Below are positions 1 to 64,000 of a stretch of 64,000 bases of DNA, in pieces (position 1 is the stretch's first letter; each line of letters opens with the position of its first letter). The notes below the pieces were generated by a model. That model saw nothing but the letters and a program-made list of their open reading frames with translations. It did no database searches and was not told the DNA's origin. A program made the position numbers and the translations under genes. Source of the DNA: Lactobacillus kimbladii (GTDB lineage: Bacteria; Bacillota; Bacilli; Lactobacillales; Lactobacillaceae); the NCBI RefSeq assembly GCF_014323605.1, contig NZ_SCMB01000001.1:186001-250000 (forward strand). Direction: 5' to 3'.

Positions 1-482
1 CCGCTTGCCATAAAAGCCAATAATGCACCAGAAAGTGCAGAACCACCAACATTTACCAGTTGATCCACGATATTAATCTTGGAAATAATACTGGTCATTT
101 CTGTTTCATCCAGAATAGATTCTTTTAAAATAGCGCGATCAGCAGGGTTAAAAAATTCATCACAAATTGATAGTAATCCAGCAATAATAATGGCTAAAAT
201 ATAACTTTGGCTAAAATAAATAATCACAGCTGTAAGCATAAACAGTAAGATTACTTGAATCACCATAGAATAGATGCTCGTTTTCTTGAAAGAGTGACTG
301 TCAATAAAAGGACCGTAAAAAATAGAAAGAGCAGCAGTTATTGTGAAAATAGCATTAGTAATGCCAACCATAGTTGAACTTTTGGTTTGAATTTGGATCC
401 ACCAAATAAAAACCATGCCATAAAGCGAGTTGCCCAAGCCACTAACTAAGCGTGACAATAAGTATGGTTTTTTCTCTAGCAT
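1..482 (-). CDS. MFS transporter, N-terminal part (cut by window edge)
   Basis: The first 160 codons of a membrane transporter are visible; the rest lies outside the window. The protein starts MLEKKPYLLSRLVSGLGNSL and runs through several hydrophobic segments, with the short acidic loop FIDSHSFKKT between helices 2 and 3 where major facilitator proteins carry their conserved loop, and FNPADRAILKE further on, which resembles the MFS_3 (enterobactin-exporter-like) branch. The ATG has only a weak upstream GAG. It is transcribed in the same direction as the fatty acid operon, about 100 bp beyond accA, across an AT-rich gap. Substrate cannot be assigned; a drug or metabolite efflux role is typical of this branch. 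The family assignment is from translation by eye. Confidence 0.75.
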   Translation of the reverse strand, partial: MLEKKPYLLSRLVSGLGNSLYGMVFIWWIQIQTKSSTMVGITNAIFTITAALSIFYGPFIDSHSFKKTSIYSMVIQVILLFMLTAVIIYFSQSYILAIIIAGLLSICDEFFNPADRAILKESILDETEMTSIISKINIVDQLVNVGGSALSGALLAFMAS

Positions 483-584
483 AATTTTTCTCGTTTCGCG
501 CTAGTTCTGTTAAAATTCTATTTTAATTAAAAACTAATTAAATATTTAAAGCAATATATTTTTTATTAATTAGGTTAAATTCTT

Positions 585-1355
585 TTAGAACTTGCGGTAT
601 CTTACATGTCTTTTATCTAGTAAATCTACCAAATTTTCAATTTGAAATGTTTTTAGTTTTTGTCCTATTAATTCTTTTAGTCCCTCTGCTTGGTTTTCTA
701 AAACTTGTTCAGGCAAAACCCGTTCAACTATGCCCTGTTTCTTTAACCATTCAGGTTCAATGTGCATTATTTCTGCAGCTTTTGTGGCTAGTTTAGCATC
801 TTTCCACATAATTGAAGCAAATCCTTCAGGTGACAAAACTGTATACATGCTGTGTTCCAGCATCCAGACTTCATCACTGCAAGCCAAGGCCAACGCTCCA
901 CCTGAGCCGGCTTCACCAATAATAATAGTTAGAATTGGTACCTTTAACTGCAACATCTCACTAATATTAGCAGCAATAACCTGTCCTTGACCATTCTTTT
1001 CAACTTCTGCTCCTGGATATGCACCAGGCGTATTGATAAGAGTGACAATGGGAATACTCATTTTGGCAGCTGTTTTCATTACCCGCAGTGCTTTGCGATA
1101 ACCTTGGGGCAAGGGACTGCCAAAATTAGTTGCCATGCGCTCTTTTAATTCTTGGCCCTTATTAGTTGCAATAACGCAGACACTCATATCATTTATAGTT
1201 GCAAAACCCGCGATTATGGCGGCATCGTCACTACTTGTACGGTCTCCGTGCATTTCAAAAAAATCGGGAAACAGTTGGATTACCAGACGATGCATGTTAC
1301 TTTTATGGTCACTTCTTGCCCCATCCATGATGGCTAAAATTTTGTCATTCGCCAT
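585..1355 (-). CDS. accA: Acetyl-CoA carboxylase carboxyltransferase subunit alpha
   Basis: With AccD it forms the carboxyltransferase that moves CO2 from biotinylated AccB to acetyl-CoA, giving malonyl-CoA for fatty acid synthesis. The 256-residue protein has the family signature: LFPDFFEMHGDRTSSDD near the start, GFATINDMSVCVIATNKG, the GSPLPQGYRKALRVMKTA stretch, the crotonase-fold oxyanion segment INTPGAYPGAEVEKNGQ, and GEAGSGGALALACSD. An upstream extension (MVRYLKF...) is open, but the ATG at 1355 is preceded by a textbook GGGAGG about 9 nt away and gives the usual N-terminus, so I chose it. It overlaps the end of accD by 11 bp, consistent with translational coupling in the last position of the fab operon. 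It is short compared with the about 320 residues of proteobacterial AccA but normal for streptococci and lactobacilli. Confidence 0.96.
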   Translation of the reverse strand: MANDKILAIMDGARSDHKSNMHRLVIQLFPDFFEMHGDRTSSDDAAIIAGFATINDMSVCVIATNKGQELKERMATNFGSPLPQGYRKALRVMKTAAKMSIPIVTLINTPGAYPGAEVEKNGQGQVIAANISEMLQLKVPILTIIIGEAGSGGALALACSDEVWMLEHSMYTVLSPEGFASIMWKDAKLATKAAEIMHIEPEWLKKQGIVERVLPEQVLENQAEGLKELIGQKLKTFQIENLVDLLDKRHVRYRKF

Positions 1356-2199
1356 GAACTTGAGCCTCCCATTTTTCTGCAGCAAAAATTTTAAGTATCT
1401 GACCAAGTTTGGCTACCTGTTCATCACGAGGGACAATACTATCAATAAAGCCATTTTGGTAAGCATTCTCAACTGTCTGAAAATCCGGTGGCAGTTTCTT
1501 ATTAATAGTCTGTTCAATGACTCTGCGTCCGGCAAAACCTAATAAAGCTTTAGGCTCAGCTAAAATAATGTCTGCCTGCGAAGCAAAACTGGCAGTGACA
1601 CCACCAGTTGTTGGATCCATAATTACGCTGACATAAAGCAAATGTGCTGCGCGATGGTCATTAACTGCCTGTGAGATTTTAGCCATTTGCATTAGTGAAT
1701 GAATTCCCTCTTGCATTCTGGCACCACCTGAAGCAGTGAACAAAACAACAGGTAATTTCTTGGTGGTTGCTTGTTCAAACAAGCGAGTTATTCGCTCACC
1801 AGTGGCTGTTCCTAGACTGCCCATTATAAACACCGGATCCATAATACCCAAAGCAGTTTCGTAACCGGCAATATTGGCTTGACCGGTCAAAACCGCATCC
1901 TTAAGTTTAGTTTTGGACTGCATTTTTTTAATTGTAGCCTGATAATCTGGAAAATCGAGTGGATCAGTAGTCGCTAAATCTGCATCCCATTCCGTAAAGT
2001 CCTTTGTCAGCATTTTCAAGCGAGCTCTGGCAGTTACCCGAAAACCGTAGCCACAATTAGGGCACAGCTGATATTTACCAGCACGATGAAAATAAAATTT
2101 ACTGCCACATTTAGGGCAAATCCTAAAAATACCTTTAGGAACATTTTCCTGATACTTTTTTAATGCACTGTGGGGATGACTTGCAAATCTAATTGCCAT
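1345..2199 (-). CDS. accD: Acetyl-CoA carboxylase carboxyltransferase subunit beta
   Basis: Partner of AccA in the carboxyltransferase. The N-terminus carries the four-cysteine zinc ribbon (CPKCGSKF ... CPNCGYGF, about residues 28-50) that is diagnostic of AccD. The crotonase-like core follows, with FTASGGARMQEG and VIMDPTTGGVTASFA. A start seven codons upstream (MKRKRRL) is open, but the ATG at 2199 has an AAGGA at suitable distance and overlaps accC by 11 bp, the same spacing seen at the accD/accA junction. Length (284 aa) is normal. It sits between accC and accA in the fab operon; no separate promoter is visible, so stoichiometric co-expression with AccA is expected. Confidence 0.96.
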   Translation of the reverse strand: MAIRFASHPHSALKKYQENVPKGIFRICPKCGSKFYFHRAGKYQLCPNCGYGFRVTARARLKMLTKDFTEWDADLATTDPLDFPDYQATIKKMQSKTKLKDAVLTGQANIAGYETALGIMDPVFIMGSLGTATGERITRLFEQATTKKLPVVLFTASGGARMQEGIHSLMQMAKISQAVNDHRAAHLLYVSVIMDPTTGGVTASFASQADIILAEPKALLGFAGRRVIEQTINKKLPPDFQTVENAYQNGFIDSIVPRDEQVAKLGQILKIFAAEKWEAQVHGE

Positions 2200-3586
2200 T
2201 AACCTGCGCTTCCTTTTCATTATGTCTTAGTTGCCAAAGATAATCGGGTAAAAATTCTTGATCTATATACGTTGTTAAATATGTACCGGTCTGAAATTTA
2301 TCATCGTTAAGCAAAGCAATCAAAAAATCTCGGTTAGTAACTAAACCTTTAATCTCAAATTCTGTTAGTGCATCAATCAAACGCTTAATTGCCATTTGCC
2401 TGTTAGCTGCATGTGCAATAATTTTAACAATCATCGAATCATAAAATGGTGAAACGGTATCCCCACTGTTAACTCCACTTTCAATCCTAATACCCAGTCC
2501 ACTAGGCAATACCATTTTTGCGATCTTACCAGCCTGGGGGCAAAAATTTTTGCTAGGATCCTCTGCATTAATGCGAGCTTCAATTGCAGCACCGTGGACA
2601 TGCACATCTTCTTGAGATATGCTCAGATCTTTGCCTGCAGCAATATTAACCTGTTCTTTAACGAGATCAATCTGAGCAACTTCTTCAGTAATTGAATGTT
2701 CAACCTGAATCCTAGTATTCATCTCCATAAAATAGAAATGATGGTCAGGATCCATTAAAAATTCGATAGTACCGACATTTTCATAATTTATTGCCTTTAT
2801 TGCTTTAACAGTTATCTGTTGCAAATAGTCTCTTTCTTTTGCACTGATTTGTGAACAAGGTGTTTCTTCAATCACTTTTTGCTGGTTGCGTTGCATTGAG
2901 CAATCTCTTTCGGGAAGTGCCACCACATGTCCGGATTTGTCAGCCATAATCTGTACTTCAACGTGTTTGGCTGGTGAAATAATTTTTTCCAGATACATTC
3001 TGTCGTCTCCAAAAGAAATTCTGGCTTCTTCTTGTGCCTGGTTAAATGCTTCTGTTAAGTCAGCAGCTTGAGTCACACGTCTTATTCCTTTTCCGCCACC
3101 ACCGGCAACAGCTTTGAGCATTACGGGGTAGCCCACTTTATTTGCAATTTTCACTGCAGCTGCAGCATTTTTAACAATCCCATCACTTCCAGGAATAACA
3201 GGTATATTATTCTTGCGCATCATTTCCCGGGCATTAGCTTTATTTCCCATTAAAGAAATGGTTTTTGACTTGGGACCAATAAAAACCAGGTGGCATTCTT
3301 CACACATTTGAGCAAATTCAGGATTCTCTGATAAAAAACCGTATCCTGGATGAATTGCATCTGCTCCAGTTAAGACAGCCGCACTGACAATATTTTGCAT
3401 ATTTAAATACGAATCGGCCGGTTGGGGAGAACCAATACATATTGCCTCATCAGCTTCTTTAACATGTTGGGCATGTTTATCGGCCGTCGAATAAACAGCA
3501 ACCGACTTAATTCCCATTTCGCGTAAAGCCCGAATTATCCTTATAGCTATTTCTCCACGATTCGCTATCAAAATTTTTTTAAACAT
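2189..3586 (-). CDS. accC: Biotin carboxylase subunit of acetyl-CoA carboxylase
   Basis: ATP-dependent carboxylation of the biotin on AccB with bicarbonate. The 465-residue protein starts MFKKILIANRGEIAIRIIRA, the standard biotin carboxylase N-terminus, then HPGYGFLSENPEFA, the ATP-grasp glycine-rich loop KAVAGGGGKGIRRV (about residues 158-171), the metal/ATP ligand segment YFMEMNTRIQVEHSITE and the C-terminal AEDPSKNFCPQAGKI. Length matches the single-subunit AccC (about 450), so this is not pyruvate carboxylase or a fused enzyme. It follows fabZ by 11 bp in the fab operon and overlaps accD by 11 bp. Confidence 0.97.
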   Translation of the reverse strand: MFKKILIANRGEIAIRIIRALREMGIKSVAVYSTADKHAQHVKEADEAICIGSPQPADSYLNMQNIVSAAVLTGADAIHPGYGFLSENPEFAQMCEECHLVFIGPKSKTISLMGNKANAREMMRKNNIPVIPGSDGIVKNAAAAVKIANKVGYPVMLKAVAGGGGKGIRRVTQAADLTEAFNQAQEEARISFGDDRMYLEKIISPAKHVEVQIMADKSGHVVALPERDCSMQRNQQKVIEETPCSQISAKERDYLQQITVKAIKAINYENVGTIEFLMDPDHHFYFMEMNTRIQVEHSITEEVAQIDLVKEQVNIAAGKDLSISQEDVHVHGAAIEARINAEDPSKNFCPQAGKIAKMVLPSGLGIRIESGVNSGDTVSPFYDSMIVKIIAHAANRQMAIKRLIDALTEFEIKGLVTNRDFLIALLNDDKFQTGTYLTTYIDQEFLPDYLWQLRHNEKEAQVNGN

Positions 3587-3597
3587 AATGTCACACT

Positions 3598-4044
3598 TTA
3601 CTGAATTGCAAATATTAACTGGGCAGTACAGGCAACTTTATCTTTAACAGTTGCTTTGGCCTCGCCAATCCCAGCATTTCCACGCAACTTATCCAACTTA
3701 ACTGTTAAATTCAAGGTATCTCCCGGCTTAACCATTGTTCTAAAGCGAGCATTCTTGATACCACCAAAATAGACAGTTTTTCCTTTAAATTCTGGCATCG
3801 TCAACAACGCAACTGCACCAGTTTGTGCTAAAGCCTCAGTTATCAAAACACCCGGCATTACTGGATTACCCGGAAAATGTCCCTGAAAATAGCTTTCATT
3901 AATTGTGGTGCTTTTTTGAGCAACAGCATATTTACCGGGCTCATAATCTAAGACCTGATCAATTAACAACATTGGGAACCGGTGAGGCAAAATAGCCTGA
4001 ATCTGCACGCTATCTAAAGTATGAAACTTTTTTGGTTCACTCAT
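3598..4044 (-). CDS. fabZ: 3-hydroxyacyl-ACP dehydratase FabZ
   Basis: Dehydrates 3-hydroxyacyl-ACP to trans-2-enoyl-ACP in each elongation cycle. The hot-dog-fold motif PHRFPMLLIDQV with the catalytic His lies near residue 25, and the FPGNPVMPGVLITEALAQTG helix carries the catalytic acidic residue. The open frame extends five codons further to an ATG overlapping accB by 4 bp, but the ATG at 4044 has a perfect AAGGAAG 6 nt upstream, so I chose it; 148 residues is normal. It is the only dehydratase in the cluster and no FabA, FabM or second FabZ is present here, so how double bonds are made is not explained by this locus. Confidence 0.95.
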   Translation of the reverse strand: MSEPKKFHTLDSVQIQAILPHRFPMLLIDQVLDYEPGKYAVAQKSTTINESYFQGHFPGNPVMPGVLITEALAQTGAVALLTMPEFKGKTVYFGGIKNARFRTMVKPGDTLNLTVKLDKLRGNAGIGEAKATVKDKVACTAQLIFAIQ

Positions 4045-4055
4045 ATTTGCTTCCT

Positions 4056-4514
4056 TCATTCTGGAATAACCGTTATCAGTGGTTGATCATATTCAACCAC
4101 TTGTTCATTTGTAACTAAAATTTTATCAATAGTACCTGTAAAGTCGCTTTTAATTTCAGTCATCATTTTCATTGCTTCAATAACGCACACCACATCACCT
4201 TTATTGACATGATCACCCGGCTTTTTATATTGAGGTTTTTTTGGACTTGCTTGTAAATAAACTATGCCAACAAGTGGTGCCTTAATTTTTAAAGTTTTCT
4301 CCTTAGGTGCAGCTATCTTGCCAAGTGGTTGATGAGCAGTTGCATGCGTCTCTTTAGCAGCTGGTTGACCACTTGACCTTTCTTCACTAATTTCTACCGG
4401 TGTAGCTTGACTTTTGTCAATCTTAATATGGCCACCTTTAAAGTCCAAATCCAGTTTGGTGATATCACTTTGATTAATTTCTGCGATCAATTTTTCAATT
4501 TCTTCAAAAGTCAT
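4056..4514 (-). CDS. accB: Biotin carboxyl carrier protein of acetyl-CoA carboxylase
   Basis: Carries the biotin arm between AccC and the AccA/AccD carboxyltransferase. The 152-residue protein has a short folded N-terminus (MTFEEIEKLIAEINQSDITK), a Lys/Thr/Ala-rich linker at about 45-75 and a biotinyl domain with the EAMKMM motif near residue 116, whose first lysine is the one biotinylated. The protein is the expected substrate of the biotin ligase gene at 10434-11198. The start at 4514 lies directly after the fabF stop with GGTGGG about 8 nt upstream. Confidence 0.96.
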   Translation of the reverse strand: MTFEEIEKLIAEINQSDITKLDLDFKGGHIKIDKSQATPVEISEERSSGQPAAKETHATAHQPLGKIAAPKEKTLKIKAPLVGIVYLQASPKKPQYKKPGDHVNKGDVVCVIEAMKMMTEIKSDFTGTIDKILVTNEQVVEYDQPLITVIPE

Positions 4515-5747
4515 TTAATCATCCCACCTTTTTAATGCAATCACCGCATTATGTCCACCAAAACCAAATGAATTGCTGATGGCATAATCTATTTTTTGTT
4601 GACAATTTTGTTTGTTGACCAAATTAACTTTACAGTCAGGATCTTGCTGGGTTACTCCTACATTAATCGGCAATAATTCTGAATTAAGGGCCAAAATTGT
4701 GGCAATGACTTCAATAGCCCCTGCTGCACCTAGTAAATGACCTGTCATGCTTTTAGTACTTGAAACAAGTACATTGCTATTCTGACCAAAAACCTGATTA
4801 ATTGCTTTAGACTCAGCCCAATCATTTGCTTTGGTACTTGTCCCATGAGCATTGATATAGCCCACTTGCTCAGGGCTTACTTGAGCTTCACTAAGAGCCA
4901 GTTCCATTGCTCTTGCAGCCTGGCTGCCACTAGGATCAGGAGACGTAATATGGTATGCATCGGAACTAGTCCCATAACCGACAATTTCACCTAAAATATG
5001 TGCGCCACGACTTTGAGCATGTTCTAGCGATTCTAAAACAAGAGAGCCTGCACCTTCTCCCATCACAAAACCGTTACGATTTTGATCAAAGGGAATACTT
5101 GCTTTTTCAGGATCCGTTGTCGTGGACAATGTTGAAATTGCAGCAAAACCGGCTATTCCACTTTCATTGATTGCAGCTTCTGAGCCACCGGCAATCATGA
5201 CATCAGCATAGCCATCTTTTATCTGTCTGAAAGCTTCACCGATTGCATTTGTACTCGAAGCACAGGCAGTCACAATTGTGGTACTGATTCCTTGAGCATG
5301 ATAACGAATAGAAATATTGCCTGCTGCCATGTTAGCAATTGAAGTCGGAATAAACATTGGCGACACTCGATCCAGACCTTTTTCGTGCCATTTAATGACT
5401 TGTTCCTGGATGGTAGTTAGTCCGCCAATTCCTGTGCCCCAAATTACGCCAAAACGTTCACTATTGGTATTTTTCTCATCAATTCCTGCTTGTTCCATGG
5501 CTTGTGCCGTTGAATACATAGCGTATAGTGTGAATGCATCCATGCGTTTAGTATCTTTTTTAGTTAAAAAAAGCAATGGGTCAAAATTGTCCAGTTGCCC
5601 AGCCAGAGTGACCCCACTTGAATCAGCATCAAAATAAGTGATCGGCTCAAAACCAATTTTTTGACTATTGAGTCCAGCTTCAAAACTGGCAACGTCATTA
5701 CCAATAGGTGTTAAGGCACCCAAACCTGTAACTACTACTCTTGTCAT
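4515..5747 (-). CDS. fabF: 3-oxoacyl-ACP synthase II
   Basis: Elongating condensing enzyme that adds malonyl-ACP units to acyl-ACP. The 410-residue protein starts MTRVVVTGLGALTPIGND and contains the Cys-His-His triad: the nucleophile in TACASSTNAIG (about residue 161), the first His in NAHGTSTKANDW, the second in STKSMTGHLLGAAG. The C-terminal NSFGFGGHNA gatekeeper loop is intact. Start has AAGGAGT about 6 nt upstream. It lies between fabG and accB as in the streptococcal fab cluster. No FabB paralogue is present in the window. Confidence 0.97.
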   Translation of the reverse strand: MTRVVVTGLGALTPIGNDVASFEAGLNSQKIGFEPITYFDADSSGVTLAGQLDNFDPLLFLTKKDTKRMDAFTLYAMYSTAQAMEQAGIDEKNTNSERFGVIWGTGIGGLTTIQEQVIKWHEKGLDRVSPMFIPTSIANMAAGNISIRYHAQGISTTIVTACASSTNAIGEAFRQIKDGYADVMIAGGSEAAINESGIAGFAAISTLSTTTDPEKASIPFDQNRNGFVMGEGAGSLVLESLEHAQSRGAHILGEIVGYGTSSDAYHITSPDPSGSQAARAMELALSEAQVSPEQVGYINAHGTSTKANDWAESKAINQVFGQNSNVLVSSTKSMTGHLLGAAGAIEVIATILALNSELLPINVGVTQQDPDCKVNLVNKQNCQQKIDYAISNSFGFGGHNAVIALKRWDD

Positions 5748-5757
5748 TACTTACTCC

Positions 5758-6492
5758 TTACTGCATTGTCAATCCGCCGTCTACGGTTATCGTCTGACCA
5801 GTAATATAGTCATTTTGAGCTAAAAAAACTGCGGTTTGTGCTATTTCTTCAATTTGGCCTAATCGTTTCAGTGGAATTTCCTTAACTAATTGTTGCTGGA
5901 TCTTTTCACTGAGACTTCTGGTCATTTGTGTATCAATCATCCCTGGAGCAATGGCGTTACAGCGCAAATTGCGCAGCGCTGCTTCTTTAGCAACAGATTT
6001 AGTTAAGCCAATAATTCCTGCTTTACTAGCAGCATAATTAGCTTGACCAATGTTACCTGTCAAACCAACTACACTCGCTAAGTTAATAAAACAGCCGTTT
6101 CTCTGCTTATACATCGGTCTCAGTGACTGTTTAATGACATTAAAGGTGCCAATCAAATTGGTGTTAACTACACTTTGAAAGTCTGCTTTAGACATGCGAT
6201 TAAGCAGTCCGTCTTTGACAATACCGGCATTATTGACCACAACATCCAGATGCTCAAAATGATTGATAATTTTCGCAATCATTTCTTTTACATCTTCTTC
6301 TTTTGTTACATCGGCACTAATATCCATCACTTCAACATGATCTTTTTCAAACTGACTAATGACTTCAGAACTAATTGGTTTACGGGCATTTAAAACTATT
6401 TTTGCTCCCTGTTTGGCAAAAGCTTGAGCAATTGCCAGACCAATACCGCGTGAACTACCAGTAACCAAGACCACACTATCTTTTAACTTCAT
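5758..6492 (-). CDS. fabG: 3-oxoacyl-ACP reductase
   Basis: NADPH-dependent reduction of 3-ketoacyl-ACP. A 244-residue classical short-chain dehydrogenase: the cofactor loop VTGSSRGIGLAIA near the N-terminus, VNNAGIVKDG, then the catalytic Ser in NLASVVGLTGNIGQ and the YAASKAG Tyr/Lys pair, with the C-terminal ITGQTITVDGG. The start ATG overlaps the fabD stop by 4 bp (ATGA), so it is translationally coupled to fabD. The operon position between fabD and fabF identifies it among the many SDR enzymes. Confidence 0.96.
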   Translation of the reverse strand: MKLKDSVVLVTGSSRGIGLAIAQAFAKQGAKIVLNARKPISSEVISQFEKDHVEVMDISADVTKEEDVKEMIAKIINHFEHLDVVVNNAGIVKDGLLNRMSKADFQSVVNTNLIGTFNVIKQSLRPMYKQRNGCFINLASVVGLTGNIGQANYAASKAGIIGLTKSVAKEAALRNLRCNAIAPGMIDTQMTRSLSEKIQQQLVKEIPLKRLGQIEEIAQTAVFLAQNDYITGQTITVDGGLTMQ

Positions 6493-7421
6493 GAATTAAA
6501 CTCCTTTAAAGCAGAAACTGTTTCTTGCATATTGGCCACGCTATCTGTTTGATAAGTTGGAATTCCTTTAAGAATTTTTCGTGCAAAAGAAAGCAAAGTT
6601 TTACCTGGTCCTAATTCAACAACCGCAGTTATATCTTGACTATGCTGAGCCAAAGTTTTTGCAAAATAGGTAGTCGAAACTAGCTGCTCCGTTAAAGTCG
6701 AAACAAGGTTGTCAGGTGCAAACTCTTTTTGGGTCGTAGTGCTATAAATTGGAAAAGTGCCATTATGCCAATCAACTTTGTTCAATTCAGTTTTCAAAGC
6801 TGCTTGAATTGATTTCATTAATGGTGTGTGAAAAGCACCGCTTACTTTTAGTGGAACTACACGCGCACCGTCTTTTTCAAGTTGTTCACGCAAATTTTGA
6901 ACTGCATCTTTTTCACCACCAACAACAATTTGATTAGGAGTGTTAACATTTGCTATCCCAATCAGACCTATTTTTTGGGCATCTTTGATAGCTAATTCAA
7001 CATTTGCTAAAGAACTCTTCATGACAGCCACCATAATTCCTGGATTTTGACTGCTTGCTTGTTGCATAAGCTCACCGCGTCTTTTTATCAAACGAAGTGC
7101 TGACTTAAATTCTAAGTAGTCAGCACAGGCAAGACCGCTATATTCACCCAGGCTAAGTCCGATACCTAATTTTTTAAAATCAGCATTTTCGCTAATAATT
7201 TGGTACAAGCCGTAACTCATTGTCAAAATAGCGGGTTGGGCATAACGCGTTTGCGCCAGCTCATTTGCCTTTTTTGGATCAAATAATAATTCTGCCAAGT
7301 CCAAATGTAATATATTGCTTGCTGTAGCAACGATCTTGCGGTAGTGCGGTTCAGTTTGAAATAAATCATATGTCATACCAGTTTTTTGAGCACCTTGACC
7401 GCTAAATAGTAAACAAATCAT
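6489..7421 (-). CDS. fabD: Malonyl-CoA:ACP transacylase
   Basis: Transfers malonyl from CoA to acyl carrier protein. The 310-residue protein begins MICLLFSGQGAQKTGM and has the nucleophilic serine elbow GLSLGEYSGL (about residue 88-97), the GAFHTPLM segment with the catalytic His at about 199-206, and VVELGPGKTLLSFARKI at the C-terminus. It follows fabK by 5 bp and overlaps fabG by 4 bp. Confidence 0.96.
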   Translation of the reverse strand: MICLLFSGQGAQKTGMTYDLFQTEPHYRKIVATASNILHLDLAELLFDPKKANELAQTRYAQPAILTMSYGLYQIISENADFKKLGIGLSLGEYSGLACADYLEFKSALRLIKRRGELMQQASSQNPGIMVAVMKSSLANVELAIKDAQKIGLIGIANVNTPNQIVVGGEKDAVQNLREQLEKDGARVVPLKVSGAFHTPLMKSIQAALKTELNKVDWHNGTFPIYSTTTQKEFAPDNLVSTLTEQLVSTTYFAKTLAQHSQDITAVVELGPGKTLLSFARKILKGIPTYQTDSVANMQETVSALKEFNS

Positions 7422-7426
7422 TTTGC

Positions 7427-8380
7427 CTATCTTTCCCCATTTAGCAATTTATCCGCCTGACTATAAACTTCAGCCAGAATTTCAGCAGCAGGTTGTTCCT
7501 TTTTTACCATACCTGCAATTTCTCCGGCCATAAATGAACCGGTTTCGGCATCGCCTTCAATTACTGCTCTTCGCAGACTACCAGTTCCCAGTTCTTCCAA
7601 CTTGTCGTAATCAGGATGTGGCTTTAATGCTTCTTCTTTTTCAAGTCCAATATATGTTTTAGCCATCTTATTTTTTAACACCCGTAAAGGATGGCCCGCA
7701 TATTCACCAGTGACTAAAGTACTGGCATCTTTGGCACGTAAAACAGCTTTTTTATAATTGGGATGTATCTTTGATTCAGTTGCTACTAAAAAACGAGTGC
7801 CCATTTGCACGCCCTCAGCACCCAACATGAATGCAGCAGCCATACCGCGACCATCGCCTATTCCTCCAGCTGCAATTACGGGAATTTTAACTGCATCTAC
7901 AACTTGTGGTACAAGGGCCATCGTTGTTAATTTTCCGATATGACCCCCTGATTCCATCCCTTCGGCTACAACAGCGTCAACACCTACACGTTCCATCATT
8001 CTAGCCAAGGCAACAGAACCAACAACTGGTATCACTTTAATACCAGCATCTTTTAATTTTTCTATGTATTTTGCCGGATTGCCTGCTCCAGTTGTCACAA
8101 CTGCAACACTGTCTTTATTGGCCAAAATCACCTTGACCACTTCATCTGCATAAGGTGAAAGCAGCATCACATTTACACCAAAAGGCTTTTTGGTTAGTGA
8201 TTTAGCTGATTCAATCTCGTCAGCCACCACTTTTCCCGGAGCATTGCCTGAACCAATAATTCCTAAGCCACCAGCATTTGAAACTGCAGCAGCCAGCTTG
8301 CCATCTGCAACCCAGGCCATGCCTCCTTGAAAAATTGGGTATTTAAGACCCAGTTTTTTCATAAATGGACTTAATTCCAT
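7427..8380 (-). CDS. fabK: FMN-dependent enoyl-ACP reductase II
   Basis: Catalyses the last step of each elongation cycle, reduction of trans-2-enoyl-ACP. It is a 317-residue TIM-barrel flavoprotein of the FabK/nitronate monooxygenase family: MELSPFMKKLGLKYPIFQGG, the glycine-rich NAGGLGIIGSG, the VAEGMESGGHIG loop with the conserved His, and the phosphate-binding AAGGIGDGRGMAAAFMLGAEG. Position directly after acpP, as in Streptococcus pneumoniae, separates it from nitronate monooxygenase. No FabI is seen here, so this is probably the enoyl reductase of the cluster, which family knowledge links to triclosan tolerance. Confidence 0.93.
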   Translation of the reverse strand: MELSPFMKKLGLKYPIFQGGMAWVADGKLAAAVSNAGGLGIIGSGNAPGKVVADEIESAKSLTKKPFGVNVMLLSPYADEVVKVILANKDSVAVVTTGAGNPAKYIEKLKDAGIKVIPVVGSVALARMMERVGVDAVVAEGMESGGHIGKLTTMALVPQVVDAVKIPVIAAGGIGDGRGMAAAFMLGAEGVQMGTRFLVATESKIHPNYKKAVLRAKDASTLVTGEYAGHPLRVLKNKMAKTYIGLEKEEALKPHPDYDKLEELGTGSLRRAVIEGDAETGSFMAGEIAGMVKKEQPAAEILAEVYSQADKLLNGER

Positions 8381-8383
8381 TTG

Positions 8384-8632
8384 TTAACCTTCTTTCGCTG
8401 CCAGTTGTTTTTTAACAAAATCAACTAAATCCTGAACCGTTTCAATACCTTCTTCACTTTCAATCTTGATGTCAAATTCATCTTCTAGTTCATTAATCAC
8501 TTCAAACACGTCAAGACTGTCAGCATTTAAATCGTCTTTTATATTGGATTGGGCTGTGACAGCACTTTCGTCTTCTCCGGTTTGTGCAACGATAATTTCT
8601 TTTACTTTGTTAAAAATTTCTTCTTCAGTCAT
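8384..8632 (-). CDS. acpP: Acyl carrier protein
   Basis: Carries growing acyl chains on a phosphopantetheine arm. The 82-residue acidic protein has the LNADSLDVFEVINELED motif, whose Ser (about residue 39) is the attachment site, flanked by helix I (EEIFNKVKEIIVAQTG) and helix III. It lies between fabH and fabK, 3 bp before fabK. The ribosome binding site is a plain AGAAAGAG. Confidence 0.96.
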   Translation of the reverse strand: MTEEEIFNKVKEIIVAQTGEDESAVTAQSNIKDDLNADSLDVFEVINELEDEFDIKIESEEGIETVQDLVDFVKKQLAAKEG

Positions 8633-8669
8633 TTGATTTCTCTTTCTAAATAAATTATCTTTATTGTTT

Positions 8670-9641
8670 TTAAAAATTTAAGGCAATGCTGGCAGCCGTC
8701 AGACCACCGCCAAAGCCACTTAAAATCAGTTTTTGATTGCGCTTAATGATGCCAGAATTAACTGCTTCATCCAGCAGTATTGGCACACTGGCAGCAGAAG
8801 TATTGCCATATTTGGCTATATTTTCCAAAAATTTTTCTTCCGGAATATTTAGATGCTTTGCTATTGCGGAAATAATGCGTCCATTTGCTTGATGGAGCAA
8901 AAACCACTGCACATCATCTTTTTTCCAGTTTGCTTTAACTAAAACCCGCCTAATCGAATTAGGTACTTCATGAGTAGCAAAGTCATAAACAGCTCTACCA
9001 TCCATCTCAAAGTATTTCTTGTGTTTTGCAATCTTATCCGAACTATACGGTGAACATAAAGGTTGGTACCCTGCGGTTAATTTTGCTCCCAATTCTCCAA
9101 AAGCTGCCAAATCTTCAGCAACTATTCCTTCTGCTTTAGAACTTTTTTCAACTAACACGCCACCACTGCCATCCCCAAAGAGAACAGCAGTTGAACGCTC
9201 TTGCCAATCTATCAACTTTGACAAAACTTCTGCTCCGATAACTAATCCTCGTTGATAGGATCCAGCTAGCAATTTATCTGCAATTGCCAAAGCATAAATA
9301 AAACCAGAACAAGCTGCATTAATATCAAATGCCAATGCTTTGCCAGCGTGCAGTTTCCCCTGCACAATTGCTGCAATTGAAGGTGTCAGATAATCAGGCG
9401 ACATAGTTGCCACAATAATAAAATCTAATTGTTCAGGCTTGAGATCAGCTTTTTGTAAAAGCTGTTGAGCAACAGTTAAAGCCAAATCCGAAGTCTGTTC
9501 ACCTTGAACTACATGTCTTTCTTTAATTCCTGTCCTTGAAGAGATCCATTCATCTGAGGTAGTCATTATCTGCGCTAAGTCATCATTGGTAATTACCTTA
9601 GAGGGAACGTAATGAGCAGTTTGACTAATTCTTAAGCTCAT
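8670..9641 (-). CDS. fabH: 3-oxoacyl-ACP synthase III
   Basis: Starts chain synthesis by condensing acetyl-CoA (or a branched primer) with malonyl-ACP. The 323-residue thiolase-fold protein has the Cys nucleophile in DINAACSGFIYAL (about residue 111), the HQANGRIISAIAKHL motif with the active-site His and the GNTSAASVPILL Asn loop. The ATG overlaps the fabT stop by one base, with GGAG inside the fabT end, so fabT and fabH are coupled. This is the typical first structural gene of the FabT-controlled operon. Confidence 0.96.
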   Translation of the reverse strand: MSLRISQTAHYVPSKVITNDDLAQIMTTSDEWISSRTGIKERHVVQGEQTSDLALTVAQQLLQKADLKPEQLDFIIVATMSPDYLTPSIAAIVQGKLHAGKALAFDINAACSGFIYALAIADKLLAGSYQRGLVIGAEVLSKLIDWQERSTAVLFGDGSGGVLVEKSSKAEGIVAEDLAAFGELGAKLTAGYQPLCSPYSSDKIAKHKKYFEMDGRAVYDFATHEVPNSIRRVLVKANWKKDDVQWFLLHQANGRIISAIAKHLNIPEEKFLENIAKYGNTSAASVPILLDEAVNSGIIKRNQKLILSGFGGGLTAASIALNF

Positions 9642-10108
9642 CAGTTAACGCTCCTTTTATAGTCAATTCGGGCCGGAAATTCAAGAAAAGCACGCAGGTT
9701 CAACAGAGCACGTTCAATAATTGCCACCTGTTCATTATCAAAGCCTGCAATAAACTTTTTTACCATATGGCGGTGAAATGAATCGTGCGCCCGATAAATT
9801 AAACGACCCCGACTAGTTAAGCCCAGTCGGATTATCCTCCTGTCATCTTCACCGTTTATTCGCATGACATAGCCCTTTCGCACCAAATTATTGACCATTG
9901 TTGACAGCGAACCTGCTGTTACCATCAATTCACTTGCTACTTGGGAACTGGTCTTGTGTTCATACATAGTTATCGCATCGATTGCATGTAATTCTCTTAG
10001 TGAAATGTCTTTAAATTCACTTTTTCGCAATTCACGTTCTTCGACTTTCATAATATCCGAATAAACTGTAGACAAAAGATTATTGATGCGTTTTAAACTT
10101 ATCTCCAA
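9641..10108 (-). CDS. fabT: MarR-family fatty acid regulator FabT (TTG start)
   Basis: Winged-helix repressor; in streptococci FabT, with acyl-ACP as corepressor, shuts down the fab operon when exogenous fatty acids are plentiful. The 155-residue protein has the MarR fold: helix KDISLRELHAIDAI, the recognition region SSQVASELMVTAGSLSTMVNNLVRKGYV and the wing NGEDDRRIIRLGLTSRGR. Start choice: ATG (10114) and GTG (10117) exist but overlap the GAGGTG, whereas TTG at 10108 sits 6 nt after it and gives MEISLKRINNLL, which lines up with FabT N-termini as I remember them. First gene of the operon, one-base overlap with fabH. Confidence 0.9.
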   Translation of the reverse strand: MEISLKRINNLLSTVYSDIMKVEERELRKSEFKDISLRELHAIDAITMYEHKTSSQVASELMVTAGSLSTMVNNLVRKGYVMRINGEDDRRIIRLGLTSRGRLIYRAHDSFHRHMVKKFIAGFDNEQVAIIERALLNLRAFLEFPARIDYKRSVN

Positions 10109-10277
10109 TAGCATCACCTCTTACTCAACTATATAAACTGTACTAATAAACTCTTGATACTAATTTATAAATATATATAAAGCTATAATTTAAATTTTTA
10201 TTTCAAATAATCTCGCTTTATACCAACATTTAGCATCTCCTTTAAATACTTTTATATTCAAAATAAATTATTAGAGT

Positions 10278-10309
10278 ATGATATGGTATTATTTACTAAA
10301 TGTCAAACT
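10278..10309 (-). promoter_or_regulatory. Promoter of the fab operon with an overlapping FabT half-site
   Basis: On the minus strand TTGACA (10306-10301) and TATCAT (10283-10278) are 17 bp apart, a near-consensus sigma-A promoter, about 160 nt upstream of fabT. AGTTTGA, one arm of the FabT operator, overlaps the -35 box (10309-10303); the second arm is not conserved, so this would be a weak or half operator. Seen directly; binding is inferred. Confidence 0.6.
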
Positions 10310-10377
10310 CCTTTTTGCAATATTAGTTTATTTGCGTTATCAAGGCAAGTATTTTTTAAAAAACTCTAAAAACAAAT

Positions 10378-10394
10378 AGTTTGAATATCAAAGT
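10378..10394. promoter_or_regulatory. FabT-like operator upstream of birA
   Basis: AGTTTGA-ATA-TCAAAGT is a 7+3+7 inverted repeat with one imperfect position. It matches the FabT box described for streptococci (AGTTTGA-N3-TCAAACT or a close variant, quoted from memory). It lies 40 bp upstream of birA and contains a possible -35 (TTGAAT), so bound repressor would block birA transcription. No good -10 was found at the right distance, so the promoter itself is uncertain. Confidence 0.55.
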
Positions 10395-10433
10395 ATTTTT
10401 ACAAATTTAATTGGGTATAAGGATAGATTATTA

Positions 10434-11198
10434 ATGAATAGTTCAAAAAAACAAGAATATCTCAAAATATTGTTGAACAAATTTCAACTAGAAATTAATT
10501 GGTGGGAAAGCATCGATTCCACAAACTTGTATGCAAAACAAAAACTAGCTGCTAAGGGATATTCAGGTCCCGTGCTATACGGAAGTGATGAGCAAACTTC
10601 CGGCTATGGTAAACAAAGTCGGCACTTTATTTCACAAAAAGGAGGTATTTATCTATCACTAGTTATCGAAGTGCCGCAATTGAACTGGCAGAATCAAGGA
10701 TTATTAACTACAGGTATTGCATGGCAACTGTATTTGGCTATTAAAGAGGTATTTCATCTAGATACTCAATTCAAATGGGTGAATGATCTGCTTTTTAAAG
10801 GTAAAAAAATAGCTGGTATTTTGGTTGAAGTATCACAGCCCCAAGTTGCCATTATTGGGATTGGCTGCAATCTTTACCAGGATCATTTGCATAATGAATT
10901 AAAAACAGCTGGCAACTTACTAACAAAAATCCCTAGTGAAAAGCAAATTTGTCAATTTATCGCACAAATTACAGAAAATTTATTAGAATTTATTCCTCAT
11001 TTTGATCAAAGCAATTTTTTACCTAAATACAAAAAGAAGCTGGCACTAATGAATCATGAGGTAGTATTGCGAGTGGGCAAACAAATAATACAAGGAAAGG
11101 TGACAGACTTAACGCAACAGGCAAATTTAGTTTTAGAAACTGAAACAGGTTTAAAAAGTTTTAATGCTGGCGAGGTCACGAAAGTAAGAAATTTTTAG
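10434..11198 (+). CDS. birA: Biotin--[acetyl-CoA-carboxylase] ligase (monofunctional)
   Basis: Joins biotin to the acceptor lysine of AccB through biotinyl-AMP. The 254-residue protein has the ligase core: ESIDSTNLYAKQ, the adenylate loop TSGYGKQSRHFISQKGGIYLS (about residues 56-76; the usual GRGRxGR is relaxed to GYGKQSR), the KWVNDLLFKGKKIAGILVE motif and GIGCNL, then a C-terminal SH3-like domain. There is no N-terminal DNA-binding domain, so it is a class I enzyme and not the biotin-operon repressor. It is divergent from the fab operon that encodes its substrate, with a FabT-like box in front. RBS GGATA is modest. Confidence 0.92.
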   Translation: MNSSKKQEYLKILLNKFQLEINWWESIDSTNLYAKQKLAAKGYSGPVLYGSDEQTSGYGKQSRHFISQKGGIYLSLVIEVPQLNWQNQGLLTTGIAWQLYLAIKEVFHLDTQFKWVNDLLFKGKKIAGILVEVSQPQVAIIGIGCNLYQDHLHNELKTAGNLLTKIPSEKQICQFIAQITENLLEFIPHFDQSNFLPKYKKKLALMNHEVVLRVGKQIIQGKVTDLTQQANLVLETETGLKSFNAGEVTKVRNF

Positions 11199-11206
11199 CA
11201 AACAAA

Positions 11207-11230
11207 AAAGACGAAACCTCTTCGTCTTTT
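11207..11230 (+). terminator. Terminator of birA
   Basis: AAAGACGAA/TTCGTCTTT hairpin with a 5-base loop (ACCTC) ending in a T run, 9 bp after the birA stop. Confidence 0.85.
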
Positions 11231-11320
11231 AAAAATGTATATTGCCTTAAACAGTTATAGCCTTTAGTATAACAAACACACTTGCAAATAATGCATTTTA
11301 CAGGTGCGTTTGAAAATCTA

Positions 11321-13144
11321 TTACTTTCTCTCTGCCTTATTTAAAGAATCTTTGAAAGCTTCTTTTATTGCTCTGCTGGTTTCTGATGCTCCAGAAACAG
11401 CGTCGACATCGTAGGTGTTTTGCTCAACCATTTTTTGAGGTAACTCTTTAACCGCTTTTGAGCCGTAGTCATCACTTTCAGTTTGCTTCAAAATTTCGAC
11501 ATCCGCAATCTTGCCTGATTCATCCAAGGTGGTTCTGACAACCACGCCATCACCCATGCCTTGATTACTATATCCTAAATATTGATTAGGGCCAACTTTG
11601 AATTTTTGAGCGCCTTCATCACTTGAAGCAACAAAATTATCATTAATTGGTGCACTATTTAGATCCGCTGTACCGATTCTAGACATATCCTGTTTAGCAA
11701 CAGCAGCATTTTCTCCAGCGATTTTACCAGAAATTAAACAATCTGCAATATTACCACCAGTAGTATATTTATTAACAAATGGTGAACCTAATTCTCCTGC
11801 TTCAAATAAATGTGGGATTGGAGTCCCATTTGGATCTAGTACTTGAGCATGACCGTCACGCCGGCCGCCACCTTGAGTATTAAGCATATTTTGTCTCAAG
11901 GCAATTGCATAAAATGGCCCATTTTGACTAAACGCACGCAGAGTAGCAGGATCGCGGTGATAAGCATAGTCTTTTCCTTGTTGCGCCATAAAATTGAACT
12001 CTGAAATTGTTTGAGACAAAACTTCTGGATCCTTGCCAATTGCTGAAGCCAAATCAGCAATTGAATTAGCCTTAATAATATTATCCAAGAAATGAGGCAC
12101 TTTAAGACCATCATCTGGTTCATTTAGAAGTTCTTCATATTTTTCCTGGTCAAAAATCATATACGGATGGTTTTGATTCAACGGCACTACCCAATCACCA
12201 TGATTATAAATATGACCATGTCGATTTAGTTCTGCTTCATTGAAGTAACGACTACCATCTTCACCAACAACGATTGCACTACCTTTTGCTATTTCTAACC
12301 AAAAAACATTTAGAGCATATGTCGAACGAATGCCTTCTTTTTGCCTTGGTGAAAGGCCATGAAATTGACCAAGTGATTCAAATGACCGCATATTCCACAA
12401 CTGCGCATTTACTTCTTCCAACATTTTAATGCCATCACCCTTATTGTACAGAGAACCAATTGGTGACAAATAAGAAGACTGTAAAAACGTCTGGATCATT
12501 CCCTTATTATTTTCAAAACCACCGACAGCCAAAACTACGCCGTTATTTGCTTTAATGTTGCGTAAGACATGATCTCGTTCAATTTGAGCACCTAAAACAA
12601 TTTTTGAACCACCATCTTGGATCAAATGTTTAGCTGGACTACTGTACCAAACAGTAATTTTTTCTGAACGATCTAGTACTTTTTGGCGTAAAAGTTTCCA
12701 CAAAGCAGCATCACTTGTGCCATTATGAACTAAGTAATCAACATAAGGCAATTCAGGATATTCGGTCACATATTTGGTCGAAGGAGTCCCAGCCAGCAAT
12801 TTCTTCATGCTAACTGGTTTAACACCTAAATATTTTTCAAAATATTCACTCATATTAGCCATTCCTTCAATTAAATTGATGAATGGTTCTTTGTCTGGCT
12901 TCAAAGGTGCCGCCAAATTTTCATGGTACTTTTTTAAAGCTTCATAATCTGTACCAGCCCCCACCATTTGGCCAGCATAGCGTGTATTACCACCCTCATG
13001 ACCTTCTGGCGCACTGTGGTCGACTAATAAAACTTTAGCACCACTGTCTGCCGCAAACCTGGCAGATGTGGCACCAGCTCCACCAAAACTTAAAACTATC
13101 ACATCATAAACAGCATCCCATTTAAAATTGTGTTCATTATTCAT
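11321..13144 (-). CDS. FAD-dependent fumarate-reductase-like flavoprotein with C-terminal FMN-binding domain
   Basis: A 607-residue soluble flavoprotein without signal peptide. The N-terminus YDVIVLSFGGAGATSARFAA is the FAD-binding Rossmann loop, followed by EGGNTRYAGQM. The FAD-capping part has GEDGSRYFNEAE, and YHRDPATLRAFSQNGPFYAI keeps the arginine position used as proton donor in flavocytochrome c fumarate reductases. The C-terminal about 90 residues form an FMN_bind domain with DAVSGASETS, the place where flavin is attached in this family. The residues that bind fumarate in the Shewanella enzyme do not appear conserved (LNTQGGGRR where HHTMGG is expected; VNKYTTGGNI where the second arginine lies), so I do not assign fumarate. 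Cytosolic electron-sink reduction of another unsaturated acid is likely. Start has TGGAGT 7 nt upstream. It lies downstream of the peptide/Rgg genes. Confidence 0.85.
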   Translation of the reverse strand: MNNEHNFKWDAVYDVIVLSFGGAGATSARFAADSGAKVLLVDHSAPEGHEGGNTRYAGQMVGAGTDYEALKKYHENLAAPLKPDKEPFINLIEGMANMSEYFEKYLGVKPVSMKKLLAGTPSTKYVTEYPELPYVDYLVHNGTSDAALWKLLRQKVLDRSEKITVWYSSPAKHLIQDGGSKIVLGAQIERDHVLRNIKANNGVVLAVGGFENNKGMIQTFLQSSYLSPIGSLYNKGDGIKMLEEVNAQLWNMRSFESLGQFHGLSPRQKEGIRSTYALNVFWLEIAKGSAIVVGEDGSRYFNEAELNRHGHIYNHGDWVVPLNQNHPYMIFDQEKYEELLNEPDDGLKVPHFLDNIIKANSIADLASAIGKDPEVLSQTISEFNFMAQQGKDYAYHRDPATLRAFSQNGPFYAIALRQNMLNTQGGGRRDGHAQVLDPNGTPIPHLFEAGELGSPFVNKYTTGGNIADCLISGKIAGENAAVAKQDMSRIGTADLNSAPINDNFVASSDEGAQKFKVGPNQYLGYSNQGMGDGVVVRTTLDESGKIADVEILKQTESDDYGSKAVKELPQKMVEQNTYDVDAVSGASETSRAIKEAFKDSLNKAERK

Positions 13145-13279
13145 TACTAAGACTCCATATAAAAGTCTCTGATATAGACAACTTAATTATAATTCTAAAT
13201 TCAGATATTGTGAGTAAGGTAACTAAATAATTAAGAAAAGTTATTAAACGTACTTAATTTTATTTCACAAAATAGTGTA

Positions 13280-13323
13280 CACAAAAAAGCTAATCTCACC
13301 CAAACTGTAGCAAAATTAGCTTT
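13280..13323 (-). terminator. Terminator between the peptide gene and the flavoprotein gene
   Basis: AAAGCTAAT (13286-13294) pairs with ATTAGCTTT (13315-13323) around a 20-base loop; on the minus strand the hairpin is followed by TTTTTT. It would end the peptide transcript before the flavoprotein gene. Confidence 0.65.
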
Positions 13324-13345
13324 CAAAATTATTTATTTTTATCCG

Positions 13346-13390
13346 TTACGGATCCGGCATTATTATAATTAATCCTCTTAAAAGATTCAT
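13346..13390 (-). CDS. Short hydrophobic peptide (candidate Rgg pheromone precursor)
   Basis: A 14-codon gene encoding MNLLRGLIIIMPDP, stop TAA. The coding case rests on GGGAGGG ending 6 nt before the ATG, the strongest Shine-Dalgarno in the neighbourhood, its own promoter, and a terminator 23 bp after the stop. The product has a basic residue then a run of Leu/Ile and ends in an acidic/Pro tail, similar in kind to the SHP pheromones of streptococcal Rgg systems (usually 20-23 residues, processed to an 8-9 residue C-terminal peptide imported by Opp/Ami). It is shorter than known SHPs and I do not recognise the sequence. It lies directly downstream of an Rgg-type regulator on the same strand. 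Too short for gene callers. Function is inferred from context. Confidence 0.6.
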   Translation of the reverse strand: MNLLRGLIIIMPDP

Positions 13391-13437
13391 GATCTTCCCT
13401 CCCTTCAAATTTCTCACTAATTTATTTTTAAATCCAT

Positions 13438-13483
13438 TTTATAACATATGCATCTGCAAGTATTTAAGTTTTCATATTTGAAA
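13438..13483 (-). promoter_or_regulatory. Peptide-gene promoter with palindromic activator site
   Basis: On the minus strand an extended -10 (TATAAA preceded by TGT) lies at 13443-13438 without a good -35. Upstream, TTTCA-TATT-TGAAA (13470-13483) is a perfect 14-bp palindrome apart from its asymmetric 4-bp centre, centred about 46 bp before the expected transcription start. Rgg activators typically bind a palindrome just upstream of a poor -35, so the geometry fits. It sits immediately after the rgg stop codon. Confidence 0.55.
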
Positions 13484-13489
13484 TATTTT

Positions 13490-14314
13490 TTACATTCTTT
13501 TGACTATTGATTTATAGCCAGATTCATATAAAACTTCTTTGATATTTTCACCTTTTTCCTTATTTCCACCAATTAACTCTGCAAAATAAAGTCCCAAAAT
13601 TTTAGAAAAGGCCAGCTCTATATTGTTAGGCATCTGTTTTATATAATTTAGAGGCTCTTTACATAAATCAAATTTATTTTTCTTAAAGCACCAATCTACA
13701 TAATTAATAAGTAAAACACTTAAAGCAACTTCAATTTTTTTATCTAGTTTATTTATATTTTGATAACGTCTTATAATATTTTTAACAAAAAAAGTAGCTT
13801 CATCTACGCTGTATACCTGCATTAAGTTGGCAATAAGTATAATTCTATAATATTCTTCATCACTATAGCTTTCTTTAAAAATTAAATTTCTAATACTATT
13901 TTTTTGGTCACTAGTTAATTTTTTTAAACCTGATTTATCCTGAGTTTTGACAATTAGCTTAGCAAGCATAATCGAAAATTTAACAAACGGAGTTTGTGGG
14001 TTAATTTTTTCAAAATCTTTAATAATTTTTGTCATTTCATAATTATTTTCTGTGTAAGCTACTTTCATGAATTTGTTTATCAGAATAATCAACTTTTTCT
14101 TACTTTCTTTTTTATTTTCATAGTCATTGAAAAAATCTTTCGGATCAACATCATGTTTTTGCAAAATTTTTAGAAAGTCATTTGTCCCGATATCATTTAG
14201 GCCTCGTTCTACTTTAGAATAAAATGAAACAGAAATGACGTCAGCTGCCATTTCTGTTTGCGTCAATCCTAACTCTTGGCGTAAACTTTTTAGTTTTTTG
14301 CCTATATAGTTCAT
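13490..14314 (-). CDS. Rgg-type transcriptional regulator
   Basis: A 274-residue cytosolic protein. Residues 1-60 are a lambda-repressor-like helix-turn-helix (GKKLKSLRQELGLTQTEMAADVISVSFYSKVERGLNDI), the form typical of Rgg/GadR/MutR proteins, followed by about 210 residues of predicted helical repeats (for example ESYSDEEYYRIILIANLMQVY and IEVALSVLLINYVDWCF), the peptide-binding part of the RRNPP fold. Length matches Rgg (280-290). Rgg proteins bind imported short hydrophobic peptides and activate the neighbouring peptide gene and targets. Start at 14314 follows AGGTGATTAA. AT content and weak hydrophobic codon choice are unlike the fab genes, which hints at transfer. A stand-alone XRE regulator with no peptide is the alternative. 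Confidence 0.8.
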   Translation of the reverse strand: MNYIGKKLKSLRQELGLTQTEMAADVISVSFYSKVERGLNDIGTNDFLKILQKHDVDPKDFFNDYENKKESKKKLIILINKFMKVAYTENNYEMTKIIKDFEKINPQTPFVKFSIMLAKLIVKTQDKSGLKKLTSDQKNSIRNLIFKESYSDEEYYRIILIANLMQVYSVDEATFFVKNIIRRYQNINKLDKKIEVALSVLLINYVDWCFKKNKFDLCKEPLNYIKQMPNNIELAFSKILGLYFAELIGGNKEKGENIKEVLYESGYKSIVKRM

Positions 14315-14347
14315 TTAATCACCTATCTCTTTATTGTTATTTATGCC

Positions 14348-14383
14348 ATTATAATTATGAGCACATTTGCCAAAACTGGCAAA
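14348..14383 (-). promoter_or_regulatory. Promoter of the Rgg-type gene with palindromic operator
   Basis: TATAAT lies at 14353-14348 on the minus strand. TTTGCCA-AAAC-TGGCAAA (14366-14383), a perfect 7-bp inverted repeat with a 4-bp centre, covers the position of the -35 box. A protein bound there should repress. The sequence differs from the palindrome in front of the peptide gene, so a different regulator or a second binding mode is implied. Confidence 0.5.
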
Positions 14384-14428
14384 ACTTATTATTTAATTTT
14401 AATAAAAAAAAGCAAAAGAACAATGATA

Positions 14429-14458
14429 TTAAACTAAAACTCTTAAGTTTGCTATAAT
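14429..14458 (+). promoter_or_regulatory. Promoter of the HD-domain gene
   Basis: TATAAT at 14453-14458 with TTAAAC at 14429-14434, spacing 18 bp, 46 bp before the HD-domain gene. The -35 matches only partly. Confidence 0.45.
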
Positions 14459-14504
14459 TAAGTAAGTAATATCAAATTAATTCAGCTATCTTAGAAGGTT
14501 TCAT

Positions 14505-15863
14505 ATGCCAAATTTTCATAACATTAAACTTAAAAAAGAAGTAGTTTTAAGAGATCCAGTTCACGAGTACATCCACATTGAAGACAAAGTTATACTTGAT
14601 ATCCTGAAAACCCAGGATTTTCAAAGAATGCGCAGAATTAAGCAACTTGGTCCCATTGCATATGTTTTCCCTGGTGCAACACACACACGTTTTGAACATA
14701 ATCTGGGCGTTTATGAATTAACTCGCAGAATTTGCAATATTTTTGCAAAAAAATATCCATCACACAGGCCTGGTGATGGTCTATGGGACGATAATAACAG
14801 ATTATTAGTCGAATGTGCTGCACTTCTCCATGATATTGGACATGGACCGTATTCACATACTTTCGAACATCTTTTTGATACAAACCATGAAAAAATTGGT
14901 CAAAAGATTATCACTGACTCAAACACAGAAATTAATCAAGTCCTGCGGACAGTTTCACCAAATTTTCCAGGTCTTGTAGCCAGCGTTATTGCTAAAACTT
15001 ACCCTAACCCACAAGTAGTCAAAATGATTTCTAGTCAAGCAGATGCCGATAGAATGGACTACTTGCAACGCGATGCTTACTTCACTGGAGTTACTTATGG
15101 AAAGTTCGATTTATCTAGAATTTTGCAAGAAATTCGCCCATATAGTGAGGGAATTTGCTTTACAATGGCGGGAATGCATGCTGTTGAAGATTATATTGTT
15201 TCTCGTTATCAAATGTATCAACAGGTTTATTTCCACAGAGTCGGTCGTTCGATGGAAGTTATTTTACAGCATTTGCTTGAAAGAGCCAAAATCATTTACA
15301 AACAAGGGAATTTGCCAGTTACTCCTAGTTTAGCAAAATTTCTGGCTAATGACTGGACGCTTGATGATTACTTGGAGCTAGATGATGGCGTAATGGAAAC
15401 TAATTTTTCAATGTGGACAAAAGCCAGCGATCCAATTCTATCTGATTTAACTAGGCGCTATCTCTTCAGAAAACCTTTAGCCAGTGTTTGTATCAATCCA
15501 GAAACCAAAAATCTGCTGCCAAAATTAAAAGATTTAATCAAACAGGCTGGTTTTGATCCAAATTATTACACCGATACCAATTCAGCTTTTGATGAACCTT
15601 ATGATGCTTATAAACCGACTGGTAAAAATGCTAACAGTCAAATTGAAATTATGCAAGACGATGGGCAATTAATCGAATTATCACATTTGAGTCCTCTTGT
15701 ACGTTCATTGAATGGTACATTGCAAGGTGATGAACGCTTCTTCTTTCCTAAAATCATGATGTCAAATAGCGATGAACCCCAAATTTTTGATCCGTTATAC
15801 CAAAAATTTCAGCGTTACATTAAAAATGGCACTTTGCGATACTTGAGAAAACAAAAGTCGTAA
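14505..15863 (+). CDS. HD-domain phosphohydrolase (dGTPase-like, YwfO family)
   Basis: A 452-residue cytosolic metal-dependent hydrolase. The first metal-binding His lies in THTRFEHNLGVYELT (about residues 59-73), the HD pair in ALLHDIGHGPYSHTFEH (H109-D110), and the last ligand in SQADADRMDYLQRDAYFTG. The arrangement is that of the SpoT/dGTPase branch of HD proteins; Firmicute homologues such as B. subtilis YwfO and E. faecalis EF1143 hydrolyse dNTPs to deoxynucleoside and triphosphate. A dNTP-pool or housecleaning role is therefore likely, but the substrate is not decided by sequence. Start has AGAAGG upstream. The last codons form one arm of a long hairpin. Confidence 0.88.
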   Translation: MPNFHNIKLKKEVVLRDPVHEYIHIEDKVILDILKTQDFQRMRRIKQLGPIAYVFPGATHTRFEHNLGVYELTRRICNIFAKKYPSHRPGDGLWDDNNRLLVECAALLHDIGHGPYSHTFEHLFDTNHEKIGQKIITDSNTEINQVLRTVSPNFPGLVASVIAKTYPNPQVVKMISSQADADRMDYLQRDAYFTGVTYGKFDLSRILQEIRPYSEGICFTMAGMHAVEDYIVSRYQMYQQVYFHRVGRSMEVILQHLLERAKIIYKQGNLPVTPSLAKFLANDWTLDDYLELDDGVMETNFSMWTKASDPILSDLTRRYLFRKPLASVCINPETKNLLPKLKDLIKQAGFDPNYYTDTNSAFDEPYDAYKPTGKNANSQIEIMQDDGQLIELSHLSPLVRSLNGTLQGDERFFFPKIMMSNSDEPQIFDPLYQKFQRYIKNGTLRYLRKQKS

Positions 15864-15906
15864 AAGCAGCTGAATCGCTGATTCAGCTGCTTTTACGACT
15901 TTTGTT
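15850..15906. terminator. 57-nt perfect hairpin overlapping the end of the HD gene
   Basis: A 27-bp perfect inverted repeat (15850-15876 and 15880-15906) with a 3-base GCT loop. The left arm contains the last four codons and the TAA stop of the HD gene. It has A- and T-rich ends, so it can terminate transcripts from both strands (HD gene and ABC operon are convergent). The stem is about twice the usual terminator length. Confidence 0.8.
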
Positions 15907-15934
15907 ATGATTTAAGTTAAAAGTATAATTCTTT

Positions 15935-17527
15935 TCAATCTTTAACTTTTTTGACCAAATGAATTTCTCTGTCGAAAAGCTGTTTCATTTGTTCATTAAA
16001 ACTGTGAGCGATAAAAATAACGGTAGCAGGAGTAGACTTAACTTCATGCAAGATTTGCATAGTAGCTTGCTGATCGATTGCACTAGTTCCTTCATCAATC
16101 AAAATTATTTCACTTTGATGAACTAAAGCCCGCACCAGAACAATTTTTTGTCTTTGTCCTCCTGAGATATTTAACTTGTTCAAATCGATTTTTTGATTTA
16201 ATCCTTCATCAAATTTGGCAATATCACCTGCTAATTGTACTTTTTCAACCAATGACGGTAAAGCGCTCTTTAATTTGTCTACAAACATCGTCATGTTGTC
16301 AGCAATACTTACCGGAAAAAGTACAGGATCTTGGGGAATATAGCCAATTTTACTCATATCTGGGTTAACCACAGCACCATCTTTGTCTTTAAAAATAATT
16401 TGCCCTGAAGTTGGTTTGATTTCTCCTAGAATGAGTTTAAACAAGGTTGATTTCCCAGCTCCAGAATCACCAGTCAGAAGCACTTTTTCACCTGACTTAA
16501 TATTAATGTCTGGAAAAATTAGGCTTTCACCATTAGGAAATTGCAAGCTAAGATCATGGGTACTAAGTGATGCTGGAATTGCTACTTCTTCAGCTTGCTC
16601 TTTTTTAACTGGCGCAGCCGTTTGAGCAATCTCCTGATTTAAAGTTTTGGAGCCCTTTATTTGTCCATAGCGACTAACTATGATTTGAATACTTTGCCTT
16701 AAGTAGAAATTACAATTGCCTACTCCAGTGATTGCACCAAATGCTACTATTTTAGCTTGGAACAAATAACCCGCTAGTAAGAATAAAATTAATGAAAAAG
16801 AAACTGATACCAATCCATTAATTATACTTAGTAATTGCGAAACCCCATTTTGCTTGACATAAGCATCTTCTAGCTCTTTAGCTGCATCATTAGTTACTTT
16901 AAATAGTTTTCCTCCGGCAAAATAACGTTGTAGTTCTTCAAGGCCATTAAGCCACTTTTCTAAGCAATCGAGATATTGATTATTACTCTTTGATATCTTG
17001 GTCATTGAATTTTGTAGTGGCTTTTCTAATAATTTTGGTAACACTAACGAAATAGCCACCATCAAAATAATTGTGAGAAGTAAACTCCAGTGTAATGAAA
17101 TAAGCAGAACAACTACAGATACTAAATTAATAACACCACCAATTAGACTAAAAAATGGTGCAAAATAATTTTCTTGGCTCTGATTCAGGTCATTTGTTAA
17201 TCGATTTTGAATCTGGGCAACAGAATGCTCTTTTTGATCCGCATAAAAGTGAGATACAGATCTTTTTCTGATATGAAAATTAAATTCCTCTTGTTGTTTT
17301 GACAGAAGGAACGCATGCAGTCCTTGTATTATATATTGAAATAGGAAAGGCATAAATGAAATGACATTTATAATTAAAAACTGTTGGAATTTCTGTTGCT
17401 GAATTGCTGTGGTTTCAAGCATAATTAATTGTGTAGTTACAATTGGTAAAGTCCACTCTAAAACGGTAATCAAAATTAGTATCATGAAGCGCAAAGGGTT
17501 TTGCTTATAAAAGTCCTTAATTGTCAT
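15935..17527 (-). CDS. ABC exporter half-transporter (third gene of tandem set)
   Basis: A 530-residue fused permease-ATPase. About six membrane helices occupy residues 1-300; the nucleotide-binding domain follows, with Walker A GDSGAGKSTLFK (about residue 352), Q-loop IPQDPVLF, signature NISGGQRQK, Walker B EIILIDEGTSAID and H-loop FIAHS. It is very similar along its whole length to the neighbouring 527-residue protein (for example SIADNMTMF, KFDEGLNQKIDLNKLNISGG and the membrane domain), so the pair arose by recent duplication and may work as a heterodimer. Exporters of this small type move lipids, peptides or drugs; the substrate is unknown. RBS AGGAGG-like before ATG, 25 bp after the previous gene. 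Confidence 0.88.
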   Translation of the reverse strand: MTIKDFYKQNPLRFMILILITVLEWTLPIVTTQLIMLETTAIQQQKFQQFLIINVISFMPFLFQYIIQGLHAFLLSKQQEEFNFHIRKRSVSHFYADQKEHSVAQIQNRLTNDLNQSQENYFAPFFSLIGGVINLVSVVVLLISLHWSLLLTIILMVAISLVLPKLLEKPLQNSMTKISKSNNQYLDCLEKWLNGLEELQRYFAGGKLFKVTNDAAKELEDAYVKQNGVSQLLSIINGLVSVSFSLILFLLAGYLFQAKIVAFGAITGVGNCNFYLRQSIQIIVSRYGQIKGSKTLNQEIAQTAAPVKKEQAEEVAIPASLSTHDLSLQFPNGESLIFPDINIKSGEKVLLTGDSGAGKSTLFKLILGEIKPTSGQIIFKDKDGAVVNPDMSKIGYIPQDPVLFPVSIADNMTMFVDKLKSALPSLVEKVQLAGDIAKFDEGLNQKIDLNKLNISGGQRQKIVLVRALVHQSEIILIDEGTSAIDQQATMQILHEVKSTPATVIFIAHSFNEQMKQLFDREIHLVKKVKD

Positions 17528-17552
17528 AATATCTTACCTCCTTTTTATTGCT

Positions 17553-19136
17553 TTATGTTTTCGTTAAGTGAATTTCTCTGTCAAACATTTCTTTCATCTG
17601 ATCATTAAAGCTGTGTGCAATAAAGATTACTGTAGCAGAACTCGATGTGATTTCCCGCAAAATTTGCATTGTCGCTTGCTGGTCAATAGCACTGGTTCCT
17701 TCATCAATCAAAAAAATTTCACTTTGATGGACTAAAGCTCGTACTAGAACAATCTTTTGTCTTTGACCACCAGAAATATTCAATTTGTTTAAATCGATTT
17801 TTTGTTCTAAACCATCATCAAACTTGGCAATATCGCCAGCAAGTTGAACTTTTTCAACTAATTGTGGCAGTGCACTTTTTAATTTATCGAAAAACATAGT
17901 CATGTTATCAGCAATACTTACCGGAAAAAGCACAGGGTCTTGCGGAATATAGCCAATTTTACTCATATCTGGATTAATCCTTGAACCATCTTTATCTTTG
18001 AATATGATTTGTCCAGAACTTGGCTTGATTTGTCCTAAAATAAGTTTAAACAATGTTGATTTGCCAGCCCCTGAATCTCCAGTCAACAGTATTTTTTCAC
18101 CTTGTTCAATATTAATATCAGGAAACTGCAACCTTTCACCATTGGGAAATTTTAAATTAAGATTGTGAGTGCTAATAGCGACTGGTCTTACCTTTTTTGT
18201 AGTTTGCACCTTTTCTACTGGTGTCGCTGTTTTAGCAATTTCTTTATTTAGAGTTTCGGACCCCTTCATTTTCCCATAAGAGGTTACTATAATCTGAATT
18301 CCCTGTCTCAAATATGATTGGCAGTTGCCCACTCCGGTAATGGCACCAAACACAACTAGTTTTTGTTGAAACAAATAACCAGCTAATGAAAATAAAATCA
18401 AAGAGAAAATTGCCGATACTAGGCCATTTATTACGGTTAGTAGTTGCATAGCACCATTCTGTTTAACATTAGCATCTTCTAAATTTTTAGCAGCTTTACT
18501 CGTTACCTTAAATAATTTTGCACCACTAAAATAGCGTTGTATTTCTGCAAGTCCATTAAGCCATTTCTCCAGGCAATCTAGATATTTTTGGTTGGTCTTA
18601 GAAACTTGAATCATTGAATTTTGCAAGGGCTTCTCCAACAGCTTTGGCAAAATTAAGGAGATTAGTACCATTATTGATATGGTAACAAGCAAACTCCAAT
18701 GTAATGAAACCAATAATATAATGGTAGAAACTATAATGACTACTCCCCCAATTAAGCTAAAAAAAGGAGTAATATAATTTTGCTGACTTTGAACTATATC
18801 ATTCGTTAACCGGTTTTGAACTTGTGCTACTGCATGGTCTTTTTGATCTGCATAAAAATGTTTAGTGGTTTTATCCCTGATTGCAACATTATATTGCTCT
18901 TCCTGCTGAGACAAAATATATTGTGACAGCCCTTGCAGTAGATAATCTGCCATTAAACATACAAAAGCACATACATTAATAATTAAAAATATTTTAAAAT
19001 TGCCTTGTTGAATTGCCGTAGTTTCTATAATACTGAGTACAGTACCAAGAATTGGCAGTGCATATAAACCAATATTGATTAAAAGTAAAACAATAAAGCG
19101 TAAAGGATTTATCCTATAAAATTCTTTAATTGTCAT
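17553..19136 (-). CDS. ABC exporter half-transporter (second gene of tandem set)
   Basis: A 527-residue fused permease-ATPase, near twin of the next gene. It begins MTIKEFYRINPLRFIVLLL and carries the membrane domain, Walker A GDSGAGKSTLFK, signature NISGGQRQK and EIFLIDEGTSAID. Differences from its twin are spread through the membrane domain, less in the ATPase, as expected after duplication with divergence of transport specificity. It overlaps the first gene of the set by 11 bp, so the three genes form one operon. Substrate unknown. Confidence 0.88.
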   Translation of the reverse strand: MTIKEFYRINPLRFIVLLLINIGLYALPILGTVLSIIETTAIQQGNFKIFLIINVCAFVCLMADYLLQGLSQYILSQQEEQYNVAIRDKTTKHFYADQKDHAVAQVQNRLTNDIVQSQQNYITPFFSLIGGVVIIVSTIILLVSLHWSLLVTISIMVLISLILPKLLEKPLQNSMIQVSKTNQKYLDCLEKWLNGLAEIQRYFSGAKLFKVTSKAAKNLEDANVKQNGAMQLLTVINGLVSAIFSLILFSLAGYLFQQKLVVFGAITGVGNCQSYLRQGIQIIVTSYGKMKGSETLNKEIAKTATPVEKVQTTKKVRPVAISTHNLNLKFPNGERLQFPDINIEQGEKILLTGDSGAGKSTLFKLILGQIKPSSGQIIFKDKDGSRINPDMSKIGYIPQDPVLFPVSIADNMTMFFDKLKSALPQLVEKVQLAGDIAKFDDGLEQKIDLNKLNISGGQRQKIVLVRALVHQSEIFLIDEGTSAIDQQATMQILREITSSSATVIFIAHSFNDQMKEMFDREIHLTKT

Positions 19137-20727
19137 TTTGATTACCTGATTTTTTATTTGATTTTAAATTGATTTGATAATCAAACTTGTCTTTTAGTTT
19201 CGGACTGAAGTTATGTGCAATCATTAAAAGTGTTTTATCGGTATCGAGCAAATTGCCAATTATTTCACTGGTAGATTTACTATCAACTGCACTAGTTGCT
19301 TCATCAAGTAACAAAAATGGTTCATCATGAATTTCAGCCCTGGCTAAAACTACTTTTTGTCTTTGTCCACCTGATAAATTGCCTTGATCTAAATCAACCG
19401 TTGTATTAATTTGATTTGGAAACTTTGCTAAATCTGGTACCAACTGAACTTTTTGGACAGCTTCTTTTAGTTTGCCAACCAGTTTACTGTTAAACATCGT
19501 AATATTATTTGCAATAGTATCAGGAAAGAGCGTTGCATCTTGTGCTATGTAACCTAGTCGAGCTTGCTGAGGCGGAATTTTAGTCCCGTCTTGAGCAGTA
19601 AAGTAGACCTCACCAGTTTTGGGCTTAAGTTGTCCCAGCAGGACTTTGAATAGAGTTGACTTACCTGTGCCTGAATCTCCTGAAAGTAAGACCTTATCGC
19701 CTTTCTTAATAGTAAAATCAGGATAAGATATACTTTCTCCATTTTGATATTGCACTTTCAAATTGTGACATTCAACACCATAAACAACCGTTCCAGGCTT
19801 TTTTTCAGGTATTGGTTTTGTTAAATCAGCAATTTCCTGACGTAACTTTTTGGTTGATCTCATTTGCGTCATTGCGTTGATAACTTCCCAGAGACCATTA
19901 AAAATGGTCGAAGCAAAGCTACCTGTTATAAACCAATCACCCAAAGTGATTATATGATTAAAAAATAGTAGTCCACTGAATAAACTTGACCCAATTTGAC
20001 CAATAGCATTACCTAAGCCGTTAATACTAATCGAGATCCCTTGTACTTTTTTTCTATAAACATTGGCTTCTGCCAGTTTCCGACTATCTTGACCAAGTGC
20101 TCTATCTAATCGGCCACTTGCACTGTATCTGCGCAATTCACTTAAACCAGAAAACCAATTTTCAATTGTATTTAAAAGCTGTGCGTTTTTCTTGGCTGCT
20201 GCGGCTGTGGAATTAGATAACTTTTTTGTCATAATTTTAGGTAGAGTCAACACAATAATTGCCGCTACAGCAACAAATAAAATTAATGACCAGTGAAGAG
20301 TTATCAATGTACCAATTGCGAAGATAAGACTTAACAAGTTGGTCCAAATTTGAATCCAAGGCGTAGCATAATCGTCTGTTAAAATCTTGAGATTATTGCC
20401 TAACTCATTTTGTATTTCTGATACCTTATAACCGCCAGAATTGTAATACCGCCGCATTATTTGAGAACGAATATTATGTAAGCATTCTTGAACTTGCTTA
20501 TTAAATAAAAAGGTTCCCAGTGGTAAGGACAAAACAGTAAGGATTGAGACAGTAAAATCAATGACTAACCAAAATACAAATCTATCCCAATTGCCTTTGG
20601 TTAAATCATTGATTGCATATTTAAAAAGGTATGTTGCCAATGTTCCACAAACGGCATAACATAAGAAAATTATTAAAATAAAAACACCACGAAAAATATT
20701 GGTTTTAAAAAGTTCTTTAAGTGACAT
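19126..20727 (-). CDS. ABC exporter half-transporter (first gene of tandem set)
   Basis: A 533-residue fused permease-ATPase, more distant from the other two. Membrane helices occupy residues 1-300; then Walker A GDSGTGKSTLFK, Q-loop IAQDATLF, signature NLSGGQRQK, Walker B FLLLDEATSAVD and H-loop MIAHNF. Each set of motifs is complete, so it should hydrolyse ATP. RBS AAAGGAT precedes the ATG. It opens the operon of three; a TTGACC lies about 80 bp upstream, but no convincing -10 follows. No peptide precursor or protease domain is next to it, so peptide export is possible but not shown. Confidence 0.88.
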   Translation of the reverse strand: MSLKELFKTNIFRGVFILIIFLCYAVCGTLATYLFKYAINDLTKGNWDRFVFWLVIDFTVSILTVLSLPLGTFLFNKQVQECLHNIRSQIMRRYYNSGGYKVSEIQNELGNNLKILTDDYATPWIQIWTNLLSLIFAIGTLITLHWSLILFVAVAAIIVLTLPKIMTKKLSNSTAAAAKKNAQLLNTIENWFSGLSELRRYSASGRLDRALGQDSRKLAEANVYRKKVQGISISINGLGNAIGQIGSSLFSGLLFFNHIITLGDWFITGSFASTIFNGLWEVINAMTQMRSTKKLRQEIADLTKPIPEKKPGTVVYGVECHNLKVQYQNGESISYPDFTIKKGDKVLLSGDSGTGKSTLFKVLLGQLKPKTGEVYFTAQDGTKIPPQQARLGYIAQDATLFPDTIANNITMFNSKLVGKLKEAVQKVQLVPDLAKFPNQINTTVDLDQGNLSGGQRQKVVLARAEIHDEPFLLLDEATSAVDSKSTSEIIGNLLDTDKTLLMIAHNFSPKLKDKFDYQINLKSNKKSGNQNDN

Positions 20728-20846
20728 TGCTCTTTTATCCTTTCATCTTTGGTATGTTTTTATTAAACTTTAATTTTATTTTAAATGCAATAGAATTTCA
20801 CTAAGGGGTCAATAAAGCTGACTAAGTGGTAATTCTGCCAAACTAA

Positions 20847-20873
20847 AAGATCTGCTTAAGTTAAGCAGATCTT
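20847..20873. terminator. Terminator of prs
   Basis: AAGATCTGCTTAA and TTAAGCAGATCTT form a perfect 13-bp inverted repeat around one G. On the minus strand it is followed by TTTTAGTT, 18 bp after the prs stop. Confidence 0.7.
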
Positions 20874-20891
20874 AGTAAATTCTGTATTCAA

Positions 20892-21863
20892 TTAATGTTT
20901 ATCTTTTTCATATCTGGTGTTAAACAATGGACTAAGTGGTTCATGTTTTTGAATGCATTTAATTGCATCCCCAATAAGCGGACCAACAGATACCAGAAGA
21001 GTTTTTTCCAATTTCTTTTCTACTGGTTGATTAATAGAATCAGTTAGAACCAGATTTTTAATCGGAGAATCATTCAATCTTTGAATAGCAGGTCCTGATA
21101 AAACTGCGTGCGTAGCACTGGCATAAACTTCAGTTGCCCCAGCATCTATTAAAGCTTGGGCAGCTAGAGTAATCGTACCCGCAGTATCAATCATGTCATC
21201 AATAATGATTGCACGTTTACCCTTGACATTGCCAATGATGTTCATTACTTCAGAAACATTGGCACGTGGACGGCGTTTATCAACAATGGCAATTGGCGTT
21301 TTTAAGAACTCTGCTAACTTGCGAGCACGCGTTACGCCACCATGATCAGGTGAAACGACAACAGCATCTTTTTGCAAATTGTTTCTCAAAAAGTAATCAG
21401 CAAGTAGTGGTGCACCCATTAAGTTGTCAACAGGGATATCAAAGAATCCTTGAATTTGTGGTGCATGTAAATCAAGTGACAAGACCCTGGTAGCTCCAGC
21501 TTCTTGTAACATGTCAGCAACTAACTTAGCAGTGATTGGTTCACGTGGTCTAGTCTTACGATCTTGGCGAGCATAACCATAATAAGGAATCACGATATTA
21601 ATTGTTTGAGCACTGGCACGACGCACAGCATCAATCATGATTAATAATTCCATTAGGTTATCATTAACCGGTACACTGGTTGACTGAATCAAATAGACAT
21701 CTTTACCCCGGACAGATTCGTCAATGTTAATTTGAATTTCACCATCGCTAAAGCGTTGAACACTGGACTTACTCAGGGGTACCCCCACCCGCTGTGCAAT
21801 TTTTTCCGCCAGCGGAACATTGGAATTGAGGGCAAACAACATCATATTGTCTTTATAAGACAT
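20892..21863 (-). CDS. prs: Ribose-phosphate pyrophosphokinase
   Basis: Makes PRPP from ribose 5-phosphate and ATP for nucleotide, His and Trp synthesis. The 323-residue protein has [20 protein letters not shown], the ATP loop [23 protein letters not shown], the catalytic [17 protein letters not shown] and the PRPP-binding [13 protein letters not shown]. The start has GGAGG 5 nt upstream. In most Firmicutes prs directly follows glmU; here glmU is 18.4 kb away, so the region between is probably an insertion or rearrangement. No second prs is in the window. Confidence 0.95.
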
Positions 21864-22139
21864 AATTTCCTCCGTATTAAAATTGTTAACAACTTATTAT
21901 TTTACCAAAAGTTGTCTGAAAAAGTTACTTCTGATATTATTATTCAACTTTAACGAACGACATTCAAGCCCTGAATCTTAGTTTATGAAGTAAATTATAT
22001 AAGTTTTTAGCTAAACTCCAGTGAATACCAAAATAACAGTTGATACTGTTTGAAAAAATGACTGTCAAATTTAAGTACTTCACATATTCAGCTTTTACTC
22101 TTGCAAATAAAAAATATTTTCACCAGTTATTTTAGCTAT

Positions 22140-22840
22140 ATGAATAGTAACTTCCTTTTGGTAGCGCTACAGCATCCTATTAGTGTGATGGTGCATGGAA
22201 TGTTGATGATAAGGCTGAATCCATGTGGGATCATTATTTACATGAAAATAATTTAGAAAACGGTGATGTAGCTAGCGATCATTATCATCATTTTGAAGAG
22301 GATATCAAAATGATGAAAGATGGTGGTCAAAATGCATACCGTTTTTCTTTGTCTTGGCCACGCATTATCAAAAATCGTGCCGGGGATATTAGTCCGAAAG
22401 GAATTGAGTTTTACAATAAACTAATTAATTGTTGCCTTAAAAATGACATAACGCCTTTGTGTCACTTTACACTGGGATCTGCCACAGTAGTTGGTGGCTG
22501 GTTCAATCTCGACACCAACGTGCTTTTGCCCAGCTGAAGTTTGTTTTAAAGCTTTTGGTGACAAGATTAAACTCTGGACAACTTTTAACGAACCCAAATG
22601 GTTTACTGTCAGTAGCTATTTTATCGGCAACTATCTGCCAACTGAGCATGATTTGTAATACACGATCACTTGCGGCTTTAACATAATGCATGCAAATGAA
22701 TTAGCCATTCAAAATTTGGTCAGAAAAAATTTCAGGGACAAATAGGCATTGTTCATAGTTATTCTCCAATTGATGTTATAGATGAAACGGTTGAAACTAA
22801 AATTGCCATGCGGAATGTTGATAATTATGCTAACAACTGA
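22140..22840 (+). pseudogene. 6-phospho-beta-glucosidase (GH1), decayed
   Basis: Fragments of a GH1 enzyme are spread over several frames: the N-terminal part reading GSATASY then an in-frame TAG where Gln is expected, followed by CDGAWNVDDKAESMWDHYL; an open stretch with KMMKDGGQNAYRFSLSWPRI; then, after frameshifts, WTTFNEPKWFTVSSYFIGNY with the catalytic acid/base NEP motif; then HANELAIQNLV and DETVETKIAMRNVDNYAN. At least one internal stop and three frame changes make it non-functional. It ends where a PTS permease remnant begins, as in a beta-glucoside operon. The break points are approximate. Confidence 0.8.
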
Positions 22841-23290
22841 GTGTTAGGTACCTTTACACTAGATGGCTTATTAATAGCTTTGGCTCACTTTGTTCAAACG
22901 AATGCTTTAACACTTTCTTGGTTAAGTTCCGTTTCGATGAGCGCAATGTCTGTTTTTATTTGCGTAGATATTACCTACTTTTTATGCCAGCATTACAAAG
23001 AAAATCCTCTATTACCTATTATGTTTTATTTAGCAGGATTTTTTTGTTAGTTTTTGATCCTAAAAAACTTGGCTTTACTGAAACTTTGCAGATATTAGTT
23101 ATTGGGATGGACGTGGAATTATCTTTGCCATTTTGATTGCTATTCTAACAACGGAAGCGTACCAAGCAATGTATAAGCATTATTTGGAATTTCCAAGCTT
23201 ATGATATTTGGTACACCGTTAATGCTAAATCCAATCTTTTTCATTCCATTTATTTTTTCCTTGACATGTGAAATCACTTACAGTCATTAT
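22841..23290 (+). pseudogene. PTS lactose/cellobiose-type EIIC, decayed
   Basis: Pieces of an EIIC permease occur in successive frames: VLGTFTLDGLLIALAHFVQTN, a stretch ending MFYLAGFF followed by a stop, FDPKKLGFT, GRGIIFAILIAILTTEAYQ, and FGTPLMLNPIFFIPFIF, which matches the conserved FGxPxxLNPIxxIPF segment also present in the intact EIIC at 24485-25849. It is joined to the GH1 remnant, with the N-terminal permease part missing. This was a beta-glucoside PTS operon now in decay. Confidence 0.7.
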
Positions 23291-23323
23291 TATATTATAT
23301 ATACGGAGATTATGAGTAACTAA

Positions 23324-23353
23324 AAAAGTCGTGGATTAGTGTCCACGACTTTT
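23324..23353. terminator. Terminator downstream of the mupG-like gene
   Basis: AAAAGTCGTGGA and TCCACGACTTTT form a perfect 12-bp stem with a 6-base loop, 19 bp beyond the stop of the minus-strand gene; T runs on both sides allow bidirectional use. Confidence 0.85.
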
Positions 23354-23372
23354 AATAATTAAGTCAATGTAA

Positions 23373-24470
23373 TTAACTTTTTTGCAATATAAACGTACTC
23401 CAAGGTTCAATAGATTTTAACAAGTCTAAGTCATCGGGATGTAAGTGTCCTACAAGATTACGTCTGCCATCATTAGCAAACGGTGTTAAAACAATTTGAA
23501 GCTCTCCTTTATACCTCGGGTATTTATCATTAACAACAACTATATCTCCTCTTGCAAAAGAAGCTTTGTCATTATTATGAGCTGGAATATCTTCTTTAGC
23601 ATAAACAACACGAGGCTGCGTGTCGCGTAACAGAAATGCAGAAGCATCACCGCGATACAAATGAGGCTCTTTTAAGCAAATCGTTTGCTCAATTGGTAAA
23701 ACATCATCTTCAAAATCGATTTCTAAAGTAGGAAATGAACTGTTAAAAGCATTTGCTGCAGCAGCTAACTCATCTTCACTGGCAAAAGCGTTGCCAATAA
23801 TAATGTCATCAATCATTTTGCTCAAGCGTAAGTGAGTAACCTGACTAAAAATATTGCGCTTACGATCGCTCTCCATTGTTGGAAGCCCTTCATGAACAGG
23901 CCACGGACCAAATTTAGCATTTTTAGATGAAATAAACGCAGCAGTATGCAATCCATAATCACGATACTTTTGTGAATATTCATTAAAAATCTTTTCACTT
24001 AAACCCGTATATTCTTGTGGATAAAAGTTATGACAACCAATTAGGTTATCATTCTCCGGATCATAAGCCATAATACTGTCAAGACAATTTGTACCCCGAC
24101 TCATATTCAGTTCAATCTTGAGTCCATATTGATTACGAGTCATGGCAGCTTCTTCCATGCCACTAAAGCCCTCATCTAACCGCAAGCCCCAGACTCCGAG
24201 ATCATGAAAGAAAACTAGATCATTATAATCAATTTTTAGGTCTTTAAACAAAACGGGATTAATATCGACTACAGTTTTAAAACCCAAATCGTTTGCATAA
24301 GCAACATCTTTTTTTAATTTTGCAAGTATATCTTCACCACTTGCACTTTTTAACTGCAAAAGTGAGGTGAAAATTCTCCTGTAACCATACTTATGAGCCA
24401 AATCCATATACTCTTTATCCCGCTCAAATGTACTTTGCTCAGGATAAAGTGAAATACCCAACTGTTTCAT
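23373..24470 (-). CDS. MupG/DUF871-family TIM-barrel phospho-sugar hydrolase
   Basis: A 365-residue cytosolic protein of the family once called DUF871 or outer surface protein. It begins MKQLGISLYPEQSTFERDKEYM, continues with the barrel strands GYRRIFTSLLQL, TVVDINPVLF and GLRLDEGFSG, and has LIGCHNFYPQEYTGLS, then a C-terminal cyclophilin-like domain. The Staphylococcus aureus relative MupG splits MurNAc-6P-disaccharides (6-phospho-N-acetylmuramidase); the two conserved acidic residues of that reaction probably lie in NPVLFKD and LRLDEGF. It follows a PTS EIIC gene by 14 bp, so it likely acts on the phosphorylated sugar that permease imports. Whether that is a muropeptide sugar or a beta-glucoside is open. 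Confidence 0.82.
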   Translation of the reverse strand: MKQLGISLYPEQSTFERDKEYMDLAHKYGYRRIFTSLLQLKSASGEDILAKLKKDVAYANDLGFKTVVDINPVLFKDLKIDYNDLVFFHDLGVWGLRLDEGFSGMEEAAMTRNQYGLKIELNMSRGTNCLDSIMAYDPENDNLIGCHNFYPQEYTGLSEKIFNEYSQKYRDYGLHTAAFISSKNAKFGPWPVHEGLPTMESDRKRNIFSQVTHLRLSKMIDDIIIGNAFASEDELAAAANAFNSSFPTLEIDFEDDVLPIEQTICLKEPHLYRGDASAFLLRDTQPRVVYAKEDIPAHNNDKASFARGDIVVVNDKYPRYKGELQIVLTPFANDGRRNLVGHLHPDDLDLLKSIEPWSTFILQKS

Positions 24471-24484
24471 AAAATTATTGCTCC

Positions 24485-25849
24485 TTAAACTTTATTAACT
24501 TTTTGAGGGTCCACGTTATTAGAAGCAATTACAAATGGCACATAAATCAAGAAACCAACGACCATATTGACAATTTGTAAAATAACTGAACGCCAGTCAA
24601 TAGTAGCAATGATAGCATTAAGGAATGGCGGCATTGCCCAGGTTGTCTGTACGGCAACTCTGTTTACCAAGCCAAGACTTAAGGCACCATATGCAATTGA
24701 TACCATAACTAATGGAGCAAGAACAAATGGAATAATGTAAATTGGGTTTAAAACGATTGGCATACCAAACATCATAGGTTCATTAATGTTGAAGATCCCA
24801 GGTACAAGTGAAATCTTAGCAACGGCACGTTCATCTTCACGCTTTGAAAAAGCAAGAACGGCTAAAATAAGTAACAGAGTTGAACCTGCACCACCGATCC
24901 AAACATAAAGGTCAAAGTCACTTCTAGTCCACATATACGGTAATGCCTTTTGCATCTTATGGGCATTAGTATTGGCAATCAATGCGGTAGTCCAAATACT
25001 TTCTGTGACCGGAGCCAAGACATTGGTGCCATGAATACCAAAGAACCAAAATAGTTGAACTAGGAACACTATGAGTAATAATGAACCATAACCTTGGCCC
25101 ATCTTCATTAACGGCTCTTGAATTGTTTTGGCAATTAAGTCAATCACCGTTGTATTTCTAAGACTGAATAGATAGTTAATAATACCAACAACGAACAAAC
25201 CAGCAGTTGCAGGAATAATACCTGTAAAGGCATTGGAAACTGCGGGTGGAACACTGTCAGGCATTTTAATAGTAATATGTCTCTTAACTAAAGCAATGTA
25301 AACTGCAACAGAAATAGCACCCATAATCATTATGGTAAAGAAGCCGTAAGCACCAAAGTACTTATTAAAATTGAACCAGCCCCAAGCACTAATATTCTTA
25401 CCATTAACAGCCATATTAGCAGCAGTTAAGGTTTTTATATCACCCTTGGTAAGAACATTTTTTAAGTCAGCTGAAAAGCTCTGAGGCAAGCTCATGATAA
25501 AGGTACCTAATGTCAGCAAGCCCCCTGCGATCGGTTCAACTTTATATTGAACACACATGTGATAGCCAAATGTAAAGGCAAACAGCAGGCCTAAAATTGC
25601 AGTAGAACCTGTCCATACCAACGCATTGATATTGATAAGCCATTGCATTGAGTTAACAACGCCCGTCCATCCTAGGTTAGTGGGAACATCCCTAAAGATA
25701 GCATTTAAGACACTAGCTACTGAACCAGCCAACATAATCGGCATAATTGAGATAAAGGCATCACGCAATGCAACAAGCCAGCGAACAGAACCGATCTTAA
25801 CTGCAACAGGAACGAGATGCTTGTTTAGCCAGCTAATTATAGCATTCAT
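24485..25849 (-). CDS. PTS EIIC component, lactose/cellobiose family
   Basis: Membrane permease of a phosphotransferase system. The 454-residue protein has about ten hydrophobic helices, begins MNAIISWLNKHLVPVAVKIG and contains GIHGTNVLAPVTES and FNINEPMMFGMPIVLNPIYIIPF, the sugar- and phosphate-site segments of the family. EIIC only; no EIIA or EIIB gene lies near, so it must use subunits encoded elsewhere. RBS TAGGAGG 6 nt before ATG. A cre site overlaps its promoter, so carbon catabolite repression is likely. Operon with the MupG-like hydrolase. Confidence 0.9.
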   Translation of the reverse strand: MNAIISWLNKHLVPVAVKIGSVRWLVALRDAFISIMPIMLAGSVASVLNAIFRDVPTNLGWTGVVNSMQWLININALVWTGSTAILGLLFAFTFGYHMCVQYKVEPIAGGLLTLGTFIMSLPQSFSADLKNVLTKGDIKTLTAANMAVNGKNISAWGWFNFNKYFGAYGFFTIMIMGAISVAVYIALVKRHITIKMPDSVPPAVSNAFTGIIPATAGLFVVGIINYLFSLRNTTVIDLIAKTIQEPLMKMGQGYGSLLLIVFLVQLFWFFGIHGTNVLAPVTESIWTTALIANTNAHKMQKALPYMWTRSDFDLYVWIGGAGSTLLLILAVLAFSKREDERAVAKISLVPGIFNINEPMMFGMPIVLNPIYIIPFVLAPLVMVSIAYGALSLGLVNRVAVQTTWAMPPFLNAIIATIDWRSVILQIVNMVVGFLIYVPFVIASNNVDPQKVNKV

Positions 25850-25884
25850 AATAATTCCTCCTACTAATATTTCACTACACTTGC

Positions 25885-25914
25885 ATTATACCATAGCAGA
25901 TGGAACCGTTTACC
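25885..25914 (-). promoter_or_regulatory. PTS promoter with overlapping cre site
   Basis: TATAAT at 25890-25885 on the minus strand, about 35 bp before the EIIC start. ATGGAACCGTTTACC (25900-25914, read on the plus strand) fits the CcpA consensus WTGNAANCGNWNNCW except at the last base and covers the -35 area, the position for repression by CcpA. Confidence 0.65.
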
Positions 25915-25956
25915 TTTTTGCAGTCGGGAATTGTTGATGCTGTACGTTTTATGGCT

Positions 25957-25970
25957 TTGGTCTACACCAA
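25957..25970. promoter_or_regulatory. GntR/HutC-like operator 1
   Basis: TTGGT-CTAC-ACCAA, a 5-bp inverted repeat resembling operators of NagR/DasR-type GntR regulators (TGGTNTAGACCA-like). Lies 70 bp upstream of the PTS promoter. The cognate regulator is not in the window. Confidence 0.4.
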
Positions 25971-26013
25971 TATAGTTCAATATTCTCTAACCGATATTAG
26001 TCAGGTGATCAAA

Positions 26014-26027
26014 ATGGTATATACCAT
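26014..26027. promoter_or_regulatory. GntR/HutC-like operator 2
   Basis: ATGGTATATACCAT is a perfect 14-bp palindrome sharing the TGGT...ACCA arms of operator 1, with centres 57 bp apart. It lies between the divergent PTS operon and the terminus of the NTF2-like gene. Confidence 0.45.
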
Positions 26028-26118
26028 ATTTTTTTACTAATAAAATGCATCTTTTTAATTATTATTTAATAAAAAGATGCATCTATTGTTTGTCACCCTC
26101 AATGAGAAAGACTTTGAT

Positions 26119-26517
26119 TTAGATTTTTTCTTTAAATGGACGAAAGATTTCATGTTTAGTTGAATATTCCACAACCTTCTTTATCTTATTCCCAGTAAAC
26201 TCTATTAGTGACACCCCATCGAAGCAATATTCCTCTTTTTCTACAGCATCAAAATACCAAGTAACAACAAATTTACCAGTATCAGTTTGTTCAATTTTAA
26301 AAATATCCCATTTTAAAACTGTCTGCTCTTTAGACTTCGAATTAATATAGGCTTTTAACTCATCTAACCCTTCATAAGTAGCGCCATAGCATTCACGGTA
26401 ATAGACATCCTGGTTAAACCAACTATCAAGATTAGAAAAATCTTTTTTAATCCAAGAGTTAAAGTAATCTCTGATAGTTTGTTCATTTTCTATAGTTTGA
26501 CTGGAATTTGATAACAT
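26119..26517 (-). CDS. SnoaL/NTF2-like protein of unknown function
   Basis: A 132-residue protein with the small cone-shaped NTF2-like fold pattern: helix ENEQTIRDYFNSWIKKDFSNLDSWF, the VYYRECYGATYEGLDELKAYI segment and strands WDIFKIEQTDTGKFVVTWYFDA and GVSLIEFTGNKIKKVVEYST. Such proteins bind or isomerise small molecules, but no catalytic residue set can be assigned, so function is unknown. An upstream ATG (26526) lies one base from AGGAG; the ATG at 26517 is 9 nt away and is preferred. It appears monocistronic on the accessory island. Confidence 0.7.
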   Translation of the reverse strand: MLSNSSQTIENEQTIRDYFNSWIKKDFSNLDSWFNQDVYYRECYGATYEGLDELKAYINSKSKEQTVLKWDIFKIEQTDTGKFVVTWYFDAVEKEEYCFDGVSLIEFTGNKIKKVVEYSTKHEIFRPFKEKI

Positions 26518-26799
26518 AATATTCATCTCCTAATTTATAATAAATTAAGTCTGCATTTAGTTAATAAGTAACTGATTTTCATAATTCACCTGATTAAACA
26601 TATGGTTTAATGCCCAATAATCGTGTCTTAATTCTTTTTAGTCGTTGCAAAATGCACTGTATCTATAGGCCTAATCATTCTCTTTTGATAATTACATGGT
26701 ACAGCATACCTGCTTGCACACATAAACTACATTGTTGAACTTTGATAATAACTGAATGGCATAAAATTACCATCTCCTAAAAGATTAACCCTACTTCAA

Positions 26800-27028
26800 G
26801 AGGTTTGGAAACGATAGCAATTAATCCCTAAATCAATAAATATATCCAGATCTTTTGGATAGCGGTGATATTTATCAATATCTATACCTTAATTGAACTG
26901 CCATCTTTTGCTCTATGAACGTCATAAACTGACTTTCCTTATCTCCCTTTTTGACAGCTACATCAGTTTGCATACTAGATGTAGAGCTGACCTACAAAAA
27001 GTTTTTTCGTGAAAATCTTTTTTACCAT
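26800..27028 (-). pseudogene. Second GH1 6-phospho-beta-glucosidase, N-terminal remnant
   Basis: Starting from an ATG at 27028 with GAGGTTAGGAA in front, the frame reads MVKKIFTKKLFVG, the usual GH1 N-terminus, then breaks; further on SSTSSMQTDVAVKKGDKESQ and, in another frame, KYHRYPKDLDIFIDLGINCY then RFQTS and a stop, matching the GH1 segment YHRYKEDIALFAEMGF-like that precedes the first substrate loop. The remaining about 400 residues are absent. The cre site in front of it is intact. The rest of 26527-26800 shows no recognisable gene. Confidence 0.6.
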
Positions 27029-27050
27029 TTCCTAACCTCATTTCATTTAT

Positions 27051-27064
27051 TTGAAACGTTTCAA
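27051..27064. promoter_or_regulatory. Perfect cre site of the decayed GH1 gene
   Basis: TTGAAACGTTTCAA is a perfect 14-bp palindrome matching the CcpA-binding consensus. It lies 23 bp upstream of the start codon of the GH1 remnant, where it once gave glucose repression. Confidence 0.7.
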
Positions 27065-27133
27065 TAATATTACATAAAAATGGTTTTAGTAAATGAAGTA
27101 CCTAACTAATTCACTACAAAATCATATAGAAAA

Positions 27134-27156
27134 ACGACATCTCCAAAAGATGTCGT
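27134..27156. terminator. Terminator of the SLAP surface protein gene
   Basis: ACGACATCT and AGATGTCGT form a perfect 9-bp stem with a CCAAA loop, 23 bp after the stop of the minus-strand gene; T run on the minus side is TTTTCTAT. Confidence 0.8.
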
Positions 27157-27178
27157 CTTATTTTGAAATGCCAGAGCA

Positions 27179-28738
27179 CTAATTATTTGTTGCAACATAG
27201 TCTGAAATATTTAAAGTTTGCTGGAAACCATTAGCACTTGTAACAGTCAAAACTGTATTATTGTTGCTAAACTGAACTGCACTTTTATCAACGCCGTTTA
27301 CACTGGCAACCAAATCAACTATTTCATTAGATTCATTGATAGTCAAATTTTTTAAATCACTAACGACAACTTTTTTGCCATTTAGAGCAGCCTTCGCATT
27401 ATTTATTTGGTTTACTGTATCACTAACTTGCGCTACAGTCGCAATAGCTGTATTAACTTGACTACCAGTTGAAATGGCCGAATCATAAGCACTACGCAGA
27501 ACTTTGGCAGAAAGTTTATATGAATCACTTGCTTTAACTGCCGCATCTTGAGCTAACAAGTCTTGTAAGCTCTTTTTATCAGTTGAACCAGCAGTAACTG
27601 TTTCATCTTTAGCTGTATCAGGAGTATTGACTGGCGTAAGTTTAACACCACTAACTTTACTAATATCGTCTTGTTTAATATAACCATTCTTGTCACTTTG
27701 TAATTTGTAGAATAATTCAGCCTTATTATCATCTTTTACCCAAATGTACCTTAATTCGGTAACTCGTGCTCTGTGACCTTTAGCAAAAGTTTTTGTTGGT
27801 TGAGCCACACCTTTGCTGTTATATACATTAGTAGTGCGTGCCAAAGTAATTATTGTGATATCCGTATCATCTTCTGGCTTAGAATTTGTCGGCTGCAATT
27901 GTTTGCCAGAAACTATACCGACGTTATTTTTCTTAACCCATTGCTCTTCGCCAGGGAAGTTATCGTCTTTAATACGATAAAACAGCTTTTTGCCGATATA
28001 TTTAAGTTGATCAACTGTAATCTTTTCGTCTTTTCTAATCAAAGTTTTAGTCGAATGACCATTGCCATCATAAATATAAGCATTATGACTTAATGTGATC
28101 ACAGTAGGATCGTTCTGGTTGTCACTTGGTGAATTATCATCTTTACTTGGCTTTTTATTAACTGGCTTTAACTTAGCACCTGTCGTTTTTCCAACATTAG
28201 CTGCCTTAATAAACTGGTTGCTTTGACCGCTGATTCTGTAAAACAACTTTTTGCCGATATAAATAAGCTGGTCAACTGTAACTGTTTGCCCCTTTTTTAT
28301 CTTCTTTTTCTCGGTTTTACCTTTTGCATCATAAATGTAGGCATTATGCTTTATCTTGGCTTTCGCTTTAGCTGCAGGTTTTACAACCTTCTTGCCATTG
28401 ACATAGCCAACATTGGCTGCCTTAACGTAAGCATTGCCACCCAAATTATAATATTCCTTATTTTTAATTGTAACTTTCTCACTAAATGTCAAGGTGATGC
28501 CTTTACCAATTTTTGTATTCTTAGCACTACCCATATAAGTCTTTAACCTTTTACCATTTTTGTCATAAACATACGCATTATGACTTAACTTAATCGTATT
28601 TTGCTTTGAATTGTTGTTTTTCTTAGTTGAAACCTTGTCAGCCGCTTGCACAACAGTAAATTGACCTGCTCCTATTACAGGGCTGACACCAATTAACGCA
28701 GCAGCCGATACCATCATAAATTTATGACTAAAGTTCAT
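27179..28738 (-). CDS. Secreted protein with N-terminal SLAP repeats and unknown C-terminal domain
   Basis: A 519-residue exported protein. The signal peptide (MNFSHKFMMVSAAALIGVSP...) probably ends at VQA-ADKV near residue 33. Four repeats of the lactobacillar S-layer-associated wall-binding type follow (about residues 48-118, 127-188, 213-280, 293-365), each starting like LSHNAYVYDKNGKR and ending like YVKAANVG. The last about 140 residues contain an Ala/Lys/Asp helical stretch (LLAQDAAVKASDSYKLSAKVL) and a Ser/Asn/Val-rich end (KNLTINESNEIVDLVASVNG) that I do not recognise. SLAP repeats bind teichoic-acid-containing wall in known S-layer proteins; normally they are C-terminal, so the order is reversed here. 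It is divergent from the giant adhesin gene. Confidence 0.8.
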   Translation of the reverse strand: MNFSHKFMMVSAAALIGVSPVIGAGQFTVVQAADKVSTKKNNNSKQNTIKLSHNAYVYDKNGKRLKTYMGSAKNTKIGKGITLTFSEKVTIKNKEYYNLGGNAYVKAANVGYVNGKKVVKPAAKAKAKIKHNAYIYDAKGKTEKKKIKKGQTVTVDQLIYIGKKLFYRISGQSNQFIKAANVGKTTGAKLKPVNKKPSKDDNSPSDNQNDPTVITLSHNAYIYDGNGHSTKTLIRKDEKITVDQLKYIGKKLFYRIKDDNFPGEEQWVKKNNVGIVSGKQLQPTNSKPEDDTDITIITLARTTNVYNSKGVAQPTKTFAKGHRARVTELRYIWVKDDNKAELFYKLQSDKNGYIKQDDISKVSGVKLTPVNTPDTAKDETVTAGSTDKKSLQDLLAQDAAVKASDSYKLSAKVLRSAYDSAISTGSQVNTAIATVAQVSDTVNQINNAKAALNGKKVVVSDLKNLTINESNEIVDLVASVNGVDKSAVQFSNNNTVLTVTSANGFQQTLNISDYVATNN

Positions 28739-29211
28739 TTTGCTTCTCTACCTCGTTATTTATAAAAATTCTATCAATACATAATATTGTATACTAAAAA
28801 ATGGCTGATACAAATAAAGTAAAGCATTGCTAACCTTTTCTTAATACTCTTGCATAAATGTAAAAAAACTGCAAAATTTTTTAAAACTAAACTATAAGTT
28901 TTTCATTCAATTAGCTTTTATATTTTGCTTCTGTTTTTTAAAAGATTTGAGATTTAAAAATGCAATATACTTAAAATACTATATACATATATACTTACAT
29001 TAAATTTATTTTATAATATCAATTTCATTATTAGCTTCTCTGCTAGCATAAATTCATCACCTTGTTTGCGCTTATTTTTACACTATATATAAATTTTTAC
29101 TCAGTTTAATTTCTTTAAGTTTTTAATTTATAAACTAATGATATTATAATCGCAATAATTGACATTTATATAGGCATCTATTAAATTGATAATTGTATAG
29201 TAGTTGAAAAT
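28739..29211. other. AT-rich divergent intergenic region
   Basis: About 470 bp between two divergent surface-protein genes, extremely AT-rich. It must hold promoters for both, but so many AT stretches resemble -10 boxes that I cannot pick one. No gene, repeat or RNA is evident. Confidence 0.5.
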
Positions 29212-29227
29212 AAGAAAGGACATTTGT

Positions 29228-32200
29228 ATGTTAGGAAAGAATAATAACAATGAACGGGTGAAAAAAATGGCAATGCAAGCTAAGCAAGACCATTTCTCAA
29301 TTCGTAAATTGAGTATTGGCGCTGCCTCAGTATTGCTTGGCTTTACTTACCTAGGACTTAGCAGTAAAACAGTTAGTGCTGATACTGTTATTCCACCCCA
29401 ACAAATAAGCAAAAAGTCAAAAGTAACAGCAAAAATTGATGCTCAGGCAACTCCCACTCCCACCCCTAGGGATGATGCTGCTCAAAATTCAACTACTGCT
29501 ACTAATAATATAACCAAAACCACTAAGTCAGAAAGCGAACCCAATTTAGGAACGTTTTCTGGCTTAAGTTCTTTTTTAAGGGAAAATAGCAGCAATAGTG
29601 AGCAAAGTAATGCAGAGGCCAAAACGGACAGCGAAGACATCAATGCGGTTAAAGATGACAAGCAGAATTCTGTCACTGACAATGTGCAAAACGATAATGA
29701 GCAGAGCGGCCAAAATAAAACGGCTGATCCTACCGCAGTTGATACTGCAGATAGGGATCAAACCGAACAAAAGCAAGACAGCTTAACTACTAAAATCACC
29801 AACAGAGATTTAAGAGATGTTGGCGAAAAAAGAAGCGTAGGTAACTGGAAGGACTTTATTAGTGCTCTAACAGATAGTAGTGTAAGCGAGATCGATATCA
29901 CCAATAATATTAGTGCTGACAAAAACAAACGCCACTCCAACTTTCAAGGCAGAAAATTATTAATTAAGTCTGCTGGTAATGCGAAGTACACTCTTGACTT
30001 TAAGGGTATCGATCCCGCTCTTGCCAGTAATTCTTCTTTAGATATGACTTACGAAAACCTGATACTGAAGAGTACTGACTATTATGGTGTCATTAATACC
30101 TCTAATATGAATAGAGACCAAAAAGCTAGAGTTACTTTTAGAAATATTATCTTTTATGGTTCACAGTTAGTCTTTACCAGAAATAATACCGATATTATTT
30201 TTGAAGGACAAATTCACGCGGAAACTGTCAAAATTCCAAGTAGTGTCGGTTGGTTATTTGATGGTAGCAATCAGCAACTTTTAGAATTTACCAATAGCAA
30301 TAATAGCATTACTTTTAAAGCGGGTTGCCACTTTGACGGTTCAACATTTGGCGGCACCTTGATTGAAATGAGAGGAGAAGGCAACTCCTTAAATGTTGAA
30401 GAAGGAGCAGTTGTTAACCTAACCCCACTTAAAACGTACGACGGCACAAATGATGCTAATAACAGTGAACACGGCAATCCAGTCAGTGCCATCTTTATTA
30501 GTGATGATGCACAAGTAACTGTTCATGGTCAGGTGAACATTAACATCGGACAAAGTGAAGGAATTAATTATGCGGGCAAACAAAATAACGGTCAAGCCAG
30601 AGCTATTTACCTAGATAATGCCAAATCAAAAGTTAATATTGGTAGAGGCGGCATTATTAACGTCAACACAAATGGTAATATTTCTACAAGAGATAAACAA
30701 AATTTGATTTATATTGGGGGTGACTTTGCCATTAACTCCGGCGGTGCTCTCAAGATTACTGGGCAAAACATGGGCAATTATACTGGTTCGCTAGTGCAAA
30801 TTGATGGTACAGCCAATGTCCAAAACGGTGGTTTTGAAATTCAATTAGTTGGTAATGCCGGTACAGGTGCAATAAAGCTGGTTGATGTGGCAAACACCGG
30901 GCAATTGATTGTCAATAACCCAACATCTCTTGTTTTAGATGCTCATCTGAACAACAACGACCGCACCAGTATTATCGGTGAAAACAAAATTACCGTGACA
31001 AATGTTCGTCAATACTTAAACCTTAGTGATCTTTTGAATGGATCAGTTGATAGCAACAACAATATAGTGCTACCGCCTTTCCATGTCTTACAAGTTGAAA
31101 AAACCGCTAAAACTGTTGCAGTTAACAATTTGGAAGTTTTAAACGGTCAAAGAATCTTCGACTTAGAAAAAGCCAAAAAAGATAGTCCACAGCTTAATGC
31201 TATTCTCAATAAAGCGCCTGAAAACTTCCAGAAATTGCTGCAAAAGTACAATCATCAAAGGTATGACCAGCTCTTTCGGGCTATCGTCGAAGCAACTTTT
31301 TCCAGCAAGGATAATCCAGGCTACAATAATATCAGATTTACGCCGGCTAATCAAAGTGGGTTCTTAGACATAGACCCAGAAGATGTGACAGTAACCAGTC
31401 AAGAAGATGGTTCAAAACTAGTCAAAGGTCATGTATTATACTATGATCCTGCAAAAGATGGTCCTGATAGTGATAACTTTTTTAAGAATGTCTTACCCGG
31501 TGGTACTGAAGCCTATGTTTTAGCCAGGTTTAAAGATAGTGGTGTATACAAAAATGGTCAAGCTGTTATTGATTCCACAATAGCTAATCCATACGCTGAG
31601 ACAGTTGATACTTATCGCGGTGAAGCAAATGATTTGGCATTTTTACCAACAAAATTTGCCGCTAAAGTAGCTCCAGACGGCACCTTTACCATTACTATTC
31701 CTGCTGAAATCACCACTAAAATGGCTAAAGACGCTACAATTCAACTAACTCCACATGCGAACTTTATTGAATACAGTCCGTTAGACGTTGCCAGTGGCGT
31801 TCGCCCTACTACAGTTAGTCTGGGAATTAAACCATTTAGTGCAATACAACAAGAAGCAGCTCAGGCAATTAAAGATGCCATTAACAAAGCTAAAGCCGAT
31901 AAGCCAAATAATTTGACTGCAGATCAGGAAAAAGCATTTACTGACGCACTGAATAAAGCCGCTAAGTATGCTGCAAATAGTACGGACAGCAATTATGATT
32001 CCGGCAAATCAGTTTACGGGGTGCAACCTTCCAAGACTGCGATTAGCGAAGTAAATAATAGAAAAAAGACCGTTTTAGACTTGATAGAAAAGGCTGCACA
32101 AACGGCTAAAGGTCAAGCAGAGTATGAAAATACCAAAAAGGATGCAAAAGATAAGTTAGATAGCCAGGCTAAAGAACAAATTTCTAAGTTTCCTTCACAG

Positions 32201-35200
32201 TCAGAAAAAATAAATGCAGCAAAAGATAAGGCAATAAGCACTGTTGATGCTCCCGAAACAAACGCTACTAACCTCGATCAGGTTGTAAGTGACGGGATTG
32301 ATGCCATCAACCAAATTGGTAAAGATTATCGTGAAAATGCCAGAACAGATATCAAGCAAGCAATTTCAAACGTGGAAAATGCTATTGCTGAAGCTGCTAA
32401 AGATGACAACGTCCAATCGCCAGTTGACGAATTGATTACCGGCTTAAAAGATCGGCTAAAGCGACCAAAAGAAATCGTTGCTACCGAAGGTGATCTTGAT
32501 CAAGACGATAATGAAAAAGCTATCGACAACCATCAAAAAGAAGCAAAAGATGCAATTCAAGGCGTTCAGGATACTATTGCTGCCGTCAAAACTTTAGAAG
32601 ATGCTGCTAAAGAACAAATTACGCAGCATGCAGATGATAAAGAAGACATTCAAAATGCCTTAAATCAGGCAATTAAAGATATTATTAGCAGCAATAATCC
32701 GAAAGAAGACGTTAATAAGGGTCTTGATCATATTAAGGGTACCCATACCGGTAAGCAAAAAGACCAGGCAGCAAAAGATATTAAAGAAGCAGCTGCCCAA
32801 GCTAAAGAGCGGATTAAAAACTCTGGTTTATCTGAAGATGAACAAAAACAATATTTTGATGAAATAGAGCAAGTGGTTGCTGATACGACAACTACAACTG
32901 GTGATACCAGTAAATCTATTTACGGCACTGATGATGACGAAATTATCAATAAGAGAAAAGCTGCTGCTGAAAGTTTAATCAATAAAGCTGCTGCTAAATC
33001 AGAAATTGTTGGTTATACCAAAGGCTATGAAAATGTCCTCGGCAAAGTAGACAATGCCGAGACAGCTATGGCAGATGCATTAAGTGCAATTAATAAAATT
33101 GAAGATAATGCTGCCAGTAGCCAAAATATTACCCAAATACTAAAATCGACAAAGGATAATATTTTAAACGCTTTTAAAGAAGATGCTAAAGCACAAGTTA
33201 ATGCAGATGCAGATACTGCTAAGACCAACTTAGGAGTAACTAAAGAAACTAATATTGATGACGCAGTCACCAATGCCGGTAACACGATTGACAGTCACAA
33301 TTCTGCTACTGATATTAAACAAGACATTATTAACGGTAAAAAGAATGTTTTAGACGCTTATAAGACGGCTGCTAAAGCGCAAGTTAAACAAGACGCAGAT
33401 GAAGCAAAAAGTAATTTAGGGGTTGACCAAGAAACTAATATTGATAACGCGGTCACTAATGCTGCCAACACGATTGATAGCCATGACTCACTTACCGATA
33501 TTAAACAAGACATCATTGATGGTAAAAAGAATGTTTTAGACGCCTATAAAACTGCTGCTAAAAACCAACTAGAAGCAATCAAAAAAGATGTTATAGCTAA
33601 AATTCAAAATAACCCTAACTTAACGGCTAAAAATAAAGATGAAGCTGTAAATAAAGCCAATGATTTGCTTACTGGAGATCAGGGATATTACGACCGTATT
33701 GATAACGGAGAAACTCCAGCAGACATTGACAAAGCTACCAAAGAAGGTACTGCTGCATTAAACGATTTGCTTAACGAACAGAACATCAAGGGCCAACGCA
33801 ATCAAGCTATTACGGATATTCAAACTGCTAGAGACAAAGCAATTGCTGAAATTAAGGGCAATAAGAACCTGAGTGATGCAGATAGTACTAAGTATCAAGA
33901 TCTAATTAACGCTGCAGCCGATAAAGGGATTGCCAATGTTTCTCAAGACGAAGATGAAAATGCAATTGAAACAGATCGAGACAATGCTATTAAAAATATT
34001 ACAGACTATCAGAATAATGCCGCGAACGCTGCTACGAATAATTTAGATCAACAACACAAAACTGCAATTACAGAAATTGAAAATGCAGCTCAAGCAGCTA
34101 AAGACAAAATTGATGGCTTTGCTGACTCCGATTTAAGCCCAGAAGATAAACAACATTTTAAAGAACTGATTGCTAAAGACTTAGCTAATGCCAAGGCAGA
34201 TATTAATGCAGCTAAAGACACTGATGGTATTAATTCTGCCAAGCAAGCTGCTAAAGATAGGATCAACAAGGACTTGGCAGCTGCTCAATTGGCAGTCGCT
34301 AAATCTCAAGCAAATAAAGCTTTGCAAGCCGAGAGAGAAAAGGACTTAGCCACTATCAATCAGGCTTTTGAAGATAATAAAATTAATAGCGAGCAAAAAG
34401 ACGCCTTAACAAGTAAGATTAATGGCTTCTACGAAACAGCAACCAGCAAGGTTTATAATGACTTTACCATTGACCAAGTAGTTAAAGATAGAGATGACGG
34501 CGTTGCTGCTATGGCTAATGTTGCTGGCAGTATTGCAAGCGAAGAAGCAAAATTCTTAGAGCAACAAAAAAATGAGGCATTAACTAACCAAGATAATGGA
34601 CTAATTTCTTTAGCTGAAACAATTCGTGCGGATATCGAACAAAATCCTAACCTTTCCGGTCAGGAAAAGAATAACTATTATGGAGAAATTGCTACAGCAT
34701 TAACGACAGCAAAAACTAATATTCAAAATGCCACGACTAAGGAAGAAATTGCTGCAGCAGCTAATGCTAGTCGCGAGGCCTTAAATAAAATTCGCGATAA
34801 AGTAGCCCTCCAGTCAACTAGAAATGCTGCCCTGAAAGAATTATTGAGCGTTTACAACGATGTAAACGATAAAATTTCAGGTTTACAAAATGTCAATAGT
34901 AGTACAAAAGACGGGCTAATTAAGCAGTTAAACGATTACTACAATGATGCAGTTAACAAAGTTAAGAATGCTCCTATTGATCAAGTTGATACTGAAAAGC
35001 AAACAGGCAACGATAACATGCGTAAGGTAATCCGCGATGCTCAAAGCCTTGATACCAATATTAATAACGCCAAGAACGAAATTGATAAAATTGCTACACA
35101 AGCAATTGACAACGTTAATCAGTCTTCAATGTCTGATGCTGATAAGACCGAGACTATCTCAAAAATAAATGACGAACGGGATAAGGCTAAGCAAAATATA

Positions 35201-38200
35201 GAGTTGCAAAAGACTAATGATGCAGTTGACCAAGCTAAAGGCGACGGCAAAAATGCTATTGACCAAGTAATAGCAGATGCTACTGCTGCAGATTTGGCAG
35301 AGGCCAAAAATAACAGCGAAAAAACTATAAAAAACGCTGCTCTTGAAGCAATTAATAGGTTGAATTCCTCCTATAATTCGCTGAGCGAAGAAGAACAGGC
35401 TGATGCTAAATCCCGATATAATCAGGCAATCACAGATATTAATCAGGCTGCTGCTGATGCTATCAACAAATTACAAAACGTCAAAACCAAAAATGACGTC
35501 AATAAAGTAACTACCGATACTATTACTGCCATTAATAAAGCTGAAGCCAGCGGCAACTTGGCAATTACCAAAGCGCAAGCTAGAAAAGCTATTAAAGATG
35601 CCGCAAACGAAGTCAAGAATAGCCTGAAAGATAAGGCAGATCAAGATAGCGTTGATTCAATTATTGATACTGCTAATTCAGCCATTGATGCGGCCGAAGA
35701 AAGTAATTCAGTCTTGGACATTAAAGATACTGCTATTAAGCAGATAAAAGCTATTAAGTCTACTGCAGATGATAAATATGCTCAGGAAATTAAACAGGCT
35801 AAAGCTGCTGCTATCAAAAAGCTTACTGAAGAACTCAACGGTCAAACTAATAATCCTGATGTCCTGGGAATCTTATCTCAAATTGACCAAATTGCAGGTT
35901 TAAGCGACGAGGAAAAGGACAAATATAAGAGTCAGGCAACGGATGCTAAAAATTTAGCTGTTAACCAAGTTAATGGTCAACAAACTGAAACCGATATAGA
36001 TTCTGCTAAGAATACTGGAATTATTAACATTGACAAAGCTTTGAGTGCTGCCCAATTACAAGCTGCTAAGAATAATGCCAATAAATATTTAGAAGATATT
36101 GTCGAAACAGCTAAGAATGATATCAATAGCATTGACCAGTCAGCCTTAAGTGACGAAGAAAAAGCCAAATTGATTGAACAAATTAATTCAAATAAAGAAA
36201 CGGCTATCCAAAATATTAATCAAGCGCAAACTCCAGCTGAAGTTGAAAAAGCTAAGACAGCAGGTGAAGGTGCAATTAATGGTATGGTGCAAAATGCCCA
36301 GAATAATGTTGCTTTACTGCAAGAACAAAATGTCGCATACAATAAACTGGTTGAACAAGCGAAAAAATTGAATCAACGCTTAAACGATGACTTGCTGCAA
36401 AATAAACTTGATCAAAATCAGGTTGACGAATTAAGCAATGCTATTAGCGCAGCTTTAAGCACTGTTAAAACCAAGATTTCTGCTGCAACTGCTCAAGATA
36501 AAATCAATGATGCCAGAAGTAAAAGTGAGACTACTCTTAACAACATTGGCAGTGATATTGATAAAGAAGAAGCCTTAACTAAAGCTCTAAACGATCTACA
36601 AATTGCTGCCACTAGCGCTAAAGCTAAAGCTGATAAAACTGAAGACAGAGCTGTCGCTGAAAAAATGAAAGCCCAAATAGACCAAGAGCAAAAGAAAGCT
36701 GCTGCTAATATTATTGCCGCTAGAAATAATAAGCAAAACACTATTACGCAAATTCAAACAGGTGCAAATGAAGGCATTACCACAATTAGCAAATTAGGTG
36801 ATGACTTTGATAATAAAAATCAAATAGTTAAGGGTCTGAAAGAATATGCTGCAAGTGCCAAAACTGATATTGATGGTTTAGACTTAGCCGGTAATGATGT
36901 CACTAGCGGATATAATGATATTGAACGAGTTTTAAATAACTTTATTAGTTTAATTTATGCCGGTACAAGTGATAAGCTGTCCCAGTTAGAACAAGATGCC
37001 AAAACAAATATTGATCAGGCCAAGTTGCCTAGTCAACTGACTGCGGAAAAGAATACTCTGATTAACAAGTTTAAGGAATACCTTAAAAATAAAGGGGAAA
37101 TTGCCAGTGTGGCAACTAATCTAGAGCAAGACCAAATTGAAGGACTGCAAAAGCAACTTGATGAAGCCGTCAATAGAACTATAGATAAGATTGCGGATGT
37201 TAAACTTGATAATACTTACGAAAATGCACTAGCACAAGCTCAAAATGCCCAACAAGGTAAAGCTCAACAGGATGAAATTCCTAATTTCGGTAAAAAAGAA
37301 ATCGACCGTATTTTCCAAGTTGCGCAAGAAAAAGCAGAAATAGTCAAAGCTAAACAAGAGGCAATCTCTCAGATCGAACAAGCTCAAAAAGAAGCAAATG
37401 ACGCAATAGAAAAATCAGGTTTGTCACCAGAGGATCAGCAAAAGCAGAAAGACCAGATTAAAACTATTGTTGAACAAGCAAAAACTGACATTAATTCTGT
37501 TCAACAATCTGAAACAGAGCCTAAAGACCAAATAAATGGCAAACGAGATCAAGCAGTTGACAAGTTCAGTGCCATTAAAGATCAAGCCGCCCTAGCTGGT
37601 CAAAAGACAAAAGCTGAAGGTATTCTAAAGGATAAACAAACTAAGGCCCATAATATAATTGATCAGTCTCAATTAACTGCCAAGCAGAAGAAGGCAGCTA
37701 AAGCTGCAATTGATGATGCTTATCAACAGAGTTTCCAGGATATAGAAAAGACTAAAGCAATTAGCAACATCCCAGATGAAGCAACCATTGGTCAAAACAT
37801 TGATCGTCTGTTAACTAAACCTGAGACCGGCACTGAACCAGAATGGTTTAATGATGAGCAAAAAAATGCTTTTGCAGGTGCTGATGGCGTGACTGGCATC
37901 AAAAACGCCTACAAGACATTAAAAGACAGATTAAAAGATAAACTGGCTCAAGAAGTGCAAGATCACATTGATGAACAAATAAAAACTATTGATGAAGCTC
38001 TAAATATCCAGACTGTCAGTGCTGCTTATGATGAGGCTATGACTATTATCAATAAGGAAAATGCTAAAGCTGACATTGACGAAGAAGCTGATAAAGTTAC
38101 TAAGGAAATTGACGGTAATGATAAATTATCTACTGAATCAAAAGACCGGCTGAAAGAGCAAATTAAAAATGATAGCCAAAAGGCTAAGGATAAAATTGAT

Positions 38201-40159
38201 GCAGTTAATGCTCCTAAAGGCGATACAACTGACAAAAAGAACCAAATTGATAAAATCACAGAAACTGCCAAAGCTGATATTGACAGCGCCGGTAATGCTG
38301 CTAAAAATGAATCCATTAGTTTACTTAAAGCAGAAGCAAATAACGATTTGGCTGATAAACACCAAAAAGCAGTTGCTGAACTAAAAGACAAGTTTGGTGA
38401 AAATGCCGATACCACCAGCGTTGATAAAGCCTATCAGGAGCATTCACGTGTCAATGGTGATTCACCTGCAGATATTGCAGCTGATAAGATTGCAGCTGAA
38501 AAAGAAATAGCTAAAGGTTCAGTAATTGACACCGCTACTAACGCTAAAAACCAAGTTGATAAATTAATACATCAGGACAGTAGTGATTATACTGATACTG
38601 AAAAACAGGCAATAAAAGACCTCATTGACCAAGAAGCAGCTAAAGCCAACTCGGATCAAACGGGCACTATTGCTCAAGTTCAAGATTCAACCGGAATAGA
38701 AACTGCTAGAAAGGATGCAGTTGACAGAATAAGCAGTATTATTGTAAGCGATAGTAAAGAGCTTGACGATGTCTTAAACAACAATAGCAAAGTGCAAAAA
38801 GAAAGACTGAAAGCTGCCTATGATTCCGCTGTTAAAGCTCTTACAGACAGGTTTAAGGATAAAGCAAACACCACTAGCGTTGATCAAGCATACGAAAATG
38901 CTAAAAATGCTCTCAATGATCCTGCCAACGCGGATAAACTCGCTGTAACAGAATTAGCCGGTGAAAAGGCAATCGCTGCTTGGGCTCTAGCGGAGGCACA
39001 AAAAGCAGCTAAAAGTGAAATTCAGTCCTCTAGCAATTACACTGAGCAGGAAAAGAAAACTATTATTAACCAAATTGATACTGATATGAATACTGCTAAA
39101 GATGCTATTAATCAGCCTGAAGTTAATGATAGTAAAACCATTACTAAACTCCGTGATGATGCAATTAATCAACTTTATCTCGATAGTACAGATTCTGATA
39201 CAATTAACCATATTCTTGATAGTAACGACAATAGTCAAGAAAATGATGATAACCATAGCAATAGCATTAATACTAGTTCTGCCCCTGCTCCATTCAACCC
39301 CAACCCGATTAATACTGCTGACAAAGAAGAAAAAGAAGAACCAGAACTTGATTTAAGCCATAGCGAAGAATTGGCTTTAATGCACAATGCCTACCTATAT
39401 GATGAAAATGGCAAGCGTGTAAATAAGGTTGTCCTTGGTGCCGGTTCAATCATTACTTCGTACGGTACAAAAGTAATTAATGGGAAACACTATTACATTC
39501 TGGTTGATAGGGGCAATAAGAACCAAGTCTACTATGTTGCTACTAGCAACGTAGTTTCAACCAGTCGAAAATTAAAACATAATGCTTATGTTTACAATAA
39601 ACATGGCAAACGGATTAAGAAAGCTAGTGTGTTAAGAAAAGGCAATAATATTAATACGTATGGCAGTGCAGTAACCATTCGGGGCAAGAAGTACTTTATT
39701 ATTGCTCAAAACCGTTTTGTTAAAGCCGCAAATATTGCAGTCCAAAAAGCATCTGTTGCTACTGTTACCACAGCTCCGATTACTGAAAAGCCACATCCAG
39801 TGGTCGAAAAAGAAATTATGCACAATTCATATTTGTATGATAAGCAAGGAAAACGTGCCAATAAGTTAGTAATTCTTGTTGGTTCAAGTGTAAATACCGC
39901 TAACAAGCAATCGATTAATGGCAGGTCATTCTACGAACTGGAAGATGGTCTATTCATCTCTGCTGCTAATATAGATTCCAAAAAGATCAAATTAAGGCGT
40001 AACGCTTATATTTATAGTCAACATGGCAATCGAATTAGTAAAAAAGGTTTGAAGAAAGGTAAAGCAGTTAAAACTTATGGCGATCCTGTCAAAATAAACA
40101 ACAAGCAATACTATATTATTGCTAAAAATAAGTTTGTTAAAAAAGCTAATTTTAAATAA
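29228..40159 (+). CDS. Giant SLAP-anchored fibrous adhesin
   Basis: A 3643-residue surface protein. Start: ATG at 29228 with AGAAAGGA 7 nt upstream; a TTG at 29204 is less likely. Residues 23-51 are a YSIRK-type signal peptide (FSIRKLSIGAASVLLG) with cleavage expected at VSA-DT. Then a Ser/Thr/Asn/Asp-rich linker (60-215), a beta-helix, pectate-lyase-like adhesive domain (about 225-640; ITFKAG, VTFRNIIFYG, LIYIGG strands), a beta-rich domain (about 700-870), and about 2450 residues of Lys/Ala/Asp-rich helical repeats of DUF1542-like type (pattern AK..I....LS.E.K......I). Four SLAP repeats (about 3383-3643) end the protein. There is no LPXTG or membrane tail, so attachment to the wall is by SLAP repeats only. 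It has its own terminator and lies on the island between prs and glmU. Confidence 0.88.
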   Translation: MLGKNNNNERVKKMAMQAKQDHFSIRKLSIGAASVLLGFTYLGLSSKTVSADTVIPPQQISKKSKVTAKIDAQATPTPTPRDDAAQNSTTATNNITKTTKSESEPNLGTFSGLSSFLRENSSNSEQSNAEAKTDSEDINAVKDDKQNSVTDNVQNDNEQSGQNKTADPTAVDTADRDQTEQKQDSLTTKITNRDLRDVGEKRSVGNWKDFISALTDSSVSEIDITNNISADKNKRHSNFQGRKLLIKSAGNAKYTLDFKGIDPALASNSSLDMTYENLILKSTDYYGVINTSNMNRDQKARVTFRNIIFYGSQLVFTRNNTDIIFEGQIHAETVKIPSSVGWLFDGSNQQLLEFTNSNNSITFKAGCHFDGSTFGGTLIEMRGEGNSLNVEEGAVVNLTPLKTYDGTNDANNSEHGNPVSAIFISDDAQVTVHGQVNINIGQSEGINYAGKQNNGQARAIYLDNAKSKVNIGRGGIINVNTNGNISTRDKQNLIYIGGDFAINSGGALKITGQNMGNYTGSLVQIDGTANVQNGGFEIQLVGNAGTGAIKLVDVANTGQLIVNNPTSLVLDAHLNNNDRTSIIGENKITVTNVRQYLNLSDLLNGSVDSNNNIVLPPFHVLQVEKTAKTVAVNNLEVLNGQRIFDLEKAKKDSPQLNAILNKAPENFQKLLQKYNHQRYDQLFRAIVEATFSSKDNPGYNNIRFTPANQSGFLDIDPEDVTVTSQEDGSKLVKGHVLYYDPAKDGPDSDNFFKNVLPGGTEAYVLARFKDSGVYKNGQAVIDSTIANPYAETVDTYRGEANDLAFLPTKFAAKVAPDGTFTITIPAEITTKMAKDATIQLTPHANFIEYSPLDVASGVRPTTVSLGIKPFSAIQQEAAQAIKDAINKAKADKPNNLTADQEKAFTDALNKAAKYAANSTDSNYDSGKSVYGVQPSKTAISEVNNRKKTVLDLIEKAAQTAKGQAEYENTKKDAKDKLDSQAKEQISKFPSQSEKINAAKDKAISTVDAPETNATNLDQVVSDGIDAINQIGKDYRENARTDIKQAISNVENAIAEAAKDDNVQSPVDELITGLKDRLKRPKEIVATEGDLDQDDNEKAIDNHQKEAKDAIQGVQDTIAAVKTLEDAAKEQITQHADDKEDIQNALNQAIKDIISSNNPKEDVNKGLDHIKGTHTGKQKDQAAKDIKEAAAQAKERIKNSGLSEDEQKQYFDEIEQVVADTTTTTGDTSKSIYGTDDDEIINKRKAAAESLINKAAAKSEIVGYTKGYENVLGKVDNAETAMADALSAINKIEDNAASSQNITQILKSTKDNILNAFKEDAKAQVNADADTAKTNLGVTKETNIDDAVTNAGNTIDSHNSATDIKQDIINGKKNVLDAYKTAAKAQVKQDADEAKSNLGVDQETNIDNAVTNAANTIDSHDSLTDIKQDIIDGKKNVLDAYKTAAKNQLEAIKKDVIAKIQNNPNLTAKNKDEAVNKANDLLTGDQGYYDRIDNGETPADIDKATKEGTAALNDLLNEQNIKGQRNQAITDIQTARDKAIAEIKGNKNLSDADSTKYQDLINAAADKGIANVSQDEDENAIETDRDNAIKNITDYQNNAANAATNNLDQQHKTAITEIENAAQAAKDKIDGFADSDLSPEDKQHFKELIAKDLANAKADINAAKDTDGINSAKQAAKDRINKDLAAAQLAVAKSQANKALQAEREKDLATINQAFEDNKINSEQKDALTSKINGFYETATSKVYNDFTIDQVVKDRDDGVAAMANVAGSIASEEAKFLEQQKNEALTNQDNGLISLAETIRADIEQNPNLSGQEKNNYYGEIATALTTAKTNIQNATTKEEIAAAANASREALNKIRDKVALQSTRNAALKELLSVYNDVNDKISGLQNVNSSTKDGLIKQLNDYYNDAVNKVKNAPIDQVDTEKQTGNDNMRKVIRDAQSLDTNINNAKNEIDKIATQAIDNVNQSSMSDADKTETISKINDERDKAKQNIELQKTNDAVDQAKGDGKNAIDQVIADATAADLAEAKNNSEKTIKNAALEAINRLNSSYNSLSEEEQADAKSRYNQAITDINQAAADAINKLQNVKTKNDVNKVTTDTITAINKAEASGNLAITKAQARKAIKDAANEVKNSLKDKADQDSVDSIIDTANSAIDAAEESNSVLDIKDTAIKQIKAIKSTADDKYAQEIKQAKAAAIKKLTEELNGQTNNPDVLGILSQIDQIAGLSDEEKDKYKSQATDAKNLAVNQVNGQQTETDIDSAKNTGIINIDKALSAAQLQAAKNNANKYLEDIVETAKNDINSIDQSALSDEEKAKLIEQINSNKETAIQNINQAQTPAEVEKAKTAGEGAINGMVQNAQNNVALLQEQNVAYNKLVEQAKKLNQRLNDDLLQNKLDQNQVDELSNAISAALSTVKTKISAATAQDKINDARSKSETTLNNIGSDIDKEEALTKALNDLQIAATSAKAKADKTEDRAVAEKMKAQIDQEQKKAAANIIAARNNKQNTITQIQTGANEGITTISKLGDDFDNKNQIVKGLKEYAASAKTDIDGLDLAGNDVTSGYNDIERVLNNFISLIYAGTSDKLSQLEQDAKTNIDQAKLPSQLTAEKNTLINKFKEYLKNKGEIASVATNLEQDQIEGLQKQLDEAVNRTIDKIADVKLDNTYENALAQAQNAQQGKAQQDEIPNFGKKEIDRIFQVAQEKAEIVKAKQEAISQIEQAQKEANDAIEKSGLSPEDQQKQKDQIKTIVEQAKTDINSVQQSETEPKDQINGKRDQAVDKFSAIKDQAALAGQKTKAEGILKDKQTKAHNIIDQSQLTAKQKKAAKAAIDDAYQQSFQDIEKTKAISNIPDEATIGQNIDRLLTKPETGTEPEWFNDEQKNAFAGADGVTGIKNAYKTLKDRLKDKLAQEVQDHIDEQIKTIDEALNIQTVSAAYDEAMTIINKENAKADIDEEADKVTKEIDGNDKLSTESKDRLKEQIKNDSQKAKDKIDAVNAPKGDTTDKKNQIDKITETAKADIDSAGNAAKNESISLLKAEANNDLADKHQKAVAELKDKFGENADTTSVDKAYQEHSRVNGDSPADIAADKIAAEKEIAKGSVIDTATNAKNQVDKLIHQDSSDYTDTEKQAIKDLIDQEAAKANSDQTGTIAQVQDSTGIETARKDAVDRISSIIVSDSKELDDVLNNNSKVQKERLKAAYDSAVKALTDRFKDKANTTSVDQAYENAKNALNDPANADKLAVTELAGEKAIAAWALAEAQKAAKSEIQSSSNYTEQEKKTIINQIDTDMNTAKDAINQPEVNDSKTITKLRDDAINQLYLDSTDSDTINHILDSNDNSQENDDNHSNSINTSSAPAPFNPNPINTADKEEKEEPELDLSHSEELALMHNAYLYDENGKRVNKVVLGAGSIITSYGTKVINGKHYYILVDRGNKNQVYYVATSNVVSTSRKLKHNAYVYNKHGKRIKKASVLRKGNNINTYGSAVTIRGKKYFIIAQNRFVKAANIAVQKASVATVTTAPITEKPHPVVEKEIMHNSYLYDKQGKRANKLVILVGSSVNTANKQSINGRSFYELEDGLFISAANIDSKKIKLRRNAYIYSQHGNRISKKGLKKGKAVKTYGDPVKINNKQYYIIAKNKFVKKANFK
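33170..33541 (+). repeat. 186-bp tandem repeat inside the adhesin
   Basis: Two nearly identical 62-codon units (33170-33355 and 33356-33541), reading ADTAKTNLGVTKETNIDD and ADEAKSNLGVDQETNIDN at the same place, followed by the beginning of a third unit (AYKTAAKNQ). This is the closest pair among the many diverged repeats, so it marks recent unit duplication. Confidence 0.8.
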
Positions 40160-40174
40160 TTAATTTTACATCAA

Positions 40175-40210
40175 TAGCTCCAGAAGTTTAAAACTCTGGA
40201 GCTATTTTTT
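40175..40210 (+). terminator. Terminator of the giant adhesin gene
   Basis: TAGCTCCAGA and TCTGGAGCTA stem with an AGTTTAAAAC loop followed by TTTTTTT, 16 bp past the stop. Confidence 0.9.
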
Positions 40211-40226
40211 TAGTTATGCTGCAAAT

Positions 40227-40258
40227 AAAATGAGCTGGAAAATCTTCCAGCTCATTTT
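40227..40258. terminator. Terminator of glmU
   Basis: AAAATGAGCTGGAA and TTCCAGCTCATTTT perfect 14-bp stem with an AATC loop, 11 bp after the minus-strand glmU stop; symmetrical A/T ends let it act in both directions. Confidence 0.85.
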
Positions 40259-40268
40259 TAGTTCTTTT

Positions 40269-41654
40269 TTATTTCCAGTCAGGATCATTAGATAGGGGCA
40301 ATTTATGCCAGTAATCTGGTTTATTTACCTGACGACCGCGAGCAATCGCCATATCATATTTGGCTACATCTTTAGTTATTGTCGAATCTGCTGCCACAAA
40401 AGCGTGGTCAGCAATATTAACTGGTGCAACTAAAGTAGCACCAGAGCCAATGAACGCACGATCACCCACGTTAGTATGATCTTTTTTCACGCCGTCATAA
40501 TTAGCAAAAATAGTGCCACAGCCAACATTAACATCTTTACCCAAAGTAGCATCCCCGATATAAGTCAAATGACCTACTTTAGAATTTTCACCAATTTCAG
40601 CATTTTTAATTTCTACAAAGTTTCCGATATGGACACCCTTTCTTAGGATTGCTTTAGGGCGCAAATGGGAATTAGGGCCAACATCTGAAAATTCATCCAT
40701 CTCAGCTTGTTCAACTGTTGAAGAAGTTACAGTAACATTGTTACCAACTTTGGAATCAATAATCCTGGAGCCAGAAGTTATTAAACAGTCGCTCCCAATT
40801 TCAGTATTGCCTTTAATTACGACATTGCCTTCAATCTGCGTATCACAGCCAATTTTAACATCCACATCAATATAAGCCGTATCAGGATCAATGAAAGTTA
40901 CACCATTTGCCATATGCATTTTATTAATCCTTTTTTGCATAATTTTGGTAGCTTGAGTCAAAGCTGATCGATCATTAACTCCCAGGCTCTCGCTGAAATC
41001 TGGCATTTTGTATGCACCAATTCTTTGACCTTCATTACGCAAAATTTCCAGCACATCAGTTAAATAATATTCTCCTTGAGCATTATGATTATCGACCTTT
41101 TTTAATGCACTAAATAACAACTGATTGTCAAAACAAAAAACACCGGTATTGATTTCGTCGATTTTTAATTCACTTGGTGTACCATCTTTTTGTTCAACAA
41201 TTCTTAAAACATTATCTTGATCGTCTCGAATAATGCGACCATAACCATAAGGATTTGGAGCTTGAGCGGTCAAAACAGTAGCAGCATTGCCTTTGCTTTG
41301 ATGGTAATTAAATAATTTTTGAAAAGTTTGGCTTGTAAATAATGGTGTATCACCCGTAATTACTAAAGTAGCACCCTTTTCTGCTGCTAGCTCATCTGCA
41401 GCAGTTAAAACGGCATCACCTGTACCAAGTTGCTTTTTTTGTAAAACAAACTCAGACTTATCAGCAAGAACCTTTTTAACTTCTTCTGCACCATTACCCA
41501 CAATTGTAACTATTTTGTCTGGTTTTATTGCTTGCGCTGCTTCAACAACGTATTCGACCATTGACTTGCCGCATACTTGATGTAAAACCTTGTACAATTT
41601 TGATTTCATCCGGGTCCCCTTGCCCGCTGCCAGAACAATTACAAACTTTTTCAT
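40269..41654 (-). CDS. glmU: Bifunctional UDP-GlcNAc pyrophosphorylase / GlcN-1-P acetyltransferase
   Basis: Makes UDP-GlcNAc for peptidoglycan and teichoic acids. The 461-residue protein has the nucleotidyltransferase start [19 protein letters not shown], the KQLGTGDAV and GDTPLF segments and, in the C-terminal half, left-handed beta-helix hexapeptide repeats ([18 protein letters not shown]) with the acetyltransferase residues in [10 protein letters not shown] and [10 protein letters not shown]. It follows purR as in other Firmicutes, but prs does not follow it. Confidence 0.97.
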
Positions 41655-41715
41655 TAATTTTAGCCTCTTTTATTTTCCTAGATTATTATTATATTTTAGT
41701 ATATCATCTTATAAA

Positions 41716-42546
41716 CTAAAAGCGGTCAAAATCGGTGTGCGCTATTAACGAACCTGGCTCTGCCACAATGACTTTCTTTTTGTCGTCAATTCTTTTAATT
41801 TTTACTAAAGAAAGATGGCCCTCAATTAATTTAACATCATCAAAATCTGCTTCACATAAAACGCAAACACCAGCAATATTACCATTAAATTCTCTAACTA
41901 ATTGCTGCATTCCTGTTAAAGTACCACCGGCCATCATATAGTCATCTATCAGCAAAACATTAGAATTTTCTTTTAACACTCTAGTTGGCAATTCCATTTT
42001 AGAAACACGATCAAGTGAAGAAGAAATATAGTTTACTGAAACCGTTGCACCTTCTGTGACTTTTGAACGCTTACGTGCAATGATAAATGGCACATTTAAA
42101 TAGCGTGCAACTGCCTGTGCTAAAGCGATACCCTTAGTTTCAATAGTCATTACAACATCAATGTCAGAATATGCATACCTGGTAGCAATTAATTTACCTA
42201 TCTTGTCTAAGTCTTGCGGATTACCAATGATATCGGACAGGTAAACGAAACTTCCCGCTAAAATACGGTCAGGATCTTCAATACGACTGGCCAATTCATT
42301 TAAATATTTCTGAGCATGCTTTTTACCCCAAAAAGGAATATAGCGCACACCACCGGCCGCACCTGCTACAGTTTCTAAAATACCATCTTGATTATTTGCT
42401 AAAGTGTGTTTCAAAATGGCAAGGTCTTCCGAGATCGAAGACTTTGCTGCACCATATCTTTTTGCAAAAAATGGCAACGGAATTAAGTCATGTGGTCGTT
42501 CCATCAAATATTTAGTCATGTCAACTAATCTCTCTGAACGTTTCAT
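41716..42546 (-). CDS. purR: Purine operon repressor PurR
   Basis: PRPP-responsive repressor of purine genes, of the Bacillus type. The 276-residue protein has an N-terminal winged helix (RSERLVDMTKYLMERPHDLI, AAKSSISEDLAILK) and a phosphoribosyltransferase-like domain with the PRPP loop VLLIDDYMMAGGTLTGM. PRPP binding releases it from DNA. RBS AGGAGGGT is strong. It is 61 bp upstream of glmU on the same strand. No PurBox pair was recognised in this window. Confidence 0.95.
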   Translation of the reverse strand: MKRSERLVDMTKYLMERPHDLIPLPFFAKRYGAAKSSISEDLAILKHTLANNQDGILETVAGAAGGVRYIPFWGKKHAQKYLNELASRIEDPDRILAGSFVYLSDIIGNPQDLDKIGKLIATRYAYSDIDVVMTIETKGIALAQAVARYLNVPFIIARKRSKVTEGATVSVNYISSSLDRVSKMELPTRVLKENSNVLLIDDYMMAGGTLTGMQQLVREFNGNIAGVCVLCEADFDDVKLIEGHLSLVKIKRIDDKKKVIVAEPGSLIAHTDFDRF

Positions 42547-42601
42547 AGAATTACCCTCCTATTGTTTGTCTTTTGCCAGTTACTACTATACACTTAACCA
42601 T

Positions 42602-42638
42602 AAAAAAAGGCACTAACATTTTACCAAATGTTAATGCC
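42602..42638 (-). terminator. Terminator of veg
   Basis: On the minus strand a 13-bp stem (GGCATTAACATTT with AAATGTTAGTGCC, one G-T pair) with a GGTA loop is followed by TTTTTTT; 30 bp after the veg stop. Confidence 0.9.
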
Positions 42639-42668
42639 AAAAAGTATTATTTGGATATCGCTTTAGTT

Positions 42669-42914
42669 TTACTGTACAGCGTTATCAAATTTTAATGTAA
42701 TGTTTTTGGTTAACAAATCCGTATAACTATAAGAAACATGTTCAAAATTGTTTGAATCTTGGTCTAGATCAACTACAAAAACTGCGGGAAAAGTATTCTT
42801 TAAAATTCCACGTCTTTTTGTAACTTTCTTACGTCCGGCTCTTGCAACTACAGTCAACGAATCACCCAAATGTGAATCCAGCTTACTCTTAATGGTCATA
42901 ATAGATGTTGGCAA
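42669..42914 (-). CDS. veg: Veg protein (TTG start)
   Basis: A small basic protein (81 residues) of the Veg family, highly expressed in Bacillus and linked there to biofilm matrix gene control; the molecular role is unknown. The conserved core GRKKVTKRRGILKNTFPAVF followed by DLDQDSNNFEHVSYSYTDLL is present. Start: ATG at 42899 is 24 nt from the AAAGGAG, while TTG at 42914 is 9 nt away and gives MPTSIMTIKSKLDSHLG, which aligns in length with Bacillus Veg (MAKTLSDIKRSLDGNLG, from memory). It lies between rsmA and purR, as usual. Confidence 0.88.
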   Translation of the reverse strand: MPTSIMTIKSKLDSHLGDSLTVVARAGRKKVTKRRGILKNTFPAVFVVDLDQDSNNFEHVSYSYTDLLTKNITLKFDNAVQ

Positions 42915-42998
42915 TGAAAACAACTCCTTTGGAGTGAATTATACCACTTTATTATTATTTTTTCAATTCTTTTTAAAAACAACCACAGAATATTTTCG

Positions 42999-43892
42999 TC
43001 AACTTTTAACTGGCACACATGCAGCAATTTGGACAAATTGCTTAAGAGTTAGCTGTTCGGGACGAACTCGGGAATCGACACCTAACGACTTAATTAAATG
43101 TGTTCGATCTTCATTGTTCGGTATGAGTGCTTTCAAGTTGTTATTTAATGTTTTCCGCCTTTGTGCAAAGCACATCTTAACTACCCAATTAAAGTGCTTA
43201 GAATCATTTATATCGATTTTACTTTCTGCGGGCAAAGGTGTTAAAACCACAACACTAGAGTCAACTTTTGGTCTGGGAATAAAGGAAGAACTTTTTACAG
43301 TCATAAATGACTTAACGGCCATTTCTGTTTGAACAGCGATTGTTAAAGGTCCATATTCTTTTGTTCCTGAATGAGCACTTAAACGATCTGCCACTTCTTT
43401 TTGCATCATCAGCGTCAGACTGGCAAATTCTAATTCAGAATTGTTAAGGAAGAAAATAATTGGCGTTGTGATGTAATAAGGCAAATTCGCTACAACTTTG
43501 ACCGGTTTGCTTAAATCAAAAAAACCTTTCAAATCTTGCTTAAAATCAGCCTTCAGTATGTCCTTTATCTTCAATTTGAAACGTTGATCTAAAGGATAAC
43601 CGTTTATTTTTTTTGGTAGTTCATTTTGTAATACTTCTAAAAGATTTTCATCAACTTCATAAGCAAAAACCTTAGCGCCGGCATCCAGCAATTGCTCAGT
43701 TAAGGAGCCAATTCCAGGACCGATTTCAATTACTTGGTCATCGGGTTTAATTGCTGCCGCTTTGACAATACCATGAAGAGCGTCCAGGTCTACTAAAAAA
43801 TTCTGACCCAGGCTCTTTTTAGCTTTCATAAAATAGCGATTAATAATTGCCTGAGTTCTAACAGGGGAACCAATGGGAATCTCACTGCTCAT
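42999..43892 (-). CDS. rsmA: 16S rRNA (adenine1518-N6/adenine1519-N6)-dimethyltransferase
   Basis: Dimethylates two adenines near the 3' end of 16S rRNA during 30S assembly. The 297-residue protein has [13 protein letters not shown], the SAM loop [16 protein letters not shown] and the catalytic [11 protein letters not shown], then a C-terminal helical domain ([13 protein letters not shown]). The open frame extends 48 codons upstream through unrelated rnmV sequence; the ATG at 43892 with GGAGGT 6 nt upstream is right. It overlaps the rnmV end by 11 bp, so the two rRNA maturation genes are coupled. Confidence 0.97.
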
Positions 43893-44448
43893 CTTGTACC
43901 TCCTCAAGAGCTTGTTTAAGTTCAGAAAGTGAAATACCAAAAGTTTGTAAACGGTGATAAAACTGCTTACCATTTCCATAACCAATGCGCAGTTTATTGC
44001 CAACTTTTTCACGTATTTTGCGTGAATTAGGGCCACTTGCTAAACCCAATTTTTGATACTTTTCTCTTGTTAAATCAGTATTTGGCACCTTTTTTTCATG
44101 TAAATCACTCAGAGCTTTTTTTAAAGCCTCTTTTGATGCATGTTCAACGCCAAGGGAACCTTTTTTATGAGGCTCTCCCTCTTTACGAGTAATAAAAGCC
44201 TGTTTAACTGTTGGTACTGCCTGAGTCACCAGACGTCTTATTCGCTCACCATTTAAATCAGGATCAGTCAAAACAATAATTTCTCTTTTGCATGCCAATT
44301 CCTGCAGTTCCGCAAGTACAGTTTCAGGAACATCTGAACCATTGGTTTCAATTGTTTCAATACCTGGGAAAAATTGCTTAAGCCGAATTGTATCGTCTTT
44401 TCCCTCAACGACTACGACGGCATCAAAATGTTTTTTAGTTAAGTCCAT
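43882..44448 (-). CDS. rnmV: Ribonuclease M5
   Basis: Cuts the 5S rRNA precursor in low-GC Gram-positives. The 188-residue protein has a TOPRIM domain at the N-terminus: [17 protein letters not shown] with the catalytic Glu, and [16 protein letters not shown] with the DxD metal site. A C-terminal helical part follows. It overlaps tatD by 14 bp and rsmA by 11 bp, the Firmicute gene order. Confidence 0.96.
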
Positions 44449-45201
44449 AGACCCTCATTGTATTTGCATATGTTGCCTGAGCAACCTCATCTAGCGGAAG
44501 ACCTTTTAATTCAGCAATTGCACGTGCCACATAATAAACATTACCTGGTTCATTTTGCCTGCCGCGGTATGGTTTAGGGGTGAGATAAGGTGCATCGGTT
44601 TCAACCAACAACCGTTCTAAAGGAGTTTTTTGAGCTGCTTCATGTACCTCCACGGCTTTAGTAAAGGAAACAACCCCAGAATAAGAAAAATATACATTCA
44701 AATCTAAGAATTTGGTCAGCCATGAAATGTCACCGTTAAAACTATGCAAAATTGCACCATATTCCAAATTGCTGTTTTTTAGTATTTCGTAGCAATCTCC
44801 AAACGCATCTCTAGTGTGAATATCAACAGGCTTTTTTAATTCATGTGCCAGTTCAACTTGTCTTGCAAAAACTTCCCGTTGCTTTGCTCTTGGAGATTCA
44901 TCCCAATAATAATCAAGGCCTACTTCTCCTAAGGCAACCACACCAGGCAGTTGTAACTGCTCGATCAATAAATCTTCTGCTTTTTGGTCATAATCTTTGG
45001 CAACATCAGGGCAGTAGCCAACCATAGCATAAATTTGAGTAAAGCGTTGACTTAAATCAATGGCACGCTTGTTAAAATCAGGATCCTGCCCTGCACAAAT
45101 TATTTTAGTCACACCCAGTTTTTGCGCACGTTCAAGATAAAATTCTTCTTTACCGCGAAACGGCTCATCCTGTAAATGAGTATGGTTATCAATTAACTCC
45201 A

Positions 45202-45202
<1 letters not shown>
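44435..45202 (-). CDS. tatD: TatD-family metal-dependent DNase
   Basis: A 255-residue TIM-barrel hydrolase with the metal-binding sites of TatD: DNHTHLQDEPF at the N-terminus, ALGEVGLDYYWDES, PVDIHTRDAFGD and LVETDAPYLTPKPYRG at the end. It is the YabD-like protein found beside metG in Bacillus; TatD proteins act as 3'-5' exonucleases in DNA repair. The ATG overlaps the metG stop by one base. Confidence 0.93.
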
Positions 45203-47202
<2,000 letters not shown>

Positions 47203-47224
47203 TTAATTATATTATATTATACTA

Positions 47225-47262
47225 CACCAATAAAAAAGCGAATTCCTTACGGAGTCCTCTTT
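47225..47262 (-). terminator. Probable terminator of mgtA
   Basis: On the minus strand a short imperfect hairpin with a GTAA loop (GACTCC and GGAATTC, one G-T pair) is followed by GCTTTTTT, 33 bp after the mgtA stop. Confidence 0.5.
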
Positions 47263-47294
47263 TTTAGTAGATATTTAGCATTTTACGCTTATTT

Positions 47295-49985
47295 TTAGAT
47301 TAAAAATTTTTCACTCTTTAAATAGAAATGCTTGATAACTGTAGTCAGTAAAATATATAGAACAAGTATACCAAATACTACCCACATGAATTCAATTGGC
47401 ATCTTGCCAAAGCCCAGTTTTGTTGCTAAAAACGAAAATGGAATCAATGTTCCAATTACTCCAGCTCCAAATGTGGCTAAAGTTACTCCTGGTGCAGCAT
47501 GCTGTTTAATAAACGGCAAACGTGGATCACGCAGTGCGTGAATGACCATTTCTTGAGTCCATAGTGATTCAATAAACCAGCCAGTGTGGAAAAGTGCTAC
47601 AAATGCTACTTTTTGTGTTGCTCCCAGTGCGCTGTAATTTCCACCTGTTAATTGGGGACAAATCACAAAGAATAATAGGGCAAATGTTAAAATATCAAAA
47701 ACAGATGAAGTTGGGCCAAAATAAAACATGAATTTAGGCAACTTTTTAGTTGACCAGGTTCGTGGCTCTTTTAAAAACTTATCAGACATATCATCAAATG
47801 GCAGTGCGAGGCAACTGGTTCCATAAAGTAAATCAAGAACTAACAGCTGCAAGGGCAGCATTGGCAGAAATGGCAGGAAAGAAGAGGCTACCATAATTGA
47901 CAAGATATTACCAAAATTGGAAGAAAGAGTAATCTTAATGTACTTCATAGTATTGCCAAATACCTTGCGTCCAATTCTAACGCCAGCTTCCAAAACATTT
48001 AAGTCCTTATGCAGCAAAATAATATCAGCAGATTCCTTGGCAATATCCACGGCTGTATCAACAGAAATTGAGACATCAGCTGCTTTCATTGCTGGCGCGT
48101 CATTGATGCCATCACCCATGTAGCCTACTGTATGACCATTTTTCTTTAACAGATTAATAATTTTGGTTTTATCTTCTGGTGATAATTTGACAAAAATGTT
48201 GCACTCTTCCACCATTTTAGCTAATTCTTCTGGTTTCTTTCCTTCCAGATCTGCCCCTGAATAAACCGTATCAACATTCAAACCAACTTGCAGGCCTACA
48301 GTTCTGGTAACTGCTTCATTATCCCCTGTTAAAATTTTAACGTTAATGCCATCATATTTTAGGCGTGCCAAAGCATCTTTAGCACTTTCTTTAGGTGGAT
48401 CAAGAAAGGCCAAATAACCACATAAAATAAGGTCATTTTCATCTTTAACCGAAAATTCTCCAACAGGAGCAGGATTACGCTTGTATCCCAGCATGATAAC
48501 GCGCAAGCCATCATCATTCATATCGTTAACCTTAGCCATTACTTTTTGTTTTCGCTCAGGAGTCAAAGGCAGAATCTGACCGTCAACTTCAAGCTTGGTA
48601 GCAACAGCCATCATTTCTTCTGAAGCACCCTTGGTTACTAAGAGGTGCTCACCATGTTGCTCATCAGAGTTTTCCACCACGACGCTCATGCGCCTTCTGG
48701 AAAAATCAAAGGGGATTTCATCGATTTTATTGTAATCACGCTGAATTTCATTAATATCCAATTCATCGCCGGCAGCTTCAATTATTGCTTTATCAATCAG
48801 ATTTTTCATTCCCGTTTGGTAGTTAGAATTAAGGTAGCCTAATTCCAGAATACGCGGATTTTCTCTTAAGTTGAGATCATAATGACGTTCCAAAACCACT
48901 TTATCCTGCGTTAATGTTCCTGTCTTATCCGTACACAAGATATCAGCAGAGCCAAAGTTTTGAATTGAATTCATCTTTTTGACAATAGTGCCTTTTTTGG
49001 ACATCTCAATTGACCCCTTGACTAGATTGGTGGTCACAATTACGGGCAGCATCTCAGGGGTTAAGCCAACAGCTGTAGCAATTGAGAAAATTAGCGCATT
49101 GACCCAGTCACCTTTGGTGATGCCATTGATGATGAAAACCAAAGGAGCAATGATTGCAGTCATGATAATCAATAATTTAGAAACATTTTTGATACCAATG
49201 TCAAAGGTAGTATTCTTAACATCATTATGTGAAATATCATGAGCCAGTTTGCCGAACATGGTTCTCTCACCAGTAGCAAAAACAATTCCTAAACCAGAAC
49301 CGGAAACGATCGTCGTGCCCTCGTAGAGAATGTTGGGATAATCAAGATAGTCGCGATCAGCACCAAGTTTAGGTTTTTCTGTAGCAATCTTTTCCACTGG
49401 GTTTGATTCACCATTTAAAGAACTAGATGAACAAAAGAGGTCCTTACTAGTCAAAAGGCGCATATCGGCTGGCACCATATCTCCAGCAGCCAGGCGAATT
49501 ACATCACCAACAACGACTTCACTAGTATCAATTTCTTGGTCTTTGCCGTCACGAATAATGTCAGTTGTGACAGAAACCATCTTAAGCAAAGAGTCAACAG
49601 CATTTGATGATCTGACGTTTTGCACAAAACTGGTAACACCAGAGATTAAAACCATCGTGACCATTATTGCAACGGTAGTCAAATCCTTTTCACCAGCCGG
49701 CACAAAAATATAGTCGGTAAACAAAGACAATGTTGCTAAAACTAACAATACTAATGTAAAAGGAGTAATAAAAGCTTCTGCTAAAAAACGCAACTTAGAA
49801 TTATGTTTATTTGAAGCAATAGTATTAGCACCGTATTCCTCCCTATTTTTTTCAGCCTGCTTGCTGGTTAACCCGTTACTGCTCGCATGTAGCCGCGCCA
49901 AAGTTTCTGATCTGCTTTCCTTGGCAATTGCCTTGACCAGTGCCAAATCTTTGTTGCTAGTTGTGCCATTTGGTTTTTTCAGCAT
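47295..49985 (-). CDS. mgtA: Magnesium-transporting P-type ATPase
   Basis: Imports Mg2+ with ATP. The 896-residue protein has the P-type motifs: LNGESNPVEK actuator region, CTDKTGTLTQD with the phosphorylated Asp near residue 351, KGASEEMM, GDGINDAPAMKAADVSIS and ten membrane segments, with the P3B-subfamily C-terminus (PLQLLVLDLLYGTSCLALPFDD, about residues 715-736). Start: ATG at 49985 follows GAGGAG by 8 nt. It is preceded by an M-box riboswitch, direct evidence of control by Mg2+ and of its substrate. Confidence 0.95.
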   Translation of the reverse strand: MLKKPNGTTSNKDLALVKAIAKESRSETLARLHASSNGLTSKQAEKNREEYGANTIASNKHNSKLRFLAEAFITPFTLVLLVLATLSLFTDYIFVPAGEKDLTTVAIMVTMVLISGVTSFVQNVRSSNAVDSLLKMVSVTTDIIRDGKDQEIDTSEVVVGDVIRLAAGDMVPADMRLLTSKDLFCSSSSLNGESNPVEKIATEKPKLGADRDYLDYPNILYEGTTIVSGSGLGIVFATGERTMFGKLAHDISHNDVKNTTFDIGIKNVSKLLIIMTAIIAPLVFIINGITKGDWVNALIFSIATAVGLTPEMLPVIVTTNLVKGSIEMSKKGTIVKKMNSIQNFGSADILCTDKTGTLTQDKVVLERHYDLNLRENPRILELGYLNSNYQTGMKNLIDKAIIEAAGDELDINEIQRDYNKIDEIPFDFSRRRMSVVVENSDEQHGEHLLVTKGASEEMMAVATKLEVDGQILPLTPERKQKVMAKVNDMNDDGLRVIMLGYKRNPAPVGEFSVKDENDLILCGYLAFLDPPKESAKDALARLKYDGINVKILTGDNEAVTRTVGLQVGLNVDTVYSGADLEGKKPEELAKMVEECNIFVKLSPEDKTKIINLLKKNGHTVGYMGDGINDAPAMKAADVSISVDTAVDIAKESADIILLHKDLNVLEAGVRIGRKVFGNTMKYIKITLSSNFGNILSIMVASSFLPFLPMLPLQLLVLDLLYGTSCLALPFDDMSDKFLKEPRTWSTKKLPKFMFYFGPTSSVFDILTFALLFFVICPQLTGGNYSALGATQKVAFVALFHTGWFIESLWTQEMVIHALRDPRLPFIKQHAAPGVTLATFGAGVIGTLIPFSFLATKLGFGKMPIEFMWVVFGILVLYILLTTVIKHFYLKSEKFLI

Positions 49986-50024
49986 TATCCCCACTCCTCA
50001 TCACAGAATTAATTCAAACAAACT

Positions 50025-50245
50025 AAAAAAAGAGCCGCCTATGCTAACCGCTTGGCGCCCCTTTTCAACAGGTATTATTATACTCATCGTTCAGTTTTAA
50101 CACTACGTGACGTAAGTCATACAGCTAGCTATCTGGTTTTCGCCTTATATCGACGAAAACTATTTGACCCGTTGGCATCTCTGGATGTTTCCGGGCGATA
50201 GCATTTGTTCACGTAGGAGTCTCACCTAACAGTTTATTTGTTGTT
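50025..50245 (-). ncRNA. M-box (ykoK) magnesium riboswitch with terminator
   Basis: Upstream of mgtA the minus strand contains the conserved M-box segments in order: GTTAGGTGAGACTCCTAC (from 50230), TCGCCCGGGAAACATCCAG, AGATGCCAACGGGTCAA, then a GATAAGGCGA-like arm. It ends in a G/C-rich hairpin (arms around 50031-50038 and 50054-50064) followed by TTTTTTT at 50030-50025, so high Mg2+ should terminate transcription before mgtA. Strong match to the family consensus as I remember it. Confidence 0.92.
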
Positions 50246-50262
50246 TATTTAATTGCATTGTG

Positions 50263-50292
50263 AGTGTAATACATAACACATGATAAAGTCAA
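50263..50292 (-). promoter_or_regulatory. Promoter of the M-box/mgtA transcript
   Basis: TTGACT (50292-50287) and TACACT (50268-50263) on the minus strand, 18-bp spacing, about 30 bp before the conserved M-box start. Confidence 0.6.
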
Positions 50293-50307
50293 CATTTTTG
50301 TCTTTTT

Positions 50308-50943
50308 TTATTTATCTTTTCTTAGGTTCAAATTGTTTTTGAAGAAATAAATCAAACCGCCAATTAATAAAGCAAGCGCCAAGGCTATGGGCAAGGCCAA
50401 CCTGTGAGGGTGAGAAAGCTGCGCCCGCTCATTACTGGACAAATCATACTTATCCAGTGAATATTGGTAACGTTGATCAATAGTAGTGGCACATGCTCTA
50501 AATACAAAGCGCAAACCTTCGTTAAATTTCTTTTTATTAGTACTGCGCAATTTATCGGATTGTGAGCGAATGATATTGCCGCGAACATCAGCCGAAAACG
50601 CGCTGTGCAGATCTTTACTGGAATAAATTTGCACATTGCGTTTTTTGTTTTTAGTGCCAACAACAATAAAAACCGTCCGCTTATACTTATTTAATTTGGC
50701 AGGCGTTAAATGGTCAACCCGGTTTACCGTTTTTACAATAATTTGTGGTTGCTCACTAGTCTGAAAATAACGGTCATTTTTTGCTAAAATTAATTTGCTG
50801 GTTTCTCGTTCAAGCAGATTGCTATTATCTTTAATGTTAGGACTTGAAAAACCAGTCATTGTTAGAAAAATACCAATTAAAGCAGTAAATAATACTAGTT
50901 TAGTTTTCAGCGTCTTCCAGCTTATGGGCCAATTGCTCCACAT
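50308..50943 (-). CDS. TPM-domain-like membrane protein
   Basis: A 211-residue protein with an N-terminal hydrophobic segment (KLVLFTALIGIFLTMTGF, signal anchor), an extracytoplasmic domain resembling the TPM/TLP18.3 fold (VNRVDHLTPAKLNKYKRTVF then VGTKNKKRNVQIYSS), and a C-terminal membrane helix (LALPIALALALLIGGLIYFF) with a basic tail. The gene overlaps the end of comEB by 44 bp and the start is uncertain: ATGs at 50943 and 50970 are both possible, neither with a strong ribosome site. Function unknown; TPM proteins are often involved in membrane protein quality control. Confidence 0.65.
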   Translation of the reverse strand: MWSNWPISWKTLKTKLVLFTALIGIFLTMTGFSSPNIKDNSNLLERETSKLILAKNDRYFQTSEQPQIIVKTVNRVDHLTPAKLNKYKRTVFIVVGTKNKKRNVQIYSSKDLHSAFSADVRGNIIRSQSDKLRSTNKKKFNEGLRFVFRACATTIDQRYQYSLDKYDLSSNERAQLSHPHRLALPIALALALLIGGLIYFFKNNLNLRKDK

Positions 50944-51379
50944 ATTGTCGATCGATTTTAATTTGTTCATAAGGAACCCCGCAGTCTTTAAAAAGTTTGA
51001 TTGCAAGCGGATTGTCATTATAATCAAAATAATAATTGATTTTTTTCACTCCAGCCTGCACTAATGCCTTAGCACAATTATAACAGGGAAAGTGTGTGAC
51101 ATAAATTTCTGTGTCATCGGTTGAAACACCGTTACGTGCACATTGGATCAGTGAATTCATTTCAGAATGAATGGTGCGCACGCAGTGCCCGTCAACCAGT
51201 TGGTGTCCCACATCATCGCAATGAGGTTGTCCCGTAACAGAACCATTATAGCCTGTGCCAATGATCCGATTCTTTTTTACCAAAACGCTACCAACCAAAG
51301 CCCGGTCACATGTTGAGCGCTGAGCAATTACTAAGGCCTGCATCATAAAGTACTGCTTCCAGGGAATTCGCTTACGCAT
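50900..51379 (-). CDS. comEB: Deoxycytidylate deaminase
   Basis: Converts dCMP to dUMP for thymidylate synthesis. The 159-residue protein has the zinc-site motifs of the cytidine deaminase fold: RTIHSEMNSLIQ (His and catalytic Glu) and THFPCYNCAKAL (two Cys). Start follows AAGAGGT. It is 4 bp after trpS and overlaps the next gene. Despite the name of the B. subtilis homologue, no other competence gene is near. Confidence 0.92.
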   Translation of the reverse strand: MRKRIPWKQYFMMQALVIAQRSTCDRALVGSVLVKKNRIIGTGYNGSVTGQPHCDDVGHQLVDGHCVRTIHSEMNSLIQCARNGVSTDDTEIYVTHFPCYNCAKALVQAGVKKINYYFDYNDNPLAIKLFKDCGVPYEQIKIDRQYVEQLAHKLEDAEN

Positions 51380-51383
51380 TTTT

Positions 51384-52406
51384 TTACCTCTTAAAATAAT
51401 TCAAACCGATTGCATCCCTTACCTCTTGTAAGGTCTGGTTTGCTACTTCGTTTGCTTTTTTAGAGCCCTCAATTAACATATCATAGACAGCAGATGTATT
51501 CTGTTCGTACTTAGCGCGCCGTTCTCGTATTGGAGTCAGTTCCTTTTCCAAGACTGCATTTAAGTAACGCTTAATTTTGACATCACCCAAGCCGCCTTTT
51601 TGGTAATCTTCTTTCAATTGCGCTACCTTATCCTTGTCAGGATCAAAAATATCAAGGTAGGTAAAGACAGTATTGCCCTCAACTTTACCTGGATCTTCAA
51701 CATGGATGTGCTGGGGATCAGTATACATTGACATTACTTTTTGTTCAACGGTCTTGGCGTCATCAGACAGATAAATAGCATTATTTAAGGATTTGGACAT
51801 TTTGGCATTACCATCTAGACCAGGCAAGCGCCCCTCACCCTTTTCTGGGAAGTAGCCTTTAGGTTCTACTAAGACATTGCAGTTATAAACGCGGTTAAAG
51901 GTTCGCACAATTTCACGTGCTTGCTCTAGCATCGGCTCTTGGTCATCCCCAACGGGTACCAAAGTTGCCTTAAAGGCTGTGATATCAGCTGCCTGTGATA
52001 CTGGATAATTTAAGAAGCCCACGGGAATGGAATCGTTAAAACCTTTTTGTTTGATCTCGGCTTTAACAGTTGGATTACGCTCCAAGCGGCTAACTGTAAC
52101 TAAGTCCATATAATAAGCAGTTAATTCAAACAAGGCGGGTATTTGTGATTGAATAAAAACTGTAGAAATTTCAGGATCGATGCCAACTGCTAAATAGTCC
52201 AGCGCTACTTGAATTAAACTTTTTTGAATTTTTTCAGGATTACGGGCATTGTCAGTCAGTGCTTGCGTATCAGCAATCATAATATAAGGATGATATTCAC
52301 CGGAATTTTGTAATTTGACCCTGTTTTTTAGTGAGCCAATATAGTGTCCTACGTGCAATTTTCCTGTTGGGCGGTCACCTGTAAGGATAACTTTCTTTTT
52401 CATCAT
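51384..52406 (-). CDS. trpS: Tryptophanyl-tRNA synthetase
   Basis: Charges tRNA-Trp. A 340-residue class I synthetase with [20 protein letters not shown] (HIGH as HVGH) and the KMSKS loop [15 protein letters not shown]. The intermediate length matches the Firmicute enzyme. RBS AGGAAGG is 6 nt before the ATG. It is divergent from the SRAP gene, with only 94 bp between, and no T-box leader fits in that space. Confidence 0.96.
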
Positions 52407-52500
52407 AATCTGCCTTCCTTAAATAATTAAAATCTTTTTAATATAATAATTTATAGTAATTCTACCAAAAATCACGTAATGATTAAACACGGAGGAAAAA

Positions 52501-53106
52501 ATGTGCAATCAATTTCAGCTGCCAAGCCTGGCAGAAATTAAAAAATACTTAGCAAACGACTTAAATTTACCACTAATAGAACCGGCAGGAAATTTGCCTC
52601 AAAATCAGAGCATTTTTCCTAAAGGTCTCGCTCCCGTTTTGGTTTATGCTGATAACCAGTTGCAGCTGCTGCCCAAATCATGGGGTTATCCCAGTCCGTA
52701 TGATCAAAATAAAGTCATATTTAATGCGCGAATTGAACGCTTTTTTGAAGAAAAAAGGTCAATGTGGGACTCTTCTTTTGCCAGATCTCGTTGTATTATA
52801 GTTGCCAGCCAATTTTTTGAATCAGGGCATAATACTTATTCTGCCAAAAATGGTCATACTTACCATGAACGCTTCAGTTTCAAGAATGCAAATGGTGCAT
52901 TAACACTAATTGCCGGAATTTACCAAAAGGATTATTTTTCAATGGTTACTACTCAGCCAAATAGGACTTACGCTGAAATTCATAATCGGATGCCTTTAGT
53001 TCTCCAAGCTGCTGAGTTGCGCCAATGGCTATTCCAGAACTTTTCATCTTTAGTTGATCGCAGCCAGTTAAGTCTTAATTCGGTTAAGTTACCACCTAAA
53101 AAGTGA
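52501..53106 (+). CDS. SRAP-family (YedK/HMCES-like) abasic-site DNA-protein crosslinking protein
   Basis: A 201-residue protein whose second residue is Cys (MCNQFQLPS), the residue that covalently traps abasic sites in ssDNA after Met removal. Other family features: FNARIERFFEEK, RCIIVASQFFESG (E of the usual PADGFYEW region; the Trp is replaced) and AEIHNRMPLVL (active-site His). It is shorter than E. coli YedK (222). RBS GGAGG 6 nt before the ATG. It protects replication forks at abasic sites in homologues; it stands alone here, with no SOS box recognised. Confidence 0.88.
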   Translation: MCNQFQLPSLAEIKKYLANDLNLPLIEPAGNLPQNQSIFPKGLAPVLVYADNQLQLLPKSWGYPSPYDQNKVIFNARIERFFEEKRSMWDSSFARSRCIIVASQFFESGHNTYSAKNGHTYHERFSFKNANGALTLIAGIYQKDYFSMVTTQPNRTYAEIHNRMPLVLQAAELRQWLFQNFSSLVDRSQLSLNSVKLPPKK

Positions 53107-53253
53107 CAACTATATCTCCAACTTAATTCAAATAACTTCTTGCTCCTATTTATTATTACGCAAATTTATACGGAAACTCTTAGAAAACGACGCTGCTTTA
53201 AGAAATTTTTCCTTCTCTTAGCAGCTTACTTGTAAAATTTTAAAAAACAAAAC

Positions 53254-53282
53254 TTGGTTTCGAAAACGAAACATGATAAACT
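53254..53282 (+). promoter_or_regulatory. Promoter of the tRNA-Gly gene
   Basis: TTGGTT (53254-53259) and TAAACT (53277-53282), 17 bp apart, 11 bp before the first base of the tRNA. Confidence 0.5.
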
Positions 53283-53293
53283 GTTTGAGTAAT

Positions 53294-53364
53294 GCGGGTA
53301 TAGTTTAATGGTAAAATGTTAGCTTCCCAAGCTGAAGATGCGGGTTCGATTCACGCTATCCGCT
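53294..53364 (+). tRNA. tRNA-Gly(CCC), structurally weakened
   Basis: A 71-base tRNA. The acceptor GCGGGTA pairs with TATCCGC (one G-T), anticodon stem TTAGC/GCTGA, loop TTCCCAA giving anticodon CCC (GGG codons), T-loop TTCGATT, discriminator T, no encoded CCA. It resembles glycine tRNA of Firmicutes but differs in the T-stem, where G-A replaces a pair at the second position, and in the D-stem, where G10 pairs with T25 instead of C. GGG is normally read by tRNA-Gly(UCC), so this gene may be accessory, used for wall synthesis, or decaying. Confidence 0.85.
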
Positions 53365-53370
53365 TAAATA

Positions 53371-53405
53371 AAAAAGCAATGGCTTTAATAGCTGTTGCTT
53401 TTTTT
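53371..53405 (+). terminator. Terminator of the tRNA gene
   Basis: AAAAAGCAA and TTGCTTTTT stem with an inner GCT/AGC pair region, ending in seven T residues, 6 bp after the tRNA. Confidence 0.85.
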
Positions 53406-53598
53406 GTTTATCAAATTATTAATTTAAGGCCTTTATATCTGTTTTGTTCATATAATATTTAAATATACTATAAATATATATTAATTTAATTTTATATATT
53501 TATAATTAATTTAGTGTTAATATAAATTTAGGTATTGTTTTTAAAATTAATGTCAGTTTTGTTTTGGTTTTAATTTTGAAAGGTCAAAAGGTATAATA

Positions 53599-55662
53599 AT
53601 GAATTCAAAATTTAATTTACACGGCAGAGAAAAATTAATATTAACCAGTGTCGTTACAGCAACTCTAGGTTTAATTGCTATGAATCCTGCTGTCATTAAA
53701 GCTGATACTGCAGTAGCTAAACCTTTGACTACAAAAAGAAAAGCAATTAATAAGCACAAAAGCAAGCGGAAAATATTTTATCAAAATAATGACAGTTTAA
53801 AAGTCAAGGACACAGTCAATAATACTAATAGTTTTGTTTCTAATAATACAGACGTTAACCTAAAAAGAGTTGTTAATGCTAGCGCAAATTCTAATCCTAC
53901 TCTTAATACTGCAGAACAACTTCAGCCATCAAATATCCAAAACATAAAAGATGCGCAAAAATCCTCAGCAGGAACAAAGTTAGTGAAGGAAGAGGATCCT
54001 GAATCAGTAATGACTGGTGAGTGGGACGGATTAAAAGTAACACTTGATACAGATGCACGTATATGCACTATTTCAGGTGGTACAATTACTGATCCTGATC
54101 AACTTATTCCCTATATTCCCAATACATTCGGACTCGCTGAAACATTAAAGTTTGATGGTCCGTTGAAAATTATTGGTAAAGCAAACGGGATATTTTCTGG
54201 CCTTGCTTACACGACTAAAATTGAAGGTTTAGAAAATATTGATACATCTCAAGTTACCAATATGAGTCAAATGTTTAGTGGATGTGAGAAGTTAAAACAA
54301 CTTGATTTAAGCAGTTTTGACACCAGAAACGTTACCAATATGTACGCAATGTTTCAAAATTGTAAAAGCCTTACCAGCTTATCCCTTAAAAACTTTGATA
54401 CGACCTCTGTGAATGAAATGACTAACATGTTTAATAATTGCACCAACCTATCCAGTTTAGATCTTAGCAGCTTTAATACTTCTCAAGTCAAGAGGATGTT
54501 TAGCATGTTTGGCTATTGTACTAGTCTTTCCAGCCTAGATCTTAAAAATTTTGATACTGCTAAAGTGCTTGAAATGACAGCTATGTTTAGTAATTGTACT
54601 AACTTGAAAACTTTAGATATCAGTAATTTCAATATGCTTTCTGCAAAGAAAAGTTACATGCTAGCCGGAGCGTCTAATTTAAATACTTTAATTTTAGGAC
54701 CAAATTGTTCTCTTAAAAATACTGCACTAGATAGACCTGGCTTTTGGTTAAATATTGGCAGCGGCACTTTGGAGCATCCCGAAGGCAGTAAACATTGGAC
54801 ATCCAAGGAATTAATGTCCAAATATACGGGTGCACAAGATCATGATACTTATGTTAGAACAAATTCTGCAGTCATAGAGCACTTTCTGGATGAATCAGGA
54901 AAAAACATTGCTCCGGATAATGCTCTAACTGGAAACAGTGGTGATCCATATTCCAGTAGTTCCAAAGACATTAATGGCTATATTTTAAAAACTAGTCCGA
55001 CAAACACCAAAGGAACTTTTTCTGACCAAATCCAAGAGGTTACTTATGTTTATGCTAAGAAACCGAGACAAACAGGCTCCCACTATATTGGAGAAGGAGT
55101 CGTTACAGTTCACTATCAAGATGAAACCGGCCAGCAGCTTGCTCCTGATCGGGTTCTAAACGGTAATGTTGGAGATGGTTATCTTACGCAAGAAGTAAAA
55201 TTGACTGGCTATAAGCTGACCCAAAGACCAAATAATGCCACTGGTTTCTATACTGATAGACCACAAAGTGTCACCTATATTTACTCGAAAAACGTCACAA
55301 ACTGGACTGCAGTGAGGAGAACAGTTCTTCATAATTCCTATCTGTACGACCAAAATGGCAGTCGTAAAACTGGTGAATACTTTATGGGCAAGACCATTTG
55401 GACCTATGGCGCTAAAGTTATTCAGGGCAAGAAGTATTACGAATTAGGTCAAAATAACTATATTAAGGCTACTAACGTCTCAGGTGTTAAGCGCAGGCTC
55501 AGGCGCAACAGTTACGTTTACAGTAAAATGGCTAAAAAGCTGCAGCGAAAAGCCCTAAAGAAGGGGCAAAAAGTTAGAACTTATGGCGCAACCGTTAAGA
55601 TACACCGGAAGTTATATTATATCGTAGGGAAAAACCAATACGTCAAAAAGAGTAACTTTTAA
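53599..55662 (+). CDS. BspA-like surface protein with MucBP and SLAP domains
   Basis: A 687-residue exported protein. The signal peptide spans about residues 1-36 (MNSKFNLHGREKLILTS..., cleavage near IKA-DT). Residues about 190-380 are BspA/DUF285-type leucine-rich repeats, each like LDLSSFDTRNVTNMYAMFQN, five to six copies. Two MucBP modules follow (about 430-494 and 498-562; VEFxDExG...GxxY-like, each ending ATYVYxKK-like), then two SLAP wall-binding repeats to the C-terminus (565-687; HNSYLYDQNGSR and RNSYVYSKMAKK). The combination suggests binding of mucin or host glycoprotein at the cell surface. RBS GAAAGG, with a second AAAGG nearer to the ATG. Like the adhesin it has no LPXTG. Confidence 0.88.
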   Translation: MNSKFNLHGREKLILTSVVTATLGLIAMNPAVIKADTAVAKPLTTKRKAINKHKSKRKIFYQNNDSLKVKDTVNNTNSFVSNNTDVNLKRVVNASANSNPTLNTAEQLQPSNIQNIKDAQKSSAGTKLVKEEDPESVMTGEWDGLKVTLDTDARICTISGGTITDPDQLIPYIPNTFGLAETLKFDGPLKIIGKANGIFSGLAYTTKIEGLENIDTSQVTNMSQMFSGCEKLKQLDLSSFDTRNVTNMYAMFQNCKSLTSLSLKNFDTTSVNEMTNMFNNCTNLSSLDLSSFNTSQVKRMFSMFGYCTSLSSLDLKNFDTAKVLEMTAMFSNCTNLKTLDISNFNMLSAKKSYMLAGASNLNTLILGPNCSLKNTALDRPGFWLNIGSGTLEHPEGSKHWTSKELMSKYTGAQDHDTYVRTNSAVIEHFLDESGKNIAPDNALTGNSGDPYSSSSKDINGYILKTSPTNTKGTFSDQIQEVTYVYAKKPRQTGSHYIGEGVVTVHYQDETGQQLAPDRVLNGNVGDGYLTQEVKLTGYKLTQRPNNATGFYTDRPQSVTYIYSKNVTNWTAVRRTVLHNSYLYDQNGSRKTGEYFMGKTIWTYGAKVIQGKKYYELGQNNYIKATNVSGVKRRLRRNSYVYSKMAKKLQRKALKKGQKVRTYGATVKIHRKLYYIVGKNQYVKKSNF

Positions 55663-55680
55663 TAAATATTACAAGTAAAA

Positions 55681-55715
55681 AATAAGAATCAGGAAATTTT
55701 TCCTGACTCTTATTT
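55681..55715. terminator. Terminator of the BspA-like gene
   Basis: AATAAGAATCAGGAAA pairs with TCCTGACTCTTATT (one mismatch) around TTTT, ending in TTTTAATTT. It lies between convergent genes and can serve both. Confidence 0.8.
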
Positions 55716-55728
55716 TAATTTCAATACT

Positions 55729-56391
55729 TTAAGTCATAATCATTAGGAGAACCCCATTTAAAATTGCTAAATAGATCGGCATCCATAAGGTTTGCGTATA
55801 AAGGTATGACCAAGCAAAAAGTGCTCCAAAAATTATATTAATTAATAATAGTGTCAGTGAGTTTTGCCAATTAAGTAAACTAAACAGAATCCCTGAAGTC
55901 AATATTCCTAGAATTGCAGTTAAAACAGTATTGCTCCTAAAAGCATAATTGAATAAAAAACCGGTAATTAAAAATTCTTGTAGTATTGGTAAAACGATAC
56001 CAATTGCAACTACTAAAAACCAGTAGGTTACTGTTGCTTCATGATGCAAATATGCAATTTGAAAATTATATAATTTAAGTCTGCCGTAGGATTGCAACCA
56101 GGAAACACTGATACGCAATGCTGTTACCACAGCAGTCAAACCAATGATCAAGCCAAAATTGCTAAGCCAAGATCCCGCGAAACTACGATCAAAAAAGCGT
56201 TGTTCCCTATTAAAGCGATAAATAAAAAACAGTGAAACCATTAATGAGATAGTTGCAAATAAAATTAGATCCCAAATATGAATTGGTGAATTAGCAGTAA
56301 CTAACTTAATCACCCCGGCTACCATCAAATAGCTAATAAAATAAATAAGATAGCGTATTATGTTGCCCTGCCTTGATGCTGGTGTATTCAC
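55729..56391 (-). CDS. CPBP-family membrane protein lacking protease residues
   Basis: A 220-residue protein with about seven membrane helices, of the CPBP (Abi/CAAX-protease-like) family. Motif 1, normally EExxxR, reads LQEFLITGFLFNYAF: one Glu is replaced by Gln and the Arg position by Thr. Motif 2, FxxxH, reads FSLLNWQ, with Asn for His. The catalytic set is therefore not intact, and a non-proteolytic role (immunity or membrane scaffold) is likely. It stands alone between surface protein and YolD genes; no bacteriocin gene is adjacent. Confidence 0.75.
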   Translation of the reverse strand: MNTPASRQGNIIRYLIYFISYLMVAGVIKLVTANSPIHIWDLILFATISLMVSLFFIYRFNREQRFFDRSFAGSWLSNFGLIIGLTAVVTALRISVSWLQSYGRLKLYNFQIAYLHHEATVTYWFLVVAIGIVLPILQEFLITGFLFNYAFRSNTVLTAILGILTSGILFSLLNWQNSLTLLLINIIFGALFAWSYLYTQTLWMPIYLAILNGVLLMIMT

Positions 56392-56479
56392 AAAAATTAC
56401 CTCTATACTATTATGTACCTTACAAGTTTCATATTATAGCAAAAAAAGATATCTATATAAAATATCAAGGTAATTTTTC

Positions 56480-56836
56480 TTAATCTACACAGATATTATT
56501 TATATCTTCTAGAGCAATTTTTTGTCCGTCAACAATAATGCCGTCTTCAATATAACCATTGACAAAGCCGCAAATATCAGCTGGTAATTGATTATCGCTG
56601 TTCATAACTTTAACCTGCAGATGTACCATGCGGTGATTGCCGTATGCCTTAAGCAGCAGCAAGCTTATTTCTTCTATACTCATAGTATCTTTAACGGGAT
56701 GCTTCACGCTGCGCTTTTGTTTATCTTTATTAATTGCCATAGTATGATCGCTCAAAAAGAAACCCTGCCACTTTTTCATTTTGCGATCTTGGTAATTCTT
56801 AAAAAAGTCTTGAACTACTTTATCAAAATCATTCAT
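56480..56836 (-). CDS. YolD-like protein
   Basis: A 118-residue protein directly after a Y-family polymerase gene and overlapping its stop by 8 bp. It has a KWQGFFLSDHTMAI motif matching the WxPF/LxxH core of YolD-like proteins, which accompany UvrX/YqjW-type polymerases in Bacillus, and an acidic C-terminus (GQKIALEDINNICVD). The ATG at 56836 follows GGTGG by 8 nt; earlier ATGs are possible. Role inferred: regulation or loading of the translesion polymerase. Confidence 0.7.
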   Translation of the reverse strand: MNDFDKVVQDFFKNYQDRKMKKWQGFFLSDHTMAINKDKQKRSVKHPVKDTMSIEEISLLLLKAYGNHRMVHLQVKVMNSDNQLPADICGFVNGYIEDGIIVDGQKIALEDINNICVD

Positions 56837-58142
56837 ATGCATTTCCACCATTATGTCCACCAACTAAACTGCTGCGCCTTATTGCCGTAGCGCCCTTAGA
56901 CAAACTTGAGGCTTTGACTAAACTGGTAAAACCATATTTTTTTCTGATTTTGTCAACAGTTATATTTATAGTACGTTTTTTTATCTGTTCAGTGGCCGAA
57001 ACAAAAAAAGTTAATTGCTGGCAATTATCAGGTTCTAAGCGACTACAATTGACTCCTAAGGCTCGGACCGTTTCTCCATGCCAGTTTTTACGGAAAAGAG
57101 CCAGTATTTCTTCAACTAATAAATCATTATCATTAGTAGGGCAAATTTTTTGCTGCACATTAAAGCCCTTACGACTGCCATCTTGTTCGTACTTAGAAAA
57201 GCCAACAAACAAGCTGATACAGCCTGCTTGTAAACGGTGTGCCCTTATTCTGGCACCCACCTGCTCGCCTATTTCACGTAAAACTATTTCTATTTCTCGC
57301 TGATTCGTATAATCACGGTTTAAAATCTGTGAATTGCCGTAATTTTTCATTATGGGAAAATATTTTTCACTAATAATGCTGCGATCAACTCCCCAGCTAA
57401 TCGCAAATAGCTGTTCGCCAATCACGCCAAACTCATTTTTTAAAATTGCTGGATCAGTATGAGCCAATTCATACATATTGTTAATATGCAGGCTGCGCAA
57501 ACGTGCAGCTATTCTTTTGCCAATCCCCCAAACTTCTTCCATATCTTTAATTTGCCAAATTGTATCGGGTACATCAATATAATGCCAATAATCAATCATC
57601 GAACACCGATGTTTAGCAGAAATGTCCATAGCTAGTTTAGCTAGCAGTGGATTCTCTCCTATTCCGCAAGTAGTATAAAGACCAATCTTATTTTTTATTT
57701 CTACCTGAATTTTGCGAGCAACCAGATAAGGATCATCCCCAAACAAACGCCAAGACTTGGTCATATCAATCATACTTTCATCAATTGAGTAAACATGGAT
57801 ATCTTCATCTGATGCATATTTCTGAAAAATTTTCAATACCTGCATGCTACGTTTAATATACAAATTCATATGTGGGTCTGCCAAAATAAGGTCTGGCGCT
57901 TCTTTTTTCGTAGGTAAATCACGTACCCGCATAACATTAGTTAACCCATATTTTTTCTTTGCTAAAGGTGAGGCTGCCATAATTAGCCCCGAGCCGTAAT
58001 TTGTATGTGGCTGATGCGAAACAACTGCTAACACAGCTTTCATTGGGTTTAGACCTAATTGAAGTGCCTCACAACTGGCAAAGAATGATTTGTTATCAAT
58101 CATAAAAATTAAATGATGGGGCTCATAACGATAATCATACAT
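56829..58142 (-). CDS. Y-family DNA polymerase (UvrX/UmuC-like)
   Basis: A 437-residue translesion polymerase. Palm catalytic motifs: FMIDNKSFFASCEA (first Asp; steric gate aromatic) and VYSIDESMIDMTKSW (Asp-Glu pair). Helix-hairpin-helix thumb at VWGIGKRIAARLRSLHI, little-finger domain at the C-terminus with ALGVNCSRLEPDN. The IDESMID form and adjacency to a YolD-like gene place it with Gram-positive UmuC/UvrX rather than DinB. A GTG 9 bp upstream exists, but the ATG at 58142 with AGGAAG 8 nt upstream is better. Expected to be DNA-damage inducible; no SOS box recognised. Confidence 0.9.
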   Translation of the reverse strand: MYDYRYEPHHLIFMIDNKSFFASCEALQLGLNPMKAVLAVVSHQPHTNYGSGLIMAASPLAKKKYGLTNVMRVRDLPTKKEAPDLILADPHMNLYIKRSMQVLKIFQKYASDEDIHVYSIDESMIDMTKSWRLFGDDPYLVARKIQVEIKNKIGLYTTCGIGENPLLAKLAMDISAKHRCSMIDYWHYIDVPDTIWQIKDMEEVWGIGKRIAARLRSLHINNMYELAHTDPAILKNEFGVIGEQLFAISWGVDRSIISEKYFPIMKNYGNSQILNRDYTNQREIEIVLREIGEQVGARIRAHRLQAGCISLFVGFSKYEQDGSRKGFNVQQKICPTNDNDLLVEEILALFRKNWHGETVRALGVNCSRLEPDNCQQLTFFVSATEQIKKRTINITVDKIRKKYGFTSLVKASSLSKGATAIRRSSLVGGHNGGNAYE

Positions 58143-58220
58143 TGCTTTCACTTCCTAGTGCAAACTTATGTTCGCTAAAATAAATTATACAAACACCAGT
58201 TCGAATAATCAAGTGAAAAA

Positions 58221-58682
58221 TTATTCAATTGCTTCAATCGTTACCTGATATTCCCCTGCCGGAGCCTCCACTTTAACAGTTTTGCCAACTTTCTTTTTCA
58301 TGATAGCCTGACCTAATGGCGAGTCGAAAGCTATTTTACCAGCACTGATATCTGCCTCCATTCGGCCAACAACTTGGTAAATCTCAGTTTCTGCATCATC
58401 ATCAAATTTTAGGGTGACCGTTTTGCCCAGATCTACCTTGCCGTCAGCTGTTTTTTCAATAATTTCTGCATATTTCAACTGCTTTTCCAAATAGCGCAAA
58501 CGACTCTGAAGGTGTCCTAAATCACGTTTTGCCTCTGTATATTCAGTATTTTCAGACAAGTCACCCAAAGAGCGTGCTTCCTGCAAAATTTTAATTCTTC
58601 TAGGTCTATCCTTTTTCAAATCAGCAATCTCATCTTTAATTTTTTGATAGCCTTGAGGCGTCATTTTTTGATAATAAACCAA
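58221..58682 (-). CDS. greA: Transcription elongation factor GreA (TTG start)
   Basis: Rescues backtracked RNA polymerase by stimulating transcript cleavage. The 153-residue protein has the coiled-coil arm (MTPQGYQKIKDEIADLKKDR, LGDLSENTEYTEAKRDLGHL with the two acidic tip residues DLSENTEY) and the C-terminal FKBP-like domain (VGRMEADISAGKIAFDSPLG). The open frame extends further, but TTG at 58682 is 8 nt after TTAGGAGAG and puts the conserved MTPxGxxK segment at residue 7, so it is chosen over the ATG at 58664. Confidence 0.93.
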   Translation of the reverse strand: MVYYQKMTPQGYQKIKDEIADLKKDRPRRIKILQEARSLGDLSENTEYTEAKRDLGHLQSRLRYLEKQLKYAEIIEKTADGKVDLGKTVTLKFDDDAETEIYQVVGRMEADISAGKIAFDSPLGQAIMKKKVGKTVKVEAPAGEYQVTIEAIE

Positions 58683-58761
58683 AATATTCTCTCCTAATTT
58701 TTTCTTTTCAATATTATCCACAAGCTATAATTACTGTTATGGAGGTTTTAGTTTTTATAAA

Positions 58762-58788
58762 TTAGCACTCTAAAAATAATAGTGCTAA
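58762..58788. promoter_or_regulatory. CIRCE element (HrcA operator), one mismatch
   Basis: TTAGCACTC-N9-TAGTGCTAA; the consensus right arm is GAGTGCTAA, so one base differs. It lies between greA and hsp20, about 30 bp before the hsp20 -10 box (TATAAT at 58816-58821). HrcA repression of hsp20 is inferred. Confidence 0.85.
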
Positions 58789-58890
58789 ATATTTCCTTTT
58801 TATGAATCTGCATACTATAATAATAATTGTAAGGAAGAAATGAAAGTCTTCTGTTACAAATATATAAATTTTGAAAGGAAGTTTTTTACT

Positions 58891-59313
58891 ATGGCAAATG
58901 ATATGATGAATCGGCACAATGATTTATTCGATGCGATGAACGATTGGTTTGATCTTCCAAGAAAATTTTTCGATGATAACGAAGTAGCAAAATTAATGCA
59001 ATCAGATGTTGTTGAAAACGACAAAGAATATGTAATCAAAGTTGACATGCCTGGAATGGACAAGGATAAAATTCACCTAAATTACAATAATGGTATTTTA
59101 AGTGTATCAGGTTCAAGAAAGTCATTTAAAGATATGTCCAAGGATAACAGCATTATTCACCGTGAAAGAAGTGAAGGTCACATTTCACGCAGCTTCAGAT
59201 TACCAAACGTAGTTGCAAGTGATATTCATGCCAAATACGATAACGGTGTATTGACAATTACCCTGCCAAAGCAACAAGCTGGCGCAAGCGATAACTCAAT
59301 CCAAATTGACTAA
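58891..59313 (+). CDS. hsp20: Small heat shock protein Hsp20
   Basis: A 140-residue alpha-crystallin-type chaperone that holds unfolding proteins. N-terminal MANDMMNRHNDLFDAMNDWF; the alpha-crystallin core KEYVIKVDMPGMDKDKIHLNY; GVLTITLPKQQA at the end, with the IxI-like tail NSIQID. The open frame reaches 17 codons further upstream, but the ATG at 58891 follows AAAGGAAG and gives the usual N-terminus. A CIRCE site lies upstream. Confidence 0.95.
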   Translation: MANDMMNRHNDLFDAMNDWFDLPRKFFDDNEVAKLMQSDVVENDKEYVIKVDMPGMDKDKIHLNYNNGILSVSGSRKSFKDMSKDNSIIHRERSEGHISRSFRLPNVVASDIHAKYDNGVLTITLPKQQAGASDNSIQID

Positions 59314-59413
59314 TTGTCTTCAAATTATCAAAGTATATTAACTCACTGAAATAATAGAAAGTCTATTTAAACTTGTCTGAACTGTTTTTAAAATAAAACA
59401 TGTCAGAAGCACC

Positions 59414-59453
59414 AAAATAAGCTATCCAGATCAAAGTCTGGATGGCTTATTTT
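59414..59453 (+). terminator. Terminator of hsp20
   Basis: AAAATAAGC-ATCCAGA stem with matching TCTGGAT-GCTTATTTT and TCAAAG loop, 100 bp downstream of the hsp20 stop. Confidence 0.8.
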
Positions 59454-59512
59454 GTTTCCAGTTACTTTTTAGATTTTTCTTTAGCACCAGATTAAGTAAT
59501 AAAGTTTTGAGA

Positions 59513-59860
59513 CTATATTTCGTTTAAAATTTCAGGATTATTAACAGAACCTATCATTTTAAATATTATTTTTGCATTTCCATCTATAGGTTCTTTTATA
59601 TAGTATTTAAAATTCGCAAAGACAATTGATATCTATTTGCAATAGTTTTAATCTAATAATATCAGTAAAATTTAATATTTAAAATTTTGCATCTTTGTTA
59701 TTGTTAATACTAGGACTGCTAAAGTTTAGGCTTAACTCTTTCTTCTACTCTTTTTCCAATTTCAAGATTATTAGTCATTAATCTCAAATAATAGCTGACC
59801 AGTCCACCACAGCCAGTGACGTTAAACCTAGGGCAATTTTTCCTTAGGAGGAGTATAAAT
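59513..59860 (-). pseudogene. Degraded coding remnant of unknown identity
   Basis: Minus-strand reading shows protein-like but broken fragments: YYIKEPIDGNAKIIFKMIGS then VNNPEILNEI and a TAG stop (to 59513), and upstream CGGLVSYYLRLMTNNLEIGK with RVEERVKPKL and stop (59719-59820). Residue composition looks coded, but no full frame joins them. Family not recognised; coding origin is a low-confidence inference. No other element seen in this 400-bp gap. Confidence 0.3.
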
Positions 59861-60471
59861 TGAGCAAAAATAATGACATATACATAGAAAATCGAGCTTC
59901 GAGTGCTGCTAAAAAAATAAATAAATTGAACATACCAGATGAAATTAAAAAACAATTAATTGATAAGAAAGTTTTTGATTTTTGGTTTAACAATAAAGAA
60001 TTAAGAGCCCTGTCAGATAATATTGATATTGCAGGCGGTGAGAGTATCCAGTATGCAGCTAGTGGCAATTACGATAATCATACTGCACTGATAATTTGTA
60101 CAAACATGCGTGTAATGATAATTAATAAGAACATGTTTATTGGGGGAGATTTTACAGATATACCACTTAATATGATTAATGGTGTATCAATAAAAACGCG
60201 ACTTTTCTTATCTGACATTCAAATAACTAATGGAGCAACAAATATTTTTCTTAACGATTTAGATAAAACTGCTGCACCAATTTTAGCAGATACTATTAAA
60301 AGCATGTCAAAGAATTACCAACAAAGTATTCAAAATGTTCCAGTACAAAATACAACAGATAATACTCAAGATATGATTGCAGAATTAAAGCAATTAAAAG
60401 AGTTAGTTGATGAGGGGATATTGACTGAAGAAGAATTTTCGGCTAAGAAGAAACAAGTTTTAGGATTATAA
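59860..60471 (+). CDS. PH-domain protein with C-terminal SHOCT module (TTG start)
   Basis: A 203-residue cytosolic protein. Residues 45-155 look like a bacterial PH domain (GGESIQYAASGNYDNHTALI, ICTNMRVMIINKNMF, DIPLNMINGVSIKTRLF); after a Gln/Asn/Thr linker, ELKQLKELVDEGILTEEEFS plus AKKKQVLG is a SHOCT motif, common at the ends of oligomeric or membrane-associated proteins. Function unknown. The TTG start has AGGAGG 8 nt upstream and no ATG is available. It lies before pepC but separated by 92 bp. Confidence 0.75.
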   Translation: MSKNNDIYIENRASSAAKKINKLNIPDEIKKQLIDKKVFDFWFNNKELRALSDNIDIAGGESIQYAASGNYDNHTALIICTNMRVMIINKNMFIGGDFTDIPLNMINGVSIKTRLFLSDIQITNGATNIFLNDLDKTAAPILADTIKSMSKNYQQSIQNVPVQNTTDNTQDMIAELKQLKELVDEGILTEEEFSAKKKQVLGL

Positions 60472-60563
60472 AACCAAAGCGTGGTCAGCTATTGAACTCG
60501 TTTTTCTTTTAGATTAAAATATAAGGTAATTTAAAAATAGATTAAAAAAGGAGAATATATATT

Positions 60564-61880
60564 ATGGCTCACAAACTAACTGTTCAAGAACTAGAAGAGT
60601 TTGCGAAAAACTTTAATGAAAAGCCGCAAAATCAAGTTGTGGCACGAGCTGCTCAAAAAAGCGGTGTTTTTGCAGCATCTTACAATGAACGTGTTCAAGG
60701 CGAATTGACTCGGGTATTTTCAACAGAGCTGGATACTGAAAATGTTACTAACCAGCGCCAGTCAGGTCGTTGCTGGGAATTTGCCACCTTAAATATTTTA
60801 CGACATTATTTTGGCAAAAAATATCACTGCAAGAATTTTACTTTCTCACAAAGTTACAACTTTTTCTGGGACAAAGTTGAACGGGCAAATATTTTTTATG
60901 ACAATATTTTAGATACTGCTGATGAACCACTTGATTCCCGTACCGTGAAAGCATATTTAGACAGTGCTGGCACAGACGGGGGGCAATTCCACATGGGTGC
61001 CGCTTTAATTGAAAAATACGGTGTTGTGCCTTCCTATGCAATGCCTGAAAGTTTTAATACCAATAACACTGCCGGTTTAGGTAAAGCTTTGGGCGATAAA
61101 CTGAAAAAAGACGCTCTGGTTTTACGCAAATTAAAGCAAGACGGTAAAGATGATGAAATAGAAAAGGCCCGTAAGAAGTTCTTAAGTGAAATTTACCAAA
61201 TAACAGCAATTGCAGTTGGAGAACCACCTAAGAAATTTGACTTGGAATACCGTGATGATGACAAGAAATATCATTTGGACAAAGATTTAACTCCACTAGA
61301 ATTTTTGCATAAATACATGGGCGATGTTGACTTTAATGATTACGTTGTATTGTCTAATGCACCAGATCATGAATATGATAAATTATATGGACTGCCATTT
61401 GAAGATAACGTTGAAGGATCATACCGCATCAAATTCTTGAATGTACCAATGGAATACTTGGAAACTGCAGCTGTTAACCAATTAAAAGATGGTGAAGCTG
61501 TTTGGTTTGGTAATGATGTTGGTGAACAAAGCGATCGTAAAAAGGGATATCTTGACAGCGACTTATATAAACTAAGTGATCTCTTTGGTGTTGACCTCAA
61601 GATGTCCAAAGCTGACCGCTTGCGTACCGGTGCCGGCGCTTCAACTCATGCTATGGCTTTTGTTGGTGTTGATGAAGATGGTGGCCATGTGCGTCAATGG
61701 AAAGTTGAAAATTCCTGGGGCGAAAAGAACGGTGACAAAGGTTTCTTTGTTATGAATAATGATTGGTTCAATGACTATGTTTATGAAGTTGTTGTCCACA
61801 AAAAGTACTTGACACCAGAACAAGTAGCTATTGCTGAGGGTCCAATTACAGACTTACCAGCTTGGGATTCACTAGCTTAA
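60564..61880 (+). CDS. pepC: Aminopeptidase C (bleomycin hydrolase family)
   Basis: Cytosolic cysteine aminopeptidase that trims casein- or protein-derived peptides to amino acids. The 438-residue protein has the papain-like triad: Cys in NQRQSGRCWEFATLN (about residue 71), His in THAMAFVGVDEDGGHV and Asn in VENSWGEKNGDKGFF. Family members form hexamers with the C-terminus in the active site; the terminal residues here are AWDSLA. RBS AAAGGAG 9 nt before ATG. Typical lactobacillar housekeeping peptidase. Confidence 0.96.
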   Translation: MAHKLTVQELEEFAKNFNEKPQNQVVARAAQKSGVFAASYNERVQGELTRVFSTELDTENVTNQRQSGRCWEFATLNILRHYFGKKYHCKNFTFSQSYNFFWDKVERANIFYDNILDTADEPLDSRTVKAYLDSAGTDGGQFHMGAALIEKYGVVPSYAMPESFNTNNTAGLGKALGDKLKKDALVLRKLKQDGKDDEIEKARKKFLSEIYQITAIAVGEPPKKFDLEYRDDDKKYHLDKDLTPLEFLHKYMGDVDFNDYVVLSNAPDHEYDKLYGLPFEDNVEGSYRIKFLNVPMEYLETAAVNQLKDGEAVWFGNDVGEQSDRKKGYLDSDLYKLSDLFGVDLKMSKADRLRTGAGASTHAMAFVGVDEDGGHVRQWKVENSWGEKNGDKGFFVMNNDWFNDYVYEVVVHKKYLTPEQVAIAEGPITDLPAWDSLA

Positions 61881-61900
61881 GCGAATTTATAACTAATAGA

Positions 61901-61936
61901 AAAAGACGAAATTCAAAAACGAATTTCGTCTTTTTT
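61901..61936. terminator. Terminator between pepC and the nucleoside hydrolase gene
   Basis: AAAAGACGAAATTC and GAATTTCGTCTTTT perfect 14-bp stem with an AAAAAC loop and a T run; located between convergent genes. Confidence 0.9.
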
Positions 61937-61953
61937 ATATTATAAAAAATTAT

Positions 61954-62892
61954 TTACTTGCCACGTAATAATAGCTCATCAAATTTTTTAAAGAATAAAT
62001 TTTTATTTGCTTTAGTTACCAAAGTAATTTCGCGTCCATTGGGATCATCTTCCATTCGTCCTGCAGCCAATCCCTGTGTAACCACCTTTACCTTGTGCTT
62101 TTCAGTGGCCAAAACGACTTCCGGATAAAGAGCACTAATTGTCGTTAATACATCCCAAAAATAAAGTTGCGAGCTTGGAATTGGGGGATTAACCAGCAGA
62201 CAATAGCCTTGCGCAACCAAGTCTACAGCTGGATGTTCACGCAAACTGGCCCAATGCATTCTTAATTCATCAGTTAATGGTAATTCTTCACTACTTTCAA
62301 GACCGATAATTTGCATAGGAATATTTGATTTCAGAACCCTATCAACAGCAAACGGATCCCAAAAGGCATTCCATTCTTGTGTACCATCAACATTAACCTG
62401 AACAACATTACCATGACCATCAAGAGAACCGCCCATCCAGTATAACTGTTCAATTTTATCCGCCATTTTGGGATTAGTATCCAGCGCACGAGCCAAATCG
62501 GTTAAAGGTCCCGTCATAACTAACGTGACAGGTTGCTTTGCTGCCAAAATTTTTTCAGCCATGTCTAAATGAGCCGGTTTTACTGCCATTTTAGTAATCA
62601 TTTTCCCAGATTCGTTTAATAACGGCAAATAATTAAATGAATATGCCGCTTTACGCCAGGCTTCTGGAAACTGATTGACAGCTCTTGAATCTGATTTGGC
62701 AACTTCTAATTGATCGCCTCTTAAGTTAAACCGGTCTGTCATCTTTCGACACACCTCAACAGCCGGGTCAACGTAACCATCCGCATCAATTGCGCTAACA
62801 CCTAATAATTTAATCTCCGGTGCTTGCAAGAGTAACAAATATGATACTAAATCATCAATATTACCGTCATGATTAAAATAAATTTCTTTCAT
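61954..62892 (-). CDS. Ribonucleoside hydrolase
   Basis: Splits nucleosides into base and ribose. The 312-residue protein has the IunH/Rih fold: calcium-binding aspartates in YFNHDGNIDDLVSYLL (DGNIDD in place of DTDPGxDD), TLVMTGPLTDLARAL, WMGGSLDGHGNV and NVDGTQEWNAFWDPFAVDRV. Lies 9 bp after a nucleoside ABC permease gene in the same operon, so it breaks down imported nucleosides for base salvage. The unusual DGN form of the first motif may change specificity; ribose or deoxyribose, purine or pyrimidine cannot be told. Confidence 0.9.
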   Translation of the reverse strand: MKEIYFNHDGNIDDLVSYLLLLQAPEIKLLGVSAIDADGYVDPAVEVCRKMTDRFNLRGDQLEVAKSDSRAVNQFPEAWRKAAYSFNYLPLLNESGKMITKMAVKPAHLDMAEKILAAKQPVTLVMTGPLTDLARALDTNPKMADKIEQLYWMGGSLDGHGNVVQVNVDGTQEWNAFWDPFAVDRVLKSNIPMQIIGLESSEELPLTDELRMHWASLREHPAVDLVAQGYCLLVNPPIPSSQLYFWDVLTTISALYPEVVLATEKHKVKVVTQGLAAGRMEDDPNGREITLVTKANKNLFFKKFDELLLRGK

Positions 62893-62901
62893 TATTCTTC
62901 C

Positions 62902-63858
62902 CTATTTTGACTTAATATAGTTCTGGCCATTTGCTGCTGGAGCAACGGATTTTCCAAAGAACAAAACTAAAACTAAAATGGTAATTACATAAGGAGCAAT
63001 CTGCATGTAAACAGCAGGAATGTGACTAAAGAACGGTAATTGGTTGCCGATAATACTGATACTTTGAGCAAAACCAAAGAAAAGCGAAGCTAGCATTGCC
63101 CCTAATGGGTTCCATTTACCAAAGATCATGGCTGCCAGCGCCATAAAACCTTGTCCAACAATAGTAGAAACTGAAAAATTGCCTGAAATTGCTTCCGCAA
63201 AAACTGCTCCGCCAATTCCGCCTAAAAAGCCGGATATTAGCACGCCAGCGTAACGCATACCATAAACATTGATCCCTAAAGTATCAGCAGCTTGAGGATT
63301 TTCACCACAGGAACGCAGACGCAAGCCAAAACGAGTTTTATACAAAATCCACCATAATAAGATTGATACAATTATTGCCAGCCAGGCAGGTGCAGAAGTA
63401 TTTTGAAAGAAAACAGGCCCAATAACAGGAATATTAGCAAGGCCTGGAAAACTAAAATAACCAAAGCTCTGCGTAATGTTTTCAGTTTGACCTTTATCAT
63501 ATATAGCTTTGACTAAAAACACTCCTAATGGTGGAGCCATAAGATTGAGGACAGTTCCACTGATGATGTGATCGGCGTGAAAATTAATGGTTGCTACAGC
63601 ATGGAGCAGTGAAAATAGCAAACCTACAACTCCCCCAACAAGAAGACCAATCCAAGGAGTTGCTTTACCAAAATTAGAAGCAAAAGTCAGGTTAAACACA
63701 ATGGCAGAAAAAGCGCCCATTGTCATTATTCCTTCAAGGCCAATGTTGGTAATACCTGAATTTTCACTATAAACACCGCCTAAAGCGGTAAAAATTAATG
63801 GTGCTGAATAGACAAAAGTCGATGACACAATTAACGCTAAAATTGTAACTAAATTCAT
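62902..63858 (-). CDS. Nucleoside ABC transporter permease (NupQ/YufQ type)
   Basis: A 318-residue membrane protein of the BPD_transp_2 family with about nine helices. TNIGLEGIMTMGAFSAIVF at the N-terminus and LRLRSCGENPQAADTLGINV in the cytoplasmic coupling loop are characteristic of the second permease of BmpA-NupABC nucleoside systems. It overlaps the previous permease gene by 4 bp and is followed by the nucleoside hydrolase, which supports the substrate. The lipoprotein and ATPase genes lie outside the window. Confidence 0.93.
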   Translation of the reverse strand: MNLVTILALIVSSTFVYSAPLIFTALGGVYSENSGITNIGLEGIMTMGAFSAIVFNLTFASNFGKATPWIGLLVGGVVGLLFSLLHAVATINFHADHIISGTVLNLMAPPLGVFLVKAIYDKGQTENITQSFGYFSFPGLANIPVIGPVFFQNTSAPAWLAIIVSILLWWILYKTRFGLRLRSCGENPQAADTLGINVYGMRYAGVLISGFLGGIGGAVFAEAISGNFSVSTIVGQGFMALAAMIFGKWNPLGAMLASLFFGFAQSISIIGNQLPFFSHIPAVYMQIAPYVITILVLVLFFGKSVAPAANGQNYIKSK

Positions 63859-64000
63859 GAATTTTGTCCTCCCTGGGTCTTTGTAGAACTCACTGTAACA
63901 TTATTTGGTTCAGTTTCTTCAGTCGCTGTATCTTTTTGGATTTCTTTAGCCCTTTTAGTTTTAAACAATAATCCAATTACATATTGAATAGCAACAAAGA
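63855..64000 (-). CDS. Nucleoside ABC transporter permease, C-terminal end (cut by window edge)
   Basis: The last 47 codons of an upstream permease: VAIQYVIGLLFKTKRAKEIQ then a charged, Thr/Glu/Asn-rich tail (TATEETEPNNVTVSSTKTQG) and TGA overlapping the ATG of the next permease (ATGA). Position and overlap identify it as the first permease (NupP/YufP type) of the same importer. The long polar tail after the last membrane helix is variable in this family. Confidence 0.75.
   Translation of the reverse strand, partial: FVAIQYVIGLLFKTKRAKEIQKDTATEETEPNNVTVSSTKTQGGQNS

Follow-up and report, generated by a model that had tools for sequence, protein, structure and literature searches.

An Rgg-family regulator gene, rgg, and a 14-codon open reading frame (ORF) lie next to each other on the minus strand of a 64,000-nucleotide stretch of the Lactobacillus kimbladii genome, which is hereafter called the window and to which the coordinates below refer. 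The rgg gene (13490-14314), taken from the ORF list and assigned through Pfam and NCBIfam, codes for a protein of 274 amino acids. The peptide gene (13346-13390, minus strand) comprises 14 codons plus a stop, codes for MNLLRGLIIIMPDP, and is recognized from its ORF, its conservation, sequence shuffles and codon counts. Its ribosome-binding site (RBS), GGGAGGG (13397-13403, minus strand), lies six bases before the ATG, and the coordinates thus confirm an earlier note on this DNA that had described a 14-codon ORF directly downstream of the regulator, on the same strand and with a well-placed GGGAGGG. Between the two genes, comparison of repeats revealed a putative inverted-repeat operator (ATTTCAAATATGAAAA, 13469-13484, minus strand), which is absent from that note. 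The note also proposed an extended −10 element; a −10 does exist, but the position that proved to be conserved is the hexamer TAAAAT (13436-13441, minus strand), 27 nt after the inverted repeat and with no −35 element common to the relatives. Downstream of the peptide gene, the terminator that had been suggested is seen as an intrinsic-terminator-like stem-loop (13285-13324, minus strand) with a 16-bp stem followed by T residues and a folding z-score of −3.64, and a simple consensus terminator scanner did not include this stem among its matches. In the L. laiwuensis locus (L011), a hairpin-forming insert (AAGTGACCCCC...GGTGGTCACTTC) is located inside the terminator region when compared with the near-identical L010 locus.

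The regulator consists of a helix-turn-helix (HTH) domain at approximately residues 1-65 and a C-terminal domain at approximately residues 66-274. Both domains score above their curated Pfam cut-offs (PF01381, HTH_3, 33.6 bits against 23; PF21259, Rgg_C, 32.1 bits against 27), and the NCBIfam model TIGR01716 scores barely above its own (37.2 bits against 36.9), such that the original description of an Rgg-type regulator of 274 amino acids is borne out by Pfam and, narrowly, by NCBIfam. An N-terminal HTH joined to an Rgg C-terminal domain, as expected of an Rgg/RRNPP receptor, is accompanied by a conserved adjacent peptide gene in all 11 full-length orthologues described below. When a profile of the regulator family was searched against the PDB, its best solved relative was Lmo0325 of Listeria (PDB 4RYK; approximately full length, E = 2e-11), which is only a remote relative of the window Rgg and is not known to have a peptide. 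The search also retrieved PrgX chains and chains of the Rgg2/3 type, a naming that in part follows PMC9765709. RopB-labelled chains were absent from the PDB matches of both the family profile and the C-terminal-domain profile, and the latter alone retrieved no Rgg-type structure. Upstream of rgg, a block running from ttttgccag to caaatgtgctcataattat (window 14330-14400) is conserved at the same place in several of the loci L009-L014 and in the window contains the inverted repeat TTTGCCAAAACTGGCAAA (14366-14383); this block may be an additional site of control that acts on rgg itself.

A search of 75 genomes of the genus uncovered ten full-length rgg orthologues in addition to the window's own, giving 11 at 46-100% identity, and the next full-length matches reach at most 34%. 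Partial matches were found in G037 (58 residues at 88% identity, at a contig end) and in G068 (approximately 100 residues at 43%). The carriers include L. huangpiensis, L. laiwuensis, L. kullabergensis, L. melliventris, L. apis and L. helsingborgensis, as well as strain W8174, three uncultured Lactobacillus MAGs and the genome G032. These carriers are honey-bee gut lactobacilli and presumably belong to the Firm-5 group. Among 397 genomes drawn from the family, no further match approached the family score of 459 bits, the next best reaching 191, and the 25 genus matches listed from the same draw include no other bearer.

A short ORF that is preceded by an RBS, runs in the same direction as rgg and lies directly 3′ of it is present at all 11 full-length loci. 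The earlier note had named the conservation of frame and ribosome site beside orthologous regulators as a check on its reading of the locus as an Rgg/short-peptide circuit; when run, this check did not refute the reading, and at the level of sequence comparison the 11 orthologous loci lend it support. Most of the peptides resemble MDLLRxVIIIxPDP. The window peptide, MNLLRGLIIIMPDP, is shared with L. huangpiensis, and other loci encode MDLVRGLIIIVADE, MDLLRNVIIILPEP (two genomes), MDLLRDVIVVMPQR, MDFLRRVIIIIAED, MDLLRNVIIIITDL and MDLLKTVVIILPDP. The L. apis version, MSLALFKPVIIIVTD, is divergent, being a 15-amino-acid ORF that is out of register with the others. Genome G032 encodes MDLLRDLIVVVLRSNKF downstream of rgg together with two more tandem peptide genes, MSFLRTVAIIITD and MDFLRTLVVIVTEP, and each of the three has one operator.

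As a test for chance ORFs, the 250 nt downstream of rgg were subjected to 2000 dinucleotide shuffles per locus. Depending on the locus, an RBS-preceded ORF of exactly 14 codons appeared in 0.25-1.5% of shuffles, and the similarity to the window peptide was matched by 0 of 2000 shuffles at ten of the 11 loci, a comparison that is informative at eight loci because at two of the ten, the window and L. huangpiensis, the peptide is identical to the query; at the L. apis locus, 24 of 2000 shuffles attain the similarity score of the ORF. In-frame codon changes are mostly silent (pS 0.59, pN 0.29), the alternative reading frames having pS/pN values of 0.38/0.33 and 0.18/0.40; all values were pooled over all pairs of eight distinct ORFs such that the counts are not independent. 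This set leaves out L. apis, W8174 as a near-duplicate and, from G032, the two ORFs whose length differs. Constraint is strongest near the start of the peptide (codons 2-5, pN 0.15) and weakest at its last three residues (pN 0.43). A chance ORF is ruled out by the conservation at all 11 loci, the shuffles and the codon pattern, and judging from its substitutions the peptide ORF evolves as a coding sequence. The peptide varies most in its last three residues (ADE, PEP, PQR, AED, TDL and others), and the terminal PDP is therefore not the mark of a class that had been suggested earlier. Among the eight aligned peptides, position 6 is G, N, T, D or R, and position 2, at the start of the precursor, is D in seven.

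The most common form of the operator in the relatives is TTTTCAAATATGAAAA, and this sequence or a near variant is located between rgg and the peptide gene at ten of the 11 loci; the peptide promoter of the MAG G062 has no operator, though both rgg and the peptide gene are present. Eleven operator-bearing peptide promoters, which derive from nine genomes including three promoters from G032, could be aligned, and in every one of them TAnnAT starts exactly 27 nt past the repeat. In 2000 mononucleotide shuffles the best aligned TAnnAT count never exceeded four of 11, where it must be kept in mind that the promoters are related and hence do not constitute eleven independent cases. A scan of 60 positions found no other hexamer pattern with four fixed letters that is common to at least six of the 11 promoters, and therefore no −35 element of this type is held in common. 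An operator combined with a −10 element in the absence of a −35 element has the look of an activator-dependent promoter. We infer that the peptide promoter is activated rather than repressed, and the geometry of operator and −10 indirectly supports self-activation of the peptide gene. The protein that reads the repeat would presumably be this Rgg.

The L. kimbladii genome contains two operator sites with at most one mismatch, namely the one at the peptide promoter and a perfect site that falls between glpD and manA, upstream of the latter (glpD and glpK were named by reading). The gene manA, for mannose-6-phosphate isomerase, was confirmed by TIGR00218. The search pattern was derived from peptide promoters, where matches are consequently by construction, and the manA sites are the independent ones. 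An exact repeat is present upstream of manA in 11 of the 12 rgg-bearing genomes, as counted from the orthologue carriers plus G037 with its fragment, and the twelfth genome, G062, differs by one substitution. Among the 60 genomes with a completeness of 90% or more and no more than 5% contamination, the manA site occurs in nine of nine rgg bearers (G037 by its fragment) and in none of the 51 rgg-less genomes (Fisher p = 7e-11), a value not to be read as independent evidence because the bearers form one clade in the manA tree and the co-occurrence amounts to approximately one independent event. This tree covers 28 of 30 loci; L115 (L. apis) and L124 were left out, and the manA region of L115 does carry the repeat.

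Four of the 51 rgg-less filtered genomes hold the repeat pattern elsewhere than at manA, and the repeat was seen in none of the 16 rgg-less manA upstream regions that were read. Matches to the pattern in G018, G044, G061, G067 and on contig C79 of G062 were rejected as operators, being upstream neither of manA nor of a peptide of this family. Two incomplete MAGs, G063 (66% complete) and G066 (54% complete), have the manA operator and no detected rgg orthologue. Across 13 manA regions, 14 of the 16 repeat columns are invariant versus 0 of 25 before the repeat (the far side) and 16 of 40 after it (the near side), which is partly by construction because the regions were chosen by the repeat pattern; no manA region of an rgg bearer in this comparison failed to match it. 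The distance from the operator to a putative −10 at manA, as read from the sequences, is approximately 28-29 rather than 27, and thus the mode of control at this gene is less clear. A wider regulon was rejected, since a search of the L. kimbladii genome allowing two mismatches returned 29 sites versus 37 in a reversed control and therefore no excess.

On the same strand and 3′ of manA, closely spaced genes code for a hydrophobic protein of 131 amino acids, a response regulator and a histidine kinase (L157, 5258-8839, including manA). Many models match the response regulator, none of them over its cut-off, and the histidine kinase was named by reading. Given this close spacing, the operator may also reach the two-component system, as would be the case if manA and the genes behind it form an operon. 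The L. kimbladii genome also encodes a second, distant ManA-like protein (G000:C10:25361-26263; 27% identity) without the operator pattern.

The C-terminal domain of the receptor (codons 66-274; 13493-14119, minus strand) is hypervariable, as judged by comparing identities among the orthologues. Relative to the window, this domain is 40-54% identical in amino acid sequence, with the exception of L. huangpiensis (100%), and the HTH is 65-88% identical, again with L. huangpiensis at 100%; a flanking HD-domain protein retains 84-98% identity at ten loci. In ten distinct orthologues, 35 of 65 HTH columns and 23 of 209 columns of the C-terminal domain are invariant. L. kullabergensis and L. laiwuensis have identical HTH domains, and their C-terminal domains are 49% identical. 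At the DNA level, this pair shows 84-100% identity, mostly at least 95%, in the flank upstream of rgg and across the gene's first 200 nt, and 60-72% from there to the end of the gene. Comparisons that involve L. kullabergensis show no recovery of identity downstream, the sequence there being a different one. For the window against L. laiwuensis, a trough extends from the middle of rgg through the peptide gene, and identity returns to 80-100% in the downstream gene.

Similarity of the C-terminal domain correlates with that of the peptide (Mantel r = 0.48, p = 0.0002; without one near-duplicate, 0.30, p = 0.012), and similarity of the HTH does so as well (r = 0.48, p = 0.02; without the near-duplicate, 0.37, p = 0.043, exceeding the value for the C-terminal domain), and therefore the correlation may reflect shared ancestry. 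It is mainly the mosaic pattern, not this correlation, that suggests that the C-terminal domain and the peptide are exchanged together as specificity cassettes. We would give even odds to a broader proposal, in which bee-gut Lactobacillus undergoes pherotype switching, with the sensing domain and the peptide swapped as one cassette, the DNA-binding domain changing slowly and a two-site regulon of the peptide gene and the manA operon remaining fixed. If this is true, species or strains share a population-controlled mannose response and use different peptide dialects. In a comparison of the window (13150-14800) with L. huangpiensis (L008), rgg is identical and the 250 nt behind it are 99.6% identical in DNA, although the manA proteins of the two differ by 4%. 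A recent exchange between them is possible, but the flank upstream of rgg, at 98%, is highly similar too.

Genes of the types needed for peptide transport were also identified in the L. kimbladii genome. An EcsB-family gene adjoins a gene read as an ABC ATPase, in a PptAB/Ecs-like arrangement, and the oligopeptide-binding family SBP_bac_5 has seven matches, two of which are pieces close together. On the basis of the conserved gene pair, the coding constraint, the operator, the −10 spacing, the manA site, the mosaic divergence and these exporter- and importer-type genes, all of which are observed, we favour an autoinducing peptide circuit of the RRNPP (Rgg) type in bee-gut Lactobacillus that includes control of manA, a reading to which we assign a probability of roughly 80%. 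Once translated, the 14-residue peptide would leave the cell, probably through the EcsAB/PptAB-type ABC exporter, might be trimmed to its C-terminal part, and would return by way of an oligopeptide permease. It would then bind the C-terminal domain of the co-encoded Rgg, and an Rgg dimer on TTTTCAAATATGAAAA would recruit RNA polymerase to a promoter that has no −35 element. Expression of the peptide would rise in a positive feedback, as would that of manA, perhaps together with the genes for the hydrophobic protein, the response regulator and the histidine kinase behind it. As a specificity cassette, the C-terminal domain of the receptor would co-diversify with the peptide; the DNA-binding domain would evolve more slowly, and the operator and the manA target would stay fixed.

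The most serious competitor is a circuit that is real but does not signal between cells, in which the peptide is a purely intracellular co-factor or feedback element of Rgg. This is unlikely in our judgement, even though the peptide is short, has a conserved MDLLR start and lacks the Lys-Lys doublet that the accessible text of PMC9765709 describes as common in exported propeptides. The genome has an EcsAB/PptAB-type exporter and Opp-type binding proteins, neither of which is specific for signalling, and a receptor domain and peptide that are hypervariable between close species fit selection on specificity between cells. We hold it to be very improbable that the ORF is instead the leader peptide of a transcription attenuator, where ribosome stalling controls the next gene. 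Such a leader would account for the Leu/Ile/Val-rich composition with its run of Ile/Leu codons, the strong ribosome site and the terminator-like hairpin directly behind the ORF. However, the gene downstream is not constant, as a FAD-dependent reductase-like gene is within the flank at four of the 11 loci (the window, L. huangpiensis, W8174 and L. laiwuensis; the L017 flank spans only 1500 nt), and the three tandem G032 copies each have their own operator and promoter, and on these grounds the attenuator was rejected. It also sits poorly with the recurrence of the operator at manA and with the location of the ORF in the region whose divergence accompanies that of the receptor domain. The least probable alternative, a small toxin or other effector that is regulated by Rgg without being its ligand, would suit a short hydrophobic peptide with tandem copies in G032, but the peptide gene is found beside every full-length receptor copy and within the stretch that varies with the receptor C-terminal domain.

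Among the systems described previously, the circuit looks like a variant of known Rgg short-peptide systems, and its closest kinds are the leaderless communication peptides (LCPs) of RopB-clan receptors and the streptococcal short hydrophobic peptides (SHPs), in the manner of both of which it would work. The earlier proposal of a new class is too strong, because leaderless Rgg peptides of very small size have been reported before, among others in Limosilactobacillus reuteri (PMC10518010). As in the LCP/RopB systems covered there (SIP-RopB, the L. reuteri LCP), an Rgg-type receptor is located beside a very short RBS-preceded ORF in Lactobacillaceae, and in the LCP system of S. salivarius the −35 position of the peptide promoter is immediately preceded by the receptor site. 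Unlike LCPs, which in that account are mostly 8-10 amino acids long with some longer and charged exceptions named, the main form here has 14 residues. LCPs are also ultrasmall and aliphatic or aromatic, whereas the bee-gut peptide contains charged and proline residues, with a conserved charged MDLLR start and an acidic or proline-containing end. The operator TTTTCAAATATGAAAA also differs from the two repeats quoted in PMC10518010, and the candidate target here is manA.

Streptococcal Rgg/SHP groups I-III, as presented in PMC13361665, share with the bee-gut circuit the Rgg family, PptAB-type export and Opp-type import genes, and a peptide with an Ile/Val-rich C-terminal part (DI[I/L]IIVGG in SHPs, a VIII core here). 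SHP genes are there divergent from rgg or convergent and overlapping with it, whereas the gene described here is co-directional and downstream. The Asp/Glu conserved at the pheromone N-terminus of groups I and II likewise has no counterpart, position 6 being variable. A tie between Rgg/peptide circuits and mannose metabolism is known from pneumococcal Rgg144 and Rgg939, which are induced by mannose and whose regulons, according to the authors of PMC5913232, contain no direct mannose-catabolism gene; here, in contrast, the repeat is upstream of manA itself. The accessible text of the RRNPP surveys PMC9765709 and PMC10075063 yields no match to 'kimbladii', and PMC10518010 uses no word starting with 'lactobacill' in its main text other than the family name; the pair may nevertheless be listed in these surveys.

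Firm-5 lactobacilli rank among the dominant symbionts of the honey-bee gut (PMC4241670), and no Rgg/peptide circuit in them was encountered among the matches listed in the literature searched, at the level of titles and the openings of abstracts. The circuit has just two detectable operator sites, including the one at manA, which makes it unusually easy to work with. Mannose-6-phosphate isomerase is needed for growth on mannose in another bee symbiont, and some carbohydrates of the diet are toxic to bees (PMC5090037); population-level control of manA could therefore be of consequence for the host. For studying how RRNPP specificity evolves, the mosaic receptor/peptide cassette provides a naturally occurring series of receptor and peptide pairs, both matched and mismatched.

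The six other Rgg-like genes of the L. kimbladii genome showed no hydrophobic RBS-preceded ORF of 6-35 amino acids within 500 nt. Other Lactobacillus Rgg genes (28-32% identical; L032, L028, L029 and L036) are followed by different RBS-preceded short ORFs, and ORFs beside such genes encode MFIPWYPL, which is LCP-like, MVIVPEPYGLIPEIKLYK (two genomes) and MVVTAIICYGSS. Near position 1501 of L078 and L083, from two rgg-less genomes, we noticed an ORF of approximately 29 amino acids that starts with MFVRQ, has clustered cysteines and is preceded by a ribosome site. Elsewhere in the window, three consecutive genes of approximately 530 amino acids each lie at 15935-20727 (minus strand), the first two of which code for closely similar ABC transporters with a fused ATPase, and an ORF of 3651 amino acids at 29204-40159 (plus strand) possibly codes for a giant surface protein.
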